A DNA stretch of 64,000 nucleotides from Sulfitobacter aestuariivivens (GCF_014763045.1 NZ_JACTAG010000002.1:1116001-1180000), one strand, 5' to 3'; counted from the stretch's first letter, positions 1 through 64,000 are shown. A program made the numbers and translations. The notes: generated by a model not told the origin, from the letters alone.

Positions 1-897
1 CTTGGCACGGGTCAGCTTCATGACCATGTGCAACGGCGATCCGTCCTTGCCCATCGAGATGAAGGGCTGGTTGATCTCGGTCTGGGAGGAAGAGGACAGT
101 TCGATCTTTGCTTTCTCTGCCGCTTCCTTGAGACGCTGGAGCGCCATTTTGTCTTTGGTCAGGTCGACGCCGTGTTCTTTCTTAAACTCGTCCGCCAGAT
201 AGTTGACGATGCGCATGTCAAAATCTTCACCACCCAGGAACGTGTCACCGTTGGTGGATTTCACTTCGAAAAGGCCGTCGTCGATTTCAAGGATGGTCAC
301 GTCGAATGTACCGCCGCCAAGGTCATAGACCGCGATGGTTTGCGTGTTTTCCTTGTCCAGACCGTAGGCCAGCGCGGCCGCTGTGGGCTCGTTGATGATC
401 CGCAGCACTTCCAGACCGGCGATCTTGCCCGCGTCTTTGGTGGCCTGACGCTGGGCGTCGTTGAAGTAGGCAGGGACGGTGATGACCGCCTGCGTGACTT
501 CCTCGCCGAGATACTTCTCGGCGGTGTCTTTCATCTTGCCCAGAATAAAGGCGGAGATTTGCGAAGGCGAATATTTCTCGCCTTTGGCTTCGACCCAGGC
601 GTCGCCGTTGCCGCCATCAATCACATTGAAGGGCAGGTTTTTCTTGTCCTTGGCCAGGTCCGCATCGTCATTGCGGCGGCCAATCAGGCGTTTGACGCCA
701 AAGATCGTGTTGTCGGGGTTTGTCACTGCCTGCCGCTTTGCAGCCTGACCCACCAGACGCTCGTCGTCGGTGAAGGCTACGATGGACGGGGTGGTGCGTG
801 CGCCCTCTGCGTTCTCTACGACGCGGGGCTGGCTGCCGTCCATGATGGCGATGCAGCTGTTGGTGGTTCCAAGGTCGATACCAATTACTTTGGCCAT
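1..897 (-). CDS. dnaK: Chaperone DnaK (Hsp70), N-terminal part; gene runs off the window
   Basis: Hsp70 chaperone that folds and protects cytosolic proteins with DnaJ and GrpE. Translating the minus strand from 897 gives 299 codons open to the window edge. The protein starts [17 protein letters not shown], the phosphate-1 loop of the actin-like ATPase, and continues with [25 protein letters not shown] and [12 protein letters not shown], all classic DnaK signatures. Only the nucleotide-binding domain is present; the substrate-binding domain lies outside the window. A GAGGG ribosome-binding site precedes the ATG, and a heat-shock-type promoter is visible at 1012-1040. Identity is certain. Confidence 0.98.
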
Positions 898-1011
898 GTT
901 TTTGATCCCTCTTGAGTTTCAAGGCGATTGCACGAAGCGCTGGCCCGTTTCGGCACCGTTGCCCCGCTTGAGATGAAGCCGAAGGCATGTGCCTGCGGCG
1001 GTTCGGAGGGT

Positions 1012-1040
1012 ATATAAGGACCGAATATGCCCCTCGCAAC
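1012..1040 (-). promoter_or_regulatory. Putative sigma-32 (RpoH) heat-shock promoter of dnaK
   Basis: Read on the minus strand, GTTG (1040-1037) is followed after 18 bases by CTTATAT (1018-1012). This fits the alphaproteobacterial heat-shock pattern CTTG-N17/18-CYTATnT, with one mismatch in the -35 element. It lies about 115 bases upstream of the dnaK start. The assignment rests on this pattern and on the gene it faces. Confidence 0.6.
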
Positions 1041-1055
1041 CGTTGCAGAGGGGGC
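1029..1055. repeat. Inverted repeat overlapping the dnaK promoter -35
   Basis: GCCCCTCGCAAC (1029-1040) is mirrored by GTTGC-A-GAGGGGGC (1042-1055). The arms are about 11 bases with one bulged base and almost no spacer. It covers the -35 element of the proposed dnaK promoter. It is not a CIRCE element, because the TTAGCACTC arm is absent. It could be an operator or a structure in a leader transcript made from further upstream. Confidence 0.4.
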
Positions 1056-1108
1056 AAAACGGGATTCTGTGTGGATTTTTCGACAACTGCGGCGGGACAG
1101 GTAAAGAT

Positions 1109-1711
1109 ATGACACTTTTGCGTCTGCGCGGCTTTGAAATTCACAAAGGGTGGCTGGATCAGGCTGCGCAACAGAACATTCGCGATTCACTGCGCGAGGT
1201 TGTGCAGCAGGCGCCTTTGTTTCAGCCGCAAACGCCTTACGGCAAGCCGATGTCGGTGCGGCTTTCGTCGGCGGGAAAGTATGGGTGGTTTTCGGATCGG
1301 TCAGGCTATCGCTACGTGGATCGCCACCCGTCGGGTCGTCCCTGGCCTGCAATTCCGGCTTCTGTCCGTGCAGTCTGGGATGCACTGACAGGGCTTGAGA
1401 AACAACCGGAGTGTTGTCTGATCAACTACTATAGCGCCGATGCCCGAATGGGGCTGCATCAGGACAAGGATGAGGCCGATTTCCGGTGGCCGGTTGTGTC
1501 AATATCGCTGGGCGACGACGGGCTGTTTCGAATTGGCAATCAGACCCGGGGTGGCAAGACTGAATCGGTCTGGTTGCAGTCTGGGGATGTGGTCGTGATG
1601 GGTGGTGACGCGCGGCTGACCTATCACGGGGTGGACCGGATCAGGGGCGGGACGTCTTCGTTGTTGCCCAAGGGCGGACGCATCAATCTGACACTGCGGG
1701 TGGTGGAGTAG
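1109..1711 (+). CDS. alkB: AlkB-type Fe(II)/2-oxoglutarate dioxygenase (DNA/RNA alkylation repair)
   Basis: Predicted oxidative demethylase of 1-methyladenine and 3-methylcytosine in nucleic acids. The 200-residue protein has the iron triad H117-x-D119 (GLHQDKDEADF) and H173 (TYHGVDR), and the 2-oxoglutarate motif RINLTLR at 191-197, as in the AlkB family. The ATG at 1109 gives a protein of normal AlkB length; an in-frame start at 989 would only add leader sequence. It stands alone, divergent from dnaK and convergent with the SH3-like gene, with tandem palindromes after its stop. Confidence 0.93.
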   Translation: MTLLRLRGFEIHKGWLDQAAQQNIRDSLREVVQQAPLFQPQTPYGKPMSVRLSSAGKYGWFSDRSGYRYVDRHPSGRPWPAIPASVRAVWDALTGLEKQPECCLINYYSADARMGLHQDKDEADFRWPVVSISLGDDGLFRIGNQTRGGKTESVWLQSGDVVVMGGDARLTYHGVDRIRGGTSSLLPKGGRINLTLRVVE

Positions 1712-1712
1712 G

Positions 1713-1757
1713 CGTTTTCTTTGAAAGAAAACGATCCGGAAACTTTGAAAGTTTCCG
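1713..1757. repeat. Two tandem perfect palindromes between convergent genes; likely bidirectional terminator
   Basis: Palindrome 1 (1713-1733) is CGTTTTCTTT-G-AAAGAAAACG. Palindrome 2 (1737-1757) is CGGAAACTTT-G-AAAGTTTCCG. Both have 10-base perfect arms around a single central G and share the core CTTTGAAAG, with a three-base spacer between them. They lie 2 bases after the alkB stop and just beyond the stop of the opposing gene, so each strand would form two AT-rich hairpins. A bidirectional terminator or a small dispersed repeat are both possible. I see no second copy in this window. Confidence 0.6.
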
Positions 1758-1767
1758 TTTCCCTGCA

Positions 1768-2397
1768 TCAGCGTGTCAAAGAACAGCACCCTGATTGCAG
1801 GACGAAGCCGTTCATGTTGCCAAGGATCAGATCCAGAGCGAACCCGTATTCGCGATCCGACATGCCATCGCCGCAGACTTCGTTTGCGAGCAAGGCAAGG
1901 CTGTCCAGATAGGGGCCATCACCGCTTCTTTCGAAAATGCCCACGATCGCGTGGCGGCCAGTATGGTTGTGGGATTGGGTGGTCGCATCAATACGGCCCA
2001 TTTGTGTCGCGGTGTCCTGACTTTCATAGGTGATCTTTCCGGCATCGACTTTGAAGGACCAGAAAGGTTCAGTTCCCGCGCACCACAGTGTGTCAGGCGC
2101 GGCACCGTACCACTGGCCGGGCTGGCGCTGCAGGAAGGCAAGCGATACCCAGCCACTGCGTTCGCCAATGTTCACAAGTGCCCATGTCTGTCGGTCATTG
2201 GGGCGGATCAGTTCGACATCGCGCGTATCTGCCGCAAGGGTGCCGACGATTGGCGCGCCGGCGTTTGGTTCAGAACGGACATTGAGCACATCATCCGCAG
2301 CCACACCGCTGACGTTATAAAGCGCCGGCCAACGGTCCTGCGTTGCATTTGCCGGCAGTGCAAAGAGCAACAGACAAACAATCAGCCAGCCTTTCAC
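1768..2397 (-). CDS. Secreted SH3-like domain protein (COG3650-like)
   Basis: A 209-residue exported protein of unknown exact role. Residues 1-18 are a signal peptide (hydrophobic core LIVCLLLFAL, cleavage near ANA-TQ). Residues 30-90 form a bacterial SH3-like fold with the typical VLNVRSEPNAGAPIVGTL and WALVNIGERSGWVSLAFL segments. The C-terminal part contains WCAGTEPFWSF, the hallmark of COG3650 lipocalin-like envelope proteins. Its start overlaps the stop of the upstream ABC permease by four bases, so the two are probably co-translated. A role in the periplasm or cell wall is inferred. Confidence 0.8.
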   Translation of the reverse strand: MKGWLIVCLLLFALPANATQDRWPALYNVSGVAADDVLNVRSEPNAGAPIVGTLAADTRDVELIRPNDRQTWALVNIGERSGWVSLAFLQRQPGQWYGAAPDTLWCAGTEPFWSFKVDAGKITYESQDTATQMGRIDATTQSHNHTGRHAIVGIFERSGDGPYLDSLALLANEVCGDGMSDREYGFALDLILGNMNGFVLQSGCCSLTR

Positions 2398-3218
2398 CGC
2401 CGGGCATTCCAGCTGACGGAGGCGTGTTTGCGCGTATAGAATTCACCCATAAGCCCGATCATCACCAGAATAATCCCGACCCACATGGCGTATTCCCAGT
2501 TGCTGTAGCGCGGATAGTAGTTGAGAAACACAAATCCCCGCGCCTGATCGATGCAGTGAAACAGCGGGTTCCAGTCAAACATCTTGAGCATATATCCGGG
2601 CATCATGTTGGCCACGAACATTTTGCCAGATGCAATCATGTTTGCGCGCTGGTAGATCTGGGTGAATATGCTGACGAAAGTGGGAAACCACGGTTTGATT
2701 GCCAAGAGCACCAGACCCAATGCGCAACCAGTGAACCACGCCAGCAGCAGCATGCCGAAAGCCTCGATAGGCTGTTCGATTGAAATCGGTACAAAAGCCA
2801 CGTGATAGGCAAAGAGGATAACCGCCAGCGACAGCACTTGAATATAGAGCGCGCCCAGCGCCGCAGAGGCGATGGCGATGATCGTGGTCATCGGCGCATG
2901 CTGCATCATTGGGCTGGCTGGCCCTTCTGATCCGGCAACCGCGCTTAGCGATTTGACGTGGGTCAGGTACAGAAAAATACCCGACATGATATACAGCAGG
3001 AAATCCCCGCGCAGGGCCGCCCCGCGCATGCCGAGGATTGAAAACATGATATAGAATGCCATCACGAAGAGCACGGTCTGCAACATGTTCATCGCAATCG
3101 CCATGAAGGCGTTGTTGTGCTGTTTGCGGATGCTGCGCACGATCGAATGGTAGATCAGTTCCAGCATTGCGAGGGCAGAAACAAAACTTCCCGTCGGTTT
3201 GCGCGTGGGCTGAAGCAT
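2394..3218 (-). CDS. ABC-2 type polysaccharide/polyol-phosphate export permease (KpsM/Wzm-like)
   Basis: Inner-membrane subunit of an ABC exporter for capsular or surface glycans. The 274-residue protein begins with a cytoplasmic N-terminus and has about six hydrophobic segments (for example MLQTVLFVMAFYIMFSILGM and the final WVGIILVMIGLMGEF). The segment FDWNPLFHCIDQARGFVF near the C-terminus is typical of KpsM/Wzm-type permeases. No ATPase partner (KpsT/Wzt) lies next to it; the only coupled gene is the SH3-like secreted protein. It is divergent from cysQ, so shared regulation with the glycan genes at 3.3-13.6 kb is an inference. Confidence 0.85.
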   Translation of the reverse strand: MLQPTRKPTGSFVSALAMLELIYHSIVRSIRKQHNNAFMAIAMNMLQTVLFVMAFYIMFSILGMRGAALRGDFLLYIMSGIFLYLTHVKSLSAVAGSEGPASPMMQHAPMTTIIAIASAALGALYIQVLSLAVILFAYHVAFVPISIEQPIEAFGMLLLAWFTGCALGLVLLAIKPWFPTFVSIFTQIYQRANMIASGKMFVANMMPGYMLKMFDWNPLFHCIDQARGFVFLNYYPRYSNWEYAMWVGIILVMIGLMGEFYTRKHASVSWNARR

Positions 3219-3328
3219 GGTCTGTCCTCAAGATGGGCGATTGTATCGCACGGAATTCTTGCTGTTCCGTTAGCCGCGCAGCATAAGGGGGCCGCAGAGA
3301 CTAATCAACGCAACCGGGGCTTTCAGGC

Positions 3329-4126
3329 ATGGATTACACGAAACTGATGCAAGTGATGCGCACTTTGGCGCTGCAGGCGGGCGACAAGATCATGGAGATC
3401 TACGAGCGCGACGATTTTGATGTGAAATCCAAATCCGACGACAGCCCGGTGACTGCGGCGGATGAGGCGGCGGATGCCATCATTTCCGCCGGACTGCGCG
3501 CAGCCTTTCCGGACGTGATGCTAGTCACGGAAGAACAGGCCGCAACTCATTCGGCTAAGGGCGATACCTTTTTGATTGTCGATCCGCTTGATGGGACCAA
3601 GGAGTTCATTCATCGACGCGGCGATTTTACCGTCAACATCGCCTTGGTCGAGGGTGGCGTGCCAACCCGTGGTGTTGTTTATGCGCCTGCCAAATCGCGA
3701 ATGTTTTTCACGCGGGCTGATGGTCAAGCGGTTGAAGAGCAGGGACCGTTCGAGAAAGAGGATGTGGGCCCTATGCGCGAGATATCAGTCTCTAACGCGG
3801 ATAATTCGGCCCTGATGGTCGTGGCCTCGAAATCACACAGGGATCAGGCGACTGACGATTACATCGGCAAGTACGCGGTCAAGGACATGACCTCTGCGGG
3901 GTCGTCGCTCAAGTTCTGTTTGGTGGCGACGGGAGAGGCGGATTTGTATCCGCGGCTGGGGCGCACGATGGAGTGGGATACCGCTGCGGGTCATGCCGTT
4001 CTGGCTGGTGCGGGGGGGCAGGTGGTGCGGTTTGATGATCTGACGCCGCTGGTCTACGGCAAGGCGGATTTCGCCAATCCGTTCTTCATCGCGCTCGCGC
4101 CCGGCGTTGATCTGAAAGCCGCGTGA
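3329..4126 (+). CDS. cysQ: 3'(2'),5'-bisphosphate nucleotidase CysQ
   Basis: Hydrolyses 3'-phosphoadenosine 5'-phosphate (PAP), the by-product of PAPS-dependent sulfation, to AMP. The 265-residue protein has the inositol-monophosphatase fold: EE at 68-69, the metal motif DPLDGT at 85-90, and WDTAAGHAVLAGAGG in the C-terminal half. It starts an operon with kdsB and a glycosyltransferase; its TGA overlaps the kdsB ATG as TGATG. Removing PAP would suit a genome segment that also encodes two sulfotransferases, but that link is inference. Confidence 0.93.
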   Translation: MDYTKLMQVMRTLALQAGDKIMEIYERDDFDVKSKSDDSPVTAADEAADAIISAGLRAAFPDVMLVTEEQAATHSAKGDTFLIVDPLDGTKEFIHRRGDFTVNIALVEGGVPTRGVVYAPAKSRMFFTRADGQAVEEQGPFEKEDVGPMREISVSNADNSALMVVASKSHRDQATDDYIGKYAVKDMTSAGSSLKFCLVATGEADLYPRLGRTMEWDTAAGHAVLAGAGGQVVRFDDLTPLVYGKADFANPFFIALAPGVDLKAA

Positions 4127-4926
4127 TGTCCAGTTTGATCGTCATCCCCGCCCGCTATCAATCCTCGCGTTATCCCGGCAAGCCATTGGCGGCACTTAAA
4201 GGTGCGGGTGGCGTGTCGCGCAGTCTGATTGAGCGGTCCTGGCGGGCGGCTCAGGATGTGACCGGCGTGGACCGGGTGGTGGTGGCCACCGATGACGACA
4301 GGATCAGAGATGCGGCAGAGGCATTTGGCGCAGAAGTTGTCATGACCTCGGTTGAGTGTGCCAATGGGACGGAAAGATGCGCCGAGGCACACGAGAAGCT
4401 GGGTGGCAGTTTTGACATTGTCATAAACCTGCAGGGCGACGCCCCGCTGACGCCGCATTGGTTTATCGAAGATCTGGTAGAGGGTTTGCAGGGCGCGCCC
4501 AAGGCTGAAATTGCCACGCCGGTTCTGCGGTGCGATGGCGCGACGCTGAATAGTTTTCTGACTGACCGCAAGGCGGGTCGGGTCGGAGGCACGACGGCGG
4601 TCTTTGCGGCGGATCATCAGGCAATGTATTTTTCCAAAGAGGTGGTTCCGTTCACGTCCAAGGCCTATGCGGACAAAGATATGACACCTGTTTTCCACCA
4701 CGTCGGGGTCTATGCCTACCGCCCTGATGCGCTGGCGGCGTACCCGTCCTGGAACGTTGGCCCATTGGAGCAGCTTGAGGGGTTGGAGCAGTTACGGTTC
4801 ATGGAAAACGGGCGCGCGGTGCTATGTGTTGAGGTTGAAGCGCGCGGCCGCGCGTTCTGGGAGCTGAATAATCCCGAGGATGTGCCGAAAATAGAGACTA
4901 TGATGGCACAAATGGGCCTTGAATGA
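4126..4926 (+). CDS. kdsB: 3-deoxy-manno-octulosonate cytidylyltransferase (CMP-Kdo synthetase)
   Basis: Activates Kdo with CTP to CMP-Kdo for lipopolysaccharide or capsule assembly. The 266-residue protein opens with SLIVIPARYQSSRYPGKPL, the nucleotide-binding loop of the family, and carries NLQGDAPL near residue 103. Most family members have Glu where this Ala stands. The C-terminal HVGVYAYRPDAL and PLEQLEGLEQLRFMENG segments are typical. ATG at 4126 overlaps the cysQ stop; a GTG at 4123 is a less likely start. The end overlaps the next gene by ATGA. Confidence 0.93.
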   Translation: MSSLIVIPARYQSSRYPGKPLAALKGAGGVSRSLIERSWRAAQDVTGVDRVVVATDDDRIRDAAEAFGAEVVMTSVECANGTERCAEAHEKLGGSFDIVINLQGDAPLTPHWFIEDLVEGLQGAPKAEIATPVLRCDGATLNSFLTDRKAGRVGGTTAVFAADHQAMYFSKEVVPFTSKAYADKDMTPVFHHVGVYAYRPDALAAYPSWNVGPLEQLEGLEQLRFMENGRAVLCVEVEARGRAFWELNNPEDVPKIETMMAQMGLE

Positions 4927-6158
4927 CCGACCTGACGGTCAGCGTGATCGTGGTCAGCCGGTGCCGCCCGGTCGCCTTGAAACGCTGTCTTACGGGTATT
5001 TCGCAACTTCAGTTTGATCCATTTGAGGTCATTGTCGTGGCAGACCCTGAAGGAATTGCGGCGGCAGGGACATTAACGTTTTCTGACCATCTGAAGTTGG
5101 TGGCGTTTGATGAGCCCAACATTTCTGCCGCGCGCAATCTTGGGGTGGAACATGCTGCGGGTGATATCGTGGCTTTCATCGATGATGACGCTGTGCCGGA
5201 ACCCCAATGGCTGCACTATTTGGTGGCCCCTGCGAACCAGAGCGATGTGGCCGCGTTGGGTGGATTTGTGCGGGGCCGCAACGGCATATCCTTTCAATGG
5301 CGGGCCCGCAGCCTGGACGCGCAAGGGTTTTCCCACCATATCAATGTCGACGCGCAAAAGGCGACGGTTCTTACGCCGCCCGAGGGCCGTGCCGTGAAGA
5401 CAGAAGGCACTAACATGGCGTTTCGCCGGGATGTGCTGCTGGACCTTGGCGGGTTTGACACCGCGTTTCACTACTTTCTGGATGAGACCGACGTGAACAT
5501 GCGTCTTGCGCGTGCCGGCCATGCCACGGCAATCGCCCCTTTGGCCGAGGTGCATCATGGGTTTGATGCAAATTCAACGCGGACCCGCGGGCGTGTCCCA
5601 CGAGATCTTTTTGATATCGGTGCAAGCTGGGCGGTGTTCCAGCGCAAGCACCTGCCAGAGCCTGCCCATCAGGGCCATTGGGCGGATATCAGGGCGGATC
5701 AGCGGCGCAGAGTGCTGGGACACTTTGTTCAGGGCCGACTTGAGCCAGGGGATGTGCGACATCTGATGAGGCGACTGGACGCGGGGTATGAGGAAGGCAG
5801 ACAACGCGTTCTTGGGCGTGTGGCCCTTGCCGCGCATCCACGTGCGCCCTTCAAACGCTTTCCATCAAAAGAGAGGGCCAGCGTTCTGATTGCAACGCGA
5901 CCGATCCATGGCGCAGCTGCGCTTGCCGAGGCCAGAGAAAGGGTGAAAAGCGGCGAGATTGTCACCGTGCTTAATCTGTCACCTACAGGTATTTTCCATC
6001 AACTTCGTTTTGACGATGAGGGCTTTTGGATGCAAAAGGGCGGCGTGTTTGGCAGATCAGATCGCAAAGATCCGCTTATACGGCTGACAACACGCGCCAA
6101 AAGAGTGAAAAGAGAACGCGCGCGGGTGGCAATTCAGCGTGGTTTGGGCGAGGAATAG
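4923..6158 (+). CDS. Family 2 glycosyltransferase
   Basis: Predicted inverting sugar transferase for surface glycan assembly. The 411-residue protein starts with VSVIVVSRCRPVALKRCL, has the acceptor-side IDDDAVP (DxD-type motif near residue 87) and FLDETDVNMRLARAG. This is the GT-A fold of GT2. After about residue 240 there is a basic, less conserved tail with no clear domain. Coupled to kdsB by a four-base overlap, so it probably acts in LPS or capsule synthesis. Donor and acceptor cannot be told. Confidence 0.85.
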   Translation: MTDLTVSVIVVSRCRPVALKRCLTGISQLQFDPFEVIVVADPEGIAAAGTLTFSDHLKLVAFDEPNISAARNLGVEHAAGDIVAFIDDDAVPEPQWLHYLVAPANQSDVAALGGFVRGRNGISFQWRARSLDAQGFSHHINVDAQKATVLTPPEGRAVKTEGTNMAFRRDVLLDLGGFDTAFHYFLDETDVNMRLARAGHATAIAPLAEVHHGFDANSTRTRGRVPRDLFDIGASWAVFQRKHLPEPAHQGHWADIRADQRRRVLGHFVQGRLEPGDVRHLMRRLDAGYEEGRQRVLGRVALAAHPRAPFKRFPSKERASVLIATRPIHGAAALAEARERVKSGEIVTVLNLSPTGIFHQLRFDDEGFWMQKGGVFGRSDRKDPLIRLTTRAKRVKRERARVAIQRGLGEE

Positions 6159-6283
6159 ATTTAGGGAGCGATATTTCCCGATGTTGAGCCGAATTTTAGA
6201 AATCCGGGCGAAATAATGGGCGGGCGCGAAACGCACCTGTTCCGCGAACCAAAGCACCTCAGTCAGAGGGTAACGAGAGTAAG

Positions 6284-7177
6284 ATGCGTAAAAAAGTAAC
6301 CAAGGCGATCTTTCCCGTAGCAGGCATGGGCACCCGGTTTCTGCCTGCGACCAAGTCGGTTCCAAAGGAAATCATGACCCTCGTTGACCGCCCGTTGGTG
6401 CAATATGCCATCGATGAGGCGCGTGCCGCCGGAATCAAGGAATTCATCTTTGTCACGTCGCGGGGCAAGGGCGCGTTGGAAGACTACTTTGACCACGCAC
6501 CGCAGCTTGAGCAGGAATTGCGCAAGAAGGGCAAGACTGAGCTGTTGGAGACCTTGCAGAACACCAACATGGAAAGTGGCGCTATTGCCTATATCCGTCA
6601 GCACAAGGCGCTGGGCCTTGGCCATGCCGTTTGGTGCGCGCGACGTCTGATTGCCAACGAACCCTTTGCAGTCATGCTGCCCGATGACGTGATCGCGGCA
6701 GACAAGCCCTGCCTTCAGCAGATGGTCGAGGCCTATGCCGAAACCGGGGGCAATATCGTTGCCGCGATGGAAGTCGAGCCTGAGCAGACGTCTTCGTACG
6801 GGGTGCTGGATGTGTCTGACGATATGGGCAGCCTTGTGAAGGTCAAAGGGATGGTGGAAAAACCCAAGGCGGAAGATGCGCCATCGAACCTTGCCGTCAT
6901 TGGCCGCTATATTCTGGAACCCTCCGTTTTGCGTAATCTCAACCAAATCAAATCCGGGTCAGGCGGCGAGATCCAGCTGACTGATGCGATCGCCCGCGAC
7001 ATTGCAGACGGAAATGATGTTTATGGCTATCGGTTCCGGGGGCAACGGTTCGATTGCGGCTCTAAATCAGGGTTTTTGCAGGCGACTGTTGCATTCGGTC
7101 TGGCCCGTGAAGACCTTAGGGATGATCTCAGCAGCTATCTGCACAGTATCATGCAGGTCGACAAGGCCGCACAGTAA
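6284..7177 (+). CDS. galU: UTP-glucose-1-phosphate uridylyltransferase
   Basis: Makes UDP-glucose from UTP and glucose-1-phosphate for polysaccharide synthesis. The 297-residue protein has the signature PVAGMGTRFLPATKSVPKEI near the N-terminus, then EFIFVTSRGKGALEDYFD and FRGQRFDCGSKSGFLQA, diagnostic for bacterial GalU. It is the first gene of a six-gene plus-strand operon. A 125-base gap separates it from the preceding glycosyltransferase, and a GAGAG ribosome-binding site precedes the ATG. A promoter in the gap is likely but not resolved. Confidence 0.96.
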   Translation: MRKKVTKAIFPVAGMGTRFLPATKSVPKEIMTLVDRPLVQYAIDEARAAGIKEFIFVTSRGKGALEDYFDHAPQLEQELRKKGKTELLETLQNTNMESGAIAYIRQHKALGLGHAVWCARRLIANEPFAVMLPDDVIAADKPCLQQMVEAYAETGGNIVAAMEVEPEQTSSYGVLDVSDDMGSLVKVKGMVEKPKAEDAPSNLAVIGRYILEPSVLRNLNQIKSGSGGEIQLTDAIARDIADGNDVYGYRFRGQRFDCGSKSGFLQATVAFGLAREDLRDDLSSYLHSIMQVDKAAQ

Positions 7178-7197
7178 ACCCGATTCGGAGGCATTCG

Positions 7198-8181
7198 ATG
7201 AGCAACGTTCTGGTCACTGGCGGAGCGGGCTATATCGGCTCGCATGCCTGCAAAGCGCTGAAGGCCGCAGGATATACGCCTGTAACGTTCGACAATCTGG
7301 TGACAGGCTGGCGGGATGCGGTGAAGTTCGGACCGTTCGAAGAGGGCGATCTGCTGGATCGTGCACGTCTTGATGCCGTCTTTGCCAAGTATCAGCCAAT
7401 CGCCGTCATGCACTTTGCCGCGTTGAGCCAGGTGGGGGAGAGCATGGCTGAGCCGGGCAAGTATTGGCGCAACAACGTTTCGGGGTCATTGAACCTGATT
7501 GAGGCTGCTGTGGATGCCGATTGCCTGAATTTCGTCTTTTCGTCCACCTGCGCGACCTATGGGGATCAGGATAATGTGGTGCTGGATGAGACATCGGTGC
7601 AGCAGCCGATCAATGCTTACGGTGCCTCCAAGCGTGCCATCGAAGATATCCTGCGGGATTTTGAAGCGTCGCATGGGTTAAGCCATGTCATATTCCGCTA
7701 TTTCAACGTCGCAGGTGCAGATCCTGAGGCCGAAGTGGGCGAATACCACCAGCCAGAGACACATCTTATTCCTCTGATGCTGGACGCGATTGACGGAAAG
7801 CGCGATGCGTTGACGATTTTTGGCACTGATTATGATACACCTGATGGCACCTGCATTCGGGACTACGTTCATGTCTGTGATCTGGTTGATGCACATGTTC
7901 TTGGTTTGAAATGGCTGATGGATGGCAAGGAAAGCCGTGTCTTTAATCTTGGTACCGGGGCGGGCTTTTCAGTGCGCGAGGTGATTGATCACAGCCGCGA
8001 CGTGACCAATCGAGAGGTGCCATTTCAGATCGGGGACCGGCGCGCGGGGGATTGTACCCGATTGGTATCGGGCTCGACACGGGCTGTGCAGGAACTTGGG
8101 TGGAAACCGGAAAAATCGAGTTTGAAACAGATGATCACCGATGCATGGAGATGGCACCAGACCGGCCATTACGACGCCTGA
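7198..8181 (+). CDS. galE: UDP-glucose 4-epimerase
   Basis: Interconverts UDP-glucose and UDP-galactose with bound NAD. The 327-residue extended SDR has VTGGAGYIGSH at the N-terminus, the catalytic FSSTCATYG serine region and YGASKRAIE (YxxxK), and the C-terminal GDRRAGDCTRLVSGS typical of GalE. It follows galU by 20 bases and supplies UDP-galactose to the downstream transferases. The next gene starts one base after the stop. Confidence 0.95.
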   Translation: MSNVLVTGGAGYIGSHACKALKAAGYTPVTFDNLVTGWRDAVKFGPFEEGDLLDRARLDAVFAKYQPIAVMHFAALSQVGESMAEPGKYWRNNVSGSLNLIEAAVDADCLNFVFSSTCATYGDQDNVVLDETSVQQPINAYGASKRAIEDILRDFEASHGLSHVIFRYFNVAGADPEAEVGEYHQPETHLIPLMLDAIDGKRDALTIFGTDYDTPDGTCIRDYVHVCDLVDAHVLGLKWLMDGKESRVFNLGTGAGFSVREVIDHSRDVTNREVPFQIGDRRAGDCTRLVSGSTRAVQELGWKPEKSSLKQMITDAWRWHQTGHYDA

Positions 8182-8182
8182 G

Positions 8183-9379
8183 ATGGCGCGCGCGCGCCTG
8201 ATCGACCTGACACGCAGTCTGCGGCGGGCGGGCAGGATTGCAACGGGGATTGATCGGGTCGAACACGCGTATCTCGGCCGCTTTTTGTCCGATACAGAGC
8301 CTGTTTTCGGAATAGTGCGCACGCCTTTTGGATATCTGCTGCTGGATCGTGCAGGGCTTGAGGCGGTGCGCGATCGTCTGGATGGTCTTGTCCCTTGGGG
8401 AGGCGTTTCGCTGATGTCGCGGTTGGCGCCGGGACGTGATGAGATTGCCTTGCGCGCAGAAAGCGATGCGCGGCAGCTGGCGATTGCGCGGGTGTCTCGC
8501 CGTGGATTGCGGCGGATGCTGCGCGCGCATCTGGACGGCGCAGTCGATTATTTTAATGTCGGCCATAGCGACCTGACCGATCGGGTACTGGATGCCGTAG
8601 ACGGTATTGGCGGGGCCATTCATGTGATGATCCACGACGTGATCCCGCTGGAGCATCCAGAGTACCAGCGAAAGGGCGCAGCGCGCCGTTTTGAAAAGAA
8701 GCTTCGCCGCGTCGGGGCGCGGGCGCACCGCATCATCTATAATTCTGCCGATACCAGATCACGTGCGGAACGCCATCTGGAGAGTTGGGGCCGCGTACCG
8801 GATGGAATTGTTGCGCATTTGGGAACAATTACGCTGCAGGCCGACGCTACAGCATTGCCCGTGGGGTTGCCGCCGCGCGGTCCATACTTTGTCACGGTGG
8901 GAACGATTGAGCCGCGCAAGAACCATGCCTTTCTGCTGGATCTCTGGGACGACTGGGGGCAGGACGCGCCGCCGTTGTTGATCTGTGGCAGCCGGGGTTG
9001 GAACAACGAAGAGGTTTTTGCCCGATTGGACGCCTTGCCGCCTGACGGTGCGGTCCGCGAACTACCCGGATTGGATGATGCCGGTCTGGCCGCGTTAATT
9101 GAAAAATCTTCTGGTGTACTCTTTCCCAGTGTAGCGGAAGGTTTTGGTCTTCCTCCGGTTGAAGCGCTTTCTCTGGGGGCGCGTGTTTTATGCAACGATT
9201 TGAATGTTTTCAGAGAAATTCTGGGCAAAAACCCAGTCTACGTTGATGTTTCTGACCCAAAAATGTGGAAAAATACATTAATGCGTTGGGCAAATGAGCC
9301 GCCAGACGCGCCAGAGGAACACCGGTACTCTGGTTCCACTTGGGACGATCACTTCAAGACTGTGTTAAGTTTGATGTGA
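8183..9379 (+). CDS. Group 1 (GT4) glycosyltransferase
   Basis: Predicted retaining glycosyltransferase of the galU-galE operon. The protein of about 398 residues ends in a GT-B fold with VGTIEPRKNHAFLLDLW and FPSVAEGFGLPPVEALSLGA (the EX7E nucleotide-sugar site). The N-terminal half (RIATGIDRVEHAYL) resembles that of mannosyltransferase-like enzymes. ATG at 8183 follows the galE stop by one base. The last ~270 bases are visibly richer in A+T than the rest of the gene. Specific sugar unknown. Confidence 0.85.
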   Translation: MARARLIDLTRSLRRAGRIATGIDRVEHAYLGRFLSDTEPVFGIVRTPFGYLLLDRAGLEAVRDRLDGLVPWGGVSLMSRLAPGRDEIALRAESDARQLAIARVSRRGLRRMLRAHLDGAVDYFNVGHSDLTDRVLDAVDGIGGAIHVMIHDVIPLEHPEYQRKGAARRFEKKLRRVGARAHRIIYNSADTRSRAERHLESWGRVPDGIVAHLGTITLQADATALPVGLPPRGPYFVTVGTIEPRKNHAFLLDLWDDWGQDAPPLLICGSRGWNNEEVFARLDALPPDGAVRELPGLDDAGLAALIEKSSGVLFPSVAEGFGLPPVEALSLGARVLCNDLNVFREILGKNPVYVDVSDPKMWKNTLMRWANEPPDAPEEHRYSGSTWDDHFKTVLSLM

Positions 9380-9425
9380 TAGCGCAGAAAACGAGCGGCG
9401 AAGTCCAAGAGGGTGAGGGCGGTTT

Positions 9426-10436
9426 TTGGGCATCATTCAGTCATATCGGCTGAGGCTTCAGCGGAAGCGCTGGCGCATTCGTGCGTTTCGAAAACGTCGA
9501 GAGCTGAAGCGCGTTGTAGATCGCACCAGTCAGATCCGAGATGACGACATTCTGCTGTTCAGCACGCAGCGGAATGAACGGATCAGGCTGCCCTATTTCC
9601 TGGAATACTATCGCGATATGGGCGTTGGCCATTTTTTCATCGTGGACAATGACAGCGATGATGGATCGCACAGCTATCTGATAGACCAGCCGGATGTGTC
9701 TCTCTGGTCTAGCCAGGCAAGTTACCGGCGCTCGCGGTTTGGGGTCGACTGGCTGAACTGGCTGCAGATGAAGTACGCACATGGCCATTGGACGCTGACA
9801 GTCGATCCGGACGAATTTCTGGTCTATCCGTTCTGCGATACCCGCCCGCTGCGCGCGCTTACGGACTGGTTGGATGCATCATCGATCAAGTCGTTTTCGG
9901 CGATGTTGCTGGACATGTATCCCAAGGGCCGGATTGACGAACAGCCCTACCGCGCGGGCCAGAACCCGATGGAGATCGCATCGTGGTTCGACAGCGGGAA
10001 TTATACAATTTCGCGCAATCACAAATTTACAAACCTGTGGATACAGGGTGGGCCCCGTGCACGCGTCTTTTTTCCCGATACGCCAGAAAAGGCACCGGCG
10101 CTGAACAAGGTGCCGTTGGTGAAATGGGACAAACGATATGCCTATGTCAGTTCGACCCACATGTTGCTGCCACGCGGATTGAACCAGGTCTACGATGAAT
10201 GGGGGGGTGAAAAGGCCTCGGGCGTGCTGTTGCATGCCAAGTTCCTGGATACCTTCGGGGCCAAGGCCGCCGAAGAGCTTGAGCGCAATCAGCATTATGC
10301 GGCGTCGGTTGAATACAAGGCCTATGCAGAGCGACTGAAGGATGATCCACAGCTTTGGTGCAAATGGTCAGAGCGGTACATCAACTGGCGGCAGCTTGAG
10401 ATTCTGGGCCTGATGTCCAAGGGCAACTGGGCATGA
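9426..10436 (+). CDS. Glycosyltransferase family 2-like protein (TTG start)
   Basis: Predicted sugar transferase of 336 residues. DNDSDDGS at 74-81 and the DxD-type motif DPDEF at 127-131 place it in the GT-A group of Glyco_tranf_2_4-like proteins. The N-terminus is very basic and lacks a membrane segment. No in-frame ATG or GTG fits; TTG at 9426 is preceded by GAGGG with a six-base spacer, which supports this rare start. It ends in a four-base overlap with the GT14 gene, so both are probably co-translated. Confidence 0.82.
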   Translation: MGIIQSYRLRLQRKRWRIRAFRKRRELKRVVDRTSQIRDDDILLFSTQRNERIRLPYFLEYYRDMGVGHFFIVDNDSDDGSHSYLIDQPDVSLWSSQASYRRSRFGVDWLNWLQMKYAHGHWTLTVDPDEFLVYPFCDTRPLRALTDWLDASSIKSFSAMLLDMYPKGRIDEQPYRAGQNPMEIASWFDSGNYTISRNHKFTNLWIQGGPRARVFFPDTPEKAPALNKVPLVKWDKRYAYVSSTHMLLPRGLNQVYDEWGGEKASGVLLHAKFLDTFGAKAAEELERNQHYAASVEYKAYAERLKDDPQLWCKWSERYINWRQLEILGLMSKGNWA

Positions 10437-12133
10437 GCGGCGTCGGAATTGTCATGCTGGTGCACACGGCACTGGCCCGCGCAGAGCAGGTTGCCCGCCA
10501 CTGGTCGGCGGCAGGATGTCCCGTTGTGATCCATGTGGACAAGGGCGTGCCGCGGCGCACGTATGACACGTTCGTCACTTCGCTGGGGGATTTGCCAAAG
10601 GTCAAGTTCAGCAACAGATATCGGTGCGAATGGGGGACATGGGGGATCGTGGCCGCCTCGCAATCCGCATCGGAACTGATGCTGGCAAGCTTTCCGGATG
10701 TGCGGCATGTTTATCTGGCTTCGGGGTCCTGTCTGCCGCTGCGCCCAGTGGAGGAACTGATTGCATATCTGGCAGCGCGCCCCCAAACGGACTTCATCGA
10801 AAGCGCGACAACATCCGATGTGCCCTGGACGGTCGGGGGTCTGGATGAGGAGCGGTTTACCCTGCGTTTTCCGGTTTCCTGGAAGAAGAACCGCTATCTT
10901 TTTGACCGATTTGTTGAGGTGCAGCGCCGCTTTGGGCTTCAGCGCAAAATGCCCAACGGGGTTATCCCGCATATGGGGTCGCAGTGGTGGTGCCTGAGCC
11001 GGCGCACCCTGTCAGCCATTCTGCAGGACCCTGAGCGGCGAAAATACGACCGGTTCTTCCGGCATGTCTGGATCCCGGATGAATCCTATTTTCAGACGTT
11101 GGCGCGGCTCTACTCGTCCAAGATTGAAAGCCGGTCGCTGACATTGAGCAAGTTCGATTTTCAGGGCAAGCCCCATATTTTCTATGACGATCACCTGCAG
11201 TTGCTGCGCCGTTCCGATTGTTTTGTCGCACGCAAGATCTGGCCTTACGCGGATCGCCTCTACGAGGCATTTCTAACCGATCCGTCCGGGGCGATGAAAC
11301 GGACAGAGCCGAACCCCGGCAAGATTGACCGCATCTTTGCCAAGGCGGTGGAGCGGCGGACCCGAGGGCGGTCGGGCCTGTATATGCAAAGCCGCTTTCC
11401 GAATGAGGATTGGGAAAATGGCGTGACTGCCGCGCCCTATTCGATGTTTCAGGGGTTTTCGGAATTGTTCGAAAATTTTGAACCGTGGTTGGCGAAGGCG
11501 ACAGAAGCGCGTGTGCATGGGCATCTCTTTGCCCCGGACAGGGCGCATTATGCCGAGGGTCAAAAGACCCTGAATGGCGCGCAGTCAGATTCCGCTATAC
11601 TTCGGGACTATAGTGCCAAGGCGTTTTTAACAAATCTGATCTGGAACACCCGTGGCGAACGGCAGTGCTTTCAATTCGGGCCCGCGGACAATCAGGATAT
11701 CAACTGGTTGGTGGCAAAAGACCCTAATGCGCAGGTTTCGGTGATCACCGGGGCCTGGGCTGTGCCGCTCTTTCGGTCGAACCTCGACTTTGTCGAAATT
11801 CGCCGGCTGGCTGCCAGACTACAGCAGATCGAAAGCAAGCACATGGATGTGCTACGGTCACCGTATCGCAAAGCGCGGGTGCGGATCTGGAGCATGGCGG
11901 AGTTTATTGAGGCACCGATGGAACCCCTGCAGGGCATTCTGGACGAGATTGGTCGGACCAAGTTGCGCCGCCTGGCAGAGGTGCCCCAGATGGTTGATCT
12001 GAACGGGTTCGGGCAGTTTCTGCAGAATCTCAAAAATCAGGGGATGCACCCTTACTTGATGGGTGATTTCCCCGCCGAACGCGGAATTGCAGCCACCGCC
12101 AAGCCTGCGCGCAAACCCTATCTGGTGAGGTAG
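10433..12133 (+). CDS. Branch-type beta-1,6-N-acetylglucosaminyltransferase-like protein with DUF5928-like C-terminus
   Basis: Large (566 residues) glycan enzyme. Residues 1 to about 290 match the core-2/I-branching (GT14, 'Branch') fold: IVMLVHTALARAEQ, VVIHVDKG, YLASGSCLPLRPVEEL and GSQWWCLSRRTL, as in bacterial members. The remaining ~270 residues form a separate domain that I associate with DUF5928, found after Branch domains in Rhodobacterales; its function is unknown. It overlaps the upstream transferase and lies three bases before the sulfotransferase gene, suggesting one surface-glycan assembly line. Confidence 0.82.
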   Translation: MSGVGIVMLVHTALARAEQVARHWSAAGCPVVIHVDKGVPRRTYDTFVTSLGDLPKVKFSNRYRCEWGTWGIVAASQSASELMLASFPDVRHVYLASGSCLPLRPVEELIAYLAARPQTDFIESATTSDVPWTVGGLDEERFTLRFPVSWKKNRYLFDRFVEVQRRFGLQRKMPNGVIPHMGSQWWCLSRRTLSAILQDPERRKYDRFFRHVWIPDESYFQTLARLYSSKIESRSLTLSKFDFQGKPHIFYDDHLQLLRRSDCFVARKIWPYADRLYEAFLTDPSGAMKRTEPNPGKIDRIFAKAVERRTRGRSGLYMQSRFPNEDWENGVTAAPYSMFQGFSELFENFEPWLAKATEARVHGHLFAPDRAHYAEGQKTLNGAQSDSAILRDYSAKAFLTNLIWNTRGERQCFQFGPADNQDINWLVAKDPNAQVSVITGAWAVPLFRSNLDFVEIRRLAARLQQIESKHMDVLRSPYRKARVRIWSMAEFIEAPMEPLQGILDEIGRTKLRRLAEVPQMVDLNGFGQFLQNLKNQGMHPYLMGDFPAERGIAATAKPARKPYLVR

Positions 12134-12136
12134 AGC

Positions 12137-13564
12137 ATGGGCCGCGCCTTTGACAGTTTCGTGGTTTTTGCCGAGATGCGTACCGGTAGCAATTTTCTGG
12201 AAGCGAACCTCAATGCCTTTGAGGGTATCCAGTGTCATGGTGAGGCCTTCAATCCTCATTTCATCGGATATCCGAACAACAAACCGATCCTTGGTGTCGA
12301 TCTGGATACCCGCGACAAGGATCCGGCGCGGCTGCTTGATGCGATCCGGGGGACGACGGACGTATTGAGCGGGTTTCGCTTTTTCCATGACCACGACCCC
12401 CGCGTTTTTGACAAGATCATCGAGGATACGCGTTGTGCCAAGATCGTGCTGACGCGCAATCCGGTCGAAAGCTATGTCAGTTGGAAGATCGCGCAGGCCA
12501 CAGGCCAGTGGAAGCTAACGGATATCAAAGCGCACAAGGCGGCGCAGGCGCAGTTTGACAGTGATGAATTTGCCGCCCATCTGGATGCCCTGCAGCAGTT
12601 CCAGGTGACCTTGCTGAACCGATTGCAAACATCCGGACAGGTGGCATTTTACCTGGCCTATGAAGACCTGCAAAGCGTTGAGGTCATGAATGGCCTGGCG
12701 CGGTATCTGGGTGTGGATGAGACGCTTGAGGGGTTGGACAAGAAGCTGAAAAAGCAGAACCCCAATCCGATCTCGGCCAAGGTCAGCAATTACGACGAAA
12801 TGCTGGCGGCGCTGGCGCGGATGGATCGGTTTGATCTGACCCGAACGCCCAACTTTGAGCCGCGTCGCGGGCCGAATGTGCCGTCTTACGTGGCTGCGGC
12901 CGAAAGCGCGCTATTGTATCTGCCGCTGAAATCCGGGCCGCTTGAGCAAGTGACGGCGTGGATGGCGGCGCTGGATGGCGTTAATCTCGAGGATTTGCGG
13001 ACCAAGCTCACGCAGAAAGACCTGCGCCGTTGGAAGCGGCGCCATCCCGGGCACCGCAGCTTTACGGTGCTCAGGCATCCGGTGGCGCGCGCGCATGATG
13101 CCTTCTGTCGCCATATTGTGCACACGGGCGCGGGCAGCTTTGTTCATCTGCGCAATACGATGATCCGACGTTACAAGATGCCGCTGCCCCCGGATGGGCC
13201 TGATGCGGGCTATGACAAGGACGCGCATCGCGCTGCCTTTGCCGCCTTTCTGACCTTTCTGAAGGGCAATCTGTCCGGGCAGACCGCGATACGTGTGGAT
13301 AACGCGTGGTGCACGCAGGCACAGGCGTTGACGGGATTTGGTGATCTGGCGCTGCCGGACCGGTTGATCCGCGAGGAAGATATGGCGGTTGAACTGGCCG
13401 AATTGGCGACGATTGTTGGCGCGCCTGACGCACCGGCCTTGCCAGAGGCGGTTCCGGACCAGCCGATCACCTTGGCAGAGATCTATGATGAGAGGATCGA
13501 AGACCTGGCGGCAGAAGCCTACCAGCGCGATTATGTGACCTTTGGTTTTGGTCGCTGGGCCTAG
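12137..13564 (+). CDS. Sulfotransferase (Stf0/NodH-like) with a second sulfotransferase-like half
   Basis: Predicted PAPS-dependent sulfotransferase of a surface glycan. Residues 1 to about 250 form an Stf0/NodH-like domain with the 5'-phosphosulfate loop FAEMRTGSNFLE and the 3'-phosphate segment VLTRNPVESYVSWKIAQATG. The C-terminal half has a second 3'-phosphate-like segment, FTVLRHPVARAHDAFCRHI, but no visible P-loop. So one intact and one partial sulfotransferase unit seem fused in 475 residues, about twice the usual size. Last gene of the galU operon; its stop shares CTAG with the convergent ptsN. Confidence 0.8.
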   Translation: MGRAFDSFVVFAEMRTGSNFLEANLNAFEGIQCHGEAFNPHFIGYPNNKPILGVDLDTRDKDPARLLDAIRGTTDVLSGFRFFHDHDPRVFDKIIEDTRCAKIVLTRNPVESYVSWKIAQATGQWKLTDIKAHKAAQAQFDSDEFAAHLDALQQFQVTLLNRLQTSGQVAFYLAYEDLQSVEVMNGLARYLGVDETLEGLDKKLKKQNPNPISAKVSNYDEMLAALARMDRFDLTRTPNFEPRRGPNVPSYVAAAESALLYLPLKSGPLEQVTAWMAALDGVNLEDLRTKLTQKDLRRWKRRHPGHRSFTVLRHPVARAHDAFCRHIVHTGAGSFVHLRNTMIRRYKMPLPPDGPDAGYDKDAHRAAFAAFLTFLKGNLSGQTAIRVDNAWCTQAQALTGFGDLALPDRLIREEDMAVELAELATIVGAPDAPALPEAVPDQPITLAEIYDERIEDLAAEAYQRDYVTFGFGRWA

Positions 13565-14025
13565 GCGGCCTGCGTCGACTGTTCTTCGGTCAGGATTGTG
13601 TAGAGCGTCGTTGCAACCGGGTTGGCGCGCAGCTTGTTGCAGATGCTGTTGTTGCGCAGCGTGCGGCTGACGAGGGCCAGTGCCTTGAGATGTTCGACGC
13701 CCGCATCTGTCGGTGCAAACAGGGCAAAGGCCAGATCAACGGGCTGACGGTCAACGGAAGAGAAATCAATCGGCTTGTCCAGAAGGACGAATGCGCCGAC
13801 GACTTCTTCCAGACCGTCCAGCCGCGCATGTGGCAGAGCAACACCGCGACCGACACCGGTCGGTCCCAGCGATTCGCGGGTCATGAGAGCGTTGACAACG
13901 TCAGACGCGCTGAGGTTATAGGCATTTTGCACCAAATCCCCGATATCCTGCATCAGGCGCTTTTTGCTGGACGCTGAGGTCAATACCTTGACCGCCTCCG
14001 GCTTGAGAACTCTCACAAGATCCAT
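13561..14025 (-). CDS. ptsN: PTS IIA-like nitrogen regulatory protein (EIIA-Ntr)
   Basis: Phosphoacceptor of the regulatory PTS (PtsP-PtsO-PtsN), which adjusts nitrogen, potassium and envelope functions. The 154-residue protein has the active-site histidine in GRGVALPHARLDGL and the family's RLMQDIGDLVQ and HLKALALVSRTLRN segments. It is last in the kdsD-lpt-hpf-ptsN series, a common proteobacterial order. Its TAG lies inside the palindrome CTAG at 13561-13564, which is also the stop of the opposing sulfotransferase gene. There is no room for a terminator between them. Confidence 0.95.
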   Translation of the reverse strand: MDLVRVLKPEAVKVLTSASSKKRLMQDIGDLVQNAYNLSASDVVNALMTRESLGPTGVGRGVALPHARLDGLEEVVGAFVLLDKPIDFSSVDRQPVDLAFALFAPTDAGVEHLKALALVSRTLRNNSICNKLRANPVATTLYTILTEEQSTQAA

Positions 14026-14066
14026 AACGTTTGCTCTGCCCTTGGACGCCTGTTGCGCCCTTTATG

Positions 14067-14633
14067 TTATGCCGGATCGATCCAGCCGATGTTGCCGTCC
14101 TCGCGACGGTACACGACGTTCAATCCCTCTTTTCCCTCTTTGCGGAACACTAGCACAGGGGCTCCTCCCAATTCCATCTGCATCACCGCTTCTCCGACAG
14201 ACAAGGTAGCGATCTTGGTCTGCATTTCGGCGATTATCATAGGTTGAAGAGTTTCTGGCTCCTGCGCGTCCGAGTCGCTTTCAGAGGCGAGGATATAAGA
14301 GGATGCTCCAAGGAGTTCAACCGGTTCGACACGTTCCTTGTGATGGTCCTTGAGACGGCGCTTGTAACGGCGCAGCTGTTTCTCCATCTTTTCGCAACAT
14401 CCATCGAATGCCGCATAAATTTCGGTGTCATGTGCCTTGGCAGATGCGGTCAGACCGGTGGAAAGGTGTACTGTTGCCTCGCAGACAAACTCATGCCCCG
14501 ACTTTGAGAAGACCACCGTCGCGTCAGTAGGACGGCCAGCGTACTTCTGAACGGCTGCGCCCAGCTCTGCCTTGACGTGGGTTTGCAGGGCGTCACCGAT
14601 GTCGATCTGTTTGCCGCTGATCTGGTACCGCAT
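14067..14633 (-). CDS. hpf: Long ribosome hibernation-promoting factor
   Basis: Binds the 30S subunit and drives 100S dimer formation in stationary phase. The 188-residue protein has the N-terminal ribosome-binding domain (MRYQISGKQIDIGDAL...) and the C-terminal dimerisation domain (PVLVFRKEGKEGLNVVYRRE), so it is the long type. ATG at 14633 is chosen because AAGGAG stands six bases upstream; a start at 14693 would add 20 unconserved residues. It sits between lptB and ptsN. No rpoN lies here, although many proteobacteria carry rpoN at this place. Confidence 0.95.
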   Translation of the reverse strand: MRYQISGKQIDIGDALQTHVKAELGAAVQKYAGRPTDATVVFSKSGHEFVCEATVHLSTGLTASAKAHDTEIYAAFDGCCEKMEKQLRRYKRRLKDHHKERVEPVELLGASSYILASESDSDAQEPETLQPMIIAEMQTKIATLSVGEAVMQMELGGAPVLVFRKEGKEGLNVVYRREDGNIGWIDPA

Positions 14634-14878
14634 AGGGTCTCCTTCTTGATTGGCCTGAACATCGCAAATCGGACCACGAGCGTGGCCGAGCAATGGTTCA
14701 GATGCGGGTTGCTGGCATTTTCGGTTGCTTGTTTTTTGCCATGCCTTGGCTGAAAGGCCGATGCAGGATCAAACAGGAACGCGGTGCTGCCATCCCATGA
14801 TCAGGCCAAGATTTCGTCTGAAAGTCAATGGCCGGACACCCATTTGCGCGGAAAAATACTGTTAACCATTTGGAAGCG

Positions 14879-15637
14879 TTAAGAAATGCGGAAGTTATCG
14901 CCAAGATAGACCCGGCGGACGTTTTCGTTCTGCACAACCTCGTTGGGCGTGCCCGACATCAGCACTTTGCCTTCGTGCAGGATATAGGCGCGGTCAACGA
15001 TTTCGAGGGTTTCGCGCACGTTATGATCGGTGATCAGCACGCCAATGCCGCGGGTTTTCAGATCGGCGACCAGATGGCGGATATCGCCCACCGATATCGG
15101 GTCAACTCCTGCAAAAGGTTCATCCAGCAACAGATATTTCGGGTCTGCGGCCAGGCACCGCGCGATTTCGACCCGTCGCCGTTCACCGCCTGAGAGGGCC
15201 AGTGCAGGTGCGCGGCGCAGGTGTTCGATGGAAAACTCGGACAGCAGTTCTTCGAGCCGTTCCCGGCGCTGGTGACGATGTGCCACCGTGATGTCGAGAA
15301 TCGCGGCGATGTTGTCCTGAACGGACAGACCACGAAAAATGCTCATTTCCTGCGGCAGATAGCCGATACCCAGTTGCGCGCGGCGATACATGGGCAGCGT
15401 CGTCACGTCTTTGCCATCCACTGTGACGGTGCCCGCTTCGGGTGTGACCAGACCGGCGACCGAATAGAACGTGGTCGTCTTGCCAGACCCGTTTGGCCCC
15501 AGCAGCGCTACCACTTCGCCGCGATCCAGATGCATCGAAAAATCGCGGATAACGGTCTTTTTGCGATAGGATTTGCGCAGGTGTTCTATTCTAAGGCCGG
15601 CGTTCCCGTCAGCCACCGCCAGCTTGGGGGGTGCCAT
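14879..15637 (-). CDS. lptB: LPS export ABC transporter ATP-binding protein LptB
   Basis: ATPase that powers LPS extraction from the inner membrane with LptFG and LptC. The 252-residue protein has Walker A GPNGSGKTT at 47-55, the signature ALSGGERRR near 147-155, Walker B LLLDEP at 169-174, and the switch histidine in ITDHNVRETL. PQEMSIFRGLSVQDN is typical of LptB. It overlaps the lptA stop by one base. A gap of about 245 bases separates it from hpf, so hpf-ptsN may have a promoter of its own. Confidence 0.96.
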   Translation of the reverse strand: MAPPKLAVADGNAGLRIEHLRKSYRKKTVIRDFSMHLDRGEVVALLGPNGSGKTTTFYSVAGLVTPEAGTVTVDGKDVTTLPMYRRAQLGIGYLPQEMSIFRGLSVQDNIAAILDITVAHRHQRRERLEELLSEFSIEHLRRAPALALSGGERRRVEIARCLAADPKYLLLDEPFAGVDPISVGDIRHLVADLKTRGIGVLITDHNVRETLEIVDRAYILHEGKVLMSGTPNEVVQNENVRRVYLGDNFRIS

Positions 15638-16131
15638 CAGTTATCACCACCGGTTTGCAGAATGGTTTTAACCCGGCCCGACATCTGCGCTGTGCCATCA
15701 GACAGGCGTACCGACATGCGATCCGCACTCAGCGCGCTTTGGCCCTGCGCAAGCAGCACATTGCCCGACATCACGATGGTACCTTCATCAATGCTGTAGT
15801 CGGCGCGCTCTGCCTCAGCGGCGTCGGGGCCGGACACCAGCGTCACACCGCCTGTCGCCTCGAGGCGCGAAATGCCTTCACCACCGTCGCCATAGACGAC
15901 CAGGACTCGAGCTGCTGACAAACGCATTTCCCCCTGTCCGATCAACACATTGCCCTCGAACACAGCGGTACCGTTTTCCTGATCCACGTTGAGATTGTCG
16001 GCTGTTACTTCAACCGGTTGGCTGGTGTCTTGCCGGATGGTGCCGAATGCGACGTTTGTGCCTTGTGCAAACGCTGCTGTCGCCAGGGCGAACAGGAAAA
16101 CAGGCAGAAGCAGAAGTCTCACGGCGATCAC
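15637..16131 (-). CDS. lptA: Lipopolysaccharide transport periplasmic protein LptA (OstA domain)
   Basis: Periplasmic bridge protein carrying LPS to the outer membrane. The 164-residue protein has a signal peptide (LLLLPVFLFALATAAFA) and an OstA-like beta-jellyroll: PVEVTADNLNVDQENGTAVF, EGNVLIGQGEMRLSA and GNVLLAQGQSALSADR. It starts with GTG at 16131, overlapping the lptC stop as GTGA, which supports that start. It fits the lptC-lptA-lptB order. Confidence 0.92.
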   Translation of the reverse strand: MIAVRLLLLPVFLFALATAAFAQGTNVAFGTIRQDTSQPVEVTADNLNVDQENGTAVFEGNVLIGQGEMRLSAARVLVVYGDGGEGISRLEATGGVTLVSGPDAAEAERADYSIDEGTIVMSGNVLLAQGQSALSADRMSVRLSDGTAQMSGRVKTILQTGGDN

Positions 16132-16745
16132 TCTTTTAACTCTTTTGGGGTGTATATCAGCTTCACACCGTTTGTGAAAACCAATTGGGGGGCCTTGGTG
16201 CCATCGCGGGGGAACAGCGTCATACTGCCGGCGGAAAGGGTGCCCGCGGGCGCGATCCCTTCAACCGGACCGGGGGATGTGAGCGCAAGGACGGACATTT
16301 TGGTTTCCAGCATATCGCTGGCCAACCGGTACCCGCCTGACGTCGAAATTACCACTTTGTCCTGCAATCTTGCCATGTCGTCGACGATATGAAAGCTCGC
16401 CCGGTTAGCTTCAAGCGTGACGACGCTGCCCTCCGCCAGTTCCAATACCGACCTGATCTGTTGCGCTTCGTTTGCGTCGGTTTCGCCCTGCGGCGTTGTA
16501 AGTTTTTCGGCGGAAAACGACACTTTGTCGCCATCGGCGGTGGTCCCGGTAAAGAAGGGCCCGGTGACCTGCTGGTCGCGCAGGCGGTCCTGAATTTCCT
16601 TGTCGGCAAAGGGGATCACCGTTTCGGGGTCATTGCTGCGGGACAAAAGAAACAGCGTGGAGAGGATGGCAAGGGCAGTTAGTGGAAAGACCACCTTGAG
16701 CCAGGAAATCAGCCGGGAGTAGCGATCTGAGGCCACGGCACTCAT
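16128..16745 (-). CDS. lptC: LPS export system protein LptC
   Basis: Bitopic inner-membrane protein handing LPS from LptBFG to LptA. The 205-residue protein has one N-terminal membrane segment (WLKVVFPLTALAILSTLFLL) followed by a beta-rich periplasmic domain. ATG at 16745 overlaps the kdsD stop (ATGA), preferred over an upstream in-frame start at 16829 that would lie inside kdsD. Sequence conservation in this family is low, so the call rests on topology, size and position directly before lptA. Confidence 0.88.
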   Translation of the reverse strand: MSAVASDRYSRLISWLKVVFPLTALAILSTLFLLSRSNDPETVIPFADKEIQDRLRDQQVTGPFFTGTTADGDKVSFSAEKLTTPQGETDANEAQQIRSVLELAEGSVVTLEANRASFHIVDDMARLQDKVVISTSGGYRLASDMLETKMSVLALTSPGPVEGIAPAGTLSAGSMTLFPRDGTKAPQLVFTNGVKLIYTPKELKE

Positions 16746-17704
16746 CCCAGTCCGACGCGTAGGCAATCGTGGATGTGCAGCAAACCGGTCGGTTTGCCGG
16801 GGGCGTTGGGATCGACAACCAAAAGACACGTGATCTTGCGGTCGTTCATAATGCGCACGGCCTTTTCGGCCAGCGCATCCGGGTCGATGGTAATGGGCGA
16901 GGGGGTCATCACATCGCGCGCCTTGAATGTGGGCAGCCCTTCGATATGGCGGCTGAGGTCACCGTTGGTGATGATCCCGGCTAACTGGCCCGCATCGTCG
17001 GTGACGCCTGTGACGCCAAAGCCTTTTTCCCCGATCTGTGAGAGGGCATCGCTCATCGGGGCGTCTTGATGCACCAAGGGAATTGCATCGCCCGTGTGCA
17101 TCAAATCCGCAACCCGGCTGAGCTGGGCGCCCAGCTTGCCGCCCGGGTGGAAGTCGCGGAAGTGTTCTGCCGTGAAGTCGCGGTTCTCCATCAATGCCAC
17201 TGCCAGCGCATCGCCCAAAGCGAGCGTCATGGTGGTCGAGTTGGTGGGAACGACGCCGGTGCCGCAGGCCTCACCGGTTTGGGGCAATTGCAGTATGACA
17301 TCTGACTGGCGCGCCAGCGCGCTGCCAAGGCGGCTGGTCATGCCGATCAGGGGGATGTCATAGCGGCGCGAATAGATCAGCAGGTTGGCAAGTTCGGGCG
17401 CTTCGCCAGAGTTCGAGATGGCCAATACCACGTCATCGCGTGTGATCATGCCCAGATCGCCGTGGCTGGCCTCGGCCGGGTGTACGAATTGCGCGGGCGT
17501 CCCGGTGGAGGCAAGCGTCGCTGCGATCTTGTTCGCGATGTGGCCGGACTTGCCAATGCCGGTGACAATGATCCGCCCTTTGCAGCCCTTCATCAGGTCG
17601 ATGGCATCGCGAAAGCGCGCATCCAGGCTGTCGGCCAACGTCATCAGCGCCTCGGCCTCTGTGCGGATCACGCGGGCGGCGGTATCAAGGAAAGGGGTGC
17701 TCAT
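16742..17704 (-). CDS. kdsD: Arabinose-5-phosphate isomerase (KdsD/KpsF)
   Basis: Converts ribulose-5-phosphate to arabinose-5-phosphate, the first step of Kdo synthesis. The 320-residue protein has a SIS domain (GRIIVTGIGKSGHIANKIAA, HPAEASHGDLGMI, AISNSGEAPEL) and two C-terminal CBS domains (VADLMHTGDAIPLV, ARDVMTPSPITID). ATG at 17704 overlaps the rnd stop by four bases; a start at 17734 would lie inside rnd. It complements kdsB at 4.1 kb and heads the LPS transport genes. Confidence 0.95.
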   Translation of the reverse strand: MSTPFLDTAARVIRTEAEALMTLADSLDARFRDAIDLMKGCKGRIIVTGIGKSGHIANKIAATLASTGTPAQFVHPAEASHGDLGMITRDDVVLAISNSGEAPELANLLIYSRRYDIPLIGMTSRLGSALARQSDVILQLPQTGEACGTGVVPTNSTTMTLALGDALAVALMENRDFTAEHFRDFHPGGKLGAQLSRVADLMHTGDAIPLVHQDAPMSDALSQIGEKGFGVTGVTDDAGQLAGIITNGDLSRHIEGLPTFKARDVMTPSPITIDPDALAEKAVRIMNDRKITCLLVVDPNAPGKPTGLLHIHDCLRVGLG

Positions 17705-18315
17705 GAATGGGCAAATATGTCCGTGTCCGGCCATCCTTCAAGGTCCAGGCGGGCGCGGGTCGGTAGAAAGTCGAAACATGTCTGTGCGATTTCCATGCGG
17801 CCTTCGCGTTCCAGCATCGCATTCAGCCTGTCGCGCAGTTGGTGCAGATAAAGGACATCGGATGCGGCATATTCTAGCTGCGCTTCGGTCAGATCGGTGG
17901 CGCCCCAGTCACTGGATTGCTGCTGCTTGGAGATGTCGATTTGCAGCATCTCTTGCAGCAGTTTCGCCAGCCCGTGCCGGTCTGTGTAGGTGCGCACAAG
18001 GCGGCTGGCGATCTTGGTGCAATAGACCGGTGCGGTCAGCGCGCCAAAGGCGTTCAGCATGGCGGCGATGTCGAAGCGGCCGAAGTGAAAGAGCTTGAGA
18101 ACATCAGGGTTTTCCAGCAGGGCGCATAGATTGGGTGCCTCAGTCTGTCCTTTGGCGATCTGCACCAGATGTGCGTTTCCGTCGCCGCCCGACAATTGCA
18201 CAACGCACAGGCGGTCGCGGTGCGGGTTCAGGCCCATGGTTTCACAATCGATGGCAACCATAGGACCCAGATCAAGGCCGTCAGGCAGATCGTTTTGATA
18301 AAGAGTATTTGTCAT
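17701..18315 (-). CDS. rnd: Ribonuclease D-like 3'-5' exonuclease (short form)
   Basis: Predicted DEDD-family 3'-5' exoribonuclease for RNA end trimming. The 204-residue protein consists only of the DnaQ-like nuclease domain: VAIDCETMGLNPHRDRLCVV (motif I, Asp and Glu), FHFGRFDIAAML (motif II) and LEYAASDVLYLHQLRDRL (motif III with YxxxD). The HRDC domains of full-length RNase D are absent, so it is about half the E. coli length, a common alphaproteobacterial form. ATG at 18315 is chosen because the protein begins there with the conserved region. Confidence 0.88.
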   Translation of the reverse strand: MTNTLYQNDLPDGLDLGPMVAIDCETMGLNPHRDRLCVVQLSGGDGNAHLVQIAKGQTEAPNLCALLENPDVLKLFHFGRFDIAAMLNAFGALTAPVYCTKIASRLVRTYTDRHGLAKLLQEMLQIDISKQQQSSDWGATDLTEAQLEYAASDVLYLHQLRDRLNAMLEREGRMEIAQTCFDFLPTRARLDLEGWPDTDIFAHS

Positions 18316-18357
18316 GCGCCCCCTATATCGCGGTCGTGGCACCGTGGAAAGCAGCGG

Positions 18358-19146
18358 TTAAATCGCCTTGTTCAGAGCGATGTCCGAAAGTGCTGGTCTT
18401 GGGTAGGCGGTCAGCAGATTGGAGACCAACACGTGACACTTGTAATAATCGCTTTGCGGATCAATCAGCGCGCGGGGCGGTTGGGCATATTTCAACACCA
18501 AGCGGCGCCAATTGTGGACCACGAGGCAGCGTAAAACGGCGGTGTCGAGCGGGTCGAGGGACGGCAGGTCTGTCAACGCATCTGACAGTGCCTCAAGCGC
18601 GGTGCGCAGCCGCGCGTAGTCGTCTTCCAGCGCTGCAGGTGCCACCTGTTTTGACACCCAATCGGGCGCGGTACTGGCGGCGAGCGCGAAGGTGTCCCGG
18701 GGCAGTGGAGCGTCCGCCGGGCCGACAAAGACGCGGGGCATAAGCTGGATCATGCCTGCATCGTTCAATATCTGCTGCCTCTTTGGATCAGTCTTGGGCA
18801 AAATGACAAGCTGCCAGTTCTCTGGCCCCTCATTGGGGCGGGCGTAGATGCGCGGGCTTGCTGCCGCACTTTCGGCGCGTCCCAGTGCAGTAAGGCTGTG
18901 CTGGCTGATGCGTCCGGATTTCTCGGATGCGATCCAGCCGTCATTGCGCAAGCGGTGCAGCGCCACGCGGGCGGCTTCTGGTCTTACCTCAAGTGCTGCC
19001 ATGATTGCAGACAGGACCGGGCCATCAATCTTGTCGCCCTCCCCCTGTGCCAGATCACCAAACAGGCTGACCACCAACGACCAGACCCGCCCACCCCCAA
19101 GGGCGCGCAGATCTGCCGCCGCGTCGTACAGCGTATCAGAGGGCAT
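18358..19146 (-). CDS. paaX: Phenylacetic acid degradation regulator PaaX
   Basis: GntR-like winged-helix repressor that senses phenylacetyl-CoA and controls paa genes. The 262-residue protein has an N-terminal winged helix (VWSLVVSLFGDLAQ, ARVALHRLRNDGWIASEKSGR), a central PaaX domain (WQLVILPK, MIQLMPRVFVGP) and the C-terminal PaaX_C part (LRCLVVHNWRRLVLKYAQPP). It is the last gene of the paa operon and its start overlaps paaZ by 11 bases, so expression is probably autoregulated with the operon. Confidence 0.93.
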   Translation of the reverse strand: MPSDTLYDAAADLRALGGGRVWSLVVSLFGDLAQGEGDKIDGPVLSAIMAALEVRPEAARVALHRLRNDGWIASEKSGRISQHSLTALGRAESAAASPRIYARPNEGPENWQLVILPKTDPKRQQILNDAGMIQLMPRVFVGPADAPLPRDTFALAASTAPDWVSKQVAPAALEDDYARLRTALEALSDALTDLPSLDPLDTAVLRCLVVHNWRRLVLKYAQPPRALIDPQSDYYKCHVLVSNLLTAYPRPALSDIALNKAI

Positions 19147-21160
19147 TCATGGTCAAGAGCTCATACTCGGCGGCAGTCTCGTCATTCTGATTGGTCAGGG
19201 TCACGTGCCAGCGTACCTCACCATATTCATCATTGCGAGGTGTCTTGTGCTTGACCGTCAGGCGCACGCGGATGCTGTCGCCTGCTGCGACAGGGGTCAT
19301 GAAACGCAGATTATCAAGGCCGGTGTTGGCCAGTACCGGGCCCGGATCAGGCTGCACGAACAGGCCTGCTGCAAAGCTGAGCAATAGATAACCGTGCGCC
19401 ACGCGGCCCGGGAAGAACGGGTTTGCGCGCGCGGCTTCATCGTCCATGTGGGCATAAAAGGTGTCCCCGGTGAAATGCGCGAAGGTTTCGATATCATCGA
19501 GGGTGATTTCACGGCGGAGGGAATAGAACGTCTCGCCCAGATCGAGGTCGGTAAAGGTGCGGGTGAAGGGATGCGCGCGATCAGTGATCTCATCTGCGCC
19601 CGGCACCCATTGCTGGCTGATTGCGCTCAGAATATCAGGGCTGCCCTGCACCGCCGTGCGCTGCATATAGTGCATGACACCACGGATCCCGCCCAGTTCT
19701 TCGCCACCACCTGCGCGGCCCGGGCCGCCGTGAACCATGTGTGGCAGGGGGGAGCCGTGGCCCGTTGCTTCTTTCATTGACGCGCGGTTGTTGAAATAAA
19801 GCCGCCCGTGGAAGGCGGCACTGCCCATCGTTATTTCACGCGCAACTTCGCCGTCGTTGGTAATGACGGAGGCAACAAGCGAGCCTTTGCCCTTGTTCAG
19901 CAGGCTGACCGCATGGGGCAGATCACGATAGGCCATGATGGTTGAGACGGGGCCGAATGCTTCGGTATCGTGCACGCGTTCAGCCAGATCGGGCGCGGTG
20001 CAATGGAACAGCATTGGCGGGACAAATGCACCTTTCTGCGCGTCAGCACCATCGACGTTGAAATCTTCGGGGTCACCAAACACACGCTCTGCCTCGGCAC
20101 CAATCAGAGCGGCTTTTTCCAGGACATCACGTTTTTGACTGGCAGAGACCAGCGCGCCCATGCGGGTCTGTTCAAGGCGAGGATCGCCGATCGTCGTTTT
20201 TGCAAGGCGTGCGGTTATTGCCTCAATAACAGGCTCTAACACCGGTTCTGGCACCATGATCCGGCGAATGGCAGTGCATTTCTGACCCGCTTTCGCCGTC
20301 ATCTCTCGCTGCACTTCTTTCACGAATAGGTCGAATTCGGGTGTGTCAGGGGTGGCGTCAGGGCCAAGCACCGAGGCGTTCAAACTGTCCTGCTCAGACG
20401 CAAAGCGGACGGATCGCTGCAACAGATGCGGGTTGCTGCGCAGCTGATTTGCTGTGTGGGCTGATCCGGTGAAGGCAATGGCATCCTGCAGGTCAAGATG
20501 ATCGAGCATATCGCCCAAACCACCGCTTACCAGTTGCACGGCACCCGCTGGCAGCTGCCCGCTGTCCAGCATCAGTCGCACACATTTTTCCGTGACATAG
20601 CAGGTGGCGGTTGCTGGTTTCACGATTGCAGGCACCCCGGCAAGCAGCGTTGGTGCAAGTTTTTCCAGCATCCCCCAAACCGGAAAGTTGAATGCGTTGA
20701 TGTGTACGGCCACGCCTTGCAACGGCGTGCAAATGTGGCGACCCAGAAATTGCCCGTCGCGGCCCAATTGTTCTGGCACGCCATCAAGATAGACGTGCCC
20801 GTCCGGCATTTCGCGTCGCCCTTTGGAGGCGAAAACCATCATTGTGCCGATCCCGCCGTCGACGTCGATCTTATGATCGCTGAGCGTCGCACCGGTATCA
20901 TAGCTGAGATCGTAAAGTGTCTGTTTGTGGGTCATCAGGTGCATCGCGACAGCCTTGAGCATGCGCGCGCGGTCATGGAACGTCATCTTTCGCAACGCCG
21001 GGCCGCCCACATCGCGCGCATAGCCCAGCATCGCCTGCACATCGAGCGCCTCATTGCCGGCCCGCGCGATCACCTCGCCGGTGATGGCGCTGGCGATGTC
21101 GCGCGCCCCGGCGCCCGGTGCAATCCATTGCCCGGCGGCAAAACTTTCAACTTCGAGCAT
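19136..21160 (-). CDS. paaZ: Oxepin-CoA hydrolase / 3-oxo-5,6-dehydrosuberyl-CoA semialdehyde dehydrogenase PaaZ
   Basis: Bifunctional enzyme that opens the oxepin-CoA ring and oxidises the resulting aldehyde. The 674-residue protein has an N-terminal aldehyde dehydrogenase domain (about 1-520; AITFTGSAHTANQL and the catalytic Cys in AGQKCTAIRRI) and a C-terminal MaoC/R-hydratase domain (about 540-674; HMDDEAARANPFFPGRVAHG). Both halves look intact, so a short-circuit to tropone-like products is not suggested by the sequence. It lies between paaE and paaX. Confidence 0.96.
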   Translation of the reverse strand: MLEVESFAAGQWIAPGAGARDIASAITGEVIARAGNEALDVQAMLGYARDVGGPALRKMTFHDRARMLKAVAMHLMTHKQTLYDLSYDTGATLSDHKIDVDGGIGTMMVFASKGRREMPDGHVYLDGVPEQLGRDGQFLGRHICTPLQGVAVHINAFNFPVWGMLEKLAPTLLAGVPAIVKPATATCYVTEKCVRLMLDSGQLPAGAVQLVSGGLGDMLDHLDLQDAIAFTGSAHTANQLRSNPHLLQRSVRFASEQDSLNASVLGPDATPDTPEFDLFVKEVQREMTAKAGQKCTAIRRIMVPEPVLEPVIEAITARLAKTTIGDPRLEQTRMGALVSASQKRDVLEKAALIGAEAERVFGDPEDFNVDGADAQKGAFVPPMLFHCTAPDLAERVHDTEAFGPVSTIMAYRDLPHAVSLLNKGKGSLVASVITNDGEVAREITMGSAAFHGRLYFNNRASMKEATGHGSPLPHMVHGGPGRAGGGEELGGIRGVMHYMQRTAVQGSPDILSAISQQWVPGADEITDRAHPFTRTFTDLDLGETFYSLRREITLDDIETFAHFTGDTFYAHMDDEAARANPFFPGRVAHGYLLLSFAAGLFVQPDPGPVLANTGLDNLRFMTPVAAGDSIRVRLTVKHKTPRNDEYGEVRWHVTLTNQNDETAAEYELLTMNAL

Positions 21161-21168
21161 ATGGCCCC

Positions 21169-22233
21169 CTAATGAGTGTCGTAGTCGATGACGAGCGTGT
21201 CGGTGATCGGATAAGACTGGCAGGACAGGCGATACCCATCGGCCACCTCGTGATCCTCAAGCGCGTGATTGGCAAGCATTTCAACCTCGCCTTCCAGCAC
21301 CTTGCACATGCAAGTCGAACAAACCCCGGCTTTGCAGGCAAAGGGGGCATCCTGGCCATTTTCCAATGCGGCATCCAGCACGGACTGGCCCTTGGACATT
21401 TCAAATGTGCGGCTGGCCCCGTCGATAATCACCGTTAGTTCTGTACCCTTCTGCCCCTCCGCACGTGCAGCCATCTCCTGCTTTGCAAGCTGGCCTTGCT
21501 GGCTTTCGCTGAAAAGCTCCATCTTGATCTGATCAGGCTCTAACCCGTGGGTTTTGAGGCTCTCCGAGATGGCCAGCATCATTGGTTCCGGCCCGCAGAT
21601 AAAGGCGGTGTGGATGGATTTGATGTCGATCCAGTACTTGAAAAGTGCCGTGCATTTATCCTGATCGACACGACCTGTGAAAAGGTCAATGTCCTGACCG
21701 GATTCCAGCATATGAATGATCGTCAGCCGCCCCATGTAGTGGTTTTTCAGATCCTCGAGTTCTTCTCGGAACATGATCGTGTTCACGGCGCGGTTGGCAT
21801 ATACCAGCGTAAAGGTACTTTGCGGTTCGCGTTTCAGAACAGTCTTGAGGATCGACAGCACCGGCGTGATGCCTGAGCCGCCTGCAAATCCGAGATAGTT
21901 TTTCGCCTTTTCAGGCTCTATCTTTGTGAAAAATTTGCCCTGCGGGGGCATCGCGTGCAGCACATCGCCGACTTGAAGTTGGGTATTCGCAAAAGTGGAG
22001 AACGCGCCGCCATCGACGCGCTTGATCCCGACCTTGATCTTGCCCTCGTCAAGTCCGGTGCAGATTGAATAGTTGCGCCGCAGTTCGGTACCGTCGAAGT
22101 CACGCTTGAAGGTCAGGTATTGGCCTTGGGTGAACGAAAATTGTTCCGGGTTTTCCGGCTGCAATGTCAGCACCACAGCGTCGCGGATGGTGTGGTGGAT
22201 GTCTGTTACCTTGAGGGGATGGAATTGGGCCAT
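21169..22233 (-). CDS. paaE: Phenylacetyl-CoA 1,2-epoxidase reductase subunit PaaE
   Basis: Electron-transfer subunit that feeds NADPH electrons to the PaaAC di-iron monooxygenase. The 354-residue protein has an FNR-like FAD/NADP domain (GTELRRNYSICTG, LGFAGGSGITPVLSILKTVL, FICGPEPMM) and a C-terminal plant-type 2Fe-2S domain (CKAGVCSTCMCKV and a distal SCQSYPI Cys). ATG at 22233 is used because the conserved MAQFHPLKV begins there; longer readings run into paaD. Confidence 0.95.
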   Translation of the reverse strand: MAQFHPLKVTDIHHTIRDAVVLTLQPENPEQFSFTQGQYLTFKRDFDGTELRRNYSICTGLDEGKIKVGIKRVDGGAFSTFANTQLQVGDVLHAMPPQGKFFTKIEPEKAKNYLGFAGGSGITPVLSILKTVLKREPQSTFTLVYANRAVNTIMFREELEDLKNHYMGRLTIIHMLESGQDIDLFTGRVDQDKCTALFKYWIDIKSIHTAFICGPEPMMLAISESLKTHGLEPDQIKMELFSESQQGQLAKQEMAARAEGQKGTELTVIIDGASRTFEMSKGQSVLDAALENGQDAPFACKAGVCSTCMCKVLEGEVEMLANHALEDHEVADGYRLSCQSYPITDTLVIDYDTH

Positions 22234-22234
22234 G

Positions 22235-22702
22235 TCAGATACACTTGAAGTAATCGAAGGGTTCGAGACAGTCCTTGCAGCGCCACTGCGCCTTGCAGGG
22301 GGTGGAGCCGAACTGGCTGATGCGCTCGACGTCTGTTGATTTGCAGCGCGGGCAGTACTGCGGGCCACCGGCGGGTTGCGGCGGTGCGATACCGTATTCT
22401 TCGAGCTTAGCGCGGCCGGCGTCGCTGAGCCAATCGGTAGTCCAGGCGGGCGAGAGTTGCCGTTTCAGAGACAGGTTTTCAATGCCGCGCGCGCGCAGAG
22501 CCGTTTCAATATCGAGGTTGATGATCGTGGTGGCGGGGCATCCGGAATAGGTGGGCGTGACCGTCACTTCCAGCGTATCGCCCTGCCACTGGACATCGCG
22601 GATGATGCCGAGATCAGTGAGCGAGATCACGGGGATTTCGGGGTCGGGAACCTGGCCGAGCCAGTCCCAAACTGTCTCTAAAGTGGGCTTTTCGATTACC
22701 AT
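22235..22702 (-). CDS. paaD: Phenylacetate pathway protein PaaD (DUF59/Zn-binding)
   Basis: Accessory protein of the epoxidase complex, thought to act in iron or Fe-S cluster maturation. The 155-residue protein has an N-terminal DUF59/MIP18 domain (WDWLGQVPDPEIPVISLTDL, VTVTPTYSGCPATTII) and a C-terminal zinc-ribbon-like part with CPRCKSTD and CKDC. It overlaps the paaC end by seven bases and precedes paaE by one base. Confidence 0.94.
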   Translation of the reverse strand: MVIEKPTLETVWDWLGQVPDPEIPVISLTDLGIIRDVQWQGDTLEVTVTPTYSGCPATTIINLDIETALRARGIENLSLKRQLSPAWTTDWLSDAGRAKLEEYGIAPPQPAGGPQYCPRCKSTDVERISQFGSTPCKAQWRCKDCLEPFDYFKCI

Positions 22703-23451
22703 GACGCGTCCGGATAGGCCCGTTGCAGGAACTGCATGGAGCTGAGCATATGGCCCAGATGTTCGGTATGTCGTACGCCGGTCTTGCCGCCCTGATGGGC
22801 AAAGTCGTCTACGGGGCGGACGAGCGTCGCCTCGCCAAGCACTTCGGCCAGACGGGCGTCATAGGCGGGGCGCAGGCTAGCGGGATCGGGAGCGATGCCC
22901 TGTTCCGCGATTGCCTTATCGACCGCGTCGGCGGTGAACATTTCCCCCGCATAGGGCCACAGCAGGTCGAGCGCAGCTTGCATGCGCGCGTGGCTTTCCT
23001 CAGTGCCATCGCCCAGGCCGATCACGGTATCAGAGGAGCGTTCAAGGTGATAGGTGACCTCTTTGGTGGACTTCTCGGCAATGGCGGCGATCTGGTCATG
23101 ACTGGCCGACTGCAAGGCCTTCAACATCTCCAGATGCCAGGCGTCGAACAGAAACTGACGCATCAGGGTCTGGCCAAAATCACCGTTCGGCTGTTCGACC
23201 AGCAATACATTCCGAAAGTCCCAGACGTCGCGGTGAAACGCGAGGCGATCGGCATCGCGACCTTGGCCTTCAGTCTCGCCCGCGAGGCCGAGCCAAAGCT
23301 GGGTCTGCCCAATGAGGTCGAGGCCCATGTTGGCGAGCGCAATGTCTTCTTCGATCACCGGGGCCACGCCGCACCATTCAGAGACACGCTGGCCCAGTAC
23401 AAGGGTGTTGTCGCCCATGCGGCAGCAGAATTCGAAAAGGTCTTTGGTCAC
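22696..23451 (-). CDS. paaC: Phenylacetyl-CoA 1,2-epoxidase structural subunit PaaC
   Basis: Structural ferritin-like partner of PaaA in the ring epoxidase. The 251-residue protein begins FEFCCRMGDNTLVLGQRVSEW and contains EEDIALANMGLDLIGQTQLW and DFRNVLLVEQPNGDFGQTLM, typical of PaaC. It overlaps paaB by four bases and paaD by seven. Confidence 0.95.
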   Translation of the reverse strand: MTKDLFEFCCRMGDNTLVLGQRVSEWCGVAPVIEEDIALANMGLDLIGQTQLWLGLAGETEGQGRDADRLAFHRDVWDFRNVLLVEQPNGDFGQTLMRQFLFDAWHLEMLKALQSASHDQIAAIAEKSTKEVTYHLERSSDTVIGLGDGTEESHARMQAALDLLWPYAGEMFTADAVDKAIAEQGIAPDPASLRPAYDARLAEVLGEATLVRPVDDFAHQGGKTGVRHTEHLGHMLSSMQFLQRAYPDASW

Positions 23452-23792
23452 ATCGCCCCCACTTCGTCAGGGATGTCGAAGAAGGTCGGATGGCGGTAAA
23501 CCTTGTCGTTGGAGGGCTCGTAGAGCGATCCCTTTTCTTCCGGAGACGACGCGGCGATATGCGCAGCTTCGACGGCCCAGATGCTGACCCCTTCGTTGCG
23601 GCGGGTGTAAACGTCGCGGGCGTTCTTGATGGCCATTTCGGCGTCCGGCGCGTGCAGGGAGCCGACATGGCGATGCGACAGGCCGTGCTGGCCGCGGATG
23701 AAAATCTCCCAAAGGGGCCATTCGGTTTTGCGGGGGCTGCCGTGTTCGGCGGCTTCGGTATCGTTGTAAGGACTGGATTCTGGGCTGCTCAT
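23448..23792 (-). CDS. paaB: Phenylacetyl-CoA 1,2-epoxidase subunit PaaB
   Basis: Small subunit that bridges PaaAC heterodimers. The start at 23792 gives 114 residues with an acidic N-terminal stretch, then EWPLWEIFIRGQHGLSHRHV, GSLHAPDAEMAIKNARDVYT and RRNEGVSIWAV, the whole known PaaB core. Upstream in-frame starts (to 23933) would overlap paaA and add unconserved residues. It follows paaA by 74 bases that hold a stem-loop. Confidence 0.94.
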   Translation of the reverse strand: MSSPESSPYNDTEAAEHGSPRKTEWPLWEIFIRGQHGLSHRHVGSLHAPDAEMAIKNARDVYTRRNEGVSIWAVEAAHIAASSPEEKGSLYEPSNDKVYRHPTFFDIPDEVGAM

Positions 23793-23821
23793 TTCGAGGT
23801 CTCCGTCAGATTGGTGTGCGT

Positions 23822-23844
23822 CCAAGCGTTTCAGGAACACTTGG
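23822..23844 (-). promoter_or_regulatory. Intercistronic stem-loop between paaA and paaB
   Basis: In minus-strand RNA, CCAAGUGUU-CCUGA-AACGCUUGG forms a 9-pair stem (one G-U wobble) with a five-base loop. It lies in the only sizeable gap (74 bases) of the paaJABCDE series and has no U-run, so it is unlikely to be a terminator. A processing or stability element that shields paaA mRNA is one possible role (inference). Confidence 0.4.
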
Positions 23845-23866
23845 TCAACTCCATTGAAGGGGTCGG

Positions 23867-24844
23867 CTATTCCGCAGCAATTGCTGCGTTGCGTTTCTTT
23901 TTGGCATGAGCCAGCAGCCCTTCGCGAACCCAACGGCCATCGTCCCAGGCCTTGTTGCGGGCCGCCAGTCGTTCGGTATTGCAGGGGCCGTTACCCTTGA
24001 GGACCTGAAAAAACTCATCCCAATCGGGTTCGGAGAAATCGTAGTGGCCGGATTCTTCGTTGAACTTCAAATGTTCATCCGGAACCGTCAGCCCAAGATA
24101 TTCGGCTTGCGGTGCTGTCTGATCGACGAATTTCTGGCGCAGTTCATCATTGGTGTTCATTTTGATTTTCCACGCCATAGATTGTTCGGAATGCACCGAT
24201 TCCTTGTCAGAGGGGCCGAACATCATCAGCGAAGGGTACCAAAAGCGGTTCAGCGCATCCTGCGCCATCCTGCGCTGGGCGTCTGTGCCATTGGCCATCT
24301 TCATCATGATGTCAAAGCCCTGACGCTGGTGGAACGATTCCTCTTTGCAGATGCGCACCATCGCGCGCGCATACGGCCCGTAGGACGTGCGCTGCAACGG
24401 CACCTGATTCATGATTGCGGCCCCATCGACCAGCCAACCAACCGCGCCCATGTCGGCCCACGTCAACGTTGGATAGTTGAAGATCGAGGAATATTTCATC
24501 TTGCCGGACAGCAGGTCACGGGTGAGTTGATCGCGGCTGACCCCCAGTGTTTCGGCCGCGCAGTACAAGTAGAGACCATGCCCGGCCTCGTCCTGTACCT
24601 TGGCCAGCAGAATGGCCTTGCGTTCCAGTGTGGGCGCACGGCTGATCCAGTTGCCTTCGGGCAGTTGACCCACGATTTCGGAATGTGCGTGCTGGCCGAT
24701 CTGGCGGATCAGCGTTTTGCGATAGCCTTCGGGCATCCAATCCTTGGGCTCGATCTTGCTGCCAGCGTCGATCCGGTCCTGAAATGCCTTGAGAGCTTCG
24801 GGATCTTCCTGTGACGCCTCTGATTTGATCATCTGAGCATACAT
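23867..24844 (-). CDS. paaA: Phenylacetyl-CoA 1,2-epoxidase catalytic subunit PaaA
   Basis: Di-iron oxygenase subunit that epoxidises the ring of phenylacetyl-CoA. The 325-residue protein carries the ferritin-like carboxylate/histidine ligands: [17 protein letters not shown] and [18 protein letters not shown], both ExxH-type. [20 protein letters not shown] and [14 protein letters not shown] are typical of PaaA. It starts three bases after paaJ ends, so it is co-transcribed with the thiolase. Confidence 0.97.
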
Positions 24845-24847
24845 AGT

Positions 24848-26050
24848 TCAGGTCCTTTCAAGAATGAGCGCGACGCCCTGGCCCACGCCTACGCACATAG
24901 TGCACAGCGCGTACCGGCCACCGGTGCGTTTGAGTTGTAACGCTGCGGTCATCACAAGCCGAGCACCGGACATGCCAAGCGGATGGCCGATGGCAATCGC
25001 GCCGCCATTGGCGTTCACGTGCGGCGCGTCTTCTTTGATGCCGAGGGCGCGCAGCGTTGCAATGCCCTGGCTTGCGAACGCTTCGTTCAGTTCGACAATA
25101 TCCATCTGGTCAGCAGTCAGGCCAGCGCGGGCCAACACTTTTTGGCAGGCAGGCACGGGACCGATGCCCATGACACGGGGTTCGACGCCGGCAGCGGACA
25201 TGGCGACGATACGCGCAATGGGTTCAAGACCGTGGTCCGACGCCGCCTTTTCAGAAGCGACCAGCATTGCCGCGGCACCGTCGTTCACGCCGGATGCATT
25301 TCCCGCTGTGACGGTCAGATCGGGCCCATTGATCCCGCGCAGTTTGCCAAGTTTATCAAGAGTCGTGTCGGGCCGGGGGTGCTCATCTTTGCTTACGGTT
25401 ATCGGATCACCTCGGCGCTGGGGAATGGACACCGGCGTGATTTCTTCGGCAAAGACACCAGCGGCATGAGCCTCTGCCCAGCGTTGCTGACTGCGTAGCG
25501 CGAATGCGTCCTGATCCGCGCGACTGACGTCGTGATCGGCGGCCACGTTATCCGCGGTCTGCGGCATCGAATCGACGCCGTACTGCGATTTCATCCGTGG
25601 ATTCACGAAACGCCAGCCTATCGTGGTGTCATAGACAGCGTTGGTGCGGGAAAAGGCGGCTTCGGCCTTGGGCATCACAAAAGGGGCGCGCGTCATGCTT
25701 TCCACGCCGCCGGCGATGGCAAGGTCCATGTCGCCTGCGCGAATCGCGCGGGCAGCAGTGCCCACCGCGTCCATGCCTGAGGCGCATAACCGGTTCAGCG
25801 TCACACCCGGTACATCGACAGGGAGCCCGGCCAGCAATCCGGCCATGCGCGCCACGTTTCGATTGTCTTCGCCCGCCTGGTTTGCGCAGCCCATGAAAAC
25901 GTCATCGACCCGCGCCCAATCCACATCAGCGTTGCGCGCCATCAGTGCAGCAATAGGCGCTGCCGCCAGATCATCAGTGCGCACAGCAGAAAGGGCACCG
26001 CCAAAGCGCCCGATGGGTGTGCGTTGCGCGTCGCAAATGAAAGCGTGCAT
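24848..26050 (-). CDS. paaJ: 3-oxoadipyl-CoA / 3-oxo-5,6-dehydrosuberyl-CoA thiolase
   Basis: Cleaves beta-ketoacyl-CoA intermediates of the phenylacetate (and beta-ketoadipate) route. The 400-residue thiolase has the nucleophilic Cys in TLNRLCASGMDAV, the catalytic His in GGAIAIGHPLGMSGAR and the second Cys in CTMCVGVGQG. RYALCTMCVGVGQG is typical of PcaF/PaaJ. It is the first gene of the paa operon, with GGGAG eight bases before the ATG. The same enzyme could also serve protocatechuate degradation. Confidence 0.92.
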   Translation of the reverse strand: MHAFICDAQRTPIGRFGGALSAVRTDDLAAAPIAALMARNADVDWARVDDVFMGCANQAGEDNRNVARMAGLLAGLPVDVPGVTLNRLCASGMDAVGTAARAIRAGDMDLAIAGGVESMTRAPFVMPKAEAAFSRTNAVYDTTIGWRFVNPRMKSQYGVDSMPQTADNVAADHDVSRADQDAFALRSQQRWAEAHAAGVFAEEITPVSIPQRRGDPITVSKDEHPRPDTTLDKLGKLRGINGPDLTVTAGNASGVNDGAAAMLVASEKAASDHGLEPIARIVAMSAAGVEPRVMGIGPVPACQKVLARAGLTADQMDIVELNEAFASQGIATLRALGIKEDAPHVNANGGAIAIGHPLGMSGARLVMTAALQLKRTGGRYALCTMCVGVGQGVALILERT

Positions 26051-26069
26051 CCAGATACTCCCTAACGAG

Positions 26070-26148
26070 AGTATACATTAGTTCATGAGAGATGCTGCGA
26101 CAAGATAAATGTTACGAAAAATGAAGCGTGATGCGAAATTCGTAACAT
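26070..26148 (-). promoter_or_regulatory. Putative paa operon control region with a 10-base-arm inverted repeat
   Basis: ATGTTACGAA (26109-26118) and TTCGTAACAT (26139-26148) form a perfect inverted repeat whose arms lie 30 bases apart start to start, about three helix turns. On the minus strand TATACT (26075-26070) follows as a possible -10 element; no good -35 is visible. An operator for PaaX or another regulator is likely. Because the repeat begins 11 bases after the stop of the PAS gene, a terminator hairpin is the alternative, but there is no U-run. Confidence 0.5.
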
Positions 26149-26158
26149 AAACCCATAT

Positions 26159-26881
26159 CTATTGGTTAACCAATTCGGCCCCAAGAGTGTCGAACAGCGC
26201 GGTCAGGGTATCGGTAGCCGTGATCCCGGGTTCGCATCGATGGTTGATGTGCGGCTGAAGCGCGGGTGTGGCAATGTGGCGGTGATCACGCTGCGCCGCG
26301 CGGACGGTTTTGCGGATATCATCCACTGCGCGCTGAATAGTGCGACACATCCCACCCAATCTTGCCACCCGTTGTTCGTTCTCAAATGTGAAGAGTTCGA
26401 AATCGCGGAATGTTTCGAACATCGTGATCAGATTTTGCAGCTGGAGATCGGCCACGGATGACAGGTACTGAATGTCTTCGAACACGAGCACAGGGCCCAT
26501 GTCAGCCTCAGGGGCAAGTTCGATGGTGGTGCCGACAATGCGGTCGCGACCGTCGGCCAATTGGACATATTGCAGCGTTGTGTCCCATCTGACATCGCGA
26601 TTGGGGATCGCAAAGGCATCGCGGCAGCGAATGACACTACGTTCTCGGGTGCATTGGGCAAAGCGCATCAACGCAGTTCTGGCTGCCGCTGCGGGCAGTA
26701 AATCGACGAGGGATCTGCCGATCATATCCGCTACGGACCTGTTACAGGCGCGTTCCAGTGCTTTGTTGGCCCCTGTCAGTCGAAAGTCGCCGTGTCGTCC
26801 GCCGCGATCAATCGCGAACATCGGAACAGAGAACTGATTCAAGGTCCGGGTGAGATCCGTTTCAGAAGCCAAGTCATGCAT
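26159..26881 (-). CDS. PAS-domain protein without a recognised output domain
   Basis: A 240-residue protein of unknown function. Residues about 15-135 look like a PAS sensor fold (LNQFSVPMFAIDRGG, RLTGANKALERACNRSVADM, IGRSLVDLLPAAAARTAL). The remaining ~100 residues are mostly helical (YLSSVADLQLQNLITMFETF, RVARLGGMCRTIQRAVDDIR) and could form a coiled coil; no kinase, cyclase or DNA-binding domain is seen. ATG at 26881 is preceded by GGAGGG. It lies directly upstream of the paa operon on the same strand, so a regulatory link is possible but unproven. Confidence 0.75.
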   Translation of the reverse strand: MHDLASETDLTRTLNQFSVPMFAIDRGGRHGDFRLTGANKALERACNRSVADMIGRSLVDLLPAAAARTALMRFAQCTRERSVIRCRDAFAIPNRDVRWDTTLQYVQLADGRDRIVGTTIELAPEADMGPVLVFEDIQYLSSVADLQLQNLITMFETFRDFELFTFENEQRVARLGGMCRTIQRAVDDIRKTVRAAQRDHRHIATPALQPHINHRCEPGITATDTLTALFDTLGAELVNQ

Positions 26882-27088
26882 ACGTTTTTCCCTCCAATTT
26901 AAGGGAACGCTAGAGCGGAGAAGTAAAAAAACCTTTGCCAGATTGCGCAAAAATGATGACTTCTTGGAGTCGTTTGCCCATCTTCCCAGCAAACCGAAAA
27001 TAAGATAAGTCTCTGACTCTAAACAATATACATGGATCAGGTTGAAAACCAAACGTGAGCGCTCAAGAACAAGAAAGTCGTCTGTCCT

Positions 27089-27108
27089 AAAAAGGTTCCC
27101 TTGAACCT
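27089..27108 (-). terminator. Rho-independent terminator downstream of the cupin gene
   Basis: On the minus strand AGGTTC-AAGG-GAACCT is followed directly by TTTT. The 6-base perfect stem with a four-base loop and T-run lies about 60 bases after the cupin stop codon. The 286-base gap around it (26882-27167) is AT-rich and shows no other gene. Confidence 0.65.
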
Positions 27109-27167
27109 CTCTGAAATAAACGAAGAATTTTAGCCTTTTCGCGCGGACCTCATCTGCCCGCTATGCG

Positions 27168-28259
27168 TTAAACGATCTTGGTCGAGAAATCGCCACGTAG
27201 CGCGACTTCGAGCAGCTCCAGATCGTCAGAACAATCGGCGTATGACGCGGCCAGTTCTGGCGGAATGACAAAAGCGTCACCCGCTTCGAGATCGCGGTCC
27301 GGTTGATCTTGCGCACGCAGGGTCATTGTGCCCTCCATCACAAAGGTGAAATGGATATCTGCGTCATGGGAAAACTGCGGCGGAGTGCCGCTTTGGTAAC
27401 GTGCGACATGGATGCCTGCTACACCCTTGGTGCCGGCGGTGATCCCGGTATCACGCGCAACAAAGCCCGGTATGTGGAAGGGCTGCCAGACTGCCTGATC
27501 CTTTAAGTGGTGTACAAAGGTCTGACCGTCCCACTCGCGCGCAGGATCGCCGGTTCCGTTCGGCAGGGTGAAGTCGTGATCGATTGTTGTGACATGTTCG
27601 GCCGGGACGCCGATCTCTATCACTTCGATCTCAGGGGAGGCTTCGACAACACGGTGGCGAATGCCAGGGGGCTGCGTGACGCAATCGCCTGCGTGCAGAC
27701 GGATGGCGTCCCCCTGATCTTCGTACAACACGTCTACCCAGCCCTTGTAGCAAAAGATCAGTTGGAATCCCACTGTGTGGTAGTGAACCATATCCGGTAC
27801 CGGCCCGCCGTCCGGGATGCGGATGTGGCTGGCGATAATCGATCCGCCCAGCCGGGTCGGAATAAGATCGCGGTAATGCATGCCTGCCCGACCGATGATC
27901 CAAGGAGCCTCATCACGCAAGCGGCGAACAGCGAATTCATGTTGCGTTTGAGGTTGGTCAACACTTGGCGACAGAGGCACGACTTCGACGGTGGTACCGT
28001 TCGGCGCTGTCATCTTGCGCTGCCCTCGCGCAAAAGTATTCGGATGGTCTGTCAGGATCCGCAGGTGGCCCGGCGGCACATCTGCCCCACGTTCTATCCG
28101 GATCCGCAGGCCGTGGCCAGAAAAGCTGGCAACAGATGGATCGTCTGCGGGAAAGATATTTTCCAGGCGCATGCCAAGGGTTTTTGTGAAAAAGGGAAGA
28201 TCATCACGCAGCTCTTTTGTCGGCAGCAAAACCTCTGCAAGAATATCGGTTTTCGTCAT
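27168..28259 (-). CDS. VOC-like plus double-cupin protein
   Basis: A 363-residue protein with no assigned reaction. Residues 1 to about 95 resemble a glyoxalase/VOC half (ILAEVLLPTKELRDDLPFFT, LGMRLENIFP). Two cupin barrels follow: the first with MVHYHTVGFQLIFCYKGWVD and GDCVTQPPGIRHRV, the second with DIHFTFVMEGTMTLRAQDQ and AGDAFVIPPEL. The histidines in both barrels suggest bound metal. It is a single gene, divergent from hemF, with a terminator after it. A dioxygenase or metal-dependent lyase role is possible, but nothing in the context settles it. Confidence 0.78.
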   Translation of the reverse strand: MTKTDILAEVLLPTKELRDDLPFFTKTLGMRLENIFPADDPSVASFSGHGLRIRIERGADVPPGHLRILTDHPNTFARGQRKMTAPNGTTVEVVPLSPSVDQPQTQHEFAVRRLRDEAPWIIGRAGMHYRDLIPTRLGGSIIASHIRIPDGGPVPDMVHYHTVGFQLIFCYKGWVDVLYEDQGDAIRLHAGDCVTQPPGIRHRVVEASPEIEVIEIGVPAEHVTTIDHDFTLPNGTGDPAREWDGQTFVHHLKDQAVWQPFHIPGFVARDTGITAGTKGVAGIHVARYQSGTPPQFSHDADIHFTFVMEGTMTLRAQDQPDRDLEAGDAFVIPPELAASYADCSDDLELLEVALRGDFSTKIV

Positions 28260-28397
28260 GGGGCGCCCCTTTACAACTTGCTGGTCATTCTATGCGGGCT
28301 GTCCGGTCTTGATCCAGCGCAAAGTCGTCCGCCCATTCTGAGTGCAAACAGAAATTCTGCATGCTAGGACATGCCCGAAAACAGAGTTAAGGCCCCC

Positions 28398-29279
28398 ATG
28401 ACCCAGGATTTCCAGACCGAAAAGACGCAGGCCGCTGCATGGTTCCGCCAGCTGCGCGATGACATCGTCGCAGCCTTTCATGCCATCGAAGACCGCCACG
28501 AGAGCGGCGAACGTGCTGGGCGGGTCGAGGTGCGCAAGACCAAACGCACGGCAGACGATGGCAGCGATGCGGGTGGCGGCGAGATGAGCGTCATGCGCGG
28601 CGGCCGGGTGTTTGAGAAGGTTGGGGTGAACATCTCGACGGTTTATGGCGCGTTGGGCGAACGCGCGCAAGCCGCTATGGCGGCGCGCAAAGGTATTCCG
28701 GGGATGACGGATGATCCGCGATTCTGGGCATCCGGCATTTCACTGGTCGCGCATATGCAGAACCCGCACGCCCCGGCGGTACACATGAACACGCGCATGT
28801 TCTGGACGCCGCACGCCTGGTGGTTCGGTGGCGGCGCGGATCTCAACCCCTGCATCGAATACGATCAGGACACCGCGCATTTTCATGCCGAGATGAAACG
28901 CGCCTGCGATCCGCATGGCGGGAATTTGTATCAGGAGCTCAAAGAGTGGGCCGATGAATACTTTTACATCCCGCACCGCAAGCGCGCACGGGGTGTCGGC
29001 GGTATCTTCTATGACGATCGCAATACCGGCGATTGGGATGCAGATTTTGCGCTGACCCGGGATGTGGGTGCCGCGTTTCTGCCTGCCTTTGTCCCACTGG
29101 TGGATAAACGTCGCGAAACACCTTGGGACGAAGCCGACAAGGACGTCCAATTGCGGCACCGGGGCCTCTATGCTGAGTACAATCTTGTCTACGATCGGGG
29201 TACCAAGTTTGGCTTGGAGACCGGCCACGACCCCGATGCGGTGCTTATGAGCCTGCCGCCCTTGGCAAAGTGGGTGTGA
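28398..29279 (+). CDS. hemF: Aerobic coproporphyrinogen III oxidase
   Basis: O2-dependent oxidative decarboxylation of coproporphyrinogen III to protoporphyrinogen IX in heme and bacteriochlorophyll synthesis. The 293-residue protein has RGGRVFEKVGVNIS, HMNTRMFWTPHAWWFGGGAD and GGIFYDDRNTGDW, all HemF signatures. ATG at 28398 has AAGG five bases upstream; the in-frame ATG at 28371 has its purine run too close, so it is less likely. It is convergent with hemE. Confidence 0.96.
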   Translation: MTQDFQTEKTQAAAWFRQLRDDIVAAFHAIEDRHESGERAGRVEVRKTKRTADDGSDAGGGEMSVMRGGRVFEKVGVNISTVYGALGERAQAAMAARKGIPGMTDDPRFWASGISLVAHMQNPHAPAVHMNTRMFWTPHAWWFGGGADLNPCIEYDQDTAHFHAEMKRACDPHGGNLYQELKEWADEYFYIPHRKRARGVGGIFYDDRNTGDWDADFALTRDVGAAFLPAFVPLVDKRRETPWDEADKDVQLRHRGLYAEYNLVYDRGTKFGLETGHDPDAVLMSLPPLAKWV

Positions 29280-29382
29280 CAGCCTTGCCAGTGGCATGAT
29301 TTGACAGAGGTCGAAATGCCTCTACCGGCTAATGACGCCGAGGGCACATTTTCATCTTTCCAGTAAACTCAAGATCGCGGAA

Positions 29383-30420
29383 TCAGCGACCTTCGCGGAC
29401 AGTATCGATCATCAGCTGGACATTCTCCGGATCAGCATCCGGCGTTATACCGTGACCAAGATTGAAAATGTGCGGGCCGCCTGACAGCGCATCGACGATG
29501 CGGCGGGTTTCAGAGACCAGCGCGTCGCCGCCCGATACCATGTGTGATGACGCCAGATTGCCCTGCACACAGCCGTCAGGTTGCACATGTTCGGCGACCC
29601 ATTCAGCGCTTACACCATCGTCGACCGCGATACAGTCTGCACCGATGGCGGCATGGGTACCCTTGAATCGCTCGCCTGCGCCACGCGGAAAGGCGATAAC
29701 GGGGATGTTTGGATTTGCGGCTTTAACGCCGTCGACGATGGCCCGCATTGGGGCAATGGAATAGCGGTCAAAATCGGCACCCTGAAGAGAGCCGGCCCAG
29801 CTGTCGAAAAGTTTGACAACCTCGGCGCCCGCTTCGATTTGGGCGTTGAGGTAGGCGATTGTGGCTTGGGTGATCTTATCCATCAGGGCATCGAATACGG
29901 CAGGGATCTCTGATTTAAGAGCGTGCGCGGGCGCCTGATCTGACGTGCCTTTGCCCGCGATCATGTAGGTGGCCACAGTCCAGGGGGCCCCGGCAAATCC
30001 GATCAGCGTCGTTTCATCTGGCAACTCGCGCGACAAGATCCCGACCGTATCGTAGATGGGCATCAGGTGTTCGTGAATATCGTCAGGATCCTTTAATGCA
30101 TCGACACCAGCCTGATCGGTGATTGTAGAAAGCCGTGGCCCTTCGCCGGTCACAAACCACAGGTCAGCGCCCAATGCCTGAGGGACCAGCAGAATGTCGG
30201 CAAACAGGATTGACGCATCAAATCCGTAACGCCGGATGGGCTGCAGCGTCACCTCTGCAGCCAGTTCGGGGTTGTAGCACAGCGACAAGAAATCTCCGGC
30301 CTTGGCCCGCGTTGCGCGGTATTCCGGCAGGTAGCGGCCTGCCTGGCGCATCATCCAGATCGGTGGTGTGTCCAGCGTCTCTCCTGCCAGCGCGCGGAGA
30401 ATGGTTTTTTGTGCGGGCAT
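29383..30420 (-). CDS. hemE: Uroporphyrinogen decarboxylase
   Basis: Decarboxylates uroporphyrinogen III to coproporphyrinogen III, the step before HemF. The 345-residue protein has [20 protein letters not shown] near the N-terminus and [16 protein letters not shown], the two classic HemE signatures. It faces hemF across a 103-base gap in which I see only a weak hairpin (29306-29323) without a T-run. Divergent from the DUF1045 gene. Confidence 0.97.
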
Positions 30421-30547
30421 GACGGATATTCCTTTTATCGCGTATCAGCGCACCATTTGCTTTTGTGCGTCTGGAATCAAGCGCCAATGGCGGCCCGGTC
30501 CAAAGCCTGACATAGAACGGGGCGCACGCGCCGCAATGGGAGAACAC

Positions 30548-31222
30548 ATGTATCGCCGATACGCCATTTTTTACACAGCAAGCGGACCTTTCGGAAGCCG
30601 GGGGGCCGCATGGCTGGGGTGGGATATTGCTGGCGGGCAGTCGGTCGCGCATCCGGATGGGTTGGGCATTGATCTAAGCCGCGTGACGGAAGCGCCGCGG
30701 AAATATGGGTTTCACGGCACATTGAAGGCGCCTTTCGCTCTGGCGGATGGTCATAGCAAGACCAGTTTGCTGACCGCTTTTGAGGGGTTCTGCGCGACCC
30801 ACCGGCCTGCATCTGTCGACGGGTTGGAGATTGCGGCGCTTGGGCGTTTTCTGGCACTTGTTCCATCGGGCGACCCGGCAGCGCTCAATCAACTGGCAGA
30901 GCAGATCGTGCGTAGATTTGACGCAGTTCGCGCACCGCTGACATATGCCGATCTGGCCCGACGTAGAGTTTCGCGGCTTACGCCACAGCAAGACGCGAAT
31001 CTTGTGGCATGGGGATATCCCTATGTGATGAGAGAATTTCGGTTTCATATGACATTGACGGGGCGGCTGCCGAAGGCAGACCTGGAAGGTGTGAGGCAGG
31101 CGGCAGTGCAGTATCTCGACGGTGCAATCCCTGCGCCGTTTACCATCGACGCACTTTCGTTGGTGAGAGAGCGTGAAGACGGAAAGTTTGAGACTCTTTT
31201 GCGAAGACCGTTAACGGGTTGA
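30548..31222 (+). CDS. DUF1045 family protein, 2H-phosphoesterase-like
   Basis: A 225-residue protein with the two H-x-T motifs of the 2H phosphoesterase fold: H56-G-T58 in YGFHGTLKAPF and H167-M-T169 in FRFHMTLTG. The family (TIGR03223-type) usually lies with phosphonate (phn) genes, but none are near here. ATG at 30548 has GGGAG upstream. It is convergent with the OYE-type gene, with only four bases between the stops. A phosphodiesterase on a small cyclic or nucleotide phosphate is inferred. Confidence 0.82.
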   Translation: MYRRYAIFYTASGPFGSRGAAWLGWDIAGGQSVAHPDGLGIDLSRVTEAPRKYGFHGTLKAPFALADGHSKTSLLTAFEGFCATHRPASVDGLEIAALGRFLALVPSGDPAALNQLAEQIVRRFDAVRAPLTYADLARRRVSRLTPQQDANLVAWGYPYVMREFRFHMTLTGRLPKADLEGVRQAAVQYLDGAIPAPFTIDALSLVREREDGKFETLLRRPLTG

Positions 31223-31226
31223 GCCG

Positions 31227-33272
31227 TCAAATGTCCTTCATCAGCCGCAGGGCATCATAGATCGCGGCATGGGTATTGCGTGCGGAGACGGCATCTCCGA
31301 TGCGAAACAGACGAAACGTACCAGACGGGTTGCGCCTGATGGTTTGAGGGGCGCCGTTGATCAGAGCTGCCTGGTCTACCGCACCTTCATTTACTGACAG
31401 CGGTTTGAGATCGAAATAGAGATCATCAAGCGGGAGCGTTCCATAGTTTACCACCACCTGATCATATGTCGCTTCGTGCGTATGATCGCTGTAATCGGTG
31501 CCGATTGTCGCGGTCAGCTTGTTACCCGTACGGGCCACATTGAGCAGCCGACGCGCGACCGTAAAAGTAACGTCTTTGTCCTGAAGGCTGCGCATATAGG
31601 GGACCAGGTTCATACCCATGATATCGGGAGCAAAAGTGCGATCCGGTGTCATCACCTCGACCTTGGCGCCTGCAATGGCAGCCACTTCGGCAGACTGCAG
31701 GCCCGGATGATCGCCGGATTCATCGTAGATCAAGACGTGCTCGGCTGGCTTGATTTCGCCTGAAATGAGGTCCCATGTGGTTATGACATCGGGTTGCTCG
31801 TGGCCGGTTTCGAACAATTCAGTGTTGGGCAGACCGCCCGTGGCGATGATGACTACATCGGGGTGTAGCGCTGTCACATCCGCCGCTTCTGCCCATGTGT
31901 TGAAATGGAAGGTTACATCCCGCGCGGCGCATTGCGTCATACGCCAGTCGATGATGCCGATCATCTCGCGTCTGCGCGGGGACTGCGCGGTCAGGCGTAT
32001 CTGCCCGCCGGGGGCGTCGGCGGCTTCGAAAACCGTCACGTCATGACCGCGTTCTGCGGCAACGCGTGCGGCCTCCAGCCCGCCGGGGCCAGCCCCGACG
32101 ATCACCACTTTTTGGCAGATGTCGGCAGGGGGGATTGTGTGGGGCATGGAAAGTTCACGCCCAGTGGCGGGATTGTGAATGCAAAGCGCCTCGCCTGCTT
32201 GATAGATGCGATCCAAACAATAGGTCGCCCCGACGCAAGGCCGGATATCGTCCTCGCGTCCTTCCACGATTTTCTGCACGATGTGCGGATCGGCCATGTG
32301 CGCGCGGGTCATACCGACCATGTCGAGCAGCCCTGCCTGAACGGCATGCCGCGCCGTCGCGACGTCAGGAATGCGCGAGGCATGGAATGTGGGCATGCCG
32401 GTGGCCTTCCGAACTTCGCCGGCGAAGTCGAGATGTGGGGCGCTTTTCATGCCCTGCACCGGGATAATGTCTGTCATGGCCGGATCGGTATGAATGCGGC
32501 CGCGGATCACGTTCAGAAAATCAAGCTGGCCGGTGGCGGCGAGTTTTTTGGATATCTGTAGTCCTTCGGAGGGTGTGATCCCGCCTTTTTGCGCCTCGTC
32601 CGCCGTATAGCGAAAACCAACAATAAACTCGCCCCCCACACGCTTGCGTATGGCAGACAACACATCCATCGGAAACCGCAGCCGGTTTTCAAGCGTATCG
32701 GCGCCATAGGCCCCGGTCAGATCGTTGGTCAGTGGTGACCAGAATTGATCCAGCAGATGGCCATAAACCTGCAGCTCGATCCCATCCATGCCGCCGTCTT
32801 TCATCCGCTCAGCGGCATCGGCGTAGTCTGAGATCACGCGTTCAATGTCCCAGTCTTCCATCAGCTTGGGAAAGGCGCGATGCGCCGGTTCGCGGTGTTT
32901 GGACGAGGACATGGAGGGCAGCCAATCCCCCTTGTTCCAGCCGGTGCGTCGGCCAAGGTGGGTGAGCTGGATCATCACCGCGCAGCCATGTTCGTGAATG
33001 GCATCCGTCAGTTGGCGCGTCCAGGGCACAACTTCGTCCTTGTAGGCGAGGATGTTGTTGAAAACTGGCGGGCTATCACGGCTAACAGTTGCTGAGCCTG
33101 CGGTCATTGCCAGTGCCACGCCTGCCTTTGCACGTTCCGCATGGTAGGCGGCGTAGCGTTCAGTGGGCATGCCATCAACCGGGTATGCCGGTTCATGTGC
33201 GGTTGTCATGATCCGGTTGCGCAGGGTCAGGTGCTTCAGCTGGTAGGGTTGCAGCAACGGATCGGCTGACAT
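31227..33272 (-). CDS. OYE/TMADH-type FMN-FAD oxidoreductase (2,4-dienoyl-CoA reductase / N-demethylase family)
   Basis: Predicted flavoenzyme that reduces an enone or enoyl thioester, or demethylates an amine. The 681-residue protein has an N-terminal FMN barrel (LRNRIMTTAHEP, DGIELQVYGHLLDQFWSPL, NDLTGAYG), a short Cys region (C346, C352, C364) and a C-terminal FAD/NAD domain (VVIVGAGPGGLEAARVAAER). The usual fourth cluster Cys is Ala at 349. ATG at 33272 follows the cyclase stop by one base, so it is the last gene of the MarR-Rieske operon. Confidence 0.85.
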   Translation of the reverse strand: MSADPLLQPYQLKHLTLRNRIMTTAHEPAYPVDGMPTERYAAYHAERAKAGVALAMTAGSATVSRDSPPVFNNILAYKDEVVPWTRQLTDAIHEHGCAVMIQLTHLGRRTGWNKGDWLPSMSSSKHREPAHRAFPKLMEDWDIERVISDYADAAERMKDGGMDGIELQVYGHLLDQFWSPLTNDLTGAYGADTLENRLRFPMDVLSAIRKRVGGEFIVGFRYTADEAQKGGITPSEGLQISKKLAATGQLDFLNVIRGRIHTDPAMTDIIPVQGMKSAPHLDFAGEVRKATGMPTFHASRIPDVATARHAVQAGLLDMVGMTRAHMADPHIVQKIVEGREDDIRPCVGATYCLDRIYQAGEALCIHNPATGRELSMPHTIPPADICQKVVIVGAGPGGLEAARVAAERGHDVTVFEAADAPGGQIRLTAQSPRRREMIGIIDWRMTQCAARDVTFHFNTWAEAADVTALHPDVVIIATGGLPNTELFETGHEQPDVITTWDLISGEIKPAEHVLIYDESGDHPGLQSAEVAAIAGAKVEVMTPDRTFAPDIMGMNLVPYMRSLQDKDVTFTVARRLLNVARTGNKLTATIGTDYSDHTHEATYDQVVVNYGTLPLDDLYFDLKPLSVNEGAVDQAALINGAPQTIRRNPSGTFRLFRIGDAVSARNTHAAIYDALRLMKDI

Positions 33273-33273
33273 C

Positions 33274-34047
33274 TCAGTTTTCCACCAGGGCGAGGACACG
33301 GAGGGGGCTTCCGGTGCCACCCTTTATCTTGAGGGGTGGCGCAACCAGCATCGCGCCAGTTGGCGGAAGTTGATCCAGATTGCACATACATTGGAGCCCG
33401 TATTTCCCCGCACCGTGCAGAATATAATGCGCAGGATACGGTGGCGTATAGTGTGCGCCCTGACCGGCATCCGTTCCAACGGTTTCAGTACCAAACCCCC
33501 GGATGTTACGATCTTCGACCAGCAGACGGATCGCGTCGGGCGTGGGGCCGGGGGAATGGGGGCCATCCGATGCCATATTCAGATAAGCTGCGCCAGACCT
33601 CTTTGACCAATCAGTGCGCATCAGCACCCAGGCATCTTCGGGGATTCGGCCATGTTCGGCCTCAAAGGCTTCGATGATCTGGGGGGTCAGTTCAAAGTCA
33701 TCGTCCTGTGCAGCACCTTCTGAGCAATCAATGACGACAACCGGACCCACCAATTTATCGGCAGGGATTTCATCGACCGCACCCATCGGCACGTCCCGTC
33801 CCGAGATCCAGTGGGACGGGGCATCAAAGTGTGTGCCAGTGTGTTCGTTCATGGAGATATTGTGCCATTTCCAGCCGGGACCGCGATGGTCGTATGCCGA
33901 TACTTCCTCCATCCGGAAACGCGCGCATTGCCCAAACTCTGGCGGCAGGATGATCACCGGGAAATCCGGATCAAGCGTGTGCGTCAGGTCGACGACCTTG
34001 ACAGATCCGTCAGCGATATTTGATGCAAGGTTTGCAAGAGTGCTCAT
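33274..34047 (-). CDS. Cyclase-family metal-dependent hydrolase (kynurenine formamidase-like)
   Basis: Predicted Zn- or Mn-dependent amidase, lactonase or ring hydrolase. The 257-residue protein has the family motif HTGTHFDAPSH at 69-79 and VVDLTHTLDPDFP at its start. Relatives include kynurenine formamidase and isatin hydrolase, so an amide or lactam bond is a reasonable substrate. It overlaps the DUF35-SDR gene by four bases and is one base from the OYE-type gene, so it belongs to their operon. Confidence 0.85.
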   Translation of the reverse strand: MSTLANLASNIADGSVKVVDLTHTLDPDFPVIILPPEFGQCARFRMEEVSAYDHRGPGWKWHNISMNEHTGTHFDAPSHWISGRDVPMGAVDEIPADKLVGPVVVIDCSEGAAQDDDFELTPQIIEAFEAEHGRIPEDAWVLMRTDWSKRSGAAYLNMASDGPHSPGPTPDAIRLLVEDRNIRGFGTETVGTDAGQGAHYTPPYPAHYILHGAGKYGLQCMCNLDQLPPTGAMLVAPPLKIKGGTGSPLRVLALVEN

Positions 34048-35291
34048 ACGCCACCCCCTGTCATTTCGCGCTCCAAAACCTTGGGGTTGCGGCGGAACCG
34101 TTCATTGAGGTCTTTTGCGACATCCCCGCAAAACACGTCTTCGAACCCACCATGCAAACCGCGTACCACATCGCGGGCGATGGCTGCGGGGGTGACCTTG
34201 GGCGGCGGAAGAGGTTGATGCCATTCGTCGTCGGTGGGGCCGACAAAAACGTTCATCAGGCGCAAACCGCTGGCGCGAAACTCGGCCCGAAGCGACTGGC
34301 TGAGTGACAGCGCTGCCGCTTGGGACGCGGCGAAACTGCCAAACGAAGGCTCGTTCGCCAGCGCCCAAGCGGATAGGATATTGACCCAAGCGACGGCAGA
34401 ATTGGTGCCGTCTGCGGTGCGGCTGCACATCGCGGGCCCCAAGGCTTGCGCCAGTCGCATCAGGCCCAGGGCGTTCACCTCCAGTTCACGGGCGGCGAGG
34501 TTTGTGTCGGTGCGGTCGATCACGCCGCCGGGACGGATGTAGCGTGCGTTGTTGATCAGGATATCGATTTTGCCGCCAAACTCTCCGGCAAGACGCTGGA
34601 GCGATTTGGTGTCGGTGACGTCGAGGGGAATGATCTGGGCGCCGACATCTTCGAGCGCTTTGCGGCCCTGAAACGGCAGCCAGTCTTCGGACAGACCGAT
34701 GAGGATCATCGCGGCGCCCGCATCCTTGAGCGCCTTTGCAAAGTCCGGTGTATTGGGATTACGCCCGTCCACAATCAACACGCGGCGGTGACTGGGGTCG
34801 GAAGAGATGGCGCGCAAGTGCGGGTCGTCGGCCATATTGGGGGTATCCTTTTCGGGAAGCGCAAGGATGACGCCCTGACCGGAACGGTCAAGGCGATTGA
34901 TCAAGCGTACGCGAGCGTATGGTTTGACGTCGCCATGAATGTGGCAAATCATCGGGGGTCCGGCATCCAGCCTAACGGTGCCAGCGCGCCAAGGCAGACG
35001 GTCGCGGAAATAGATGTCGGTTGTTGCACGTATTGTGGTTTCGGCCAGCAGCTCACCGGTGGGGATTATATCTTGCCAGGGCAGATCAATGGACAGGCAT
35101 TTGTGACAAGCATCGCGCGGTGGATATTGAGTGGCGCCGCAGTCGGCGCAGACTTGCAGCATAAAGCGCCCCTCAGCCGCTGCCGCCGTGAGACCAAGCG
35201 CTGCGCGAGAGCGGGCGGCAGGCGGGATCGTGGATACCCAACTGCGGTTTAACGGGTTTTTCTTCGGGGGTGGCTGGATCGGATCGGTCAT
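34044..35291 (-). CDS. DUF35 (zinc ribbon/OB-fold) protein fused to a degenerate short-chain dehydrogenase
   Basis: Unusual 415-residue fusion. Residues about 20-145 are a DUF35 unit: zinc ribbon Cys 48, 51, 62, 65 (CADCGATQYPPRDACHKC) and an OB-fold (GELLAETTIRATTDIYF). Residues 170-410 follow the SDR fold but lack its key residues: the N-terminal TGxxxGxG is replaced by VDGRNPNT, NNAG reads NNAR (247-250), and YxxxK reads F320-AAS-Q324, although S307 remains. DUF35 proteins normally pair with thiolase-like proteins, and such a gene is directly upstream with a four-base overlap. A structural or lyase-partner role is more likely than dehydrogenation. Confidence 0.85.
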   Translation of the reverse strand: MTDPIQPPPKKNPLNRSWVSTIPPAARSRAALGLTAAAAEGRFMLQVCADCGATQYPPRDACHKCLSIDLPWQDIIPTGELLAETTIRATTDIYFRDRLPWRAGTVRLDAGPPMICHIHGDVKPYARVRLINRLDRSGQGVILALPEKDTPNMADDPHLRAISSDPSHRRVLIVDGRNPNTPDFAKALKDAGAAMILIGLSEDWLPFQGRKALEDVGAQIIPLDVTDTKSLQRLAGEFGGKIDILINNARYIRPGGVIDRTDTNLAARELEVNALGLMRLAQALGPAMCSRTADGTNSAVAWVNILSAWALANEPSFGSFAASQAAALSLSQSLRAEFRASGLRLMNVFVGPTDDEWHQPLPPPKVTPAAIARDVVRGLHGGFEDVFCGDVAKDLNERFRRNPKVLEREMTGGGV

Positions 35292-36463
35292 GCGCCACCG
35301 CCTTCTATCACTGTGGCCGCGGTACAGACGCCGCGATCATAGTTTACCATCCCAAAGCCTGAGATTACGGCGCGTTTGGCCCCTTTGACCTGTGTTGGGC
35401 CAGCTTGTCCTGTGACTTGACGGATCGCCTCAACCAGCCCGATGAAACCACCGGCAGCACCAGCCTGCCCGCCGGAAAGCTGCCCGCCGGATGTGTTGTG
35501 AGGGAAATCGCCCGATACCGTCATATCCTTGCCACACAAGAATTCCCCTGCATGACCCTTTTTGCAAAACCCAAGGTCTTCGATCTGCATCATCGAGATA
35601 ACGGGATAGTCGTCATAGGTTTGGACAAGATCCATGTCGATAGGCGAATAACCCGACATCTGCCAAAGCTCATCAATGTCCAGAGTCCAGCCGCCTCGCA
35701 GTTGGATCGGATCATCGGCGTGCGCGTTATGCCGTTCTATTGCGCCCCGTACGGTTGCGTATGGCAGCTGACGCTTTTCTGCCTCCTTCACGGTCATGAC
35801 AAGAAATGCCTCGGACCCGGCGCAGGGCATAACGCAATCAAAAAGCGTAATCGGATCAGAGATGGGGCGACCGGCAAGGTATTGATCCATTGAAAGCGGC
35901 TTTGTCATCACGGCACCGGGGTTCTTTAAAGCATTGGTGCGCTGGGCCACGCAAATGCGACCGAAATCCTCGCGTGTGGCGCCATAGGTTTGCATGTAGT
36001 GATCGGTGAGGATGCCGAAGACAGCATTTGGGCCGCCAAAGCCGTAAGGGTATGCAGCGTCCTGGCTGAAACGTGAAAAGGAAGAGAGTAGTTGGCGAAA
36101 GCTGTCGATATGATTGGTATCTCCAGCAACGCAAGCCACGACATCGGCGTCGCCCGCCTGAACCGCGCGCGCGGCGCGGCGCAAAGCGACGACGCCCGAC
36201 GCCCCGCCCATCGGGATCTGATCCAGCCAGCGCGGAGACAGCCCAAGGTGCTGGGTCAGCCCAACGACAGTGTCAGGGAAAAGACTGAAACTGGCCGCAG
36301 AAAATCCGTCAAGGTCGGCAGGCGCGATACCTGCAGCATCAAGGGACCCCTTTAGCGCGCGGGCAATCCAGAAGTGCGCGGTGTCTATGGAATAGCGCTG
36401 GTAGGGGATCGATGTGGGCGCAACAAGTGCAACGCCTTGATAGGACTGCCGTGCGCGGCTCAT
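35288..36463 (-). CDS. Lipid-transfer/SCPx-type thiolase-fold protein lacking the nucleophilic Cys
   Basis: A 391-residue thiolase-fold protein. At the nucleophile position the usual CASG is GASG (87-90, IPMGGASGVVAL), as in Ltp2-type proteins that work as retro-aldolases with DUF35 partners. NTSGGQLSGGQAGAAGG and DRGVCTAATVIEGG are typical of this branch. It overlaps both the ligase gene and the DUF35-SDR gene by four bases. A C-C bond-cleaving lyase acting on a hydroxyacyl-CoA is the best inference; decarboxylating thiolysis is less likely. Confidence 0.85.
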   Translation of the reverse strand: MSRARQSYQGVALVAPTSIPYQRYSIDTAHFWIARALKGSLDAAGIAPADLDGFSAASFSLFPDTVVGLTQHLGLSPRWLDQIPMGGASGVVALRRAARAVQAGDADVVACVAGDTNHIDSFRQLLSSFSRFSQDAAYPYGFGGPNAVFGILTDHYMQTYGATREDFGRICVAQRTNALKNPGAVMTKPLSMDQYLAGRPISDPITLFDCVMPCAGSEAFLVMTVKEAEKRQLPYATVRGAIERHNAHADDPIQLRGGWTLDIDELWQMSGYSPIDMDLVQTYDDYPVISMMQIEDLGFCKKGHAGEFLCGKDMTVSGDFPHNTSGGQLSGGQAGAAGGFIGLVEAIRQVTGQAGPTQVKGAKRAVISGFGMVNYDRGVCTAATVIEGGGA

Positions 36464-38079
36464 GCAGGTTGCCGTTTCTTGAGATGGACCAGATTTATCG
36501 TTTCCGGGTCTTCAATCAATGCGACCGCCATACGCTTGAGGTCGCCGCGCTGAATTTTCTGTGTCCCGGTAAGCGGCAAGGTGTCCACAAACGCGATGTA
36601 GCCGGGTATCTTGTAGTAAGCCATCTGCCCAAGCGCCCACTCGGCCAGTTCCGTGGCCTTCTGCGCGGATGGGTCTTTAACTTTCAGACATGCAAATACC
36701 TCATCTCCTCTGATGGGGTCTGGAACGGCGGCGACCCCGGCTGCGCTGACATCGGGATGGCGCATCAGGACGCTTTCAACCTCAACCGCTGCGATGTTTT
36801 CGCCTGAGCGGCGGATCACATTCTTGCGGCGATCAACGAAGAAAATATTGCTGCCTTCCCCTTTGCGCACAACATCGCCGGTATGGAACCAGCCGTCTTC
36901 CCACGCCTCCGCGGTAGCAGTGGGGTTCTTGAAGTATTCGGTAAAAAACCCTTTGCGCGGATTGCCCTTTTTGCGGCGGACCAGCAATTCTCCGGGATGT
37001 CCGTTAGGTACATCAACATCTAGTTCGTCGACCAACCGCACATCCAGCCAATCCGGCACCTGACCAAGCGAGGATTGCCCGATCAAGCGGTTCTGCGCCT
37101 GATTGGAGATGGTCGCCCCCGCGCCAGTTTCTGTCATGGCCCAGCCTTCGCATAGCGGAATGCCAAAGCGGTCTTCGAATGCGGCATGGAGCTTTGGGTC
37201 GATGCCCGCTCCAAAGCCAAAGCGCACGGTATGGTCGCGATCATCAGGCGTTTCGGGCATGCCCATCAAGATCGAGGGCATGACGCCCAGATAATGCAGG
37301 CAGGTGGCGCGGCTGTCTTTCACGTCCTGCCACCATGTGGTGGGGTGAAATCGATCAACGACAATCAGGCACCCGCCGACCTGCAGCATGCCCATAAAGG
37401 AAAAGCACATGGCGTTCATGTGAAAGAGCGGCAGCGGCGTGATCATCCGCTCACCTTCCTTTTGCAGCGCAGCGATGCCGCCCATGCCGACGTAGTTCAG
37501 GCCAAGTTCCGTGAAATAGGTGTTGGATAGCACGCAACCTTTGGGTTTTCCCGTCGTGCCAGAGGTATACAGCATCGCGGCCTCCCGCGCGGGCGCGTCA
37601 TCGGAAGGCCTGGCGGTCACCGCGCCGGCGCGAGGCGGTGGCAGGGGGGCATCGGGCGTGATCACCGCAACGTCGACGGGTGTGTTTGCAGCAGCTTCGG
37701 CCAGATCGTCGCGACGCGAATGGATTGCGATGATCAATGCGGGTTCCGCATGACCGATCATGTATTCAAGTTCTGCGGCGCGCAGGTCCGGGTTGATCGG
37801 CACAATGGCCATCCCAAGCCGGTTGGCAGCAAGCAGGATAATGAAATGCAGGGGTCGGTTCTCGACCAACAGGCCGATCCGCATACCCGAGCCATACCCA
37901 GACTCGGACAGCCTGTTTTGCCACGCCGTTACATCATGCAGGGCATCGCCATAGGTGATGTGACCCGCTGCAATGCCATAGACCTCTGCCGTGCGCGGCA
38001 GGACTTCCATAAAGGGGCGCAACGGATAGCGATGCGCCATCAACGCGAAGAGATCATAGGGGGAATTTGGTGGACTCAT
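36460..38079 (-). CDS. AMP-forming acyl-CoA synthetase/ligase
   Basis: Activates a carboxylic acid to its CoA thioester with ATP. The 539-residue protein has the AMP-binding loop LYTSGTTGKPKGCVLSN, LCEGWAMTETGAG, the GWFHTGDVVRKGEG hinge region and the catalytic Lys in TGTQKIQRGDLKR. ATG at 38079 overlaps the stop of the Rieske beta gene. Its place between the ring oxygenase and the thiolase-like gene implies an aromatic or ring-cleaved acid as substrate; crotonobetaine/carnitine-type ligases are the closest in style. Confidence 0.9.
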   Translation of the reverse strand: MSPPNSPYDLFALMAHRYPLRPFMEVLPRTAEVYGIAAGHITYGDALHDVTAWQNRLSESGYGSGMRIGLLVENRPLHFIILLAANRLGMAIVPINPDLRAAELEYMIGHAEPALIIAIHSRRDDLAEAAANTPVDVAVITPDAPLPPPRAGAVTARPSDDAPAREAAMLYTSGTTGKPKGCVLSNTYFTELGLNYVGMGGIAALQKEGERMITPLPLFHMNAMCFSFMGMLQVGGCLIVVDRFHPTTWWQDVKDSRATCLHYLGVMPSILMGMPETPDDRDHTVRFGFGAGIDPKLHAAFEDRFGIPLCEGWAMTETGAGATISNQAQNRLIGQSSLGQVPDWLDVRLVDELDVDVPNGHPGELLVRRKKGNPRKGFFTEYFKNPTATAEAWEDGWFHTGDVVRKGEGSNIFFVDRRKNVIRRSGENIAAVEVESVLMRHPDVSAAGVAAVPDPIRGDEVFACLKVKDPSAQKATELAEWALGQMAYYKIPGYIAFVDTLPLTGTQKIQRGDLKRMAVALIEDPETINLVHLKKRQPA

Positions 38080-38555
38080 GGCAGCAGCTGAATGTTCCCA
38101 AAGGCGGCATCGCAATTAAGGATATCCACGCGCTTGCCCGCAATGCGAAGTTTGCCATCTACCAGTTTCAGTTGATGTTGCGCCGTCAGGGCCAGCAGAA
38201 ATTGTTCATCCAGTCGCGTTTCCACGTAGTGCATCGATGTGTTGGTCTCAAACGAACCGGCGTCCGTATCGAAGGTGTCGACGAAGGGGCGCTGGATCAC
38301 GTGGGAACATCGGCTTTTGGGTTTCTGACTGAACGTGCGTTCGCCATTCAATCGTTCCACCCGCAGTTTGCGCATGAAGTGATCTTCGTGAAGGAGCGAT
38401 GTGATCAGGTCCGGATCTGTCTGCTTGTAATCCAACGGCATCCAATAGATTCCGTCCTCCAGCCACAGATCGAGCCATTCGGAAAAGCGGCCTTCATCGA
38501 TCATGCGCGCTTCGGCATAGATGAAATCGATCACGTCGTCACGGGTAATGGTCAT
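38076..38555 (-). CDS. Aromatic-ring-hydroxylating dioxygenase, beta (small) subunit
   Basis: Structural NTF2-like subunit of the Rieske oxygenase. The 159-residue protein has DFIYAEARMIDEGRFSEWLD, GIYWMPLDYKQTDPD and HVIQRPFV, typical of BenB/AndAd-type small subunits. ATG at 38555 overlaps the alpha stop by four bases; the longer reading to 38711 lies within the alpha gene and is rejected. Confidence 0.92.
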   Translation of the reverse strand: MTITRDDVIDFIYAEARMIDEGRFSEWLDLWLEDGIYWMPLDYKQTDPDLITSLLHEDHFMRKLRVERLNGERTFSQKPKSRCSHVIQRPFVDTFDTDAGSFETNTSMHYVETRLDEQFLLALTAQHQLKLVDGKLRIAGKRVDILNCDAAFGNIQLLP

Positions 38556-39898
38556 TCCGCGGCCTCCTGCGCGGGGGTGTCCATCGTGGCAAGCATGAAG
38601 CGTTTCCAGGCGTCGAACTGGTTGCGCATCTGGCGTTCCGACGTGCCATTTCCTGTCCATTCGTGACCAAAATCCTCGCCTTCTTCGGCGTTGCGGTGCA
38701 GGTCGACCCATTCATTGCCATCGGTCATCAGCCCCTCCTGCGCGCGTTCGTACATTTCCAGATCGTCGTGGCCCACGATAGAGGTCGGAGCGTTGATGAT
38801 GCGGTTGTACATCGCGGTCCGTTTAAGCAAGTAGTCCGGCGCGCCGACAAGGCGGTAGATCCAGCTTTCCACAAGGGTTTTGTTCGGGCCCAGAGGGATG
38901 AAATTGCGCAGCTGCTGGATGGGACCTTTCATCATGATATTGGGGAAGTAGACGGTGTTGTGGCGGTTCTCGCCCAGAATCTCTGCAGCGCGCTCTTCGC
39001 CATAAGCGGCGTTCATTGCCTCGCCGTATTCGTCCTCTTCGGCGTATTCTTTGTGGATAGACGTGGCGACACCAGAGTGGCCGTGCCCGTTGGGCCAGGT
39101 GCGCTGGCCCATGCCTTCGAAGAATTCGTAGGGCGACATGAAGGGCGCGATAATCTCCATCGCCATGGGTTTGGGGTCACCTTCCTTCCAGTCGGATTCT
39201 TCAAAAAGACGCACGGCTGTACCGGCGGAGGATTCATGCGCCACCATAGGGTGGCAGGCGTCAGTCTGATTTTCGACCAGCATTTTCCAGTTGCACTGGT
39301 GCATGTAGCGCAGGGGCGGGCCTGCGACCTCCAACCGGCCCTCGGGCGCGCGGTCGACCATATTGTCGATGGAGGACATCGCGTCGCCAAAATATTCGTC
39401 AAATGAGATGCCTTCGGGAGCAAGGCGAGCAAAGACAAAACCCCGGTGATTGTGCACAGCACCGACAGATTTCATGCCTCTGGAGGCGGCCGTGTCGCCG
39501 AAATCAGTCTGCGCATAGCCTTTTTTGAGCGGGATCGCTAACAGGCAGCCATCGGTTTTGAAGCTCCAGGCGTGATAGGGACAGCGGAAGAACTTGCCGG
39601 TATTGCCGCTGCGGTCGATGGCGATCTTGGTGCCTTTGTGCGGGCAGCGGTTGTACAGAACCTTAACCTCACCGTCCGAGTGTCGGACCATGATCACCGG
39701 CTGGTCTGCGACCTGCGTGGTGATGTAGTCGCCCTTGTTGGGCGTCTGGCTGTCGTGGCCGACAAAGACCCATGTGTTTGCAAAGAGGTGCTTCATCTCA
39801 AGGCGGTAAATCTCCTCCGAGACATAGACATCGCGGTGCACCTGATTGGGGCGAACAAGGGCCGCAACGGCTTGGGGGTTTCCGGCATAGTTGCTCAT
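38552..39898 (-). CDS. Aromatic-ring-hydroxylating dioxygenase, alpha (large) Rieske subunit
   Basis: Catalytic subunit that hydroxylates an aromatic ring with O2. The 448-residue protein has the Rieske motif C85-x-H87 and C106-x2-H109 and the mononuclear iron site with bridging D213, H216 and H221 (NQTDACHPMVAH). All key residues are present. Size and partners (small beta subunit, separate reductase) fit benzoate/anthranilate/salicylate-type oxygenases. Substrate is not determinable here. It lies 10 bases after the reductase gene. Confidence 0.94.
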   Translation of the reverse strand: MSNYAGNPQAVAALVRPNQVHRDVYVSEEIYRLEMKHLFANTWVFVGHDSQTPNKGDYITTQVADQPVIMVRHSDGEVKVLYNRCPHKGTKIAIDRSGNTGKFFRCPYHAWSFKTDGCLLAIPLKKGYAQTDFGDTAASRGMKSVGAVHNHRGFVFARLAPEGISFDEYFGDAMSSIDNMVDRAPEGRLEVAGPPLRYMHQCNWKMLVENQTDACHPMVAHESSAGTAVRLFEESDWKEGDPKPMAMEIIAPFMSPYEFFEGMGQRTWPNGHGHSGVATSIHKEYAEEDEYGEAMNAAYGEERAAEILGENRHNTVYFPNIMMKGPIQQLRNFIPLGPNKTLVESWIYRLVGAPDYLLKRTAMYNRIINAPTSIVGHDDLEMYERAQEGLMTDGNEWVDLHRNAEEGEDFGHEWTGNGTSERQMRNQFDAWKRFMLATMDTPAQEAAE

Positions 39899-39908
39899 CA
39901 GTTCCTCC

Positions 39909-40847
39909 CTAGATGTCGAGTTTCAGGCGCGGGCTTTTGGCCCTGCTGACACAGATTTGCATGACGTCGCCTGCCGCGCGTTCGGCGTCAGACAAGACCA
40001 CGTCGCGGTGGTCGGGCTCACCTTCCAACACATCGGTCTGGCAAATGCCGCAGTCGCCGCGCTGGCAATCGTACATGATGTCCAGCCCCGCGTCTTCCAG
40101 CACATCGATGATGGATTTGTCAGGTGGTATTGTGAAAACCTGACCGTCGTTGATCTCTACCTCAAAGGAGGTGTCATCGCCCTCGGCCTGCGGCGTTTCG
40201 AAAAGTTCGAACCGAATGCGGTCACCGGGGTATCCTGCGGCCTCTGCGGCGGTGCGGACCGCTTCGATCATGCCTTTGGGGCCGCAGCAAAAGACGTGGG
40301 CATCATCCGGAGCGTCTTTGAGCAGACCTGCCACATCGATCATTCGGTCATCATCAAACCAGAACGTGAGTGCATCGCCAAACCGCTCTTCGAGCGTGTC
40401 TGCAAGAGCACAGACGTCGCGCGATCGGGCAGCGTAGTGAAAGGCGAAAGGCGTGCCGCGACGATCCAGTTCCGTCGCGAAGGAAACGATGGGTGTGACC
40501 CCGATGCCGCCCGCGATCAGAACAGCGGGCGCGTTGCTTTCGTGCAGGGCAAAACTATTCTTGGGCGCGCTGGCTTTGATCGTTTCGCCGACCGCCAGCT
40601 TGTGCATCGCCAGTGAACCGCCGTCGCCCTCATGTTCCGCTTGCACTGCGATGTGGTAGGCGCCCGGCAACGGGGCGATAGGAACGAAATCAATCAAAGA
40701 GTAGGACCTTGTGCCTACATCTCCCAGATCGAAATCGACGTGTGCGCCGGCAGTGTATTCGGGTAGGTCAGCGCCATCCGACCGGACCAGAGTGAACAGG
40801 CGAACGCGATCTGTAATGTCCCTGGCTTCTGCAATTTCAAGCTGCAT
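39909..40847 (-). CDS. Phthalate-dioxygenase-reductase/VanB-type oxidoreductase
   Basis: Electron donor for the Rieske oxygenase. The 312-residue protein has an FNR-like flavin/NAD domain (GTRSYSLID, LIAGGIGVTPIVSFATEL, VFCCGPKGMIEAV) and a C-terminal 2Fe-2S domain (YDCQRGDCGICQTDV, QICVSRAKSPRLKLDI), the PDR/VanB order. ATG at 40847 is chosen; an upstream ATG at 40874 lacks a ribosome-binding site. It is the first enzyme gene after the MarR gene. Confidence 0.92.
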   Translation of the reverse strand: MQLEIAEARDITDRVRLFTLVRSDGADLPEYTAGAHVDFDLGDVGTRSYSLIDFVPIAPLPGAYHIAVQAEHEGDGGSLAMHKLAVGETIKASAPKNSFALHESNAPAVLIAGGIGVTPIVSFATELDRRGTPFAFHYAARSRDVCALADTLEERFGDALTFWFDDDRMIDVAGLLKDAPDDAHVFCCGPKGMIEAVRTAAEAAGYPGDRIRFELFETPQAEGDDTSFEVEINDGQVFTIPPDKSIIDVLEDAGLDIMYDCQRGDCGICQTDVLEGEPDHRDVVLSDAERAAGDVMQICVSRAKSPRLKLDI

Positions 40848-40879
40848 GGGGCGTGTTTCTCCGGTGGAAAACATAATCC

Positions 40880-40891
40880 ATGAATATTCAT
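40880..40891. promoter_or_regulatory. Perfect palindrome, candidate MarR operator before the Rieske operon
   Basis: ATGAATATTCAT is a 12-base perfect palindrome 33 bases upstream of the reductase ATG and within the 81-base gap after the MarR gene. The adjoining TCATATAAATTC (40888-40899) recurs almost identically as TCATATAAAATTC at 41464-41476 in front of the divergent SDR gene. Size and AT-rich symmetry fit MarR-family operators; assignment is by position. Confidence 0.5.
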
Positions 40892-40928
40892 ATAAATTCG
40901 TACTAACCCTGTCAAAGGCTATTGCCGA

Positions 40929-41384
40929 TCAGATCGGATGGACGCGGACATTCTCCAATATCTTGACCAGCGTGCGCATCGTCACGGCGCGATCCTCTGC
41001 GGATATGCCTTTGAGCATTGCGTCATTGGCCCCCAATGTGACTGGCCAGATCTTCTCAAAAAGCGCTTCCCCTTCAGGAGTCAATTTGATTACCCGCTTG
41101 CGATTGTCCGCTTCGCTGACGCTGCGCAAGATGATTCCGTCGTTTTCCAAGCGGTCAAGCGCGCGACTCATCGTGGGTTGTTCGGCCAGTGCGTGCACGC
41201 AGAGTTCATTGATGGTCAGTTCCTTGAAAACCACGAGAGATGCGATGATGCGGGTTGCGATGGTGGACAGACCTATCGTTTTTAGCTCCGCATGAATTGT
41301 CTGATTGTATCGGTGTGCGATGCGGGTCAGCAGATATGAGGGCAGCCCGGTCAGCGCCTTGGGTTTCGTCGGTGTGTCGGTCAT
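40929..41384 (-). CDS. MarR family transcriptional regulator
   Basis: A 151-residue winged-helix regulator. The DNA-binding region is ELTINELCVHALAEQPTMSR followed by ALDRLENDGIILR and the wing SEADNRKRVIKLTPEGEALF. It lies between the Rieske operon (same strand, downstream) and the divergent SDR-thioesterase pair. Similar AT-rich sites flank it on both sides, so it probably controls both units. Members of this family often sense aromatic acids or their CoA esters; the ligand here is unknown. Confidence 0.92.
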   Translation of the reverse strand: MTDTPTKPKALTGLPSYLLTRIAHRYNQTIHAELKTIGLSTIATRIIASLVVFKELTINELCVHALAEQPTMSRALDRLENDGIILRSVSEADNRKRVIKLTPEGEALFEKIWPVTLGANDAMLKGISAEDRAVTMRTLVKILENVRVHPI

Positions 41385-41521
41385 CCGTAATGCGCTCCGC
41401 TCTGGTTCGTATCAGGGCTACAGGGAAGGAGGCGGCGTGGCAAACACCGGAAAACTTGCATAATCATATAAAATTCTATTTCACTCGACACGACGTTCTT
41501 TGCCAAGAGGCCCGAAAACCC

Positions 41522-42265
41522 ATGACTGACAAAACCTACTCAGGACGTACTGCGTTGGTTACCGGCGCAAGTGCGGGCATCGGGCGCGAGATTGCGCAAC
41601 ATCTGCTCGATCAGGGATGTCATGTGATATCGGCGGCGCGACGGCCTTTGAACATCGCATCGGATTATGTGACATCGTATGAGGTTGATCTGGCAGATCG
41701 CGCGGCGGTGCAGGCCTTTGCGAAAACGATTGCTGCTGATCATGCAGTCGACATTCTGGTCAATAACGCCGGTGTGGTGCGCAATACGCCCGTCGAGGAC
41801 GTGTCAGGAGAAGAATTCGATCTGCTGCAGGAGTTGCATCTTTTCACAGCCATTCAGCTGGCACAGGCGGTGATCCCCAACATGAAGGCGCAGGGCTTTG
41901 GGCGCATCGTCAACATGTCTTCGCGGGCGGTCGTGGGGATGCAGCAACGGACCGTCTATGCTGCGACCAAGGCGGCGATCATGTCGATGACACGTACATG
42001 GGCGCTGGAACTCGGGCCATCGGGGATTACCGTGAATGCCATCGCACCGGGGATTGTGATGACTGATATGGTTGCGCCAGATATTCCTGCGGGCGGAGAA
42101 AAAGCCAGGGCCATCGCCGCCAGCCTGCCGCGCAGACGGTTGGGCAAGGCCGATGATATTGCCCGCGCGACACTATTCTTCACTGACCCCCGGAACGACT
42201 GGGTGACGGGGCAGACGCTGTTTGTTTGCGGTGGTGCCAGTCTGGCGTCGACGGCGGTCATATGA
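41522..42265 (+). CDS. Short-chain dehydrogenase/reductase (FabG-like)
   Basis: NAD(P)-dependent oxidoreductase of 247 residues with an intact classical SDR site: TGASAGIG at 14-21, LVNNAGV, NMSSRAVVGM (Ser) and YAATKAAIM (YxxxK), plus ITVNAIAPGIVMTDM. It could reduce a 3-oxoacyl or oxidise a dihydrodiol or alcohol intermediate. ATG at 41522 lies about 140 bases from the divergent MarR gene. It ends in an ATGA overlap with the thioesterase gene. Confidence 0.9.
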   Translation: MTDKTYSGRTALVTGASAGIGREIAQHLLDQGCHVISAARRPLNIASDYVTSYEVDLADRAAVQAFAKTIAADHAVDILVNNAGVVRNTPVEDVSGEEFDLLQELHLFTAIQLAQAVIPNMKAQGFGRIVNMSSRAVVGMQQRTVYAATKAAIMSMTRTWALELGPSGITVNAIAPGIVMTDMVAPDIPAGGEKARAIAASLPRRRLGKADDIARATLFFTDPRNDWVTGQTLFVCGGASLASTAVI

Positions 42266-42663
42266 GTCACCACGTCCCCCAGAAAGTGCTGTTCAAGCAT
42301 TGTGACCCTGCCGGCATCGTCTTTTATCCGCGCTACTTCGAGATGATCAATGACGCGATGGAAGACTGGTTTGCCGGACCGTTGGGCGCGCCATGGGAGG
42401 TGTTTCACAAGACGAATGCCTGTCCATCCGTCGAGATCAATGTGACCTTCATGGCCGTTTCCCGGCATGGAGATCAACTTGATCTGCGGGTGCAGGTGGA
42501 AAAGTTAGGCCGCTCAAGCGTCACCGTTTTGGTGGATGCCTATTGCGGCGATCAACAACGCTTTGCCGCGCGGGTGACGCTTGTGTGCATCCGGTCCGAT
42601 ACCACACGACCAGAGCCTTGGCCTGACGAGATCCGCACGCAGATGGAACGGTTTTCTGGCTAG
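42262..42663 (+). CDS. 4-hydroxybenzoyl-CoA thioesterase family protein
   Basis: Hotdog-fold thioesterase of 133 residues. HCDPAGIVFYPRYFEMINDA contains the catalytic Asp (D15) and is nearly the textbook 4-hydroxybenzoyl-CoA thioesterase motif. It probably releases an aromatic acid from its CoA ester made by the ligase in the facing operon. Overlaps the SDR by four bases. Its stop shares the palindrome CTAG (42660-42663) with the convergent sulfotransferase. Confidence 0.9.
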   Translation: MSHHVPQKVLFKHCDPAGIVFYPRYFEMINDAMEDWFAGPLGAPWEVFHKTNACPSVEINVTFMAVSRHGDQLDLRVQVEKLGRSSVTVLVDAYCGDQQRFAARVTLVCIRSDTTRPEPWPDEIRTQMERFSG

Positions 42664-43283
42664 AATTTGGACGGCCAGCCGCTGTGGTATTCCTGCGTGC
42701 TGTTGCCCCTTGGAAAGGGCGCCTTTGGCACCGGGACATCCAGAAAAGCGCAGAGTGCGTCCCAGCCGTCGCCAAGGGTATGAATATGTAATCGGTCTGC
42801 AGGCACGGTGTGTTTAACACGCGCGACATTGTCATTATAAACCGCGATGCAGTGATCTTTGGTCATGGGCTGGCCACCAAAGATAAGCGGGCCTGTCATT
42901 AACAGACCGGGTGTCATGCGCCCCTCGCCGGTGGTTGCCAGAATTGATTTCAGGATGGTCTGTTCAAAACTGCGCCACCAGTTCTGGGCATCGCGCCAGG
43001 TCAGCAATACCTTTGCTTTGGGAAACGCGTTGATCAATTGCGGCCAGTAGTAGGCCGTGGGCCAGTCCACACAAGCCTGAAATCCGTCCAGCAGCTGATC
43101 CCAATCAAGTGTATTCGTTGCTATGGCGCGCGACCATGTTGCGCAATGCGCCTGATCTTGCGCGATAACTTTCATGTGGTGACATGGGCCGATTCCCAAC
43201 AACTCCAGCGCGTCGCGCATGGAATCGGTGCCCGTACGCCCAAATCCTGCACCAATTACTTTCAGATCCGCCGGCATGCACAT
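42660..43283 (-). CDS. Sulfotransferase family protein (Sulfotransfer_4-like)
   Basis: Predicted sulfotransferase-fold protein of 207 residues. IGAGFGRTGTDSMRDALELL is the P-loop-like PAPS site and KAKVLLTWRDAQNWWRSFEQ the 3'-phosphate site. It is of a different subfamily from the glycan sulfotransferase at 12.1 kb. It sits between catabolic genes, downstream of the aldehyde dehydrogenase on the same strand with 30 bases between. ATG at 43277 is an equally good start. Acceptor unknown. Confidence 0.82.
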   Translation of the reverse strand: MCMPADLKVIGAGFGRTGTDSMRDALELLGIGPCHHMKVIAQDQAHCATWSRAIATNTLDWDQLLDGFQACVDWPTAYYWPQLINAFPKAKVLLTWRDAQNWWRSFEQTILKSILATTGEGRMTPGLLMTGPLIFGGQPMTKDHCIAVYNDNVARVKHTVPADRLHIHTLGDGWDALCAFLDVPVPKAPFPRGNSTQEYHSGWPSKF

Positions 43284-43313
43284 CCCCTCTCGCGGCCGAG
43301 TATGGCCAAGGGA

Positions 43314-44786
43314 TCATCGCATCACAAACGGGTTCGACATCGGCTGTGCCGAGGTATTGATCCACGTCGTCTTGGTGCGGGTGTAGTCAAGGATTGCCTC
43401 CTTGCCCGCCTCGCGCCCATAGCCTGATTGGTTGAAGCCGCCAAACGGCGCGATTGGAGAGATCGCGCGGTACGTATTCACCCAAGTGATGCCTGACCGA
43501 ATGCGCGACGAGACGCGATGCGCCCGTGCGATGTTTTGCGTGAACACGCCGGAACCGAGGCCAAAATCGCTCTCATTGGCCAGTGCGACCGCCTCTTCCT
43601 CTGAGTCGAAAGGCAGAAGGGACATAACCGGGCCGAACATCTCTACCTTGAGGGTTTCGGTATCTGGCGTGTCGCAGAGCACGAGCGTTGGCTTGAAATA
43701 GTGCGCGCTGGTGCCTTTGGGCGCTTCTCCGCCAAAGGCGATGCGCGCGCCCTGTGCGACTGCTGCGTACAGCGTTTCGCGAATACGATGGACTTGTGCG
43801 ACCGTGCAGAGCGGCCCAAGATGTGTGGCGGCATCATGTGGATCGCCCACGACAAGATCACTGCACTTTTCAGTGATTTTGCCGACCAGGGCGTCATAGA
43901 TGGGGCGGTGCACCAGCCCGCGTGTTCCCGCAACGCAGGATTGCCCTGACGCGCCGAAGTTACCTGCAATCAGACCATTGGCAGCCGAGTCCAAATCGGC
44001 GTCATCGAAGACGATGATGGGGGATTTGCCGCCCAGCTCCAGCGTTGTGACGGCGAAATTCTCTGCTGAGTTACGAACCACATGGCGTGCGGTTTCGGGC
44101 CCGCCGGTAAAGGCGATGCGGTCGATGTCAGGGTGGCGGGTCAGCGGGATTGCGCAGTTTTCCGCATCGCCTGTGATGACAGACACGACGCCCTTGGGAA
44201 AGCCTGCCTGCTCGATCAACTTGGCAAATTCGATCATGGGTGCAGGGGCAATTTCCGATGCCTTGAGGATCACGGCGCAGCCCGCTGCCAAAGCTGGCGC
44301 CAGCTTGGTCGCGGCCAGAAACATCTGCGCGTTCCACGGTACGACAGCAGCCACAACGCCGATGGGCATGATCTGGGTGAAGACATGCATATCGGGTTTG
44401 TCGATGGGCAGTACGGCACCTTCGATCTTGTCAGCGAGGCCAGCGTAGTAGCGGTAGTAATCGGCGACATAGCCGGTCTGACCCATTGTCTCGACTGCCA
44501 GCTTGCCACTGTCCGTAGTCTCGATCCGGCCCAGATGCTCCGCGTTTTCAGCGACCAGATCGGCAAGGCGGTACAGCAACTTGCCCCGTTGTGTTTGCGT
44601 CATGTCGCGCCATGCAGGATCATCCAACGCGCCTTTGGCAGCAGCGACCGCGGCATTCACATCCGCCACTGACGCGCAATCGAATGTGGCCCAGGATGCG
44701 CCGGTTGCAGGATTGATCGTTTCCATGGTCTGGCCGTCCGATCCGACCCGCCATTCCCCTGCAATAAAAAGCTGAAAGTGTTCCAT
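43314..44786 (-). CDS. NAD(P)-dependent aldehyde dehydrogenase
   Basis: Oxidises an aldehyde to a carboxylic acid. The 490-residue protein has VTTLELGGKSPIIVFDDAD (catalytic Glu) and GASGQSCVAGTRGLVH (catalytic Cys), plus VVPWNAQMFLAATKLAPAL. It resembles betaine/4-aminobutyraldehyde-type dehydrogenases in length. It lies nine bases after the luciferase-like monooxygenase gene, so it probably removes an aldehyde made by that oxygenase. Confidence 0.93.
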   Translation of the reverse strand: MEHFQLFIAGEWRVGSDGQTMETINPATGASWATFDCASVADVNAAVAAAKGALDDPAWRDMTQTQRGKLLYRLADLVAENAEHLGRIETTDSGKLAVETMGQTGYVADYYRYYAGLADKIEGAVLPIDKPDMHVFTQIMPIGVVAAVVPWNAQMFLAATKLAPALAAGCAVILKASEIAPAPMIEFAKLIEQAGFPKGVVSVITGDAENCAIPLTRHPDIDRIAFTGGPETARHVVRNSAENFAVTTLELGGKSPIIVFDDADLDSAANGLIAGNFGASGQSCVAGTRGLVHRPIYDALVGKITEKCSDLVVGDPHDAATHLGPLCTVAQVHRIRETLYAAVAQGARIAFGGEAPKGTSAHYFKPTLVLCDTPDTETLKVEMFGPVMSLLPFDSEEEAVALANESDFGLGSGVFTQNIARAHRVSSRIRSGITWVNTYRAISPIAPFGGFNQSGYGREAGKEAILDYTRTKTTWINTSAQPMSNPFVMR

Positions 44787-44795
44787 TCTGTTTCC

Positions 44796-45830
44796 TTACG
44801 CAAATGCGGGCATCACGTCGTCGATAAAGCGCGCCAGTGAGGCGCGCTTGCGTTCCGGGCTCATCCCGCTATCGATCCAGAAGGAGTATTCATCATATCC
44901 GAGGTCCTCGTAACGCTTGATCTTGTCGATGACTTCCTGCGCTGTGCCAATCGTCAGATCGCGTGCCATGTTTTCAGGCGACATCATCTTGTTGGCCGCA
45001 AGCTCATCCTCGCTCAGCGTCTGGATCAACCCCTGTTGCACCGGGCGCTTGTTCTGAAACCAAGCGCCAAAGTAGGAATAAAAACGGCTAAGTTCCTGAG
45101 CCGCCCGCGCGCTGTCATTGGCATCCGAGGCGACATAGGTGTGGTGCAGCAGCATGATCTTGTGCGTGCGCTTTGCGTGAGCGGCGCAAGTGTCTTTGTA
45201 GGTTTTCATCAGCTTGGTTATCTCTTCGATCCCCTGCCACAGCGGCGTGACCTGCACGTCAAAATCATTCACCACCGCGAATTCGTGGCTATTGGGATCA
45301 CGCGCCGCAACCCAGATGGGTGGGCCGTTTTCCTGCAAGGGCTTTGGTGCGGAGCTGGTGGCCGGAAAACTGTGATAGGTGCCGTCATGGGCGCAGTCGC
45401 CCTGCCACAGCTTGCGCACCAGCGGCAGTGTCTCGCGCATCCGCTGGCCTGCGTCCCAGGCATCCATGCCGGGGATCATGCGTTCGTATTCGTAGGAGTA
45501 CGCCCCGCGCGCAGCACCAATTTCGATCCGCCCGCCTGTCATCAGGTCGGCCATCGCCGCCTCTCCGGCCAGCCTGATCGGATGCCAGAACGGCACAATG
45601 ACGGTGCCAGTGCCAAGGCGCACGTTTTTGGTGTGATGTGCGATGTCGACCAGCGTGGTGAAGGGGTTGGGGGCGATCGTGAATTCCATCCCGTGATGTT
45701 CACCCGTCCAGATCGCGCGCATGCCGCCCTCATCGGCCATTTTGCACAGGTCGATAAAGCTGGCGTAAAGCTGATCATGGGGCTGATCTGCGCTCAGCCG
45801 TTCCATATGGGCAAAGAGAGAAAACTCCAT
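44796..45830 (-). CDS. Luciferase-like (LLM) flavin-dependent monooxygenase
   Basis: FMNH2-dependent oxygenase of 344 residues with the bacterial luciferase TIM-barrel: FSLFAHMERLSADQPHD, AIWTGEHHGMEFTIAPNPF, LGTGTVIVPFWHPIRLAGEA and GRIEIGAARGAYSYEYERM. Two-component members cleave or hydroxylate C-N, C-S or aromatic N-heterocycle bonds. ATG at 45830 lies four bases after the flavin reductase stop, an almost certain functional pair. Substrate unknown. Confidence 0.92.
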   Translation of the reverse strand: MEFSLFAHMERLSADQPHDQLYASFIDLCKMADEGGMRAIWTGEHHGMEFTIAPNPFTTLVDIAHHTKNVRLGTGTVIVPFWHPIRLAGEAAMADLMTGGRIEIGAARGAYSYEYERMIPGMDAWDAGQRMRETLPLVRKLWQGDCAHDGTYHSFPATSSAPKPLQENGPPIWVAARDPNSHEFAVVNDFDVQVTPLWQGIEEITKLMKTYKDTCAAHAKRTHKIMLLHHTYVASDANDSARAAQELSRFYSYFGAWFQNKRPVQQGLIQTLSEDELAANKMMSPENMARDLTIGTAQEVIDKIKRYEDLGYDEYSFWIDSGMSPERKRASLARFIDDVMPAFA

Positions 45831-45834
45831 TCCG

Positions 45835-46734
45835 TTACCTTTCTTCTGTGGGCAGGACATCGCCCTCGGTTTCGCCCCCGACGTAGAGGCCAAAGGTCTT
45901 TGTCTGATGTTCCTGGGCAAATCGGGTCAGCAGGGATTTGAGTGCCGGGTCGGCAATCGGGGCGTATGGGAGCGTCTGAATGTCTACCGGTCGAAGGCCC
46001 GGTTGCGGCGTCTTTGCCGTGCCGCGAAAGACGATACGGCGTCGGTTCGCCGCTTCGTCGTAGACGGCGTAAACGACGCTGAGGGCGGTTTCGATTTCGC
46101 GGGACTTGAGATCATTTAGCAGCGTTTGCAGGGGGCTTTGTCCCGGTGGTACCTCAACCGTGGGCAGCTCCAGATTTTCGTTCAGCAATACGTGATCTGC
46201 GTCTTCGAGCAACGCACTGGCGCGGGTTGCCACGGCGTGCGGGGCTTCGGCTTCGCGTTCGCTGCTTTGGGTGAAATAGCCGTCTGGTCCGTATCCCAGC
46301 CCCGGCAGTTCGGCGTTGTCGAAATGGGTGACCCGCCCGATCAGGATCAGATGATCGCCTGCGACAACCCGTTCGTGCAGATCGCAGGTGAACCCAGCCG
46401 CGCGACCGGTGATCAGGGGGATGTTATACTTGGGCGCTGTCCAGTTCGTGGCGCCAAACCGATCCCCGGAACCGGAAGCAAAAAGGTTCGAGATGTCTTC
46501 TTGCCCTTCGGCGAGAACTGAAATGCCAAAGCGGTCAGTTTCGCGAAAGACGTCAAAGCTTGAGAGGTGGTTGCCCGGACAGACAAGCAACAACGGCGGG
46601 TCAAGTGAGACGGAGGTGAATGAGTTCGCGGTAAAGCCGACTGCTTCGCCATTCGGAGCGCGGGCGGTGACCACGGTCACACCTGTCAAGAACCGGCCAA
46701 ACGCGCGACGCAGCTCTTTCGGGCTCATGCTCAT
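45835..46734 (-). CDS. Flavin reductase with an extra C-terminal domain
   Basis: Supplies reduced flavin to the neighbouring monooxygenase. Residues 1 to about 155 are a normal flavin_reduct domain (FGRFLTGVTVVTARAPNGEA, GFTANSFTSVSLDPPLLLVC, GDHLILIGRVTHF). Residues 156-299 are additional; ALSVVYAVYDEAANRRRIVF has the strand pattern of a NUDIX-like fold but no NUDIX box is visible. The protein is therefore nearly twice the usual ~170 residues. Overlaps the alpha/beta hydrolase gene by four bases. Confidence 0.9.
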   Translation of the reverse strand: MSMSPKELRRAFGRFLTGVTVVTARAPNGEAVGFTANSFTSVSLDPPLLLVCPGNHLSSFDVFRETDRFGISVLAEGQEDISNLFASGSGDRFGATNWTAPKYNIPLITGRAAGFTCDLHERVVAGDHLILIGRVTHFDNAELPGLGYGPDGYFTQSSEREAEAPHAVATRASALLEDADHVLLNENLELPTVEVPPGQSPLQTLLNDLKSREIETALSVVYAVYDEAANRRRIVFRGTAKTPQPGLRPVDIQTLPYAPIADPALKSLLTRFAQEHQTKTFGLYVGGETEGDVLPTEER

Positions 46735-47531
46735 ATCACGGTCCCCTCGAAGGTGTCTAAGATTGCCTTGGCGAGGTGTTCAGGATGGGTCATTGGCAAC
46801 ATATGTGCCGCCTCGGGTACGCTGATGGCCCGCCCCTTGGGCGCAAGTCGCGCCATGGCTTGGGACATCTTTGGTGTTGAGTTCAGATCACCGTCTGCAG
46901 TTATGAATAAGGCGGGCATGGGAAGAGCGGTCAGCACCGCGTCATTCGGTCCGTCCTGACTGGCAAATAGACCATAGGCGGTGGCATAGCCTTTGGGATC
47001 GGCACCGGTCAGCCATTTCTCGCAGGCCTCGGATGCGGCGTGCAGCGGGCCTTGCGGATCTTCGCCGAACCAGCGGTCCAGCGTGGCGCCGGGATTTAAA
47101 GACCCTTTCGCGGCGATTTCTGCGGCGCGGGCTTTGACCGCGGCACTGGCCGTTTTGCTGCGCCGGTAGATTGCGTTTATTGCGGCGATCCCTGCAATTC
47201 TGTCAACGCGTTGGTGAGCCACGTCCAGTGCAATGACTGCGCCCATCGAATGCCCAGCTATGAAAATCGGGCCGGACACTGTGTCGACCATGTCAAGGAC
47301 CCGATTGGCATAGTGAGAGAGCGCTGAAACATCGCCGAGCGGGGACTGCCCGTGACCGGGCATGTCGACGGCGTAGATCGTGAAGTAATCTGACAGGAGT
47401 GGGATAATCGCGCCCCACGCCTCTGCCCGCAGACCGACGCCATGGATCAACACCAGCGCAGGCCCTTTTCCCGCCTTGAAATATGCCAAATCGCCCGCGC
47501 CCTCAGACCGCGGCTGGGTTGTCCACGTCAT
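46731..47531 (-). CDS. Alpha/beta-fold hydrolase
   Basis: Serine hydrolase of 266 residues. The oxyanion region is LVLIHGVGLRAEAW, the nucleophile elbow FIAGHSMGAVIAL, and the acid/base residues lie in FITADGDLNSTP and PEAAHMLPMTHPEHL. Relatives cleave C-C, ester or formamide bonds in aromatic and N-heterocycle breakdown. ATG at 47531 lies inside the 3' end of the DUF1185 gene (29-base overlap), indicating translational coupling. Confidence 0.88.
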   Translation of the reverse strand: MTWTTQPRSEGAGDLAYFKAGKGPALVLIHGVGLRAEAWGAIIPLLSDYFTIYAVDMPGHGQSPLGDVSALSHYANRVLDMVDTVSGPIFIAGHSMGAVIALDVAHQRVDRIAGIAAINAIYRRSKTASAAVKARAAEIAAKGSLNPGATLDRWFGEDPQGPLHAASEACEKWLTGADPKGYATAYGLFASQDGPNDAVLTALPMPALFITADGDLNSTPKMSQAMARLAPKGRAISVPEAAHMLPMTHPEHLAKAILDTFEGTVI

Positions 47532-48102
47532 GTCCCAGATCCTTGAGGTCCTGATACCGGTCACCAATGCGATGATGCGGGCGTCCGCCTGTGGCGGCAC
47601 CCAGCGCCACGATGACTTCGTTCGCGCGGGGGGCGTCTGCGATGGAGAACTGGATCGTCAGATAATGCGATCTGCGACCAACATCGTTCTTGTCCATCAG
47701 CGGGATCTGGATTGAAGTGTCCGCTGCCGCCCTGATATTTGTGAAGGCCAGATAGGATTTGGCATCGACGGCCTGCCGGAAGAAATTCCCAAATCGCAGT
47801 GTATGGATCAGGCCAGAGGCATGTTCGATCTCGCCGTCCAGTCCGACCACGCCTGCTTTGCCAAATGCTTCGATCTGTTCTCCGCCGCCGGTCATTTCGG
47901 TGATCCGGTTTGTCAGCGTTTCGCCCAAGATCGGGCCGTACGCGTGAATGATCGGCTTGAGATCTTCCTCGAACCGTCCGGCCCATGGATTGGTCAGCAC
48001 GGCGGCAACGGCATAAAGCCGCCAAGGCGGGTCAGCGGGTTTGAAACCTTCGATCAGCACGTCCTCTTGATAGCTGACCAGTTTTCGGATTTCGGGGATC
48101 AT
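47503..48102 (-). CDS. Amino acid synthesis family protein (DUF1185, PF06684)
   Basis: A 199-residue protein matching PF06684: EIRKLVSYQEDVLIEGF, AAVLTNPWAGRFEEDLKPII and ALGAATGGRPHHRIGDRYQD. Known structures of the family show a chorismate-mutase-like (BCM-variant) fold, but no reaction is established. It is the first gene of the LLM-monooxygenase operon, divergent from a LysR gene across 94 bases. Its place suggests it acts on the same substrate or a ring-opened product. Confidence 0.85.
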   Translation of the reverse strand: MIPEIRKLVSYQEDVLIEGFKPADPPWRLYAVAAVLTNPWAGRFEEDLKPIIHAYGPILGETLTNRITEMTGGGEQIEAFGKAGVVGLDGEIEHASGLIHTLRFGNFFRQAVDAKSYLAFTNIRAAADTSIQIPLMDKNDVGRRSHYLTIQFSIADAPRANEVIVALGAATGGRPHHRIGDRYQDLKDLGHDVDNPAAV

Positions 48103-48196
48103 GGCGCACCTTTCCTCATGCGCATGAACCTAACGGTTCCCTTACTTCCCCACAAACGATAGAAAAAACCGTGAAAGCATTAGAAAGTCTTATGTG

Positions 48197-49093
48197 ATGA
48201 AAAAGGGGCTCCCCCCGCTGACATGGTTTCGCGCTTTCGAGGCGGCTGCGCGGCACCTCAGTTTCACGGTTGCGGCAGAGGAGTTGGGGTTCACCCAGTC
48301 TGCCATCAGCCAGCATGTGCGATCCCTCGAAGATCGTTTGGGCAAACAGTTATTCGTGCGGCGTCACCGCGCACTGCAGCTGACCGATGCAGGGCGCTTG
48401 TTACTGCCTGATGTGGCAGCCGCAATGGCGCAGCTGGGCCGGGCGACGGCGCGCTTTCAGCCCACTGTCAGCAAACGCAAGTTGGTCGTCGCAACCAGCG
48501 CCAGCATTGCGCAGTGGATTATTGCGCCACGTCTGGCTTCGTTCACGGCAAGGCATCCGGATATTGCCGTGCAAATCGCAACAACAATCTGGCCAGACGA
48601 TTTTTCAACCACTACCGCCGATATCGAGATCCGGTTTGGATCTGCTGATGTCGTAGGGCATGGTGCGCGTTTGTTGGAGCCATCCTTTCTGCACATGGTC
48701 GCGGCACCGGAGATAGCGACGCGCCTAGGTGCAGATTGCGGGCTGGCTGACCTTGAAGGTCTTGCTCTGATCCAGCCTGTCGGCTTGACGCAAAACTGGG
48801 CGGCGCTGGGCAAAGCGAATGCAAAACCGATCGCGCTGGAGGCCGGGCTCTTTGTGGATACCCACGGTCTGTCTGTTGATCTTGCAATATCCGGTGCAGG
48901 GGTCGCGCTTGCGCATTGTCAGGTGTCGCGGGCGGCCATTCTGGCCGGTCAGCTTGCGGTGCTTCGGTTGCCTCCGCTGGCTGCCGACGAAGGGTACTAC
49001 CTTGCCCTGTTACCCTCTGTCGATACAGACGCGCGGGATGCCTTTGCGGAGTGGCTTCAGGCGGAAATAACGGCGTTGCATCACATGGGCTGA
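48197..49093 (+). CDS. LysR family transcriptional regulator
   Basis: Regulator of 298 residues, similar to GcvA-type LysR proteins. The N-terminal helix-turn-helix is LSFTVAAEELGFTQSAISQH with VRSLEDRLGKQLFVRRHRAL; the rest is a periplasmic-binding-like effector domain. ATG at 48197 is preferred over an overlapping GTG at 48194. It is divergent from the DUF1185-hydrolase-flavin enzyme operon and is followed by the isochorismatase-type gene after 42 bases, so it probably activates both. Confidence 0.92.
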   Translation: MKKGLPPLTWFRAFEAAARHLSFTVAAEELGFTQSAISQHVRSLEDRLGKQLFVRRHRALQLTDAGRLLLPDVAAAMAQLGRATARFQPTVSKRKLVVATSASIAQWIIAPRLASFTARHPDIAVQIATTIWPDDFSTTTADIEIRFGSADVVGHGARLLEPSFLHMVAAPEIATRLGADCGLADLEGLALIQPVGLTQNWAALGKANAKPIALEAGLFVDTHGLSVDLAISGAGVALAHCQVSRAAILAGQLAVLRLPPLAADEGYYLALLPSVDTDARDAFAEWLQAEITALHHMG

Positions 49094-49135
49094 GCGGCGT
49101 TACTGCTTTAGAAAACACAGCAAAGGGATCTCGAG

Positions 49136-49753
49136 ATGGCAAACGCCAACAAGAAAGCGCGCGGGTTGATTGAAGGGCGGCCCGCGTTGATCGTTATCGA
49201 TATCCAGGCCAGTACATTCGCGGATGACAGCGCTGTACGGTCTATCGACAACATGCCGGGCTATGCGGACCGCATGCTGGCATCGCGTCAATTGATCGAC
49301 GCGGCCCGGGGTGCGGACATTCCTGTAATCTTCATCCAGGAAATCCACCGTGCTGATCTGGTGGACTTTGGGCGCGAACTGGACGGGGACGAGGATGTTC
49401 ACTGTCTCGATACCAATCCGAACACCGAGATTGCCAAGAAAGAGATGGGCTTTGTCGATGGGGACTACGTTATCCAAAAGCGACGCTATTCCGCCTTCTA
49501 TGGGACCGATCTGGAGATTCTGTTGAAGGGCCTCAAGGCGGAAACGCTGATCCTGTGTGGTGGGCTGACGGATGTTTGCGTGCACTACACCTTTGTCGAC
49601 GGGCATCAGGGCGACTATTTCTGCCGGGTTGTCGAGGATTGTGTCGCGGGTTCTTCAACTGAGGCGCATGGGGCGGCGTTGAAAGCGATGGAATATCTTC
49701 AGTCAGGTGCGGTGCGCGGGTTAGACGAAACGTTGATCGCGATGGCCGGTTAG
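49136..49753 (+). CDS. Isochorismatase-like cysteine hydrolase
   Basis: Cys-dependent amidohydrolase of 205 residues with the triad D22 (IVIDIQAS), K115 (VIQKRRYSAF) and C148 (GGLTDVCVHYT). The family includes maleamate amidase, N-carbamoylsarcosine amidase and ureidoacrylate hydrolase; all remove NH3 or a carbamoyl group. It lies in one unit with the LysR gene. Its position suggests deamidation of a ring-opened intermediate. Its stop overlaps that of the convergent FAD monooxygenase (TTAG). Confidence 0.9.
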   Translation: MANANKKARGLIEGRPALIVIDIQASTFADDSAVRSIDNMPGYADRMLASRQLIDAARGADIPVIFIQEIHRADLVDFGRELDGDEDVHCLDTNPNTEIAKKEMGFVDGDYVIQKRRYSAFYGTDLEILLKGLKAETLILCGGLTDVCVHYTFVDGHQGDYFCRVVEDCVAGSSTEAHGAALKAMEYLQSGAVRGLDETLIAMAG

Positions 49754-51033
49754 GAAATCCGCGCCCCAGCCGGGATCGTCGGTGGTGCAGAATTCAGTGT
49801 TTCCATGGCAAACCCGGCGGCGGCTTTGTATTTTGCCATGAACTCCGACCGCTCTTGGGGTGAGACGACATCGTCGATGTTGCTGAATGCGCCGCCACAG
49901 CGTTCTTCGACGATCGTCAGCAAGCCGAATGGCCCATGCCCACGATTACGCAGGATCAGCTCGGAAACGGGCCCACAGAGTTTGGCGTTGTAGGCCTCAA
50001 GCGCGTCAGGTTTGATGCCATGTTCGAGCATCGCCACACCAATTTCGCGCGCGTCGATGATGGCCTGGCTGGCCCCGTTTGATCCGGTGGGGTACATCGC
50101 ATGAGCCGCGTCGCCCATCAGCGCGACAGGGCCGTCCACCCAGGTCGGCACCGGGTCGCGGTCGATCATCGCACTTTCGTAGGTGACTTCTGCACCGTGG
50201 AGCAGCTTGGGCACATCAAGCCAGTCAAAGGTCCAGTCGTCGAAATGGTGGGCAAAATCAGCCACTTCCACTTGCCGGAACCAGCCGACATTATCGCGCG
50301 CAGAGGGGTCATCGATCGTGATCTCGGCGATCCAGTTAATCTGCGCCAGACCATCGGTGGGGTCGGGGGCGGAGATCGGATAGATGATCATTCGCTGTTT
50401 CACCGTGCCAAGGCCGACGAACGAAGACGCGGTGCGCATGGGTTTGGCCCGCGTTGTACCACGCCACAGAATTGCGCCGCCCCAATGCAACGGTGGCTGG
50501 TTCGGGTGCATGGTGGCCCGTACTTTGGAATGGATGCCGTCGGCGCCGATCAGCAAGCTGCCCTTGATGATGTCCGCGCTGCCATCTGCACGCGTGATGT
50601 GTGCCGTCACACCGCTTGTGCTTTTCTCATACCCGACGACACGCGTCCCCAGCATGATCGCGTCTTCACCCGCGCGCTCTTTGAGCTTTGCCGCCAGCAG
50701 CATCTGGAACTTGCCGCGATGCATTGAGTATTGGGGCCAGTTGTACCCGGCAAATGTGCCGCGGGGTTCGGCATATATCTCTTGTCCGCCGCGCCCCACG
50801 AGCGCCCATTCGCATGTTGGCACGCCCGCACTGTCGAGGTCTTCTCTGGTGAACCCCAGATCCAAGAGTTCGCGAACGGCGTTGGGCTGGACGTTGATGC
50901 CAACGCCAAGTGGGCGCAGTTCGGTCACAGACTCCAGAACGGTGAAAGGCACGCCGATCTGATGAAGTGTCAGTCCAAGCGACAGTCCGGCGACACCTCC
51001 CCCGGCGATGAGGACATGAGGCATGTCTGTCAT
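49750..51033 (-). CDS. FAD-dependent monooxygenase (aromatic hydroxylase family)
   Basis: Single-component flavoprotein hydroxylase of 427 residues. HVLIAGGGVAGLSLGLTLHQ is the FAD dinucleotide site, LLIGADGIHSKVRATM the DG motif and VALMGDAAHAMYPTGSNGAS the ribityl-binding motif, as in salicylate and 3/6-hydroxynicotinate hydroxylases. It is last in the SDR-P450-monooxygenase unit and overlaps the P450 stop by four bases. Substrate not determinable. Confidence 0.92.
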   Translation of the reverse strand: MTDMPHVLIAGGGVAGLSLGLTLHQIGVPFTVLESVTELRPLGVGINVQPNAVRELLDLGFTREDLDSAGVPTCEWALVGRGGQEIYAEPRGTFAGYNWPQYSMHRGKFQMLLAAKLKERAGEDAIMLGTRVVGYEKSTSGVTAHITRADGSADIIKGSLLIGADGIHSKVRATMHPNQPPLHWGGAILWRGTTRAKPMRTASSFVGLGTVKQRMIIYPISAPDPTDGLAQINWIAEITIDDPSARDNVGWFRQVEVADFAHHFDDWTFDWLDVPKLLHGAEVTYESAMIDRDPVPTWVDGPVALMGDAAHAMYPTGSNGASQAIIDAREIGVAMLEHGIKPDALEAYNAKLCGPVSELILRNRGHGPFGLLTIVEERCGGAFSNIDDVVSPQERSEFMAKYKAAAGFAMETLNSAPPTIPAGARIS

Positions 51034-52208
51034 TGCAGTAGGACAGGGATTTGAACCGGCCCATGAAACCCGAAGCCGCGAAAGATTACATCATCGGTAT
51101 TGGGGATGCTCATGTTCGGGAAGCGGTCAAAGAGCGTCGGCAGCAGGATCTGCCCGATGGAGCGCCGCGCGACATGTGTGCCCTGGCAAAAATGCGGGCC
51201 ATTTCCGAACGCCTGATGCGGGGCCTTGTCACGGTAGACATTAAAGATTTCGCCATCCTCATAGATGTCTTCATCGCGGTTGGCACTGGCCTGAATGGTC
51301 ATGACCGTGTCACCCTTGGGGATGAAATGGCCCCTGATCTCCGTGTCTTCCTTCACCAGCCGGGACGAGGCCGAAATTGGGGCGATCCAGCGGATGCCTT
51401 CTTCGAACGCGGCATCCCAGTCGTCCTTGCGTTTTACCTCGGCCAATTGGTCAGGGTTCGTCAGGAGGCCATAGAGGATCGTGTTCATCGCATCGCGGGG
51501 CTCGTTGATGCCGCCACCGATCGCGATTTTGATATTCGAATAGATCTGGCTTTGCTCAATAGGGTCTTCGGCATTCAGCATGACCGAAAAGGCAGAGTTG
51601 TTAGGATCGGCACGGTGCCGGTCCTGAAGGCTGTCGAAAAGCGCATTCATTTCTGCGTTGGCTGCGTCCGAGGCGGCAAACAGATCATCGCGCCACCCGA
51701 AATTGCCTGCACCGTCGATCAGTGTCTGGCTCCAGCGTTGCATGTCGTTATCGCTGGCCTCATCCAAACCCAGCAGCACCGCCAACCCGCGCGCTGCATA
51801 GGGGCCTGACAGGGCAGGGAAGAGATCCACTACCTCGCCACGGGGCAGGTTCGCCACGTAATCCTGGGCAATCTCTTGATATGCGGGCACCCATTCATTC
51901 TTGATCACCGACGGGGCAAAGGTTGCGGCCATGGCCATGCGCTCTCGTTTGTGGGCTTCGCCATCCTTGCGCATCAGGGTGTGCGCTTGAAAAGCGCGCT
52001 TCATCGGTGTGTTGGGATCGTCCGAGCTGAAGACGCCGGGGTTTTCTTTAACGGCCCGCGTGTCAGCCGCCTTGGTCAACAGCGTCCGGTTTACGGCCTT
52101 GACCCGCAGAACCGGGGCTTCGGCCCGCAAGCGACGATAAATCGGAAACGGGTCGCGGTGCAGCGCGTCTAGTGTGATGATGTCGTCAATGGGGGCAGGG
52201 TTGGGCAT
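51030..52208 (-). CDS. Cytochrome P450
   Basis: Heme-thiolate monooxygenase of 392 residues. The heme loop is AFGNGPHFCQGTHVARR with ligand C341; ExxR is E270-x2-R273. The I-helix reads GGGINEPRDAM (231-241), lacking the usual acid-threonine pair, which may alter O2 activation. No ferredoxin gene is adjacent; the only reductase with a 2Fe-2S domain in the island is the Rieske partner 10 kb away. The gene follows the SDR by three bases. Confidence 0.93.
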   Translation of the reverse strand: MPNPAPIDDIITLDALHRDPFPIYRRLRAEAPVLRVKAVNRTLLTKAADTRAVKENPGVFSSDDPNTPMKRAFQAHTLMRKDGEAHKRERMAMAATFAPSVIKNEWVPAYQEIAQDYVANLPRGEVVDLFPALSGPYAARGLAVLLGLDEASDNDMQRWSQTLIDGAGNFGWRDDLFAASDAANAEMNALFDSLQDRHRADPNNSAFSVMLNAEDPIEQSQIYSNIKIAIGGGINEPRDAMNTILYGLLTNPDQLAEVKRKDDWDAAFEEGIRWIAPISASSRLVKEDTEIRGHFIPKGDTVMTIQASANRDEDIYEDGEIFNVYRDKAPHQAFGNGPHFCQGTHVARRSIGQILLPTLFDRFPNMSIPNTDDVIFRGFGFHGPVQIPVLLQ

Positions 52209-52211
52209 GGT

Positions 52212-52985
52212 CTACCGTGGGGCCATCCGAATGGCCCCGTCAAGGCGGATCACCTCGCCGTTCAGCATGGGGTTGTCCAGTATGTGGCAGACCAGCTTGG
52301 CGTATTCCGCCGGATTTCCCAGCCGCGACGGGAACGGCACCTGCGCGCCAAGCGAGGCCTGAACGTCCTCTGGCAGGCCTTCCAACATCGGTGTGAGGAA
52401 TAACCCAGGTGCGATGGAACAGACACGCACGCCCTTGTCAGCCAAATCGCGCGCCATGGGCAGTGTCATGCCGACCACGCCCCCTTTGGACGCCGAATAG
52501 GCCACTTGACCAATCTGACCGTCAAAGGCTGCGACCGATGCGGTGTTGATGATCACGCCGCGGGCGCCGTCGGGGGCCATCGGGTCTTCGCCCACCATCA
52601 TGGTAGCGGCCTGACTGGCACAATTGAAGCTGCCGATCAGGTTGATGCGAATTGTCTTGTCGAACATCGCAAACTCATGCGGTTCCCCGCGCGAAGTGGT
52701 TTTGCCCGCAAGTCCGATACCTGCACAATTGACAAGAACGCGTGGCGCGCCGAGATCAGCCTTAGTTTTTGCCAGTCCGTCGGCGACGCTGGCCGGGTCC
52801 GATACGTCAACTTTGCAAATCAGACCGCCCAAGGCCTTGGCAGCCGTCTTGCCCGCCGCTTCGTTAAGGTCAAAAAGCGCGACTTTCAGCCCGGCGTCTG
52901 CCAGCGCCTTGGCGGTCGCCGCGCCCAGCCCAGATGCGCCCCCTGTCACCACCGCAACGTGTCCGGCCCAATCCTGTAGTCCCAT
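52212..52985 (-). CDS. Short-chain dehydrogenase (3-hydroxyacyl-CoA dehydrogenase type 2-like)
   Basis: NAD-dependent SDR of 257 residues with TGGASGLG at 14-21, VNCAGIG, NTASVAAFDGQIGQVAYSAS and the catalytic YSASK. The long insertion GEDPMAPDGARGVIINTASV and MARDLADKGVRVCSIAPGLF are typical of the HSD17B10-like branch that oxidises 3-hydroxyacyl-CoA or hydroxysteroids. It starts the three-gene unit with P450 and FAD monooxygenase and is divergent from the DUF3237 gene. Confidence 0.9.
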   Translation of the reverse strand: MGLQDWAGHVAVVTGGASGLGAATAKALADAGLKVALFDLNEAAGKTAAKALGGLICKVDVSDPASVADGLAKTKADLGAPRVLVNCAGIGLAGKTTSRGEPHEFAMFDKTIRINLIGSFNCASQAATMMVGEDPMAPDGARGVIINTASVAAFDGQIGQVAYSASKGGVVGMTLPMARDLADKGVRVCSIAPGLFLTPMLEGLPEDVQASLGAQVPFPSRLGNPAEYAKLVCHILDNPMLNGEVIRLDGAIRMAPR

Positions 52986-53073
52986 TTCAGTGCTCCCGCT
53001 CTTGGGTTCTCATTCAAGTTGCCGCTATATTGAGAGGCCGCATCCTGACACGCAAGCCAAAGTGACGACGCCC

Positions 53074-53538
53074 ATGTCCCTGCCGACTCCACAACTGAAA
53101 GAAGCCTGCCGGATTGAGGTCACGCTGGGCCCGGTCCGCGAATTGGGACAGGGCCGTGCTGGGGCGCGGCGGATCATTCCGATTATCGGCGGAACCGTGT
53201 CGGGGCACCGCCTGAACGGGCGTGTGCTGGACGTGGGTGCAGACTGGCAAACGGTATTTGCGAATGGCCTGGCAGAGCTGGACACGCGTTATGCCTTTGA
53301 GACTGAAGATGGTGCGGTGATTGAGATCATCAATTATGGTTTTCGGCATGGGCCGAAAGAGGTGCTGGACGCGGTTGCGCGCGGTGAGGCGGCTGATCCT
53401 GCCAGCTACTATATGCGCACCCACGCGCGTCTGGAAACGGGCGATGCGCGCTATGATTGGGTCAATCGCGCGCTCTTTGTCGGGGTAGGTGCGCGGCACC
53501 AGTCGGCTGTCACGATCGTTCTGTACGAGGTGCTGTAG
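53074..53538 (+). CDS. DUF3237 family protein
   Basis: A 154-residue protein of unknown function matching DUF3237 (UPF0311): EVTLGPVRELGQGRAGARRI, PIIGGTVSGHRLNGRVLDVG, ADWQTV and YYMRTHARLETGDARYDWVN. The family forms a small beta-barrel and is often found near aromatic catabolism genes. ATG at 53074 matches the normal family start; longer readings cross the SDR gene. It is a single plus-strand gene between two minus-strand units. Confidence 0.85.
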   Translation: MSLPTPQLKEACRIEVTLGPVRELGQGRAGARRIIPIIGGTVSGHRLNGRVLDVGADWQTVFANGLAELDTRYAFETEDGAVIEIINYGFRHGPKEVLDAVARGEAADPASYYMRTHARLETGDARYDWVNRALFVGVGARHQSAVTIVLYEVL

Positions 53539-53541
53539 CGC

Positions 53542-54030
53542 TCAGGCGACCGCAAGAAAGATCATCGTCGCGATCCCCCAAAGCGTCATCTGGTAATGCG
53601 TGTTCTGCGCGCCCTCATGGCTGAACCAGTAGCTAAAATGATTGCCGACGATCAGGAACATCGCCCATGTGGTTGTAAACATCAGGGTTCCGGCCAGCCC
53701 GATGGCCAGGGCTATTTGTGTGTCGATCATATTGAGAATGGCTAAAACCATAACGCCGACGCCTGCCCAAAGCGCAATGCACGCGAGAAGCTCCCAAATT
53801 ACGACCAGCCGGAAAGCCAGCAATTGCAGCTTGCGGCTTTCTACCTTTCGGTGCGCGACCAAGGCATAGCTTTCGGGGTAATCCACCTGCATTCGCGCCA
53901 TTGTCATGACTTCGGCGGTGAAAGCTTCGTTGTTGAGCGGGTAGAGAACGTTGTCTCGCACGCCAGTGGTCAGCCACAATGCCAAGAAAGTCAGGCAGGC
54001 GGTTTGTGCGATCAGGATCATAAGCGCCAT
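53542..54030 (-). CDS. Small integral membrane protein (DUF2165-like)
   Basis: A 162-residue membrane protein with about four hydrophobic segments (ALMILIAQTACLTFLALWLT, LVVIWELLACIALWAGVGVM, the long segment after MIDTQ and MTLWGIATMIFLAVA). YPLNNEAFTAEVMTMARM near the N-terminus is the DUF2165 hallmark. No function is known. It is the last gene of the creatininase-TauD unit, 13 bases after TauD, and the only membrane protein in the 31-59 kb island. A transport or anchoring role is speculative. Confidence 0.82.
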   Translation of the reverse strand: MALMILIAQTACLTFLALWLTTGVRDNVLYPLNNEAFTAEVMTMARMQVDYPESYALVAHRKVESRKLQLLAFRLVVIWELLACIALWAGVGVMVLAILNMIDTQIALAIGLAGTLMFTTTWAMFLIVGNHFSYWFSHEGAQNTHYQMTLWGIATMIFLAVA

Positions 54031-54043
54031 CGGATGTTCCTCT

Positions 54044-54931
54044 TCAGGATGCGGCCAGAGCCATGTCGGACAACCCGTCGGCATCGGAAACCGTGACGCA
54101 AAGGCTGGACAGCGTACGCGGCTCTTCATAAGGCCATGGTGTGGCGCGGTGCAGGACGGCGCGCTGATCCCAGATCAGCACATCGCCGACCCGCCAGTTA
54201 TGCGCGTAGGTGAATTGGTCCTGCGTACAAAACTCCATCAGTTCGTCCAGCAATGCCTTGCTTTCTTCTTTGGAGTAGCCATCGACCTGATAGGCGTGGC
54301 TCGCGATATAGAGTGCCTCGTGTCCGTTTTCCGGGTTCGTCCAAACGGATTTCCAATGCTGATCTGGCCATTTGTGAAACATGGGCATTTTCGCAAGTTC
54401 AGGGGCGATCTGCGCGCGCGAATGGCTGTATGCGTGCCAGATGCCGCGCCCCCGGATCCGCGCCTTGAGGGCCTCGGGCATTTCGGCCCACGCCGCCCGT
54501 GTTGAGGCAAGTTCAGTCGCACCGCCCGATGATGTGACCACGCGGGCGATCAGGATATTGGTCAGCGCAGGCCGGGGCAAAAATGTGCTGTCTGCGTGCC
54601 ATAGCATGTTGGCCTTGAGGTTGAGGGTATGCAGATCCATTTCGCCGGTGACCGACCCATCTGCGCGCACGTTGGATACCTTGGGGACCTCGTACTTTTC
54701 GCCGGGTTTGCGTTCATCAGCGAGGCGGTCTTCGACCTCTCCGAATTGGCGCGCTAAGGCCAGATGGATGTCATCGGTCATGGTCTGATTGCGCAGCAGG
54801 AGGGCGGAGTGATCTTCGAAAAGCCCCCGCAGAGTTGCAAATCCTTCACCTTTTGCGGCGCGCTCAAGGGACAGGCCGTCGATTCTTACCCCAAAGGCCG
54901 AGGTGAGCGGGGTTGTCGTGATATCGTTCAT
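54044..54931 (-). CDS. TauD/TfdA-type Fe(II)/2-oxoglutarate dioxygenase
   Basis: Non-heme iron oxygenase of 295 residues. The iron ligands are H112-x-D114 (MLWHADSTFLPR) and the distal His in AVLHRATPWPYEEPRTL, which also provides the 2OG-binding Arg. Relatives hydroxylate taurine, 2,4-D or alkyl sulfates, usually leading to release of a leaving group. ATG at 54931 overlaps the FAD oxidase stop by four bases. Substrate unknown. Confidence 0.92.
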   Translation of the reverse strand: MNDITTTPLTSAFGVRIDGLSLERAAKGEGFATLRGLFEDHSALLLRNQTMTDDIHLALARQFGEVEDRLADERKPGEKYEVPKVSNVRADGSVTGEMDLHTLNLKANMLWHADSTFLPRPALTNILIARVVTSSGGATELASTRAAWAEMPEALKARIRGRGIWHAYSHSRAQIAPELAKMPMFHKWPDQHWKSVWTNPENGHEALYIASHAYQVDGYSKEESKALLDELMEFCTQDQFTYAHNWRVGDVLIWDQRAVLHRATPWPYEEPRTLSSLCVTVSDADGLSDMALAAS

Positions 54932-56334
54932 GTTGTTGCCTTTGCTTCGATGTCTTCCGGGCTTAGGTCTTTGACACTGTCCCATGCCATGCTTTTGGCG
55001 CTGTTCAGCAAGCCTTTGGGGTCCATGCGTTTCTTCCATGCAAGGTGGCGATAGTCAGCATTTTTTAGGCCGCCCCCTTCGACCTGCCATGTGTGGGCGT
55101 CATAGACCGGAAATCCGTTGGCGGCATATGTTGCGTTGATCTCTGCCAGGCGATCTTCGCTGGTGAACCAGATGATCGGCAGATCAAATGTCACGATTTC
55201 GCCGCCCACCTTTGCAAACTCGTGATGCATCCAGACGTCATCGCCCAGCTTTGGGCGCAGGTCCGCAATTGCCTGCGGGTCCGGCGGCGCGGGGCAGCCG
55301 ATTTGCTGATAGGTTGCCTTGCGATCCGCCTTGAGCACCTGAAGCGTGGTGTGATTATATGAAAAATCAAAGACATGCGGCAATTTTGCCGCGATGCGCT
55401 GATCCTCTGTCAGCGTCAGATCTGGCACGCCATCGTTATCTTCGATCACAGCGCGGAAAGCGTCGATCTGATCGGCAGGAATCATCGATACCATCAAGTG
55501 CTTTGCGCTGCGGACGTGCCCTTTCAGTCGGGGGAAATAATCAGTGATGCGAGCGTCTACCGTGCTGATCAGCTTGCAGCCGATCTCAGGCATCTGTGCC
55601 AGCGCATACCCTGTCGCGTAAGCCGTCGCATAGTCATCGAAGGTGGCTATGCATCCGATCCAGTCCTGTGCCGGGACGGTCCTAAGCGTAACCTCGGTAA
55701 TGACGCCGTTCAGGCCCCAGGCGTGGTGCACCTGCAGCACGTCTTCACCCTCAAAAAGGTGCTCCTTGGGATCAGAGGTCACATCCATCGCCTTAAGCGC
55801 ACGCAGGTTGCCGGGATCGCGCAGCATGCCGTTGGCAATCGATCCGATGCCCGATGATCCGCCCGCCACGAACCCCCCGATGGTCGCGATGTCCTGTGTT
55901 GAAGGGAACATGCACATTTCGCGACCGTGGTCCCGGAGGGCAGCGTTGACATCGGCCATAAGCGCGCCAGCCTGCGCGCGTACGAAACCATCGCCGATCT
56001 CCAGAATCTTGTTCATGCCCGTCATCTCGATGATCAGCCCGCCATCCATGGGCACGGATTGCCCATAATTTCCGGTGCCACCGCCACGCACGACAACGGG
56101 GGCATCAAAATCAAACGCAGTGGCAAGGCAACGTGCCAGTTCTTCGACGCTTTTGGGAACCGCGACCAAATCGCCAAAACATCGGCGCAGTTCTGCGTTC
56201 AGGATGGGACTATACCAGAAAAAGTCACGGGACCTTTTCTTGATCAGCACTGGTTCGTCTATCACCTCGACAGGGTCCAGCGCCTGAGTGAAGGCGTCCC
56301 AGTCGATCTGGGTTTTACCGGATAAGGATGTCAT
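54928..56334 (-). CDS. FAD-linked oxidase (FAD_binding_4, VAO/PCMH family)
   Basis: Flavoprotein oxidase or dehydrogenase of 468 residues. VVRGGGTGNYGQSVPMDGGL and the segment ending FVAGGSSGIGS are the PCMH-type FAD-binding motifs; the C-terminal part is a typical cap domain. It probably oxidises a hydroxy acid, an amine or a sugar-like alcohol. ATG at 56334 overlaps the amidohydrolase stop. It belongs to the five-gene creatininase unit. Confidence 0.88.
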   Translation of the reverse strand: MTSLSGKTQIDWDAFTQALDPVEVIDEPVLIKKRSRDFFWYSPILNAELRRCFGDLVAVPKSVEELARCLATAFDFDAPVVVRGGGTGNYGQSVPMDGGLIIEMTGMNKILEIGDGFVRAQAGALMADVNAALRDHGREMCMFPSTQDIATIGGFVAGGSSGIGSIANGMLRDPGNLRALKAMDVTSDPKEHLFEGEDVLQVHHAWGLNGVITEVTLRTVPAQDWIGCIATFDDYATAYATGYALAQMPEIGCKLISTVDARITDYFPRLKGHVRSAKHLMVSMIPADQIDAFRAVIEDNDGVPDLTLTEDQRIAAKLPHVFDFSYNHTTLQVLKADRKATYQQIGCPAPPDPQAIADLRPKLGDDVWMHHEFAKVGGEIVTFDLPIIWFTSEDRLAEINATYAANGFPVYDAHTWQVEGGGLKNADYRHLAWKKRMDPKGLLNSAKSMAWDSVKDLSPEDIEAKATT

Positions 56335-57560
56335 TGGGCGGCCTCCGCCATAAGGGTTGTGAGAGGGGTGCGGGTACAGGTGCCTGCCAGCAGGTCCGAC
56401 ACGCTGCCCGTGTCGCATACCAAAAGATCGTCCGGGGCCGCCCCGTCCACGAAAGTTTGAGGCAGCCCAAGGGCGCTGCTGGCCTGGGTCGTGATCATCG
56501 GGAGCAGGCGCCCGAGCGGTGGATCAAGGTGCCCGCCAAGGATTGCCAGCGCCAGCGATGACACCGGATCGTGTTGGCCTACGGGGCAGAACGCGTCGCG
56601 GACATTATCGGTGCCAACGATCACGTTCACCCCGGCATTCTGGAGCTCGCGGATCCGCGTCAAGCCTCGCCTGTCTGGCGTGCCATCGGTCCGACCTTGC
56701 AGGTAAAGGTTGGTGGTGGGCAACGTCACGATATGCAGCCCCGCACGCGCCACCTTATCGAGGAGCCGCTTGAGAGGATCGCCTGTCAAATTCATCAGAC
56801 TGCAAGCATGTCCGCACAGGATCGGGCCTTCAAACCGCAGCTGCAGCGCGGTGTCGGCAATCAGGCTCAGACCGTCAAGGTCAGCGTCCAACCCTTCATC
56901 CACGTGAAAGTCCAGCGGCACGCTGTATTTGTCGGCAGACCGAAATGCCTGTTGGATCCCTGCGGCGCGGCGCGGCTGATCGTAAACGAAACAGCCCATC
57001 GCATCACCCGTCTCTGACGCCAGTTGAGCGATGGCATCAGCCAAAGCGGGCTGCGCCAGCGTGTCCACACCGATCAAAGGCGACAACTGCAGGTCAAGCG
57101 TACCGCGCATCTGCGCGCGTAGATCACATAGGACGTGCCAGGCCTCGGGCGGTGCTGCGCTGTCTTCGCGGTGCCAGTCGACATGGCTGCGCACAGCGCG
57201 GCAGCCTGCTGTTGCAAGTTCGCGCAGCCCGCGCGAGGCGCGGTGGTGCAGGTCATCGGTGGTCCACCGCTGCTTATCTTCAAATTGCGCGGTGATGGCG
57301 TCATGAAGGTTGCCGCCGACAGGACCCAGCCGATCGACAGTATGACATTTGTCGAGATGGACATGCGGCTCTGTCAGGCGCGGCAGGACAAGACGTGCAG
57401 CACCTTTTGTTGGGCCTGAACGCATACGGAAGATCTTGCCGTCCTCGACCACGAGATCGCCCAGCAGACAGTCGCCTTTTTCATCACCGCCAAAGCGTTG
57501 AGGGGCGCTGACCAGCGCCTTGGGAACCACCACGTTTGTTATGACATGCTGGGCGCTCAT
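56331..57560 (-). CDS. Cytosine-deaminase-like amidohydrolase
   Basis: Metal-dependent hydrolase of 409 residues. The metal ligands are H66-x-H68 (LTEPHVHLDKC), a central His in PLDFHVDEGLD, the His in LCGHACSLM and the Asp in VIVGTDNVRDAF, the cytosine deaminase/atrazine-type order. It probably deaminates or opens an N-heterocycle. It overlaps the creatininase stop and the FAD oxidase start by four bases each. Confidence 0.9.
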   Translation of the reverse strand: MSAQHVITNVVVPKALVSAPQRFGGDEKGDCLLGDLVVEDGKIFRMRSGPTKGAARLVLPRLTEPHVHLDKCHTVDRLGPVGGNLHDAITAQFEDKQRWTTDDLHHRASRGLRELATAGCRAVRSHVDWHREDSAAPPEAWHVLCDLRAQMRGTLDLQLSPLIGVDTLAQPALADAIAQLASETGDAMGCFVYDQPRRAAGIQQAFRSADKYSVPLDFHVDEGLDADLDGLSLIADTALQLRFEGPILCGHACSLMNLTGDPLKRLLDKVARAGLHIVTLPTTNLYLQGRTDGTPDRRGLTRIRELQNAGVNVIVGTDNVRDAFCPVGQHDPVSSLALAILGGHLDPPLGRLLPMITTQASSALGLPQTFVDGAAPDDLLVCDTGSVSDLLAGTCTRTPLTTLMAEAAQ

Positions 57561-58351
57561 GAATCGCTATGTCGCAGGTCAAAACGGGCAAATTCGTCAA
57601 GGAACGCTGCAAAATTTTGCGCGGCGGAGGACAAAAGATGCGCACCCTTCTCCGCGTTAGCCACAGAGGCGTTCCCGCAGGCACCATGCGCATTCAAGTC
57701 ACCGGCGACCCACGCGGGCTTTGCCGCTTGCCCGTTGAGCCCGATAAAGCGGTACTGCGCACGCCACGCAGCCATGGCGGGCGTAAAGTCCTGCGCTTGC
57801 GACATGTCCACTTTTTGAGGATGGGCCGCCAACATGGCGGAGGTTTCCAACTCGCCAGCGTGTATGTCATCGGCGAGTGATTGGGGGTCAACTGCACCAT
57901 CGTCTTCTGCAAAACCAAACCAGCTGCACGTGGCAACGATCATTTCATATTTCATACGCAGATCGCGCGCGGCGATGTCCAATACAGGCGCATTGCCGCC
58001 ATGCGCGTTCAACAGCACCAGCCGCGAGATACCTGTTCGCGCGACACTGGCCCCGATGTCACGCAGAACTGCAAGCAGGGTTTCCGCACTCAAACTCAGC
58101 GTTCCGGGAAACTGATCATGTTCACCGCTCTTGGTAACGGCGAGCGTCGGCATGAACAGAACGTTCTGCTGGTCGCTCAGGGCATCGAGGCTTTTTGCGA
58201 CCACCGCATCCGCCAGATCGCGGTCCACGCTGAGGGGGAGATGTGGTCCGTGCTGTTCGATCGCACCCAACGGAAGTACCGCGACTGTATCAAGGGGCAA
58301 TTTGGCAAAGTCGGAGGATGGCAGATCTGCCCAGTATCCGCGTACAGACAT
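57557..58351 (-). CDS. Creatininase-family amidohydrolase
   Basis: Zn/Mn-dependent hydrolase of 264 residues with AVLPLGAIEQHGPHLPLSVD, LLNAHGGNAPVLDIAARDL and DIHAGELETSAMLAAHP, the creatininase metal-binding set. Family members open lactams, hydantoins and formamides. ATG at 58351 begins the conserved region but has no ribosome-binding site; it overlaps the stop of a 16-codon leader ORF (TGATG). A GTG at 58399 would give a 16-residue longer protein. First enzyme of its unit, divergent from RidA. Confidence 0.9.
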   Translation of the reverse strand: MSVRGYWADLPSSDFAKLPLDTVAVLPLGAIEQHGPHLPLSVDRDLADAVVAKSLDALSDQQNVLFMPTLAVTKSGEHDQFPGTLSLSAETLLAVLRDIGASVARTGISRLVLLNAHGGNAPVLDIAARDLRMKYEMIVATCSWFGFAEDDGAVDPQSLADDIHAGELETSAMLAAHPQKVDMSQAQDFTPAMAAWRAQYRFIGLNGQAAKPAWVAGDLNAHGACGNASVANAEKGAHLLSSAAQNFAAFLDEFARFDLRHSDS

Positions 58352-58401
58352 CAGCAGCACCCCGGCCCGATGATCCGGTGAAAAAACAGCAGAACGCACA
58401 T
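58351..58401 (-). CDS. Putative 16-codon leader ORF coupled to creatininase
   Basis: ATG at 58401 is preceded by the strongest ribosome-binding site in the neighbourhood, AAGGAGGG (58416-58409), at seven bases. It encodes MCVLLFFHRIIGPGCC and stops with TGA overlapping the creatininase ATG as TGATG. It may serve only to bring ribosomes to the next start. The alternative is that the ribosome-binding site serves a GTG at 58399 in the creatininase frame, giving a longer enzyme. Confidence 0.4.
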   Translation of the reverse strand: MCVLLFFHRIIGPGCC

Positions 58402-58533
58402 GCGACCACCCTCCTTGAAGAGACGACGTTGCATGGCCCTGAGAATTGATCTGTGCCAGAGATGTATTTGGATGCTTGCAAAGAATGACCCGACTCGCAA
58501 GAGTTTTCGTAAGCGACGGAATAGAGGCCTTGT

Positions 58534-58926
58534 ATGAAAGCGTTGACACCCACCGCGTTGCGGGCACCCTTTGGTAATTACGCACATGGGGTGGAGATAC
58601 CGGCAGGTGCCCGTATCGTGCAGACGTCTGGCCAGTTGGGCATCAGGACTGATGACAGCATCCCGCCCGAGGCCCAGACCCAAGCAGAGATTTGTTTTGC
58701 CAGCATCACCGAAATTCTGCGCGTGGCAGGGATGACACCTGACAATGTCTTTCATATCGCGGCGTATGTCACCGACCGCGCCCATATGCCGGGGTATATG
58801 GCGGCCCGCGATGCCTTTGTTGGCCAACGTCAGCACCTGCCAAGTTCAACGCTGGTGATCGTGTCGGGCTTTACCCGACTGGAGTTCAAGGTCGAGGTGG
58901 AAGTGATGGCTGCGGCATCGGACTGA
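58534..58926 (+). CDS. RidA/YjgF family protein
   Basis: A 130-residue RidA-like protein. Members hydrolyse reactive enamines and imines or act in ring-opened amine breakdown (RutC, aminoacrylate deaminases). ARIVQTSGQLGIRTDD, GMTPDNVFHIAAYVTDRAHM and SSTLVIVSGFTRLEFKVEVE match the family; the usual catalytic Arg is in FTRLEFKVE. GAGG precedes the ATG. It is divergent from the creatininase unit, so it probably helps deaminate an imine made by those enzymes. Confidence 0.9.
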   Translation: MKALTPTALRAPFGNYAHGVEIPAGARIVQTSGQLGIRTDDSIPPEAQTQAEICFASITEILRVAGMTPDNVFHIAAYVTDRAHMPGYMAARDAFVGQRQHLPSSTLVIVSGFTRLEFKVEVEVMAAASD

Positions 58927-58948
58927 GCCAGCCATCGGGCAATTGAAA

Positions 58949-58975
58949 AAGGCGCGACCCATCGGGCCGCGCCTT
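58949..58975 (-). terminator. Rho-independent terminator of rplS-rpmE
   Basis: AAGGCGCG and CGCGCCTT (58949-58956 and 58968-58975) form an 8-base stem, extended by CCC/GGG inside. On the minus strand the stem is followed by a T-run (GCGCCTTTTTC), so it ends rpmE transcription. On the plus strand, after ridA, the T-run is weak. Confidence 0.85.
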
Positions 58976-58999
58976 GATCCGGAACGCTGCGGGTAGGCT

Positions 59000-59221
59000 T
59001 TAGAAGCCCAGACCGGCGTACTTGTTCTTGAACTTGGACACGCGACCACCGGTGTCCATCAGGCGCGAAGAGCCACCTGTCCACGCGGGGTGCGCGGAGG
59101 GGTCGATGTCAAGCGACAGCTGATCGCCTTCCTTGCCCCAAGTGGATTTCATCTGCACGATGTCGCCATTGGTCATCTTGACGTTGATCATGTGGTAGTC
59201 GGGATGTGTATCGGCTTTCAT
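59000..59221 (-). CDS. rpmE: 50S ribosomal protein L31 (Cys-free type)
   Basis: Ribosomal protein bridging the subunits. The 73-residue protein starts [20 protein letters not shown] and has [18 protein letters not shown], typical of alphaproteobacterial L31. It has no cysteine, so it is the zinc-independent (C-) form. It follows rplS by 11 bases and a terminator lies after it. Confidence 0.96.
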
Positions 59222-59232
59222 GTCTACGTCCT

Positions 59233-59616
59233 TTACGCTTCGGCGCCCTTGCGGGGCTTGTAGTTGGAATTTTCGGTGATGCGGGCGGATTTACCACGAC
59301 GCGAGCGCAGATAGTAGAGCTTGGCGCGACGCACACGGCCGCGGCGCACCACGGTAATGTTGTCGATGTTGGTGGAATGCAGGGGGAACACACGCTCGAC
59401 CCCTTCGCCAAAGCTGATCTTGCGGACGGTGAACGATCCGGCAATGCCATGACCGTTATTGCGCGCAATGCACACACCTTCGTAGTTCTGCACACGGGTC
59501 CGCGTGCCTTCGGTCACTTTGAAACCGACGCGAACAGTGTCGCCCGCGCGGAAGTCGGGGATCTTGTGCCCCAGTTCGGCGATCTGTTCCGCCTCAAGTT
59601 CTGCGATAATGTCCAT
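59233..59616 (-). CDS. rplS: 50S ribosomal protein L19
   Basis: Ribosomal protein at the subunit interface. The 127-residue protein has [36 protein letters not shown] and [20 protein letters not shown], all L19 hallmarks. ATG at 59616 is preferred because AGGAG lies eight bases upstream; the ATG at 59622 would be only two bases from it. It forms an operon with rpmE; trmD, its usual upstream neighbour, is not present here. Confidence 0.97.
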
Positions 59617-59948
59617 CGACATATCTCCTATGATGCTCGTGGTATCTCCACGAAGTTATGGCGCGATCAGAGCTTCGGGGTTTGCAGGGTCTTCACCGCA
59701 GTGGCCCTCCGGAGGATGCATCGTCATTTCTTTTTTCACTTCGCCAATGGCAGAAGGGTCCGAAGCCGCAAAAGCGATTCCAGACGAGCGCCCGTATAGG
59801 CGGGGAAACGGCAGGGATCAAGAGGATGTTGTGCGATAGAGAGCTGGCACATTTGCAGATTGGCGGCAAACCGGCAGGTGAGCTTGCCGTGAAGAGCCTT
59901 ACGTTATTGTGTCATGTGCAAAACTGCGTTGATCAGCCCCCGACGCCG
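59617..59948 (-). other. 332-base gap between iorB and rplS
   Basis: No convincing gene is seen on either strand. It should hold the rplS promoter and leader and the end of the ior transcript. The only structure noticed is a weak five-base-arm hairpin (CGGCA/TGCCG, 59872-59889) without a T-run. Confidence 0.5.
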
Positions 59949-61481
59949 TCAGACGAAACTCTCAACGGTGGCAATCGCCCCCTCCAGCGCCTTGCCTGCT
60001 GGGTCCTGTAACGCAGCCTCGCGCAGGCGCGCCATCCACTGGGCCGCATCTTCGCGACCTTCCAGCAGGTGCGCGGCTGCCATCACGCGGTCGAACTTGG
60101 ACAATCCGCGCGCGTGGGTATCGGAATAACCCTTGATCAACCGACGGTTCCGCACCAATTCTACCGCCAGCGCGTAGTCCTGCGCGGCCATCTCAAGACA
60201 GGCCTGCATCCACTTTTCACAATGGGCCACTTCAACCGAATGGCGACGCGTGCGCAGACGGTATCCTTTCAATCCTCCCAGGACATGCAGCATCAAAAAC
60301 GCGCGCAGGCTATCCGTTCGCAACCGACGGCCCTTGCCAAACCAGCGATCCAACCGCGCCATGCGCCGTTCTGACGCTTCCCATTTAGCGCCCATCTTTG
60401 CAGGCATCAGGCCCGCGATTTCCTCGGCACGGGGATGAAAAAACTCAGTGAGCTGTATAAGCTGATCGTCACCCGCGCCCATCTCTTGTCGGATGCGGGC
60501 ATGGCGAGACGCACGTGTCTTGAGGTCCGCAACCTTGATGACATCGTCATATGCCATGGCATTGGCGATGTACTTTGCCGCCTCGTTGGTGAGCAGCCAA
60601 TCCTGACTGGCGCTGTCCGCGGATTGCACCCGTGACACCGCTGCAAGATAACCCGCGCCATAGGCCACATCCTGAAAATCCACGACCTTGCGTAACCCGG
60701 TCTCAGCCATCATTTGCACCGGCTCGGGCAGCGCCTTGACCTGTTCAAGCAGCGCGGCCCAGTCGCGCATCTTCGCTTTCGGTCCGATGATCTTTGGCCC
60801 ATCCGCGACAGGTGCCCGCGCCAGTGCATTCGGCCCTTGATCTGCGGTCTTGAAGCCAGCATCAAAGGCCCGCAACGACGCCTCCACCCCCTTGCCGCCG
60901 GCACGAATGGCATCTTCAAATGCCGCGCGCGTAAAAGGCAAGGCGCCAGACCCAGCCAACGCGCCGAAAAGCGACGCGGAAATGACCGATCCCTGCTCGA
61001 CCGCCAACCGGTCCATATCTGCCAATATCAGTCTTTGGGCGGCCACTTCAGCTGCCGCGCGCACTTCGTCGGCATCGGCGATACCATCCCCGGGAATGGA
61101 CTTTTCGCTTACCGCCAGTTGCCGGTGTGTCGATCCAATCAACGTGGTTTTGTCAGGTGTCACAAACCCCCGCATGATCGACCGCCCGACTTCCATCATT
61201 TCCGCGGCAATCAACACGTCGACGTCACCACCAGAGGGCGCCAGCGCAAAGACGGGTTGCTGCCCGGTGCTTGGCGTCATCTCAAGGTAATAGATTGTGG
61301 CTCCTGTCCGCTGACTTACCCCCGCAACAGAAGTTGCTTGCGCATCATACCCTTGCGATCGCGCCAGCGTTTCGATCCAGGATGTCAGTACGCCGCCGCC
61401 TTGGCCGCCCACGGCCATGATCGCCAGCTTTAGGATCTCGCCCACAGCCGTGTCGGCCTTGGGCTTCACGGCCATATTCAT
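59949..61481 (-). CDS. iorB: Indolepyruvate:ferredoxin oxidoreductase, beta-type subunit with DUF6537-like extension
   Basis: Part of the enzyme that decarboxylates aryl pyruvates to aryl-acetyl-CoA. Residues 1 to about 200 form the gamma-type domain (LAIMAVGGQGGGVLTSWIET, SVAGVSQRTGATIYYLEMTP). The ~300 residues after that are an additional helical domain (DUF6537-like), so the protein is 510 residues against about 200 in archaea; this long form is usual in aerobic Proteobacteria. ATG overlaps the iorA stop by four bases. Confidence 0.92.
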   Translation of the reverse strand: MNMAVKPKADTAVGEILKLAIMAVGGQGGGVLTSWIETLARSQGYDAQATSVAGVSQRTGATIYYLEMTPSTGQQPVFALAPSGGDVDVLIAAEMMEVGRSIMRGFVTPDKTTLIGSTHRQLAVSEKSIPGDGIADADEVRAAAEVAAQRLILADMDRLAVEQGSVISASLFGALAGSGALPFTRAAFEDAIRAGGKGVEASLRAFDAGFKTADQGPNALARAPVADGPKIIGPKAKMRDWAALLEQVKALPEPVQMMAETGLRKVVDFQDVAYGAGYLAAVSRVQSADSASQDWLLTNEAAKYIANAMAYDDVIKVADLKTRASRHARIRQEMGAGDDQLIQLTEFFHPRAEEIAGLMPAKMGAKWEASERRMARLDRWFGKGRRLRTDSLRAFLMLHVLGGLKGYRLRTRRHSVEVAHCEKWMQACLEMAAQDYALAVELVRNRRLIKGYSDTHARGLSKFDRVMAAAHLLEGREDAAQWMARLREAALQDPAGKALEGAIATVESFV

Positions 61482-63685
61482 TTCAATGCCCCCATCGGCG
61501 GCAGCGGTGCCGCCCGCGCGCCCTCAGGGGCCGCCACAGTGATTGCATCAGACAACCGCAGCCGGTTGTCATCGCGCCGTTTTTGCAGCCACCCGATGAT
61601 CCCCGCGCGCTTTCCTGCCCACCAGCGCTCAAGCCCGCCGGGATTGTGCACCACGTCCGCGCGATAGAACGACGGGCACAACACCGCAGCATCCGCCACT
61701 TCGCCGCAATTGCCACACCCCACGCAAGTCTGGTCGATGTGCGCAATCGGATCGTCGCGCAGCGGATCGTCCAGTCGTTTCAGTGACAACGACGGGCAGC
61801 CTGACAGCCGGATACAGGCGTGATCCCCGGTACATATATCCGCATCCACCCCGAAACGCGGCACGTCCACGCGTCGCCCTTCCTTGATGGCCTTCGCGCG
61901 CAGTGGCTTTTCGCGGCGCTGTTTGTTCAGCATGCACTCAGAGGAGGCGACAATCACCTTTGGCCCCTTGAAATCCGTGGTCAGCGCCTCGCGCACGGTG
62001 TCGCGCACCTTGGCCACGTCATACGTGTGATCAATCGTCCTGATCCATTTGACGCCAACGCCCTTCAAGGCGTCCTGGATGGGATTGCCGGTGTTCTTGG
62101 TGTCGCTTTGCGCCCGGCTCGACAACAGGTCCTGCCCGCCTGTGGCCGCGGAATAGTAGTTATCGACAATCACCACCACATTGTCAGACTTGTTGTACAC
62201 CATGTTCCCGATGGAACTGCTGAGCCCATTGTGCCAAAACCCGCCATCCCCAAGCATAGAGATCGCGCGCCGCTCACCCCCGCCGTCAAAGGCGCCGTTG
62301 GCCGCAGGCCCCAACCCATAACCCATCGTTGCACCGCCAATCTCGAACGGCGGCAAAGATCCAAATAAGTGGCATCCAATGTCACCAGTGATCTGATGCT
62401 TGCCCAATTCCTCTTCGACCAGTTTCATACCCGCAAAGATCGGCCGCTCAGGACACCCTGTGCAAAATCCCGGCGGCCGGATCGGCACGACCTTGGACAA
62501 ATCGGGGATTGCAGGTGTATCGCGATTTGGTGCGCGCACCTGCCCCGGCAACATGTCAGGTGCGGCTTTCTTCAAAAACGCTGTCATTCCGTCCAGCATC
62601 ACCTGACCGGTGTATTCGCCGGCCATAGGCAGAACGTCCTTGCCATAAAGCTTCAGCTTGGCCCCGGCCTTGTAAAGGAAACTGCCAAGGTGCTGTTCGA
62701 TATGTTCTGGCTGTCCCTCTTCGACGACCAAGATGTGATCCTTGCCGTCGCAAAAGGCGTCGAATTCTTCTCTAACAAGGGGATAAGTGACATTGAGCAC
62801 GTATAGAGGAACATCCGTTTTGCCAAAGACATCCGCCAACCCTAGCCGCTGCAAGGCCCGAATGACCCCGTTGTACATGCCGCCTTGCAACACAATACCC
62901 ATCTTCGCGCCTTGCGGGCCCATCACCTCGTTCAGATTATTCTCGACAATGAACTTCTCTGCCGCGGGCCAACGTTCTTTTACCTTCTGCTGTTCATGCA
63001 CATAGGACCAGGGCGGCAGCACGACGCGCTGAAAATCTGATTGCGGTGCTGCAATCGCCTGCTTCATGGTCAGCGGCGGCGGGACATTATCACTGGTCTC
63101 GAAACTGCCGGTGACATGACATGACCGAATACGCACCATCAGCATCACAGGGGTATTGCTGGCCTCGGACAGTTCAAATCCGTCCTTCACGGCTTTGGTG
63201 ATCGACGGCAGGTTCGGGCGTGGATCCAGCATCCAGAACTGCGATTTCATAGCGAAGCCGTGGCTGCGTTCTTGCATGATCGACGATCCCTCGCCGTAAT
63301 CCTCGCCCACGATGATCAGTGCGCCACCAGTCACGCCGGATGAGCACAGGTTCGCCAGGGCGTCCGAGGCGACGTTCACACCAACCGGCCCCTTGAACGT
63401 GACCGCTCCGCGAATGGGGTAATGGACGGATGCCGCCAGCATGGCAGCTGCGGCAGCTTCAGACGCATTCGCCTCGAACCGCACGCCCAGCTCGCCCATC
63501 AGCTCTTCAGCGTCTGACAGCACATCCATCAGATGGGATATCGGCGCGCCCTGATACCCCCCCACATAGCCAACACCGTTTTCCAAGAGCGCCTTGGTAA
63601 TGGCCAGAATACCCTCACCGGTAAAGACATCACCGTCGCCTTTGCGCAGATGTTCTACCTCCGCCTTGAAAGACCGTTCCGCCAT
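61478..63685 (-). CDS. iorA: Indolepyruvate:ferredoxin oxidoreductase, alpha subunit
   Basis: TPP- and Fe-S-dependent subunit that converts indole-, phenyl- or hydroxyphenylpyruvate to the acyl-CoA. The 735-residue protein has the pyruvate-binding N-terminal domain (GGYQGAPISHLMDVL), the TPP-binding part (GDGGFWHNGLSSSIGNMVYN, NYYSAATGGQDLLSS) and C-terminal Fe-S motifs (CTGDHACIRLSGCPSL, CVGCGNCGEVADAAVLCPSF). In Roseobacter-group bacteria such an enzyme feeds the phenylacetyl-CoA route, matching the paa operon at 19-26 kb. Confidence 0.95.
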   Translation of the reverse strand: MAERSFKAEVEHLRKGDGDVFTGEGILAITKALLENGVGYVGGYQGAPISHLMDVLSDAEELMGELGVRFEANASEAAAAAMLAASVHYPIRGAVTFKGPVGVNVASDALANLCSSGVTGGALIIVGEDYGEGSSIMQERSHGFAMKSQFWMLDPRPNLPSITKAVKDGFELSEASNTPVMLMVRIRSCHVTGSFETSDNVPPPLTMKQAIAAPQSDFQRVVLPPWSYVHEQQKVKERWPAAEKFIVENNLNEVMGPQGAKMGIVLQGGMYNGVIRALQRLGLADVFGKTDVPLYVLNVTYPLVREEFDAFCDGKDHILVVEEGQPEHIEQHLGSFLYKAGAKLKLYGKDVLPMAGEYTGQVMLDGMTAFLKKAAPDMLPGQVRAPNRDTPAIPDLSKVVPIRPPGFCTGCPERPIFAGMKLVEEELGKHQITGDIGCHLFGSLPPFEIGGATMGYGLGPAANGAFDGGGERRAISMLGDGGFWHNGLSSSIGNMVYNKSDNVVVIVDNYYSAATGGQDLLSSRAQSDTKNTGNPIQDALKGVGVKWIRTIDHTYDVAKVRDTVREALTTDFKGPKVIVASSECMLNKQRREKPLRAKAIKEGRRVDVPRFGVDADICTGDHACIRLSGCPSLSLKRLDDPLRDDPIAHIDQTCVGCGNCGEVADAAVLCPSFYRADVVHNPGGLERWWAGKRAGIIGWLQKRRDDNRLRLSDAITVAAPEGARAAPLPPMGALK

Positions 63686-63705
63686 GGTTTCCCCCGGATT
63701 AGAGC

Positions 63706-64000
63706 CTAAAAATCGTGAATGCGCACATTGCGCAGCATGGTTTTGAGTGTTGCGACAAAAGCTGCATGTTCATCCGGATTGATATCCTTGAACATCGCTT
63801 CGTAAGCCCGCGACATATGCGGCCAAAGTCGCGCATAGGCCTCGCGCCCTGCGCGTGTGATGAACACCCGTGTCGCACGCGAATCTTCGGTGTCGGTCTC
63901 ACGTTCAATCAGCCCATCCCGCGCCAATGCGTCCAATGCGCGGCTAAGTGTTGATTGCTGGACGACCGCGTAGACCGCCAATTCACGTATGAGAATACCA
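63706..64000 (-). CDS. MarR family transcriptional regulator, partial (5' end outside the window)
   Basis: Winged-helix regulator reading minus-strand from the window edge to 63706. The visible 98 codons contain IRELAVYAVVQQSTLSRALD (recognition helix region), ALARDGLIERETDTEDSRAT (wing) and a C-terminal dimer helix. The N-terminal helix lies outside the window. It stops 20 bases before the iorA start on the same strand, so it is probably co-transcribed and controls iorAB, perhaps in response to an aryl-pyruvate or aryl-acetyl-CoA. Confidence 0.9.
   Translation of the reverse strand, partial: GILIRELAVYAVVQQSTLSRALDALARDGLIERETDTEDSRATRVFITRAGREAYARLWPHMSRAYEAMFKDINPDEHAAFVATLKTMLRNVRIHDF

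Follow-up and report, generated by a model that had tools for sequence, protein, structure and literature searches.

A predicted thiolase-fold retro-aldolase with a DUF35–pseudo-SDR partner in an auxin-degradation-type operon of Sulfitobacter aestuariivivens

Introduction

Which reaction is carried out by two neighbouring genes annotated as a thiolase and an alcohol dehydrogenase, when the first product lacks the thiolase nucleophile and the second the redox motifs of its SDR domain? The question is raised by a stretch of 64,000 nucleotides from Sulfitobacter aestuariivivens (NZ_JACTAG010000002.1:1116001-1180000; hereafter the window), in which both genes lie on the minus strand and overlap by 4 bp. 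A preliminary description had proposed a candidate new C-C lyase, made up of a Cys-less thiolase-fold protein and a DUF35 protein fused to an altered SDR. The observations on which it was built (ORF coordinates, Gly for Cys at the nucleophile site, a four-Cys zinc ribbon and altered SDR motifs) were confirmed here by an ORF check, Pfam and alignment.

Gene content of the locus

The gene for the thiolase-fold protein (iadG, 35288..36463, minus strand, 391 aa; Pfam Thiolase_C_1) and that for its neighbour (iadH, 34044..35291, minus strand, 415 aa; DUF35 with zinc ribbon and OB fold at ~30-146, pseudo-SDR at ~165-410) are preceded on the same strand by a MarR-family regulator at the operon head (40929..41384; iadR-like by position), a NADH-dependent reductase for IadDE (iadC, 39909..40874), the large subunit of a Rieske oxygenase (iadD, 38552..39898), whose closest counterparts among solved structures are Variovorax IadD 9o71 and 7yls, the small subunit (iadE, 38076..38555, its start set at the ATGA overlap with iadD), and an AMP-forming acyl-CoA ligase (iadF, 36460..38079, its ATG at 38079 overlapping the iadE stop) that is predicted to make dioxindole-3-acetyl-CoA. 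They are followed by a gene of the cyclase family PF04199 (iadI, 33274..34047, minus strand, 257 aa), identified as an isatin hydrolase by sequence match and active-site residues, and by an OYE/FadH-like flavoprotein (31227..33272, minus strand), the final gene of the run, for which no clear orthologue was found among the other iad loci compared. The junctions from iadD through iadI are 4-bp overlaps. An active-looking SDR dehydrogenase with intact TGASAGIG and YAATK motifs (iadJ, 41522..42265, plus strand) is divergent from the operon. The window has the set and order iadCDEFGHI(J) of the iad auxin-degradation operon, and the pair is predicted from this gene content to belong to an iad-type operon for the degradation of indole-3-acetic acid (auxin); the two genes are probably iadG and iadH, because the gene order fits Variovorax iadC–J and an isatin hydrolase adjoins.

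IadI is ~85% identical to isatin hydrolase A of Labrenzia aggregata (5nna/5nnb; E 2e-153), an enzyme shown to hydrolyse isatin and whose active site served as reference (PMC6117287), and it keeps every active-site residue that was checked (W59, W61, H69, H73, D75, H79, W80, D193, Y204, H207, Q219). Because the next gene encodes an isatin hydrolase with an intact site, the step before IadI should deliver isatin. The preliminary description had thought of steroid side-chain degradation or an unspecified ester; a steroid substrate was rejected, since the operon has no steroid genes and contains an isatin hydrolase and an auxin oxygenase, and the likely substrate is dioxindole-3-acetyl-CoA.

Elsewhere in the window, phenylacetate (paa) degradation genes lie at 18358-26050, and the region is an aryl-acetate catabolic island. 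A further oxidative catabolic gene group at 42660-52985 comprises sulfotransferase-, aldehyde dehydrogenase-, luciferase-type monooxygenase-, flavin reductase-, P450- and SDR-like genes with a LysR regulator.

The thiolase-fold protein IadG

The structural model of IadG (mean pLDDT 82) had its top fold match in the Sal-Shy(DUF35) aldolase 9myr (Z 44.7, rmsd 2.9, 372 aligned residues, 29% identity), which was also ranked first by Foldseek and by profile search. Ltp2-ChsH2 (6ok1) came next (Z 42.2, rmsd 2.8, 368 aligned); with matches within 1 Z counted as tied, 6ok1 is tied with several thiolase-like chains and 9myr is set apart. Classical thiolases matched the model at Z ~32, and the uncharacterised 4u4e falls between 9myr and 6ok1 by sequence.

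None of the four thiolase catalytic residues is present in IadG. The profile alignment places G87 of its motif G86-G87-A-S-G at the nucleophilic Cys of the thiolases 7yvy and 6esq, the His of HDCF is replaced by Y283 and its Cys by D285, and the His of GHP by Q333. The Cys-to-Gly change is common to IadG and the Sal and Ltp2 aldolases. The GG of the nucleophile site, the motif Y283-D-D-Y286, Q328 and Q333 are invariant across the 59 relatives of IadG. In a tree of 24 rows, the IadG sequences form a single clade (100/100) among the Cys-less proteins; their separation from the Cys/His thiolases has a support of 98/95, their place next to Ltp2 one of 86/87 only.

Sal-Shy(DUF35) of Comamonas testosteroni is a bile-acid side-chain aldolase (9myr; PMC12329534) and the best match to IadG in both fold and sequence. 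The two share a Cys-less thiolase fold, a catalytic Tyr, two Gln and a DUF35 partner, the residues of CtSal corresponding to those of IadG as Y302=Y283, C304=D285, Y305=Y286, Q347=Q328 and Q352=Q333 (profile positions are one higher than the window numbering). They differ in the motif, which is YDCY with an essential Cys304 in Sal (the C304A, S and H mutants are inactive; PMC12329534) and YDDY in IadG, in the partner, where Sal's DUF35 is joined to a MaoC hydratase and coordinates zinc at a C3H1 site whereas IadH has a pseudo-SDR and C4, and in the substrate, which is a steroid for Sal and predicted to be indole-derived for IadG. Ltp2-ChsH2(DUF35) likewise combines a Cys-less thiolase fold and a Tyr base with a C4 DUF35; however, Ltp2 has YDHF and a second Tyr344 where IadG has YDDY and Gln333, and ChsH2 bears a MaoC-type domain instead of an SDR. 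Ltp2 acts on a CoA thioester in which a ring carbon bears a tertiary hydroxyl, and cleavage leaves a ketone on the ring; the reaction proposed here for IadG would be closely analogous.

By its catalytic residues, IadG falls outside the thiolases (EC 2.3.1.16); it also falls outside the Sal subfamily, characterised by Cys304 of YDCY, with Asp285 in 59/59 relatives, and outside the Ltp2 subfamily, characterised by YDHF with Tyr344 as second catalytic residue. It shares with the DUF35-dependent aldolases a fold nearest to Sal and Ltp2, the missing Cys together with the Tyr of YDxx, and a DUF35 partner alongside. IadG is predicted on these grounds to be a new subfamily of the known kind of DUF35-partnered thiolase-fold aldolases.

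The DUF35–pseudo-SDR protein IadH

IadH gave Pfam matches above the cut-offs to zf-ChsH2 (36-67), OB_ChsH2_C (72-122) and adh_short (184-357). Its zinc ribbon CxxC..CxxC is formed by C48, C51, C62 and C65, and in its SDR part VDGRNPNTP stands for TGxxxGxG, NNAR for NNAG and F320/Q324 for the Tyr/Lys pair. The zinc cysteines are present in all of the 57 full-length relatives, TGxxxGxG and the combination of Tyr and Lys in none of them (Tyr alone in 12, Lys alone in 4); the first Gly of the cofactor loop is replaced by Asp in 54 and by Asn in 3, and Trp357 is found in 57/57. The IadH model (pLDDT 80) has 5u4s as the nearest structure to its SDR fold (Z 29.1, rmsd 2.4, 231 aligned); the whole-model search listed SDR structures only, and the DUF35 assignment rests on Pfam.

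The mean pairwise identity among the relatives is 0.555 in the SDR part and 0.558 in the DUF35 part; the SDR part is conserved like the DUF35 part and is therefore maintained by selection despite its lost redox motifs. This equality rules out recent decay of the SDR, and chance or sequencing error as the source of the motif changes is ruled out by their being kept across the relatives. A relocated Tyr/Lys pair, which the preliminary description had named as an observation that would speak against its proposal, is ruled out as well, for no invariant or near-invariant Tyr occurs in the SDR part. By analogy with the known aldolases, the DUF35 half of IadH should bind IadG, and the pseudo-SDR most probably serves a putative aldolase complex as a component without redox function, either structural or involved in handling the substrate.

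Distribution of the gene pair

Relatives were found in 27 of 295 genomes of the family and in 8 of 398 across the phylum, named hosts including Hoeflea, Phaeobacter, Roseibium and Azoarcus, and they are also plasmid-borne in Sulfitobacter and Roseibium. The domain-architecture and neighbourhood search that the preliminary description had suggested revealed that the DUF35–pseudo-SDR fusion is kept in relatives from Alphaproteobacteria and Betaproteobacteria and that most loci with enough flanking DNA have the iad order Red-RHDa-RHDb-ACS-Thl-DUF35SDR-Cyc-SDR. The IadG gene and the gene of the DUF35 partner are adjacent in all loci seen whole, iadF adjoins the pair in most relatives' loci and iadJ adjoins iadI in most relatives. 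No description of the fusion was found in our literature search, as the preliminary description had supposed.

The iad operon of Variovorax paradoxus CL014 (PMC9613470, PMC10374108, PMC12633357) has the same genes in C-J order, and its IadG and IadH are orthologous to the pair; in the accessible parts of these papers, the two proteins are given ketothiolase and alcohol dehydrogenase roles, and neither a retro-aldolase nor the DUF35/pseudo-SDR make-up is stated. Where IadD is 94-95% identical to that of CL014, in genomes that we infer to be Variovorax, the order is C-D-E-F-G-H-I-J, with the DUF35–pseudo-SDR protein in the H place. Two of these Variovorax-like loci contain a second Rieske large/small pair ~10 kb from iadDE (L091:2203-3977, L092:1907-3684), the large subunit of which matches CL014 IadD at 58-59%.

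Three genomes with iadGHI, in which iadI was not confirmed by name in all cases, have no orthologue of iadD or iadJ genome-wide (G549, locus L100; G671, L101; G255, L102). In L101, iadGHI lies beside genes like those of the 2-aminobenzoyl-CoA route (an OYE-type 795-aa protein, a ligase and a thioesterase), a neighbourhood that fits a flow to anthranilate even without iadD. The neighbours in L102 are a TRAP transporter and a TPP enzyme. A further genome (G263) has as second copy a diverged pair (L095:8146-10403), with an IadG-like protein 58% identical and an IadH-like protein of 366 aa with a zinc ribbon and no Pfam SDR match; the pair adjoins ligase and ABC transporter genes, is without an isatin hydrolase, and possibly acts on another substrate.

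Discussion

We propose, with a probability of about 80%, that IadG together with IadH is a CoA-dependent retro-aldolase that converts dioxindole-3-acetyl-CoA into isatin and acetyl-CoA. In the predicted pathway, IadCDE and IadJ would oxidise indole-3-acetate to dioxindole-3-acetate (DOAA), which IadF would turn into its CoA thioester. The DUF35 part of IadH would hold and complete IadG, the phenol of Tyr283 would deprotonate the tertiary hydroxyl at C3, cleavage between C3 and the CH2 would release isatin, and the acetyl-CoA enolate would be protonated, perhaps by Asp285. IadI would then hydrolyse isatin to isatinate on the way to anthranilate, so that the side chain would be removed without thiolysis and without a redox step. 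Because its C3 hydroxyl is tertiary, DOAA offers no oxidative route to a beta-ketone, and beta-ketothiolysis is therefore unavailable.

The genetics of the Variovorax orthologues fit the retro-aldolase. Loss of iadF, iadG, iadH or iadI leads to accumulation of C10H9NO4 (DOAA) and a fall in anthranilate, loss of iadI also to accumulation of C8H7NO2, and C8H7NO3 and C7H7NO are contained in the same data (PMC12633357); C8H7NO3 has the formula of isatinate, C7H7NO that of 2-aminobenzaldehyde and C8H7NO2 that of dioxindole. The preliminary idea of a Cys-less, DUF35-partnered retro-aldol lyase of hydroxyacyl-CoA is well supported by these data and by Sal and Ltp2 as nearest relatives. Several observations count against the proposal made here: the compound found before IadI in Variovorax has the formula of dioxindole and not of isatin (PMC12633357), for which we assume that isatin is reduced off-path when the hydrolase is missing; IadG is without the second catalytic residue of either known aldolase (Cys304 of Sal, Tyr344 of Ltp2); the oxyanion Gln161 of Sal aligns with Pro145 of IadG; and in the three genomes that keep iadGHI without iadD, any DOAA would have to come from a source other than IadD. 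A bolder version, which we offer tentatively and consider rather doubtful, is that IadG-IadH represents a third catalytic solution among thiolase-fold aldolases, with the Asp carboxylate of YDDY as general acid and an obligatory substrate-handling pseudo-SDR that might, e.g., hold the oxindole ring or pass isatin to IadI, i.e., a redox-free dehydrogenase fold inside a C-C lyase.

It is unlikely, though compatible with a retro-aldolase, that the pseudo-SDR pairs with the active IadJ and thereby joins oxidation and cleavage. The model for such a pairing is toluene degradation, where the dehydrogenase BbsCD is reported to have an inactive SDR subunit (cited in PMC10818641) and the benzoylsuccinyl-CoA thiolase of the same pathway, BbsAB, combines a thiolase fold with a zinc-finger partner, and the position of iadJ next to iadGHI in most loci would agree with it. 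BbsAB is a true thiolase, and the SDR subunits of BbsCD are separate proteins. Against the pairing, the SDR of IadH and IadJ best match different SDR subfamilies. The pairing is further weakened by G255, G549 and G671, which keep IadG and an IadH with altered SDR although their best SDR scores 136-169 bits, whereas genomes with IadJ reach 340-408 bits. Because these IadJ-less genomes retain the altered-SDR IadH, the pseudo-SDR would be kept for a role that does not need IadJ.

Quite improbable is the published reading, in which IadG acts as a ketothiolase (EC 2.3.1.16) and, with IadH as alcohol dehydrogenase and with IadF, removes the side chain reductively and supplies IadI with dioxindole. 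These roles were proposed from annotation, and C8H7NO2 accumulates upon expression of iadCDEFGH_JK2 as well as upon deletion of iadI (PMC12633357). However, the thiolase catalytic residues are gone from IadG and its 59 relatives, TGxxxGxG and the Tyr+Lys pair from IadH and its 57, and the match of IadI is to a demonstrated isatin hydrolase; moreover, a beta-ketone cannot arise from a tertiary alcohol. Least probable is an SDR domain of IadH that still binds NAD(P) or is active via other residues. In its favour, 5u4s was solved with NADP bound even though its residue aligned with the Tyr is Leu, so that loss of this Tyr by itself is compatible with cofactor binding; S307 occurs in 52/57 relatives, Tyr or Lys occurs singly in some, and a frameshifted betaproteobacterial fragment (L063) has YSASK. 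However, Asp or Asn in place of the first cofactor-loop Gly in 57/57, Tyr and Lys together in 0/57 and the lack of a conserved Tyr argue against redox chemistry.

Most likely, then, genes annotated as thiolase and alcohol dehydrogenase encode an aldolase with a redox-dead helper domain. Of the 'candidate new C-C lyase', what stands is a new subfamily encoded by genes previously assigned other activities, whereas the class is known and the operon had already been studied: a known operon and a known kind of aldolase, with an active-site motif, a partner architecture and a likely substrate of its own, which would correct the published assignment. Among the DUF35 aldolases, IadG-IadH extends the range of both active-site motifs and partner architectures. 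Root bacteria that break down auxin influence the growth of plants, and this ability is the subject of engineering in bacteria associated with roots; the step that removes the auxin side chain has so far been assigned from annotation alone. The retro-aldolase would provide a concrete enzyme for this step, remove a supposed redox step, account for an isatin hydrolase coming next, and predict that IadG needs to be co-produced with IadH.
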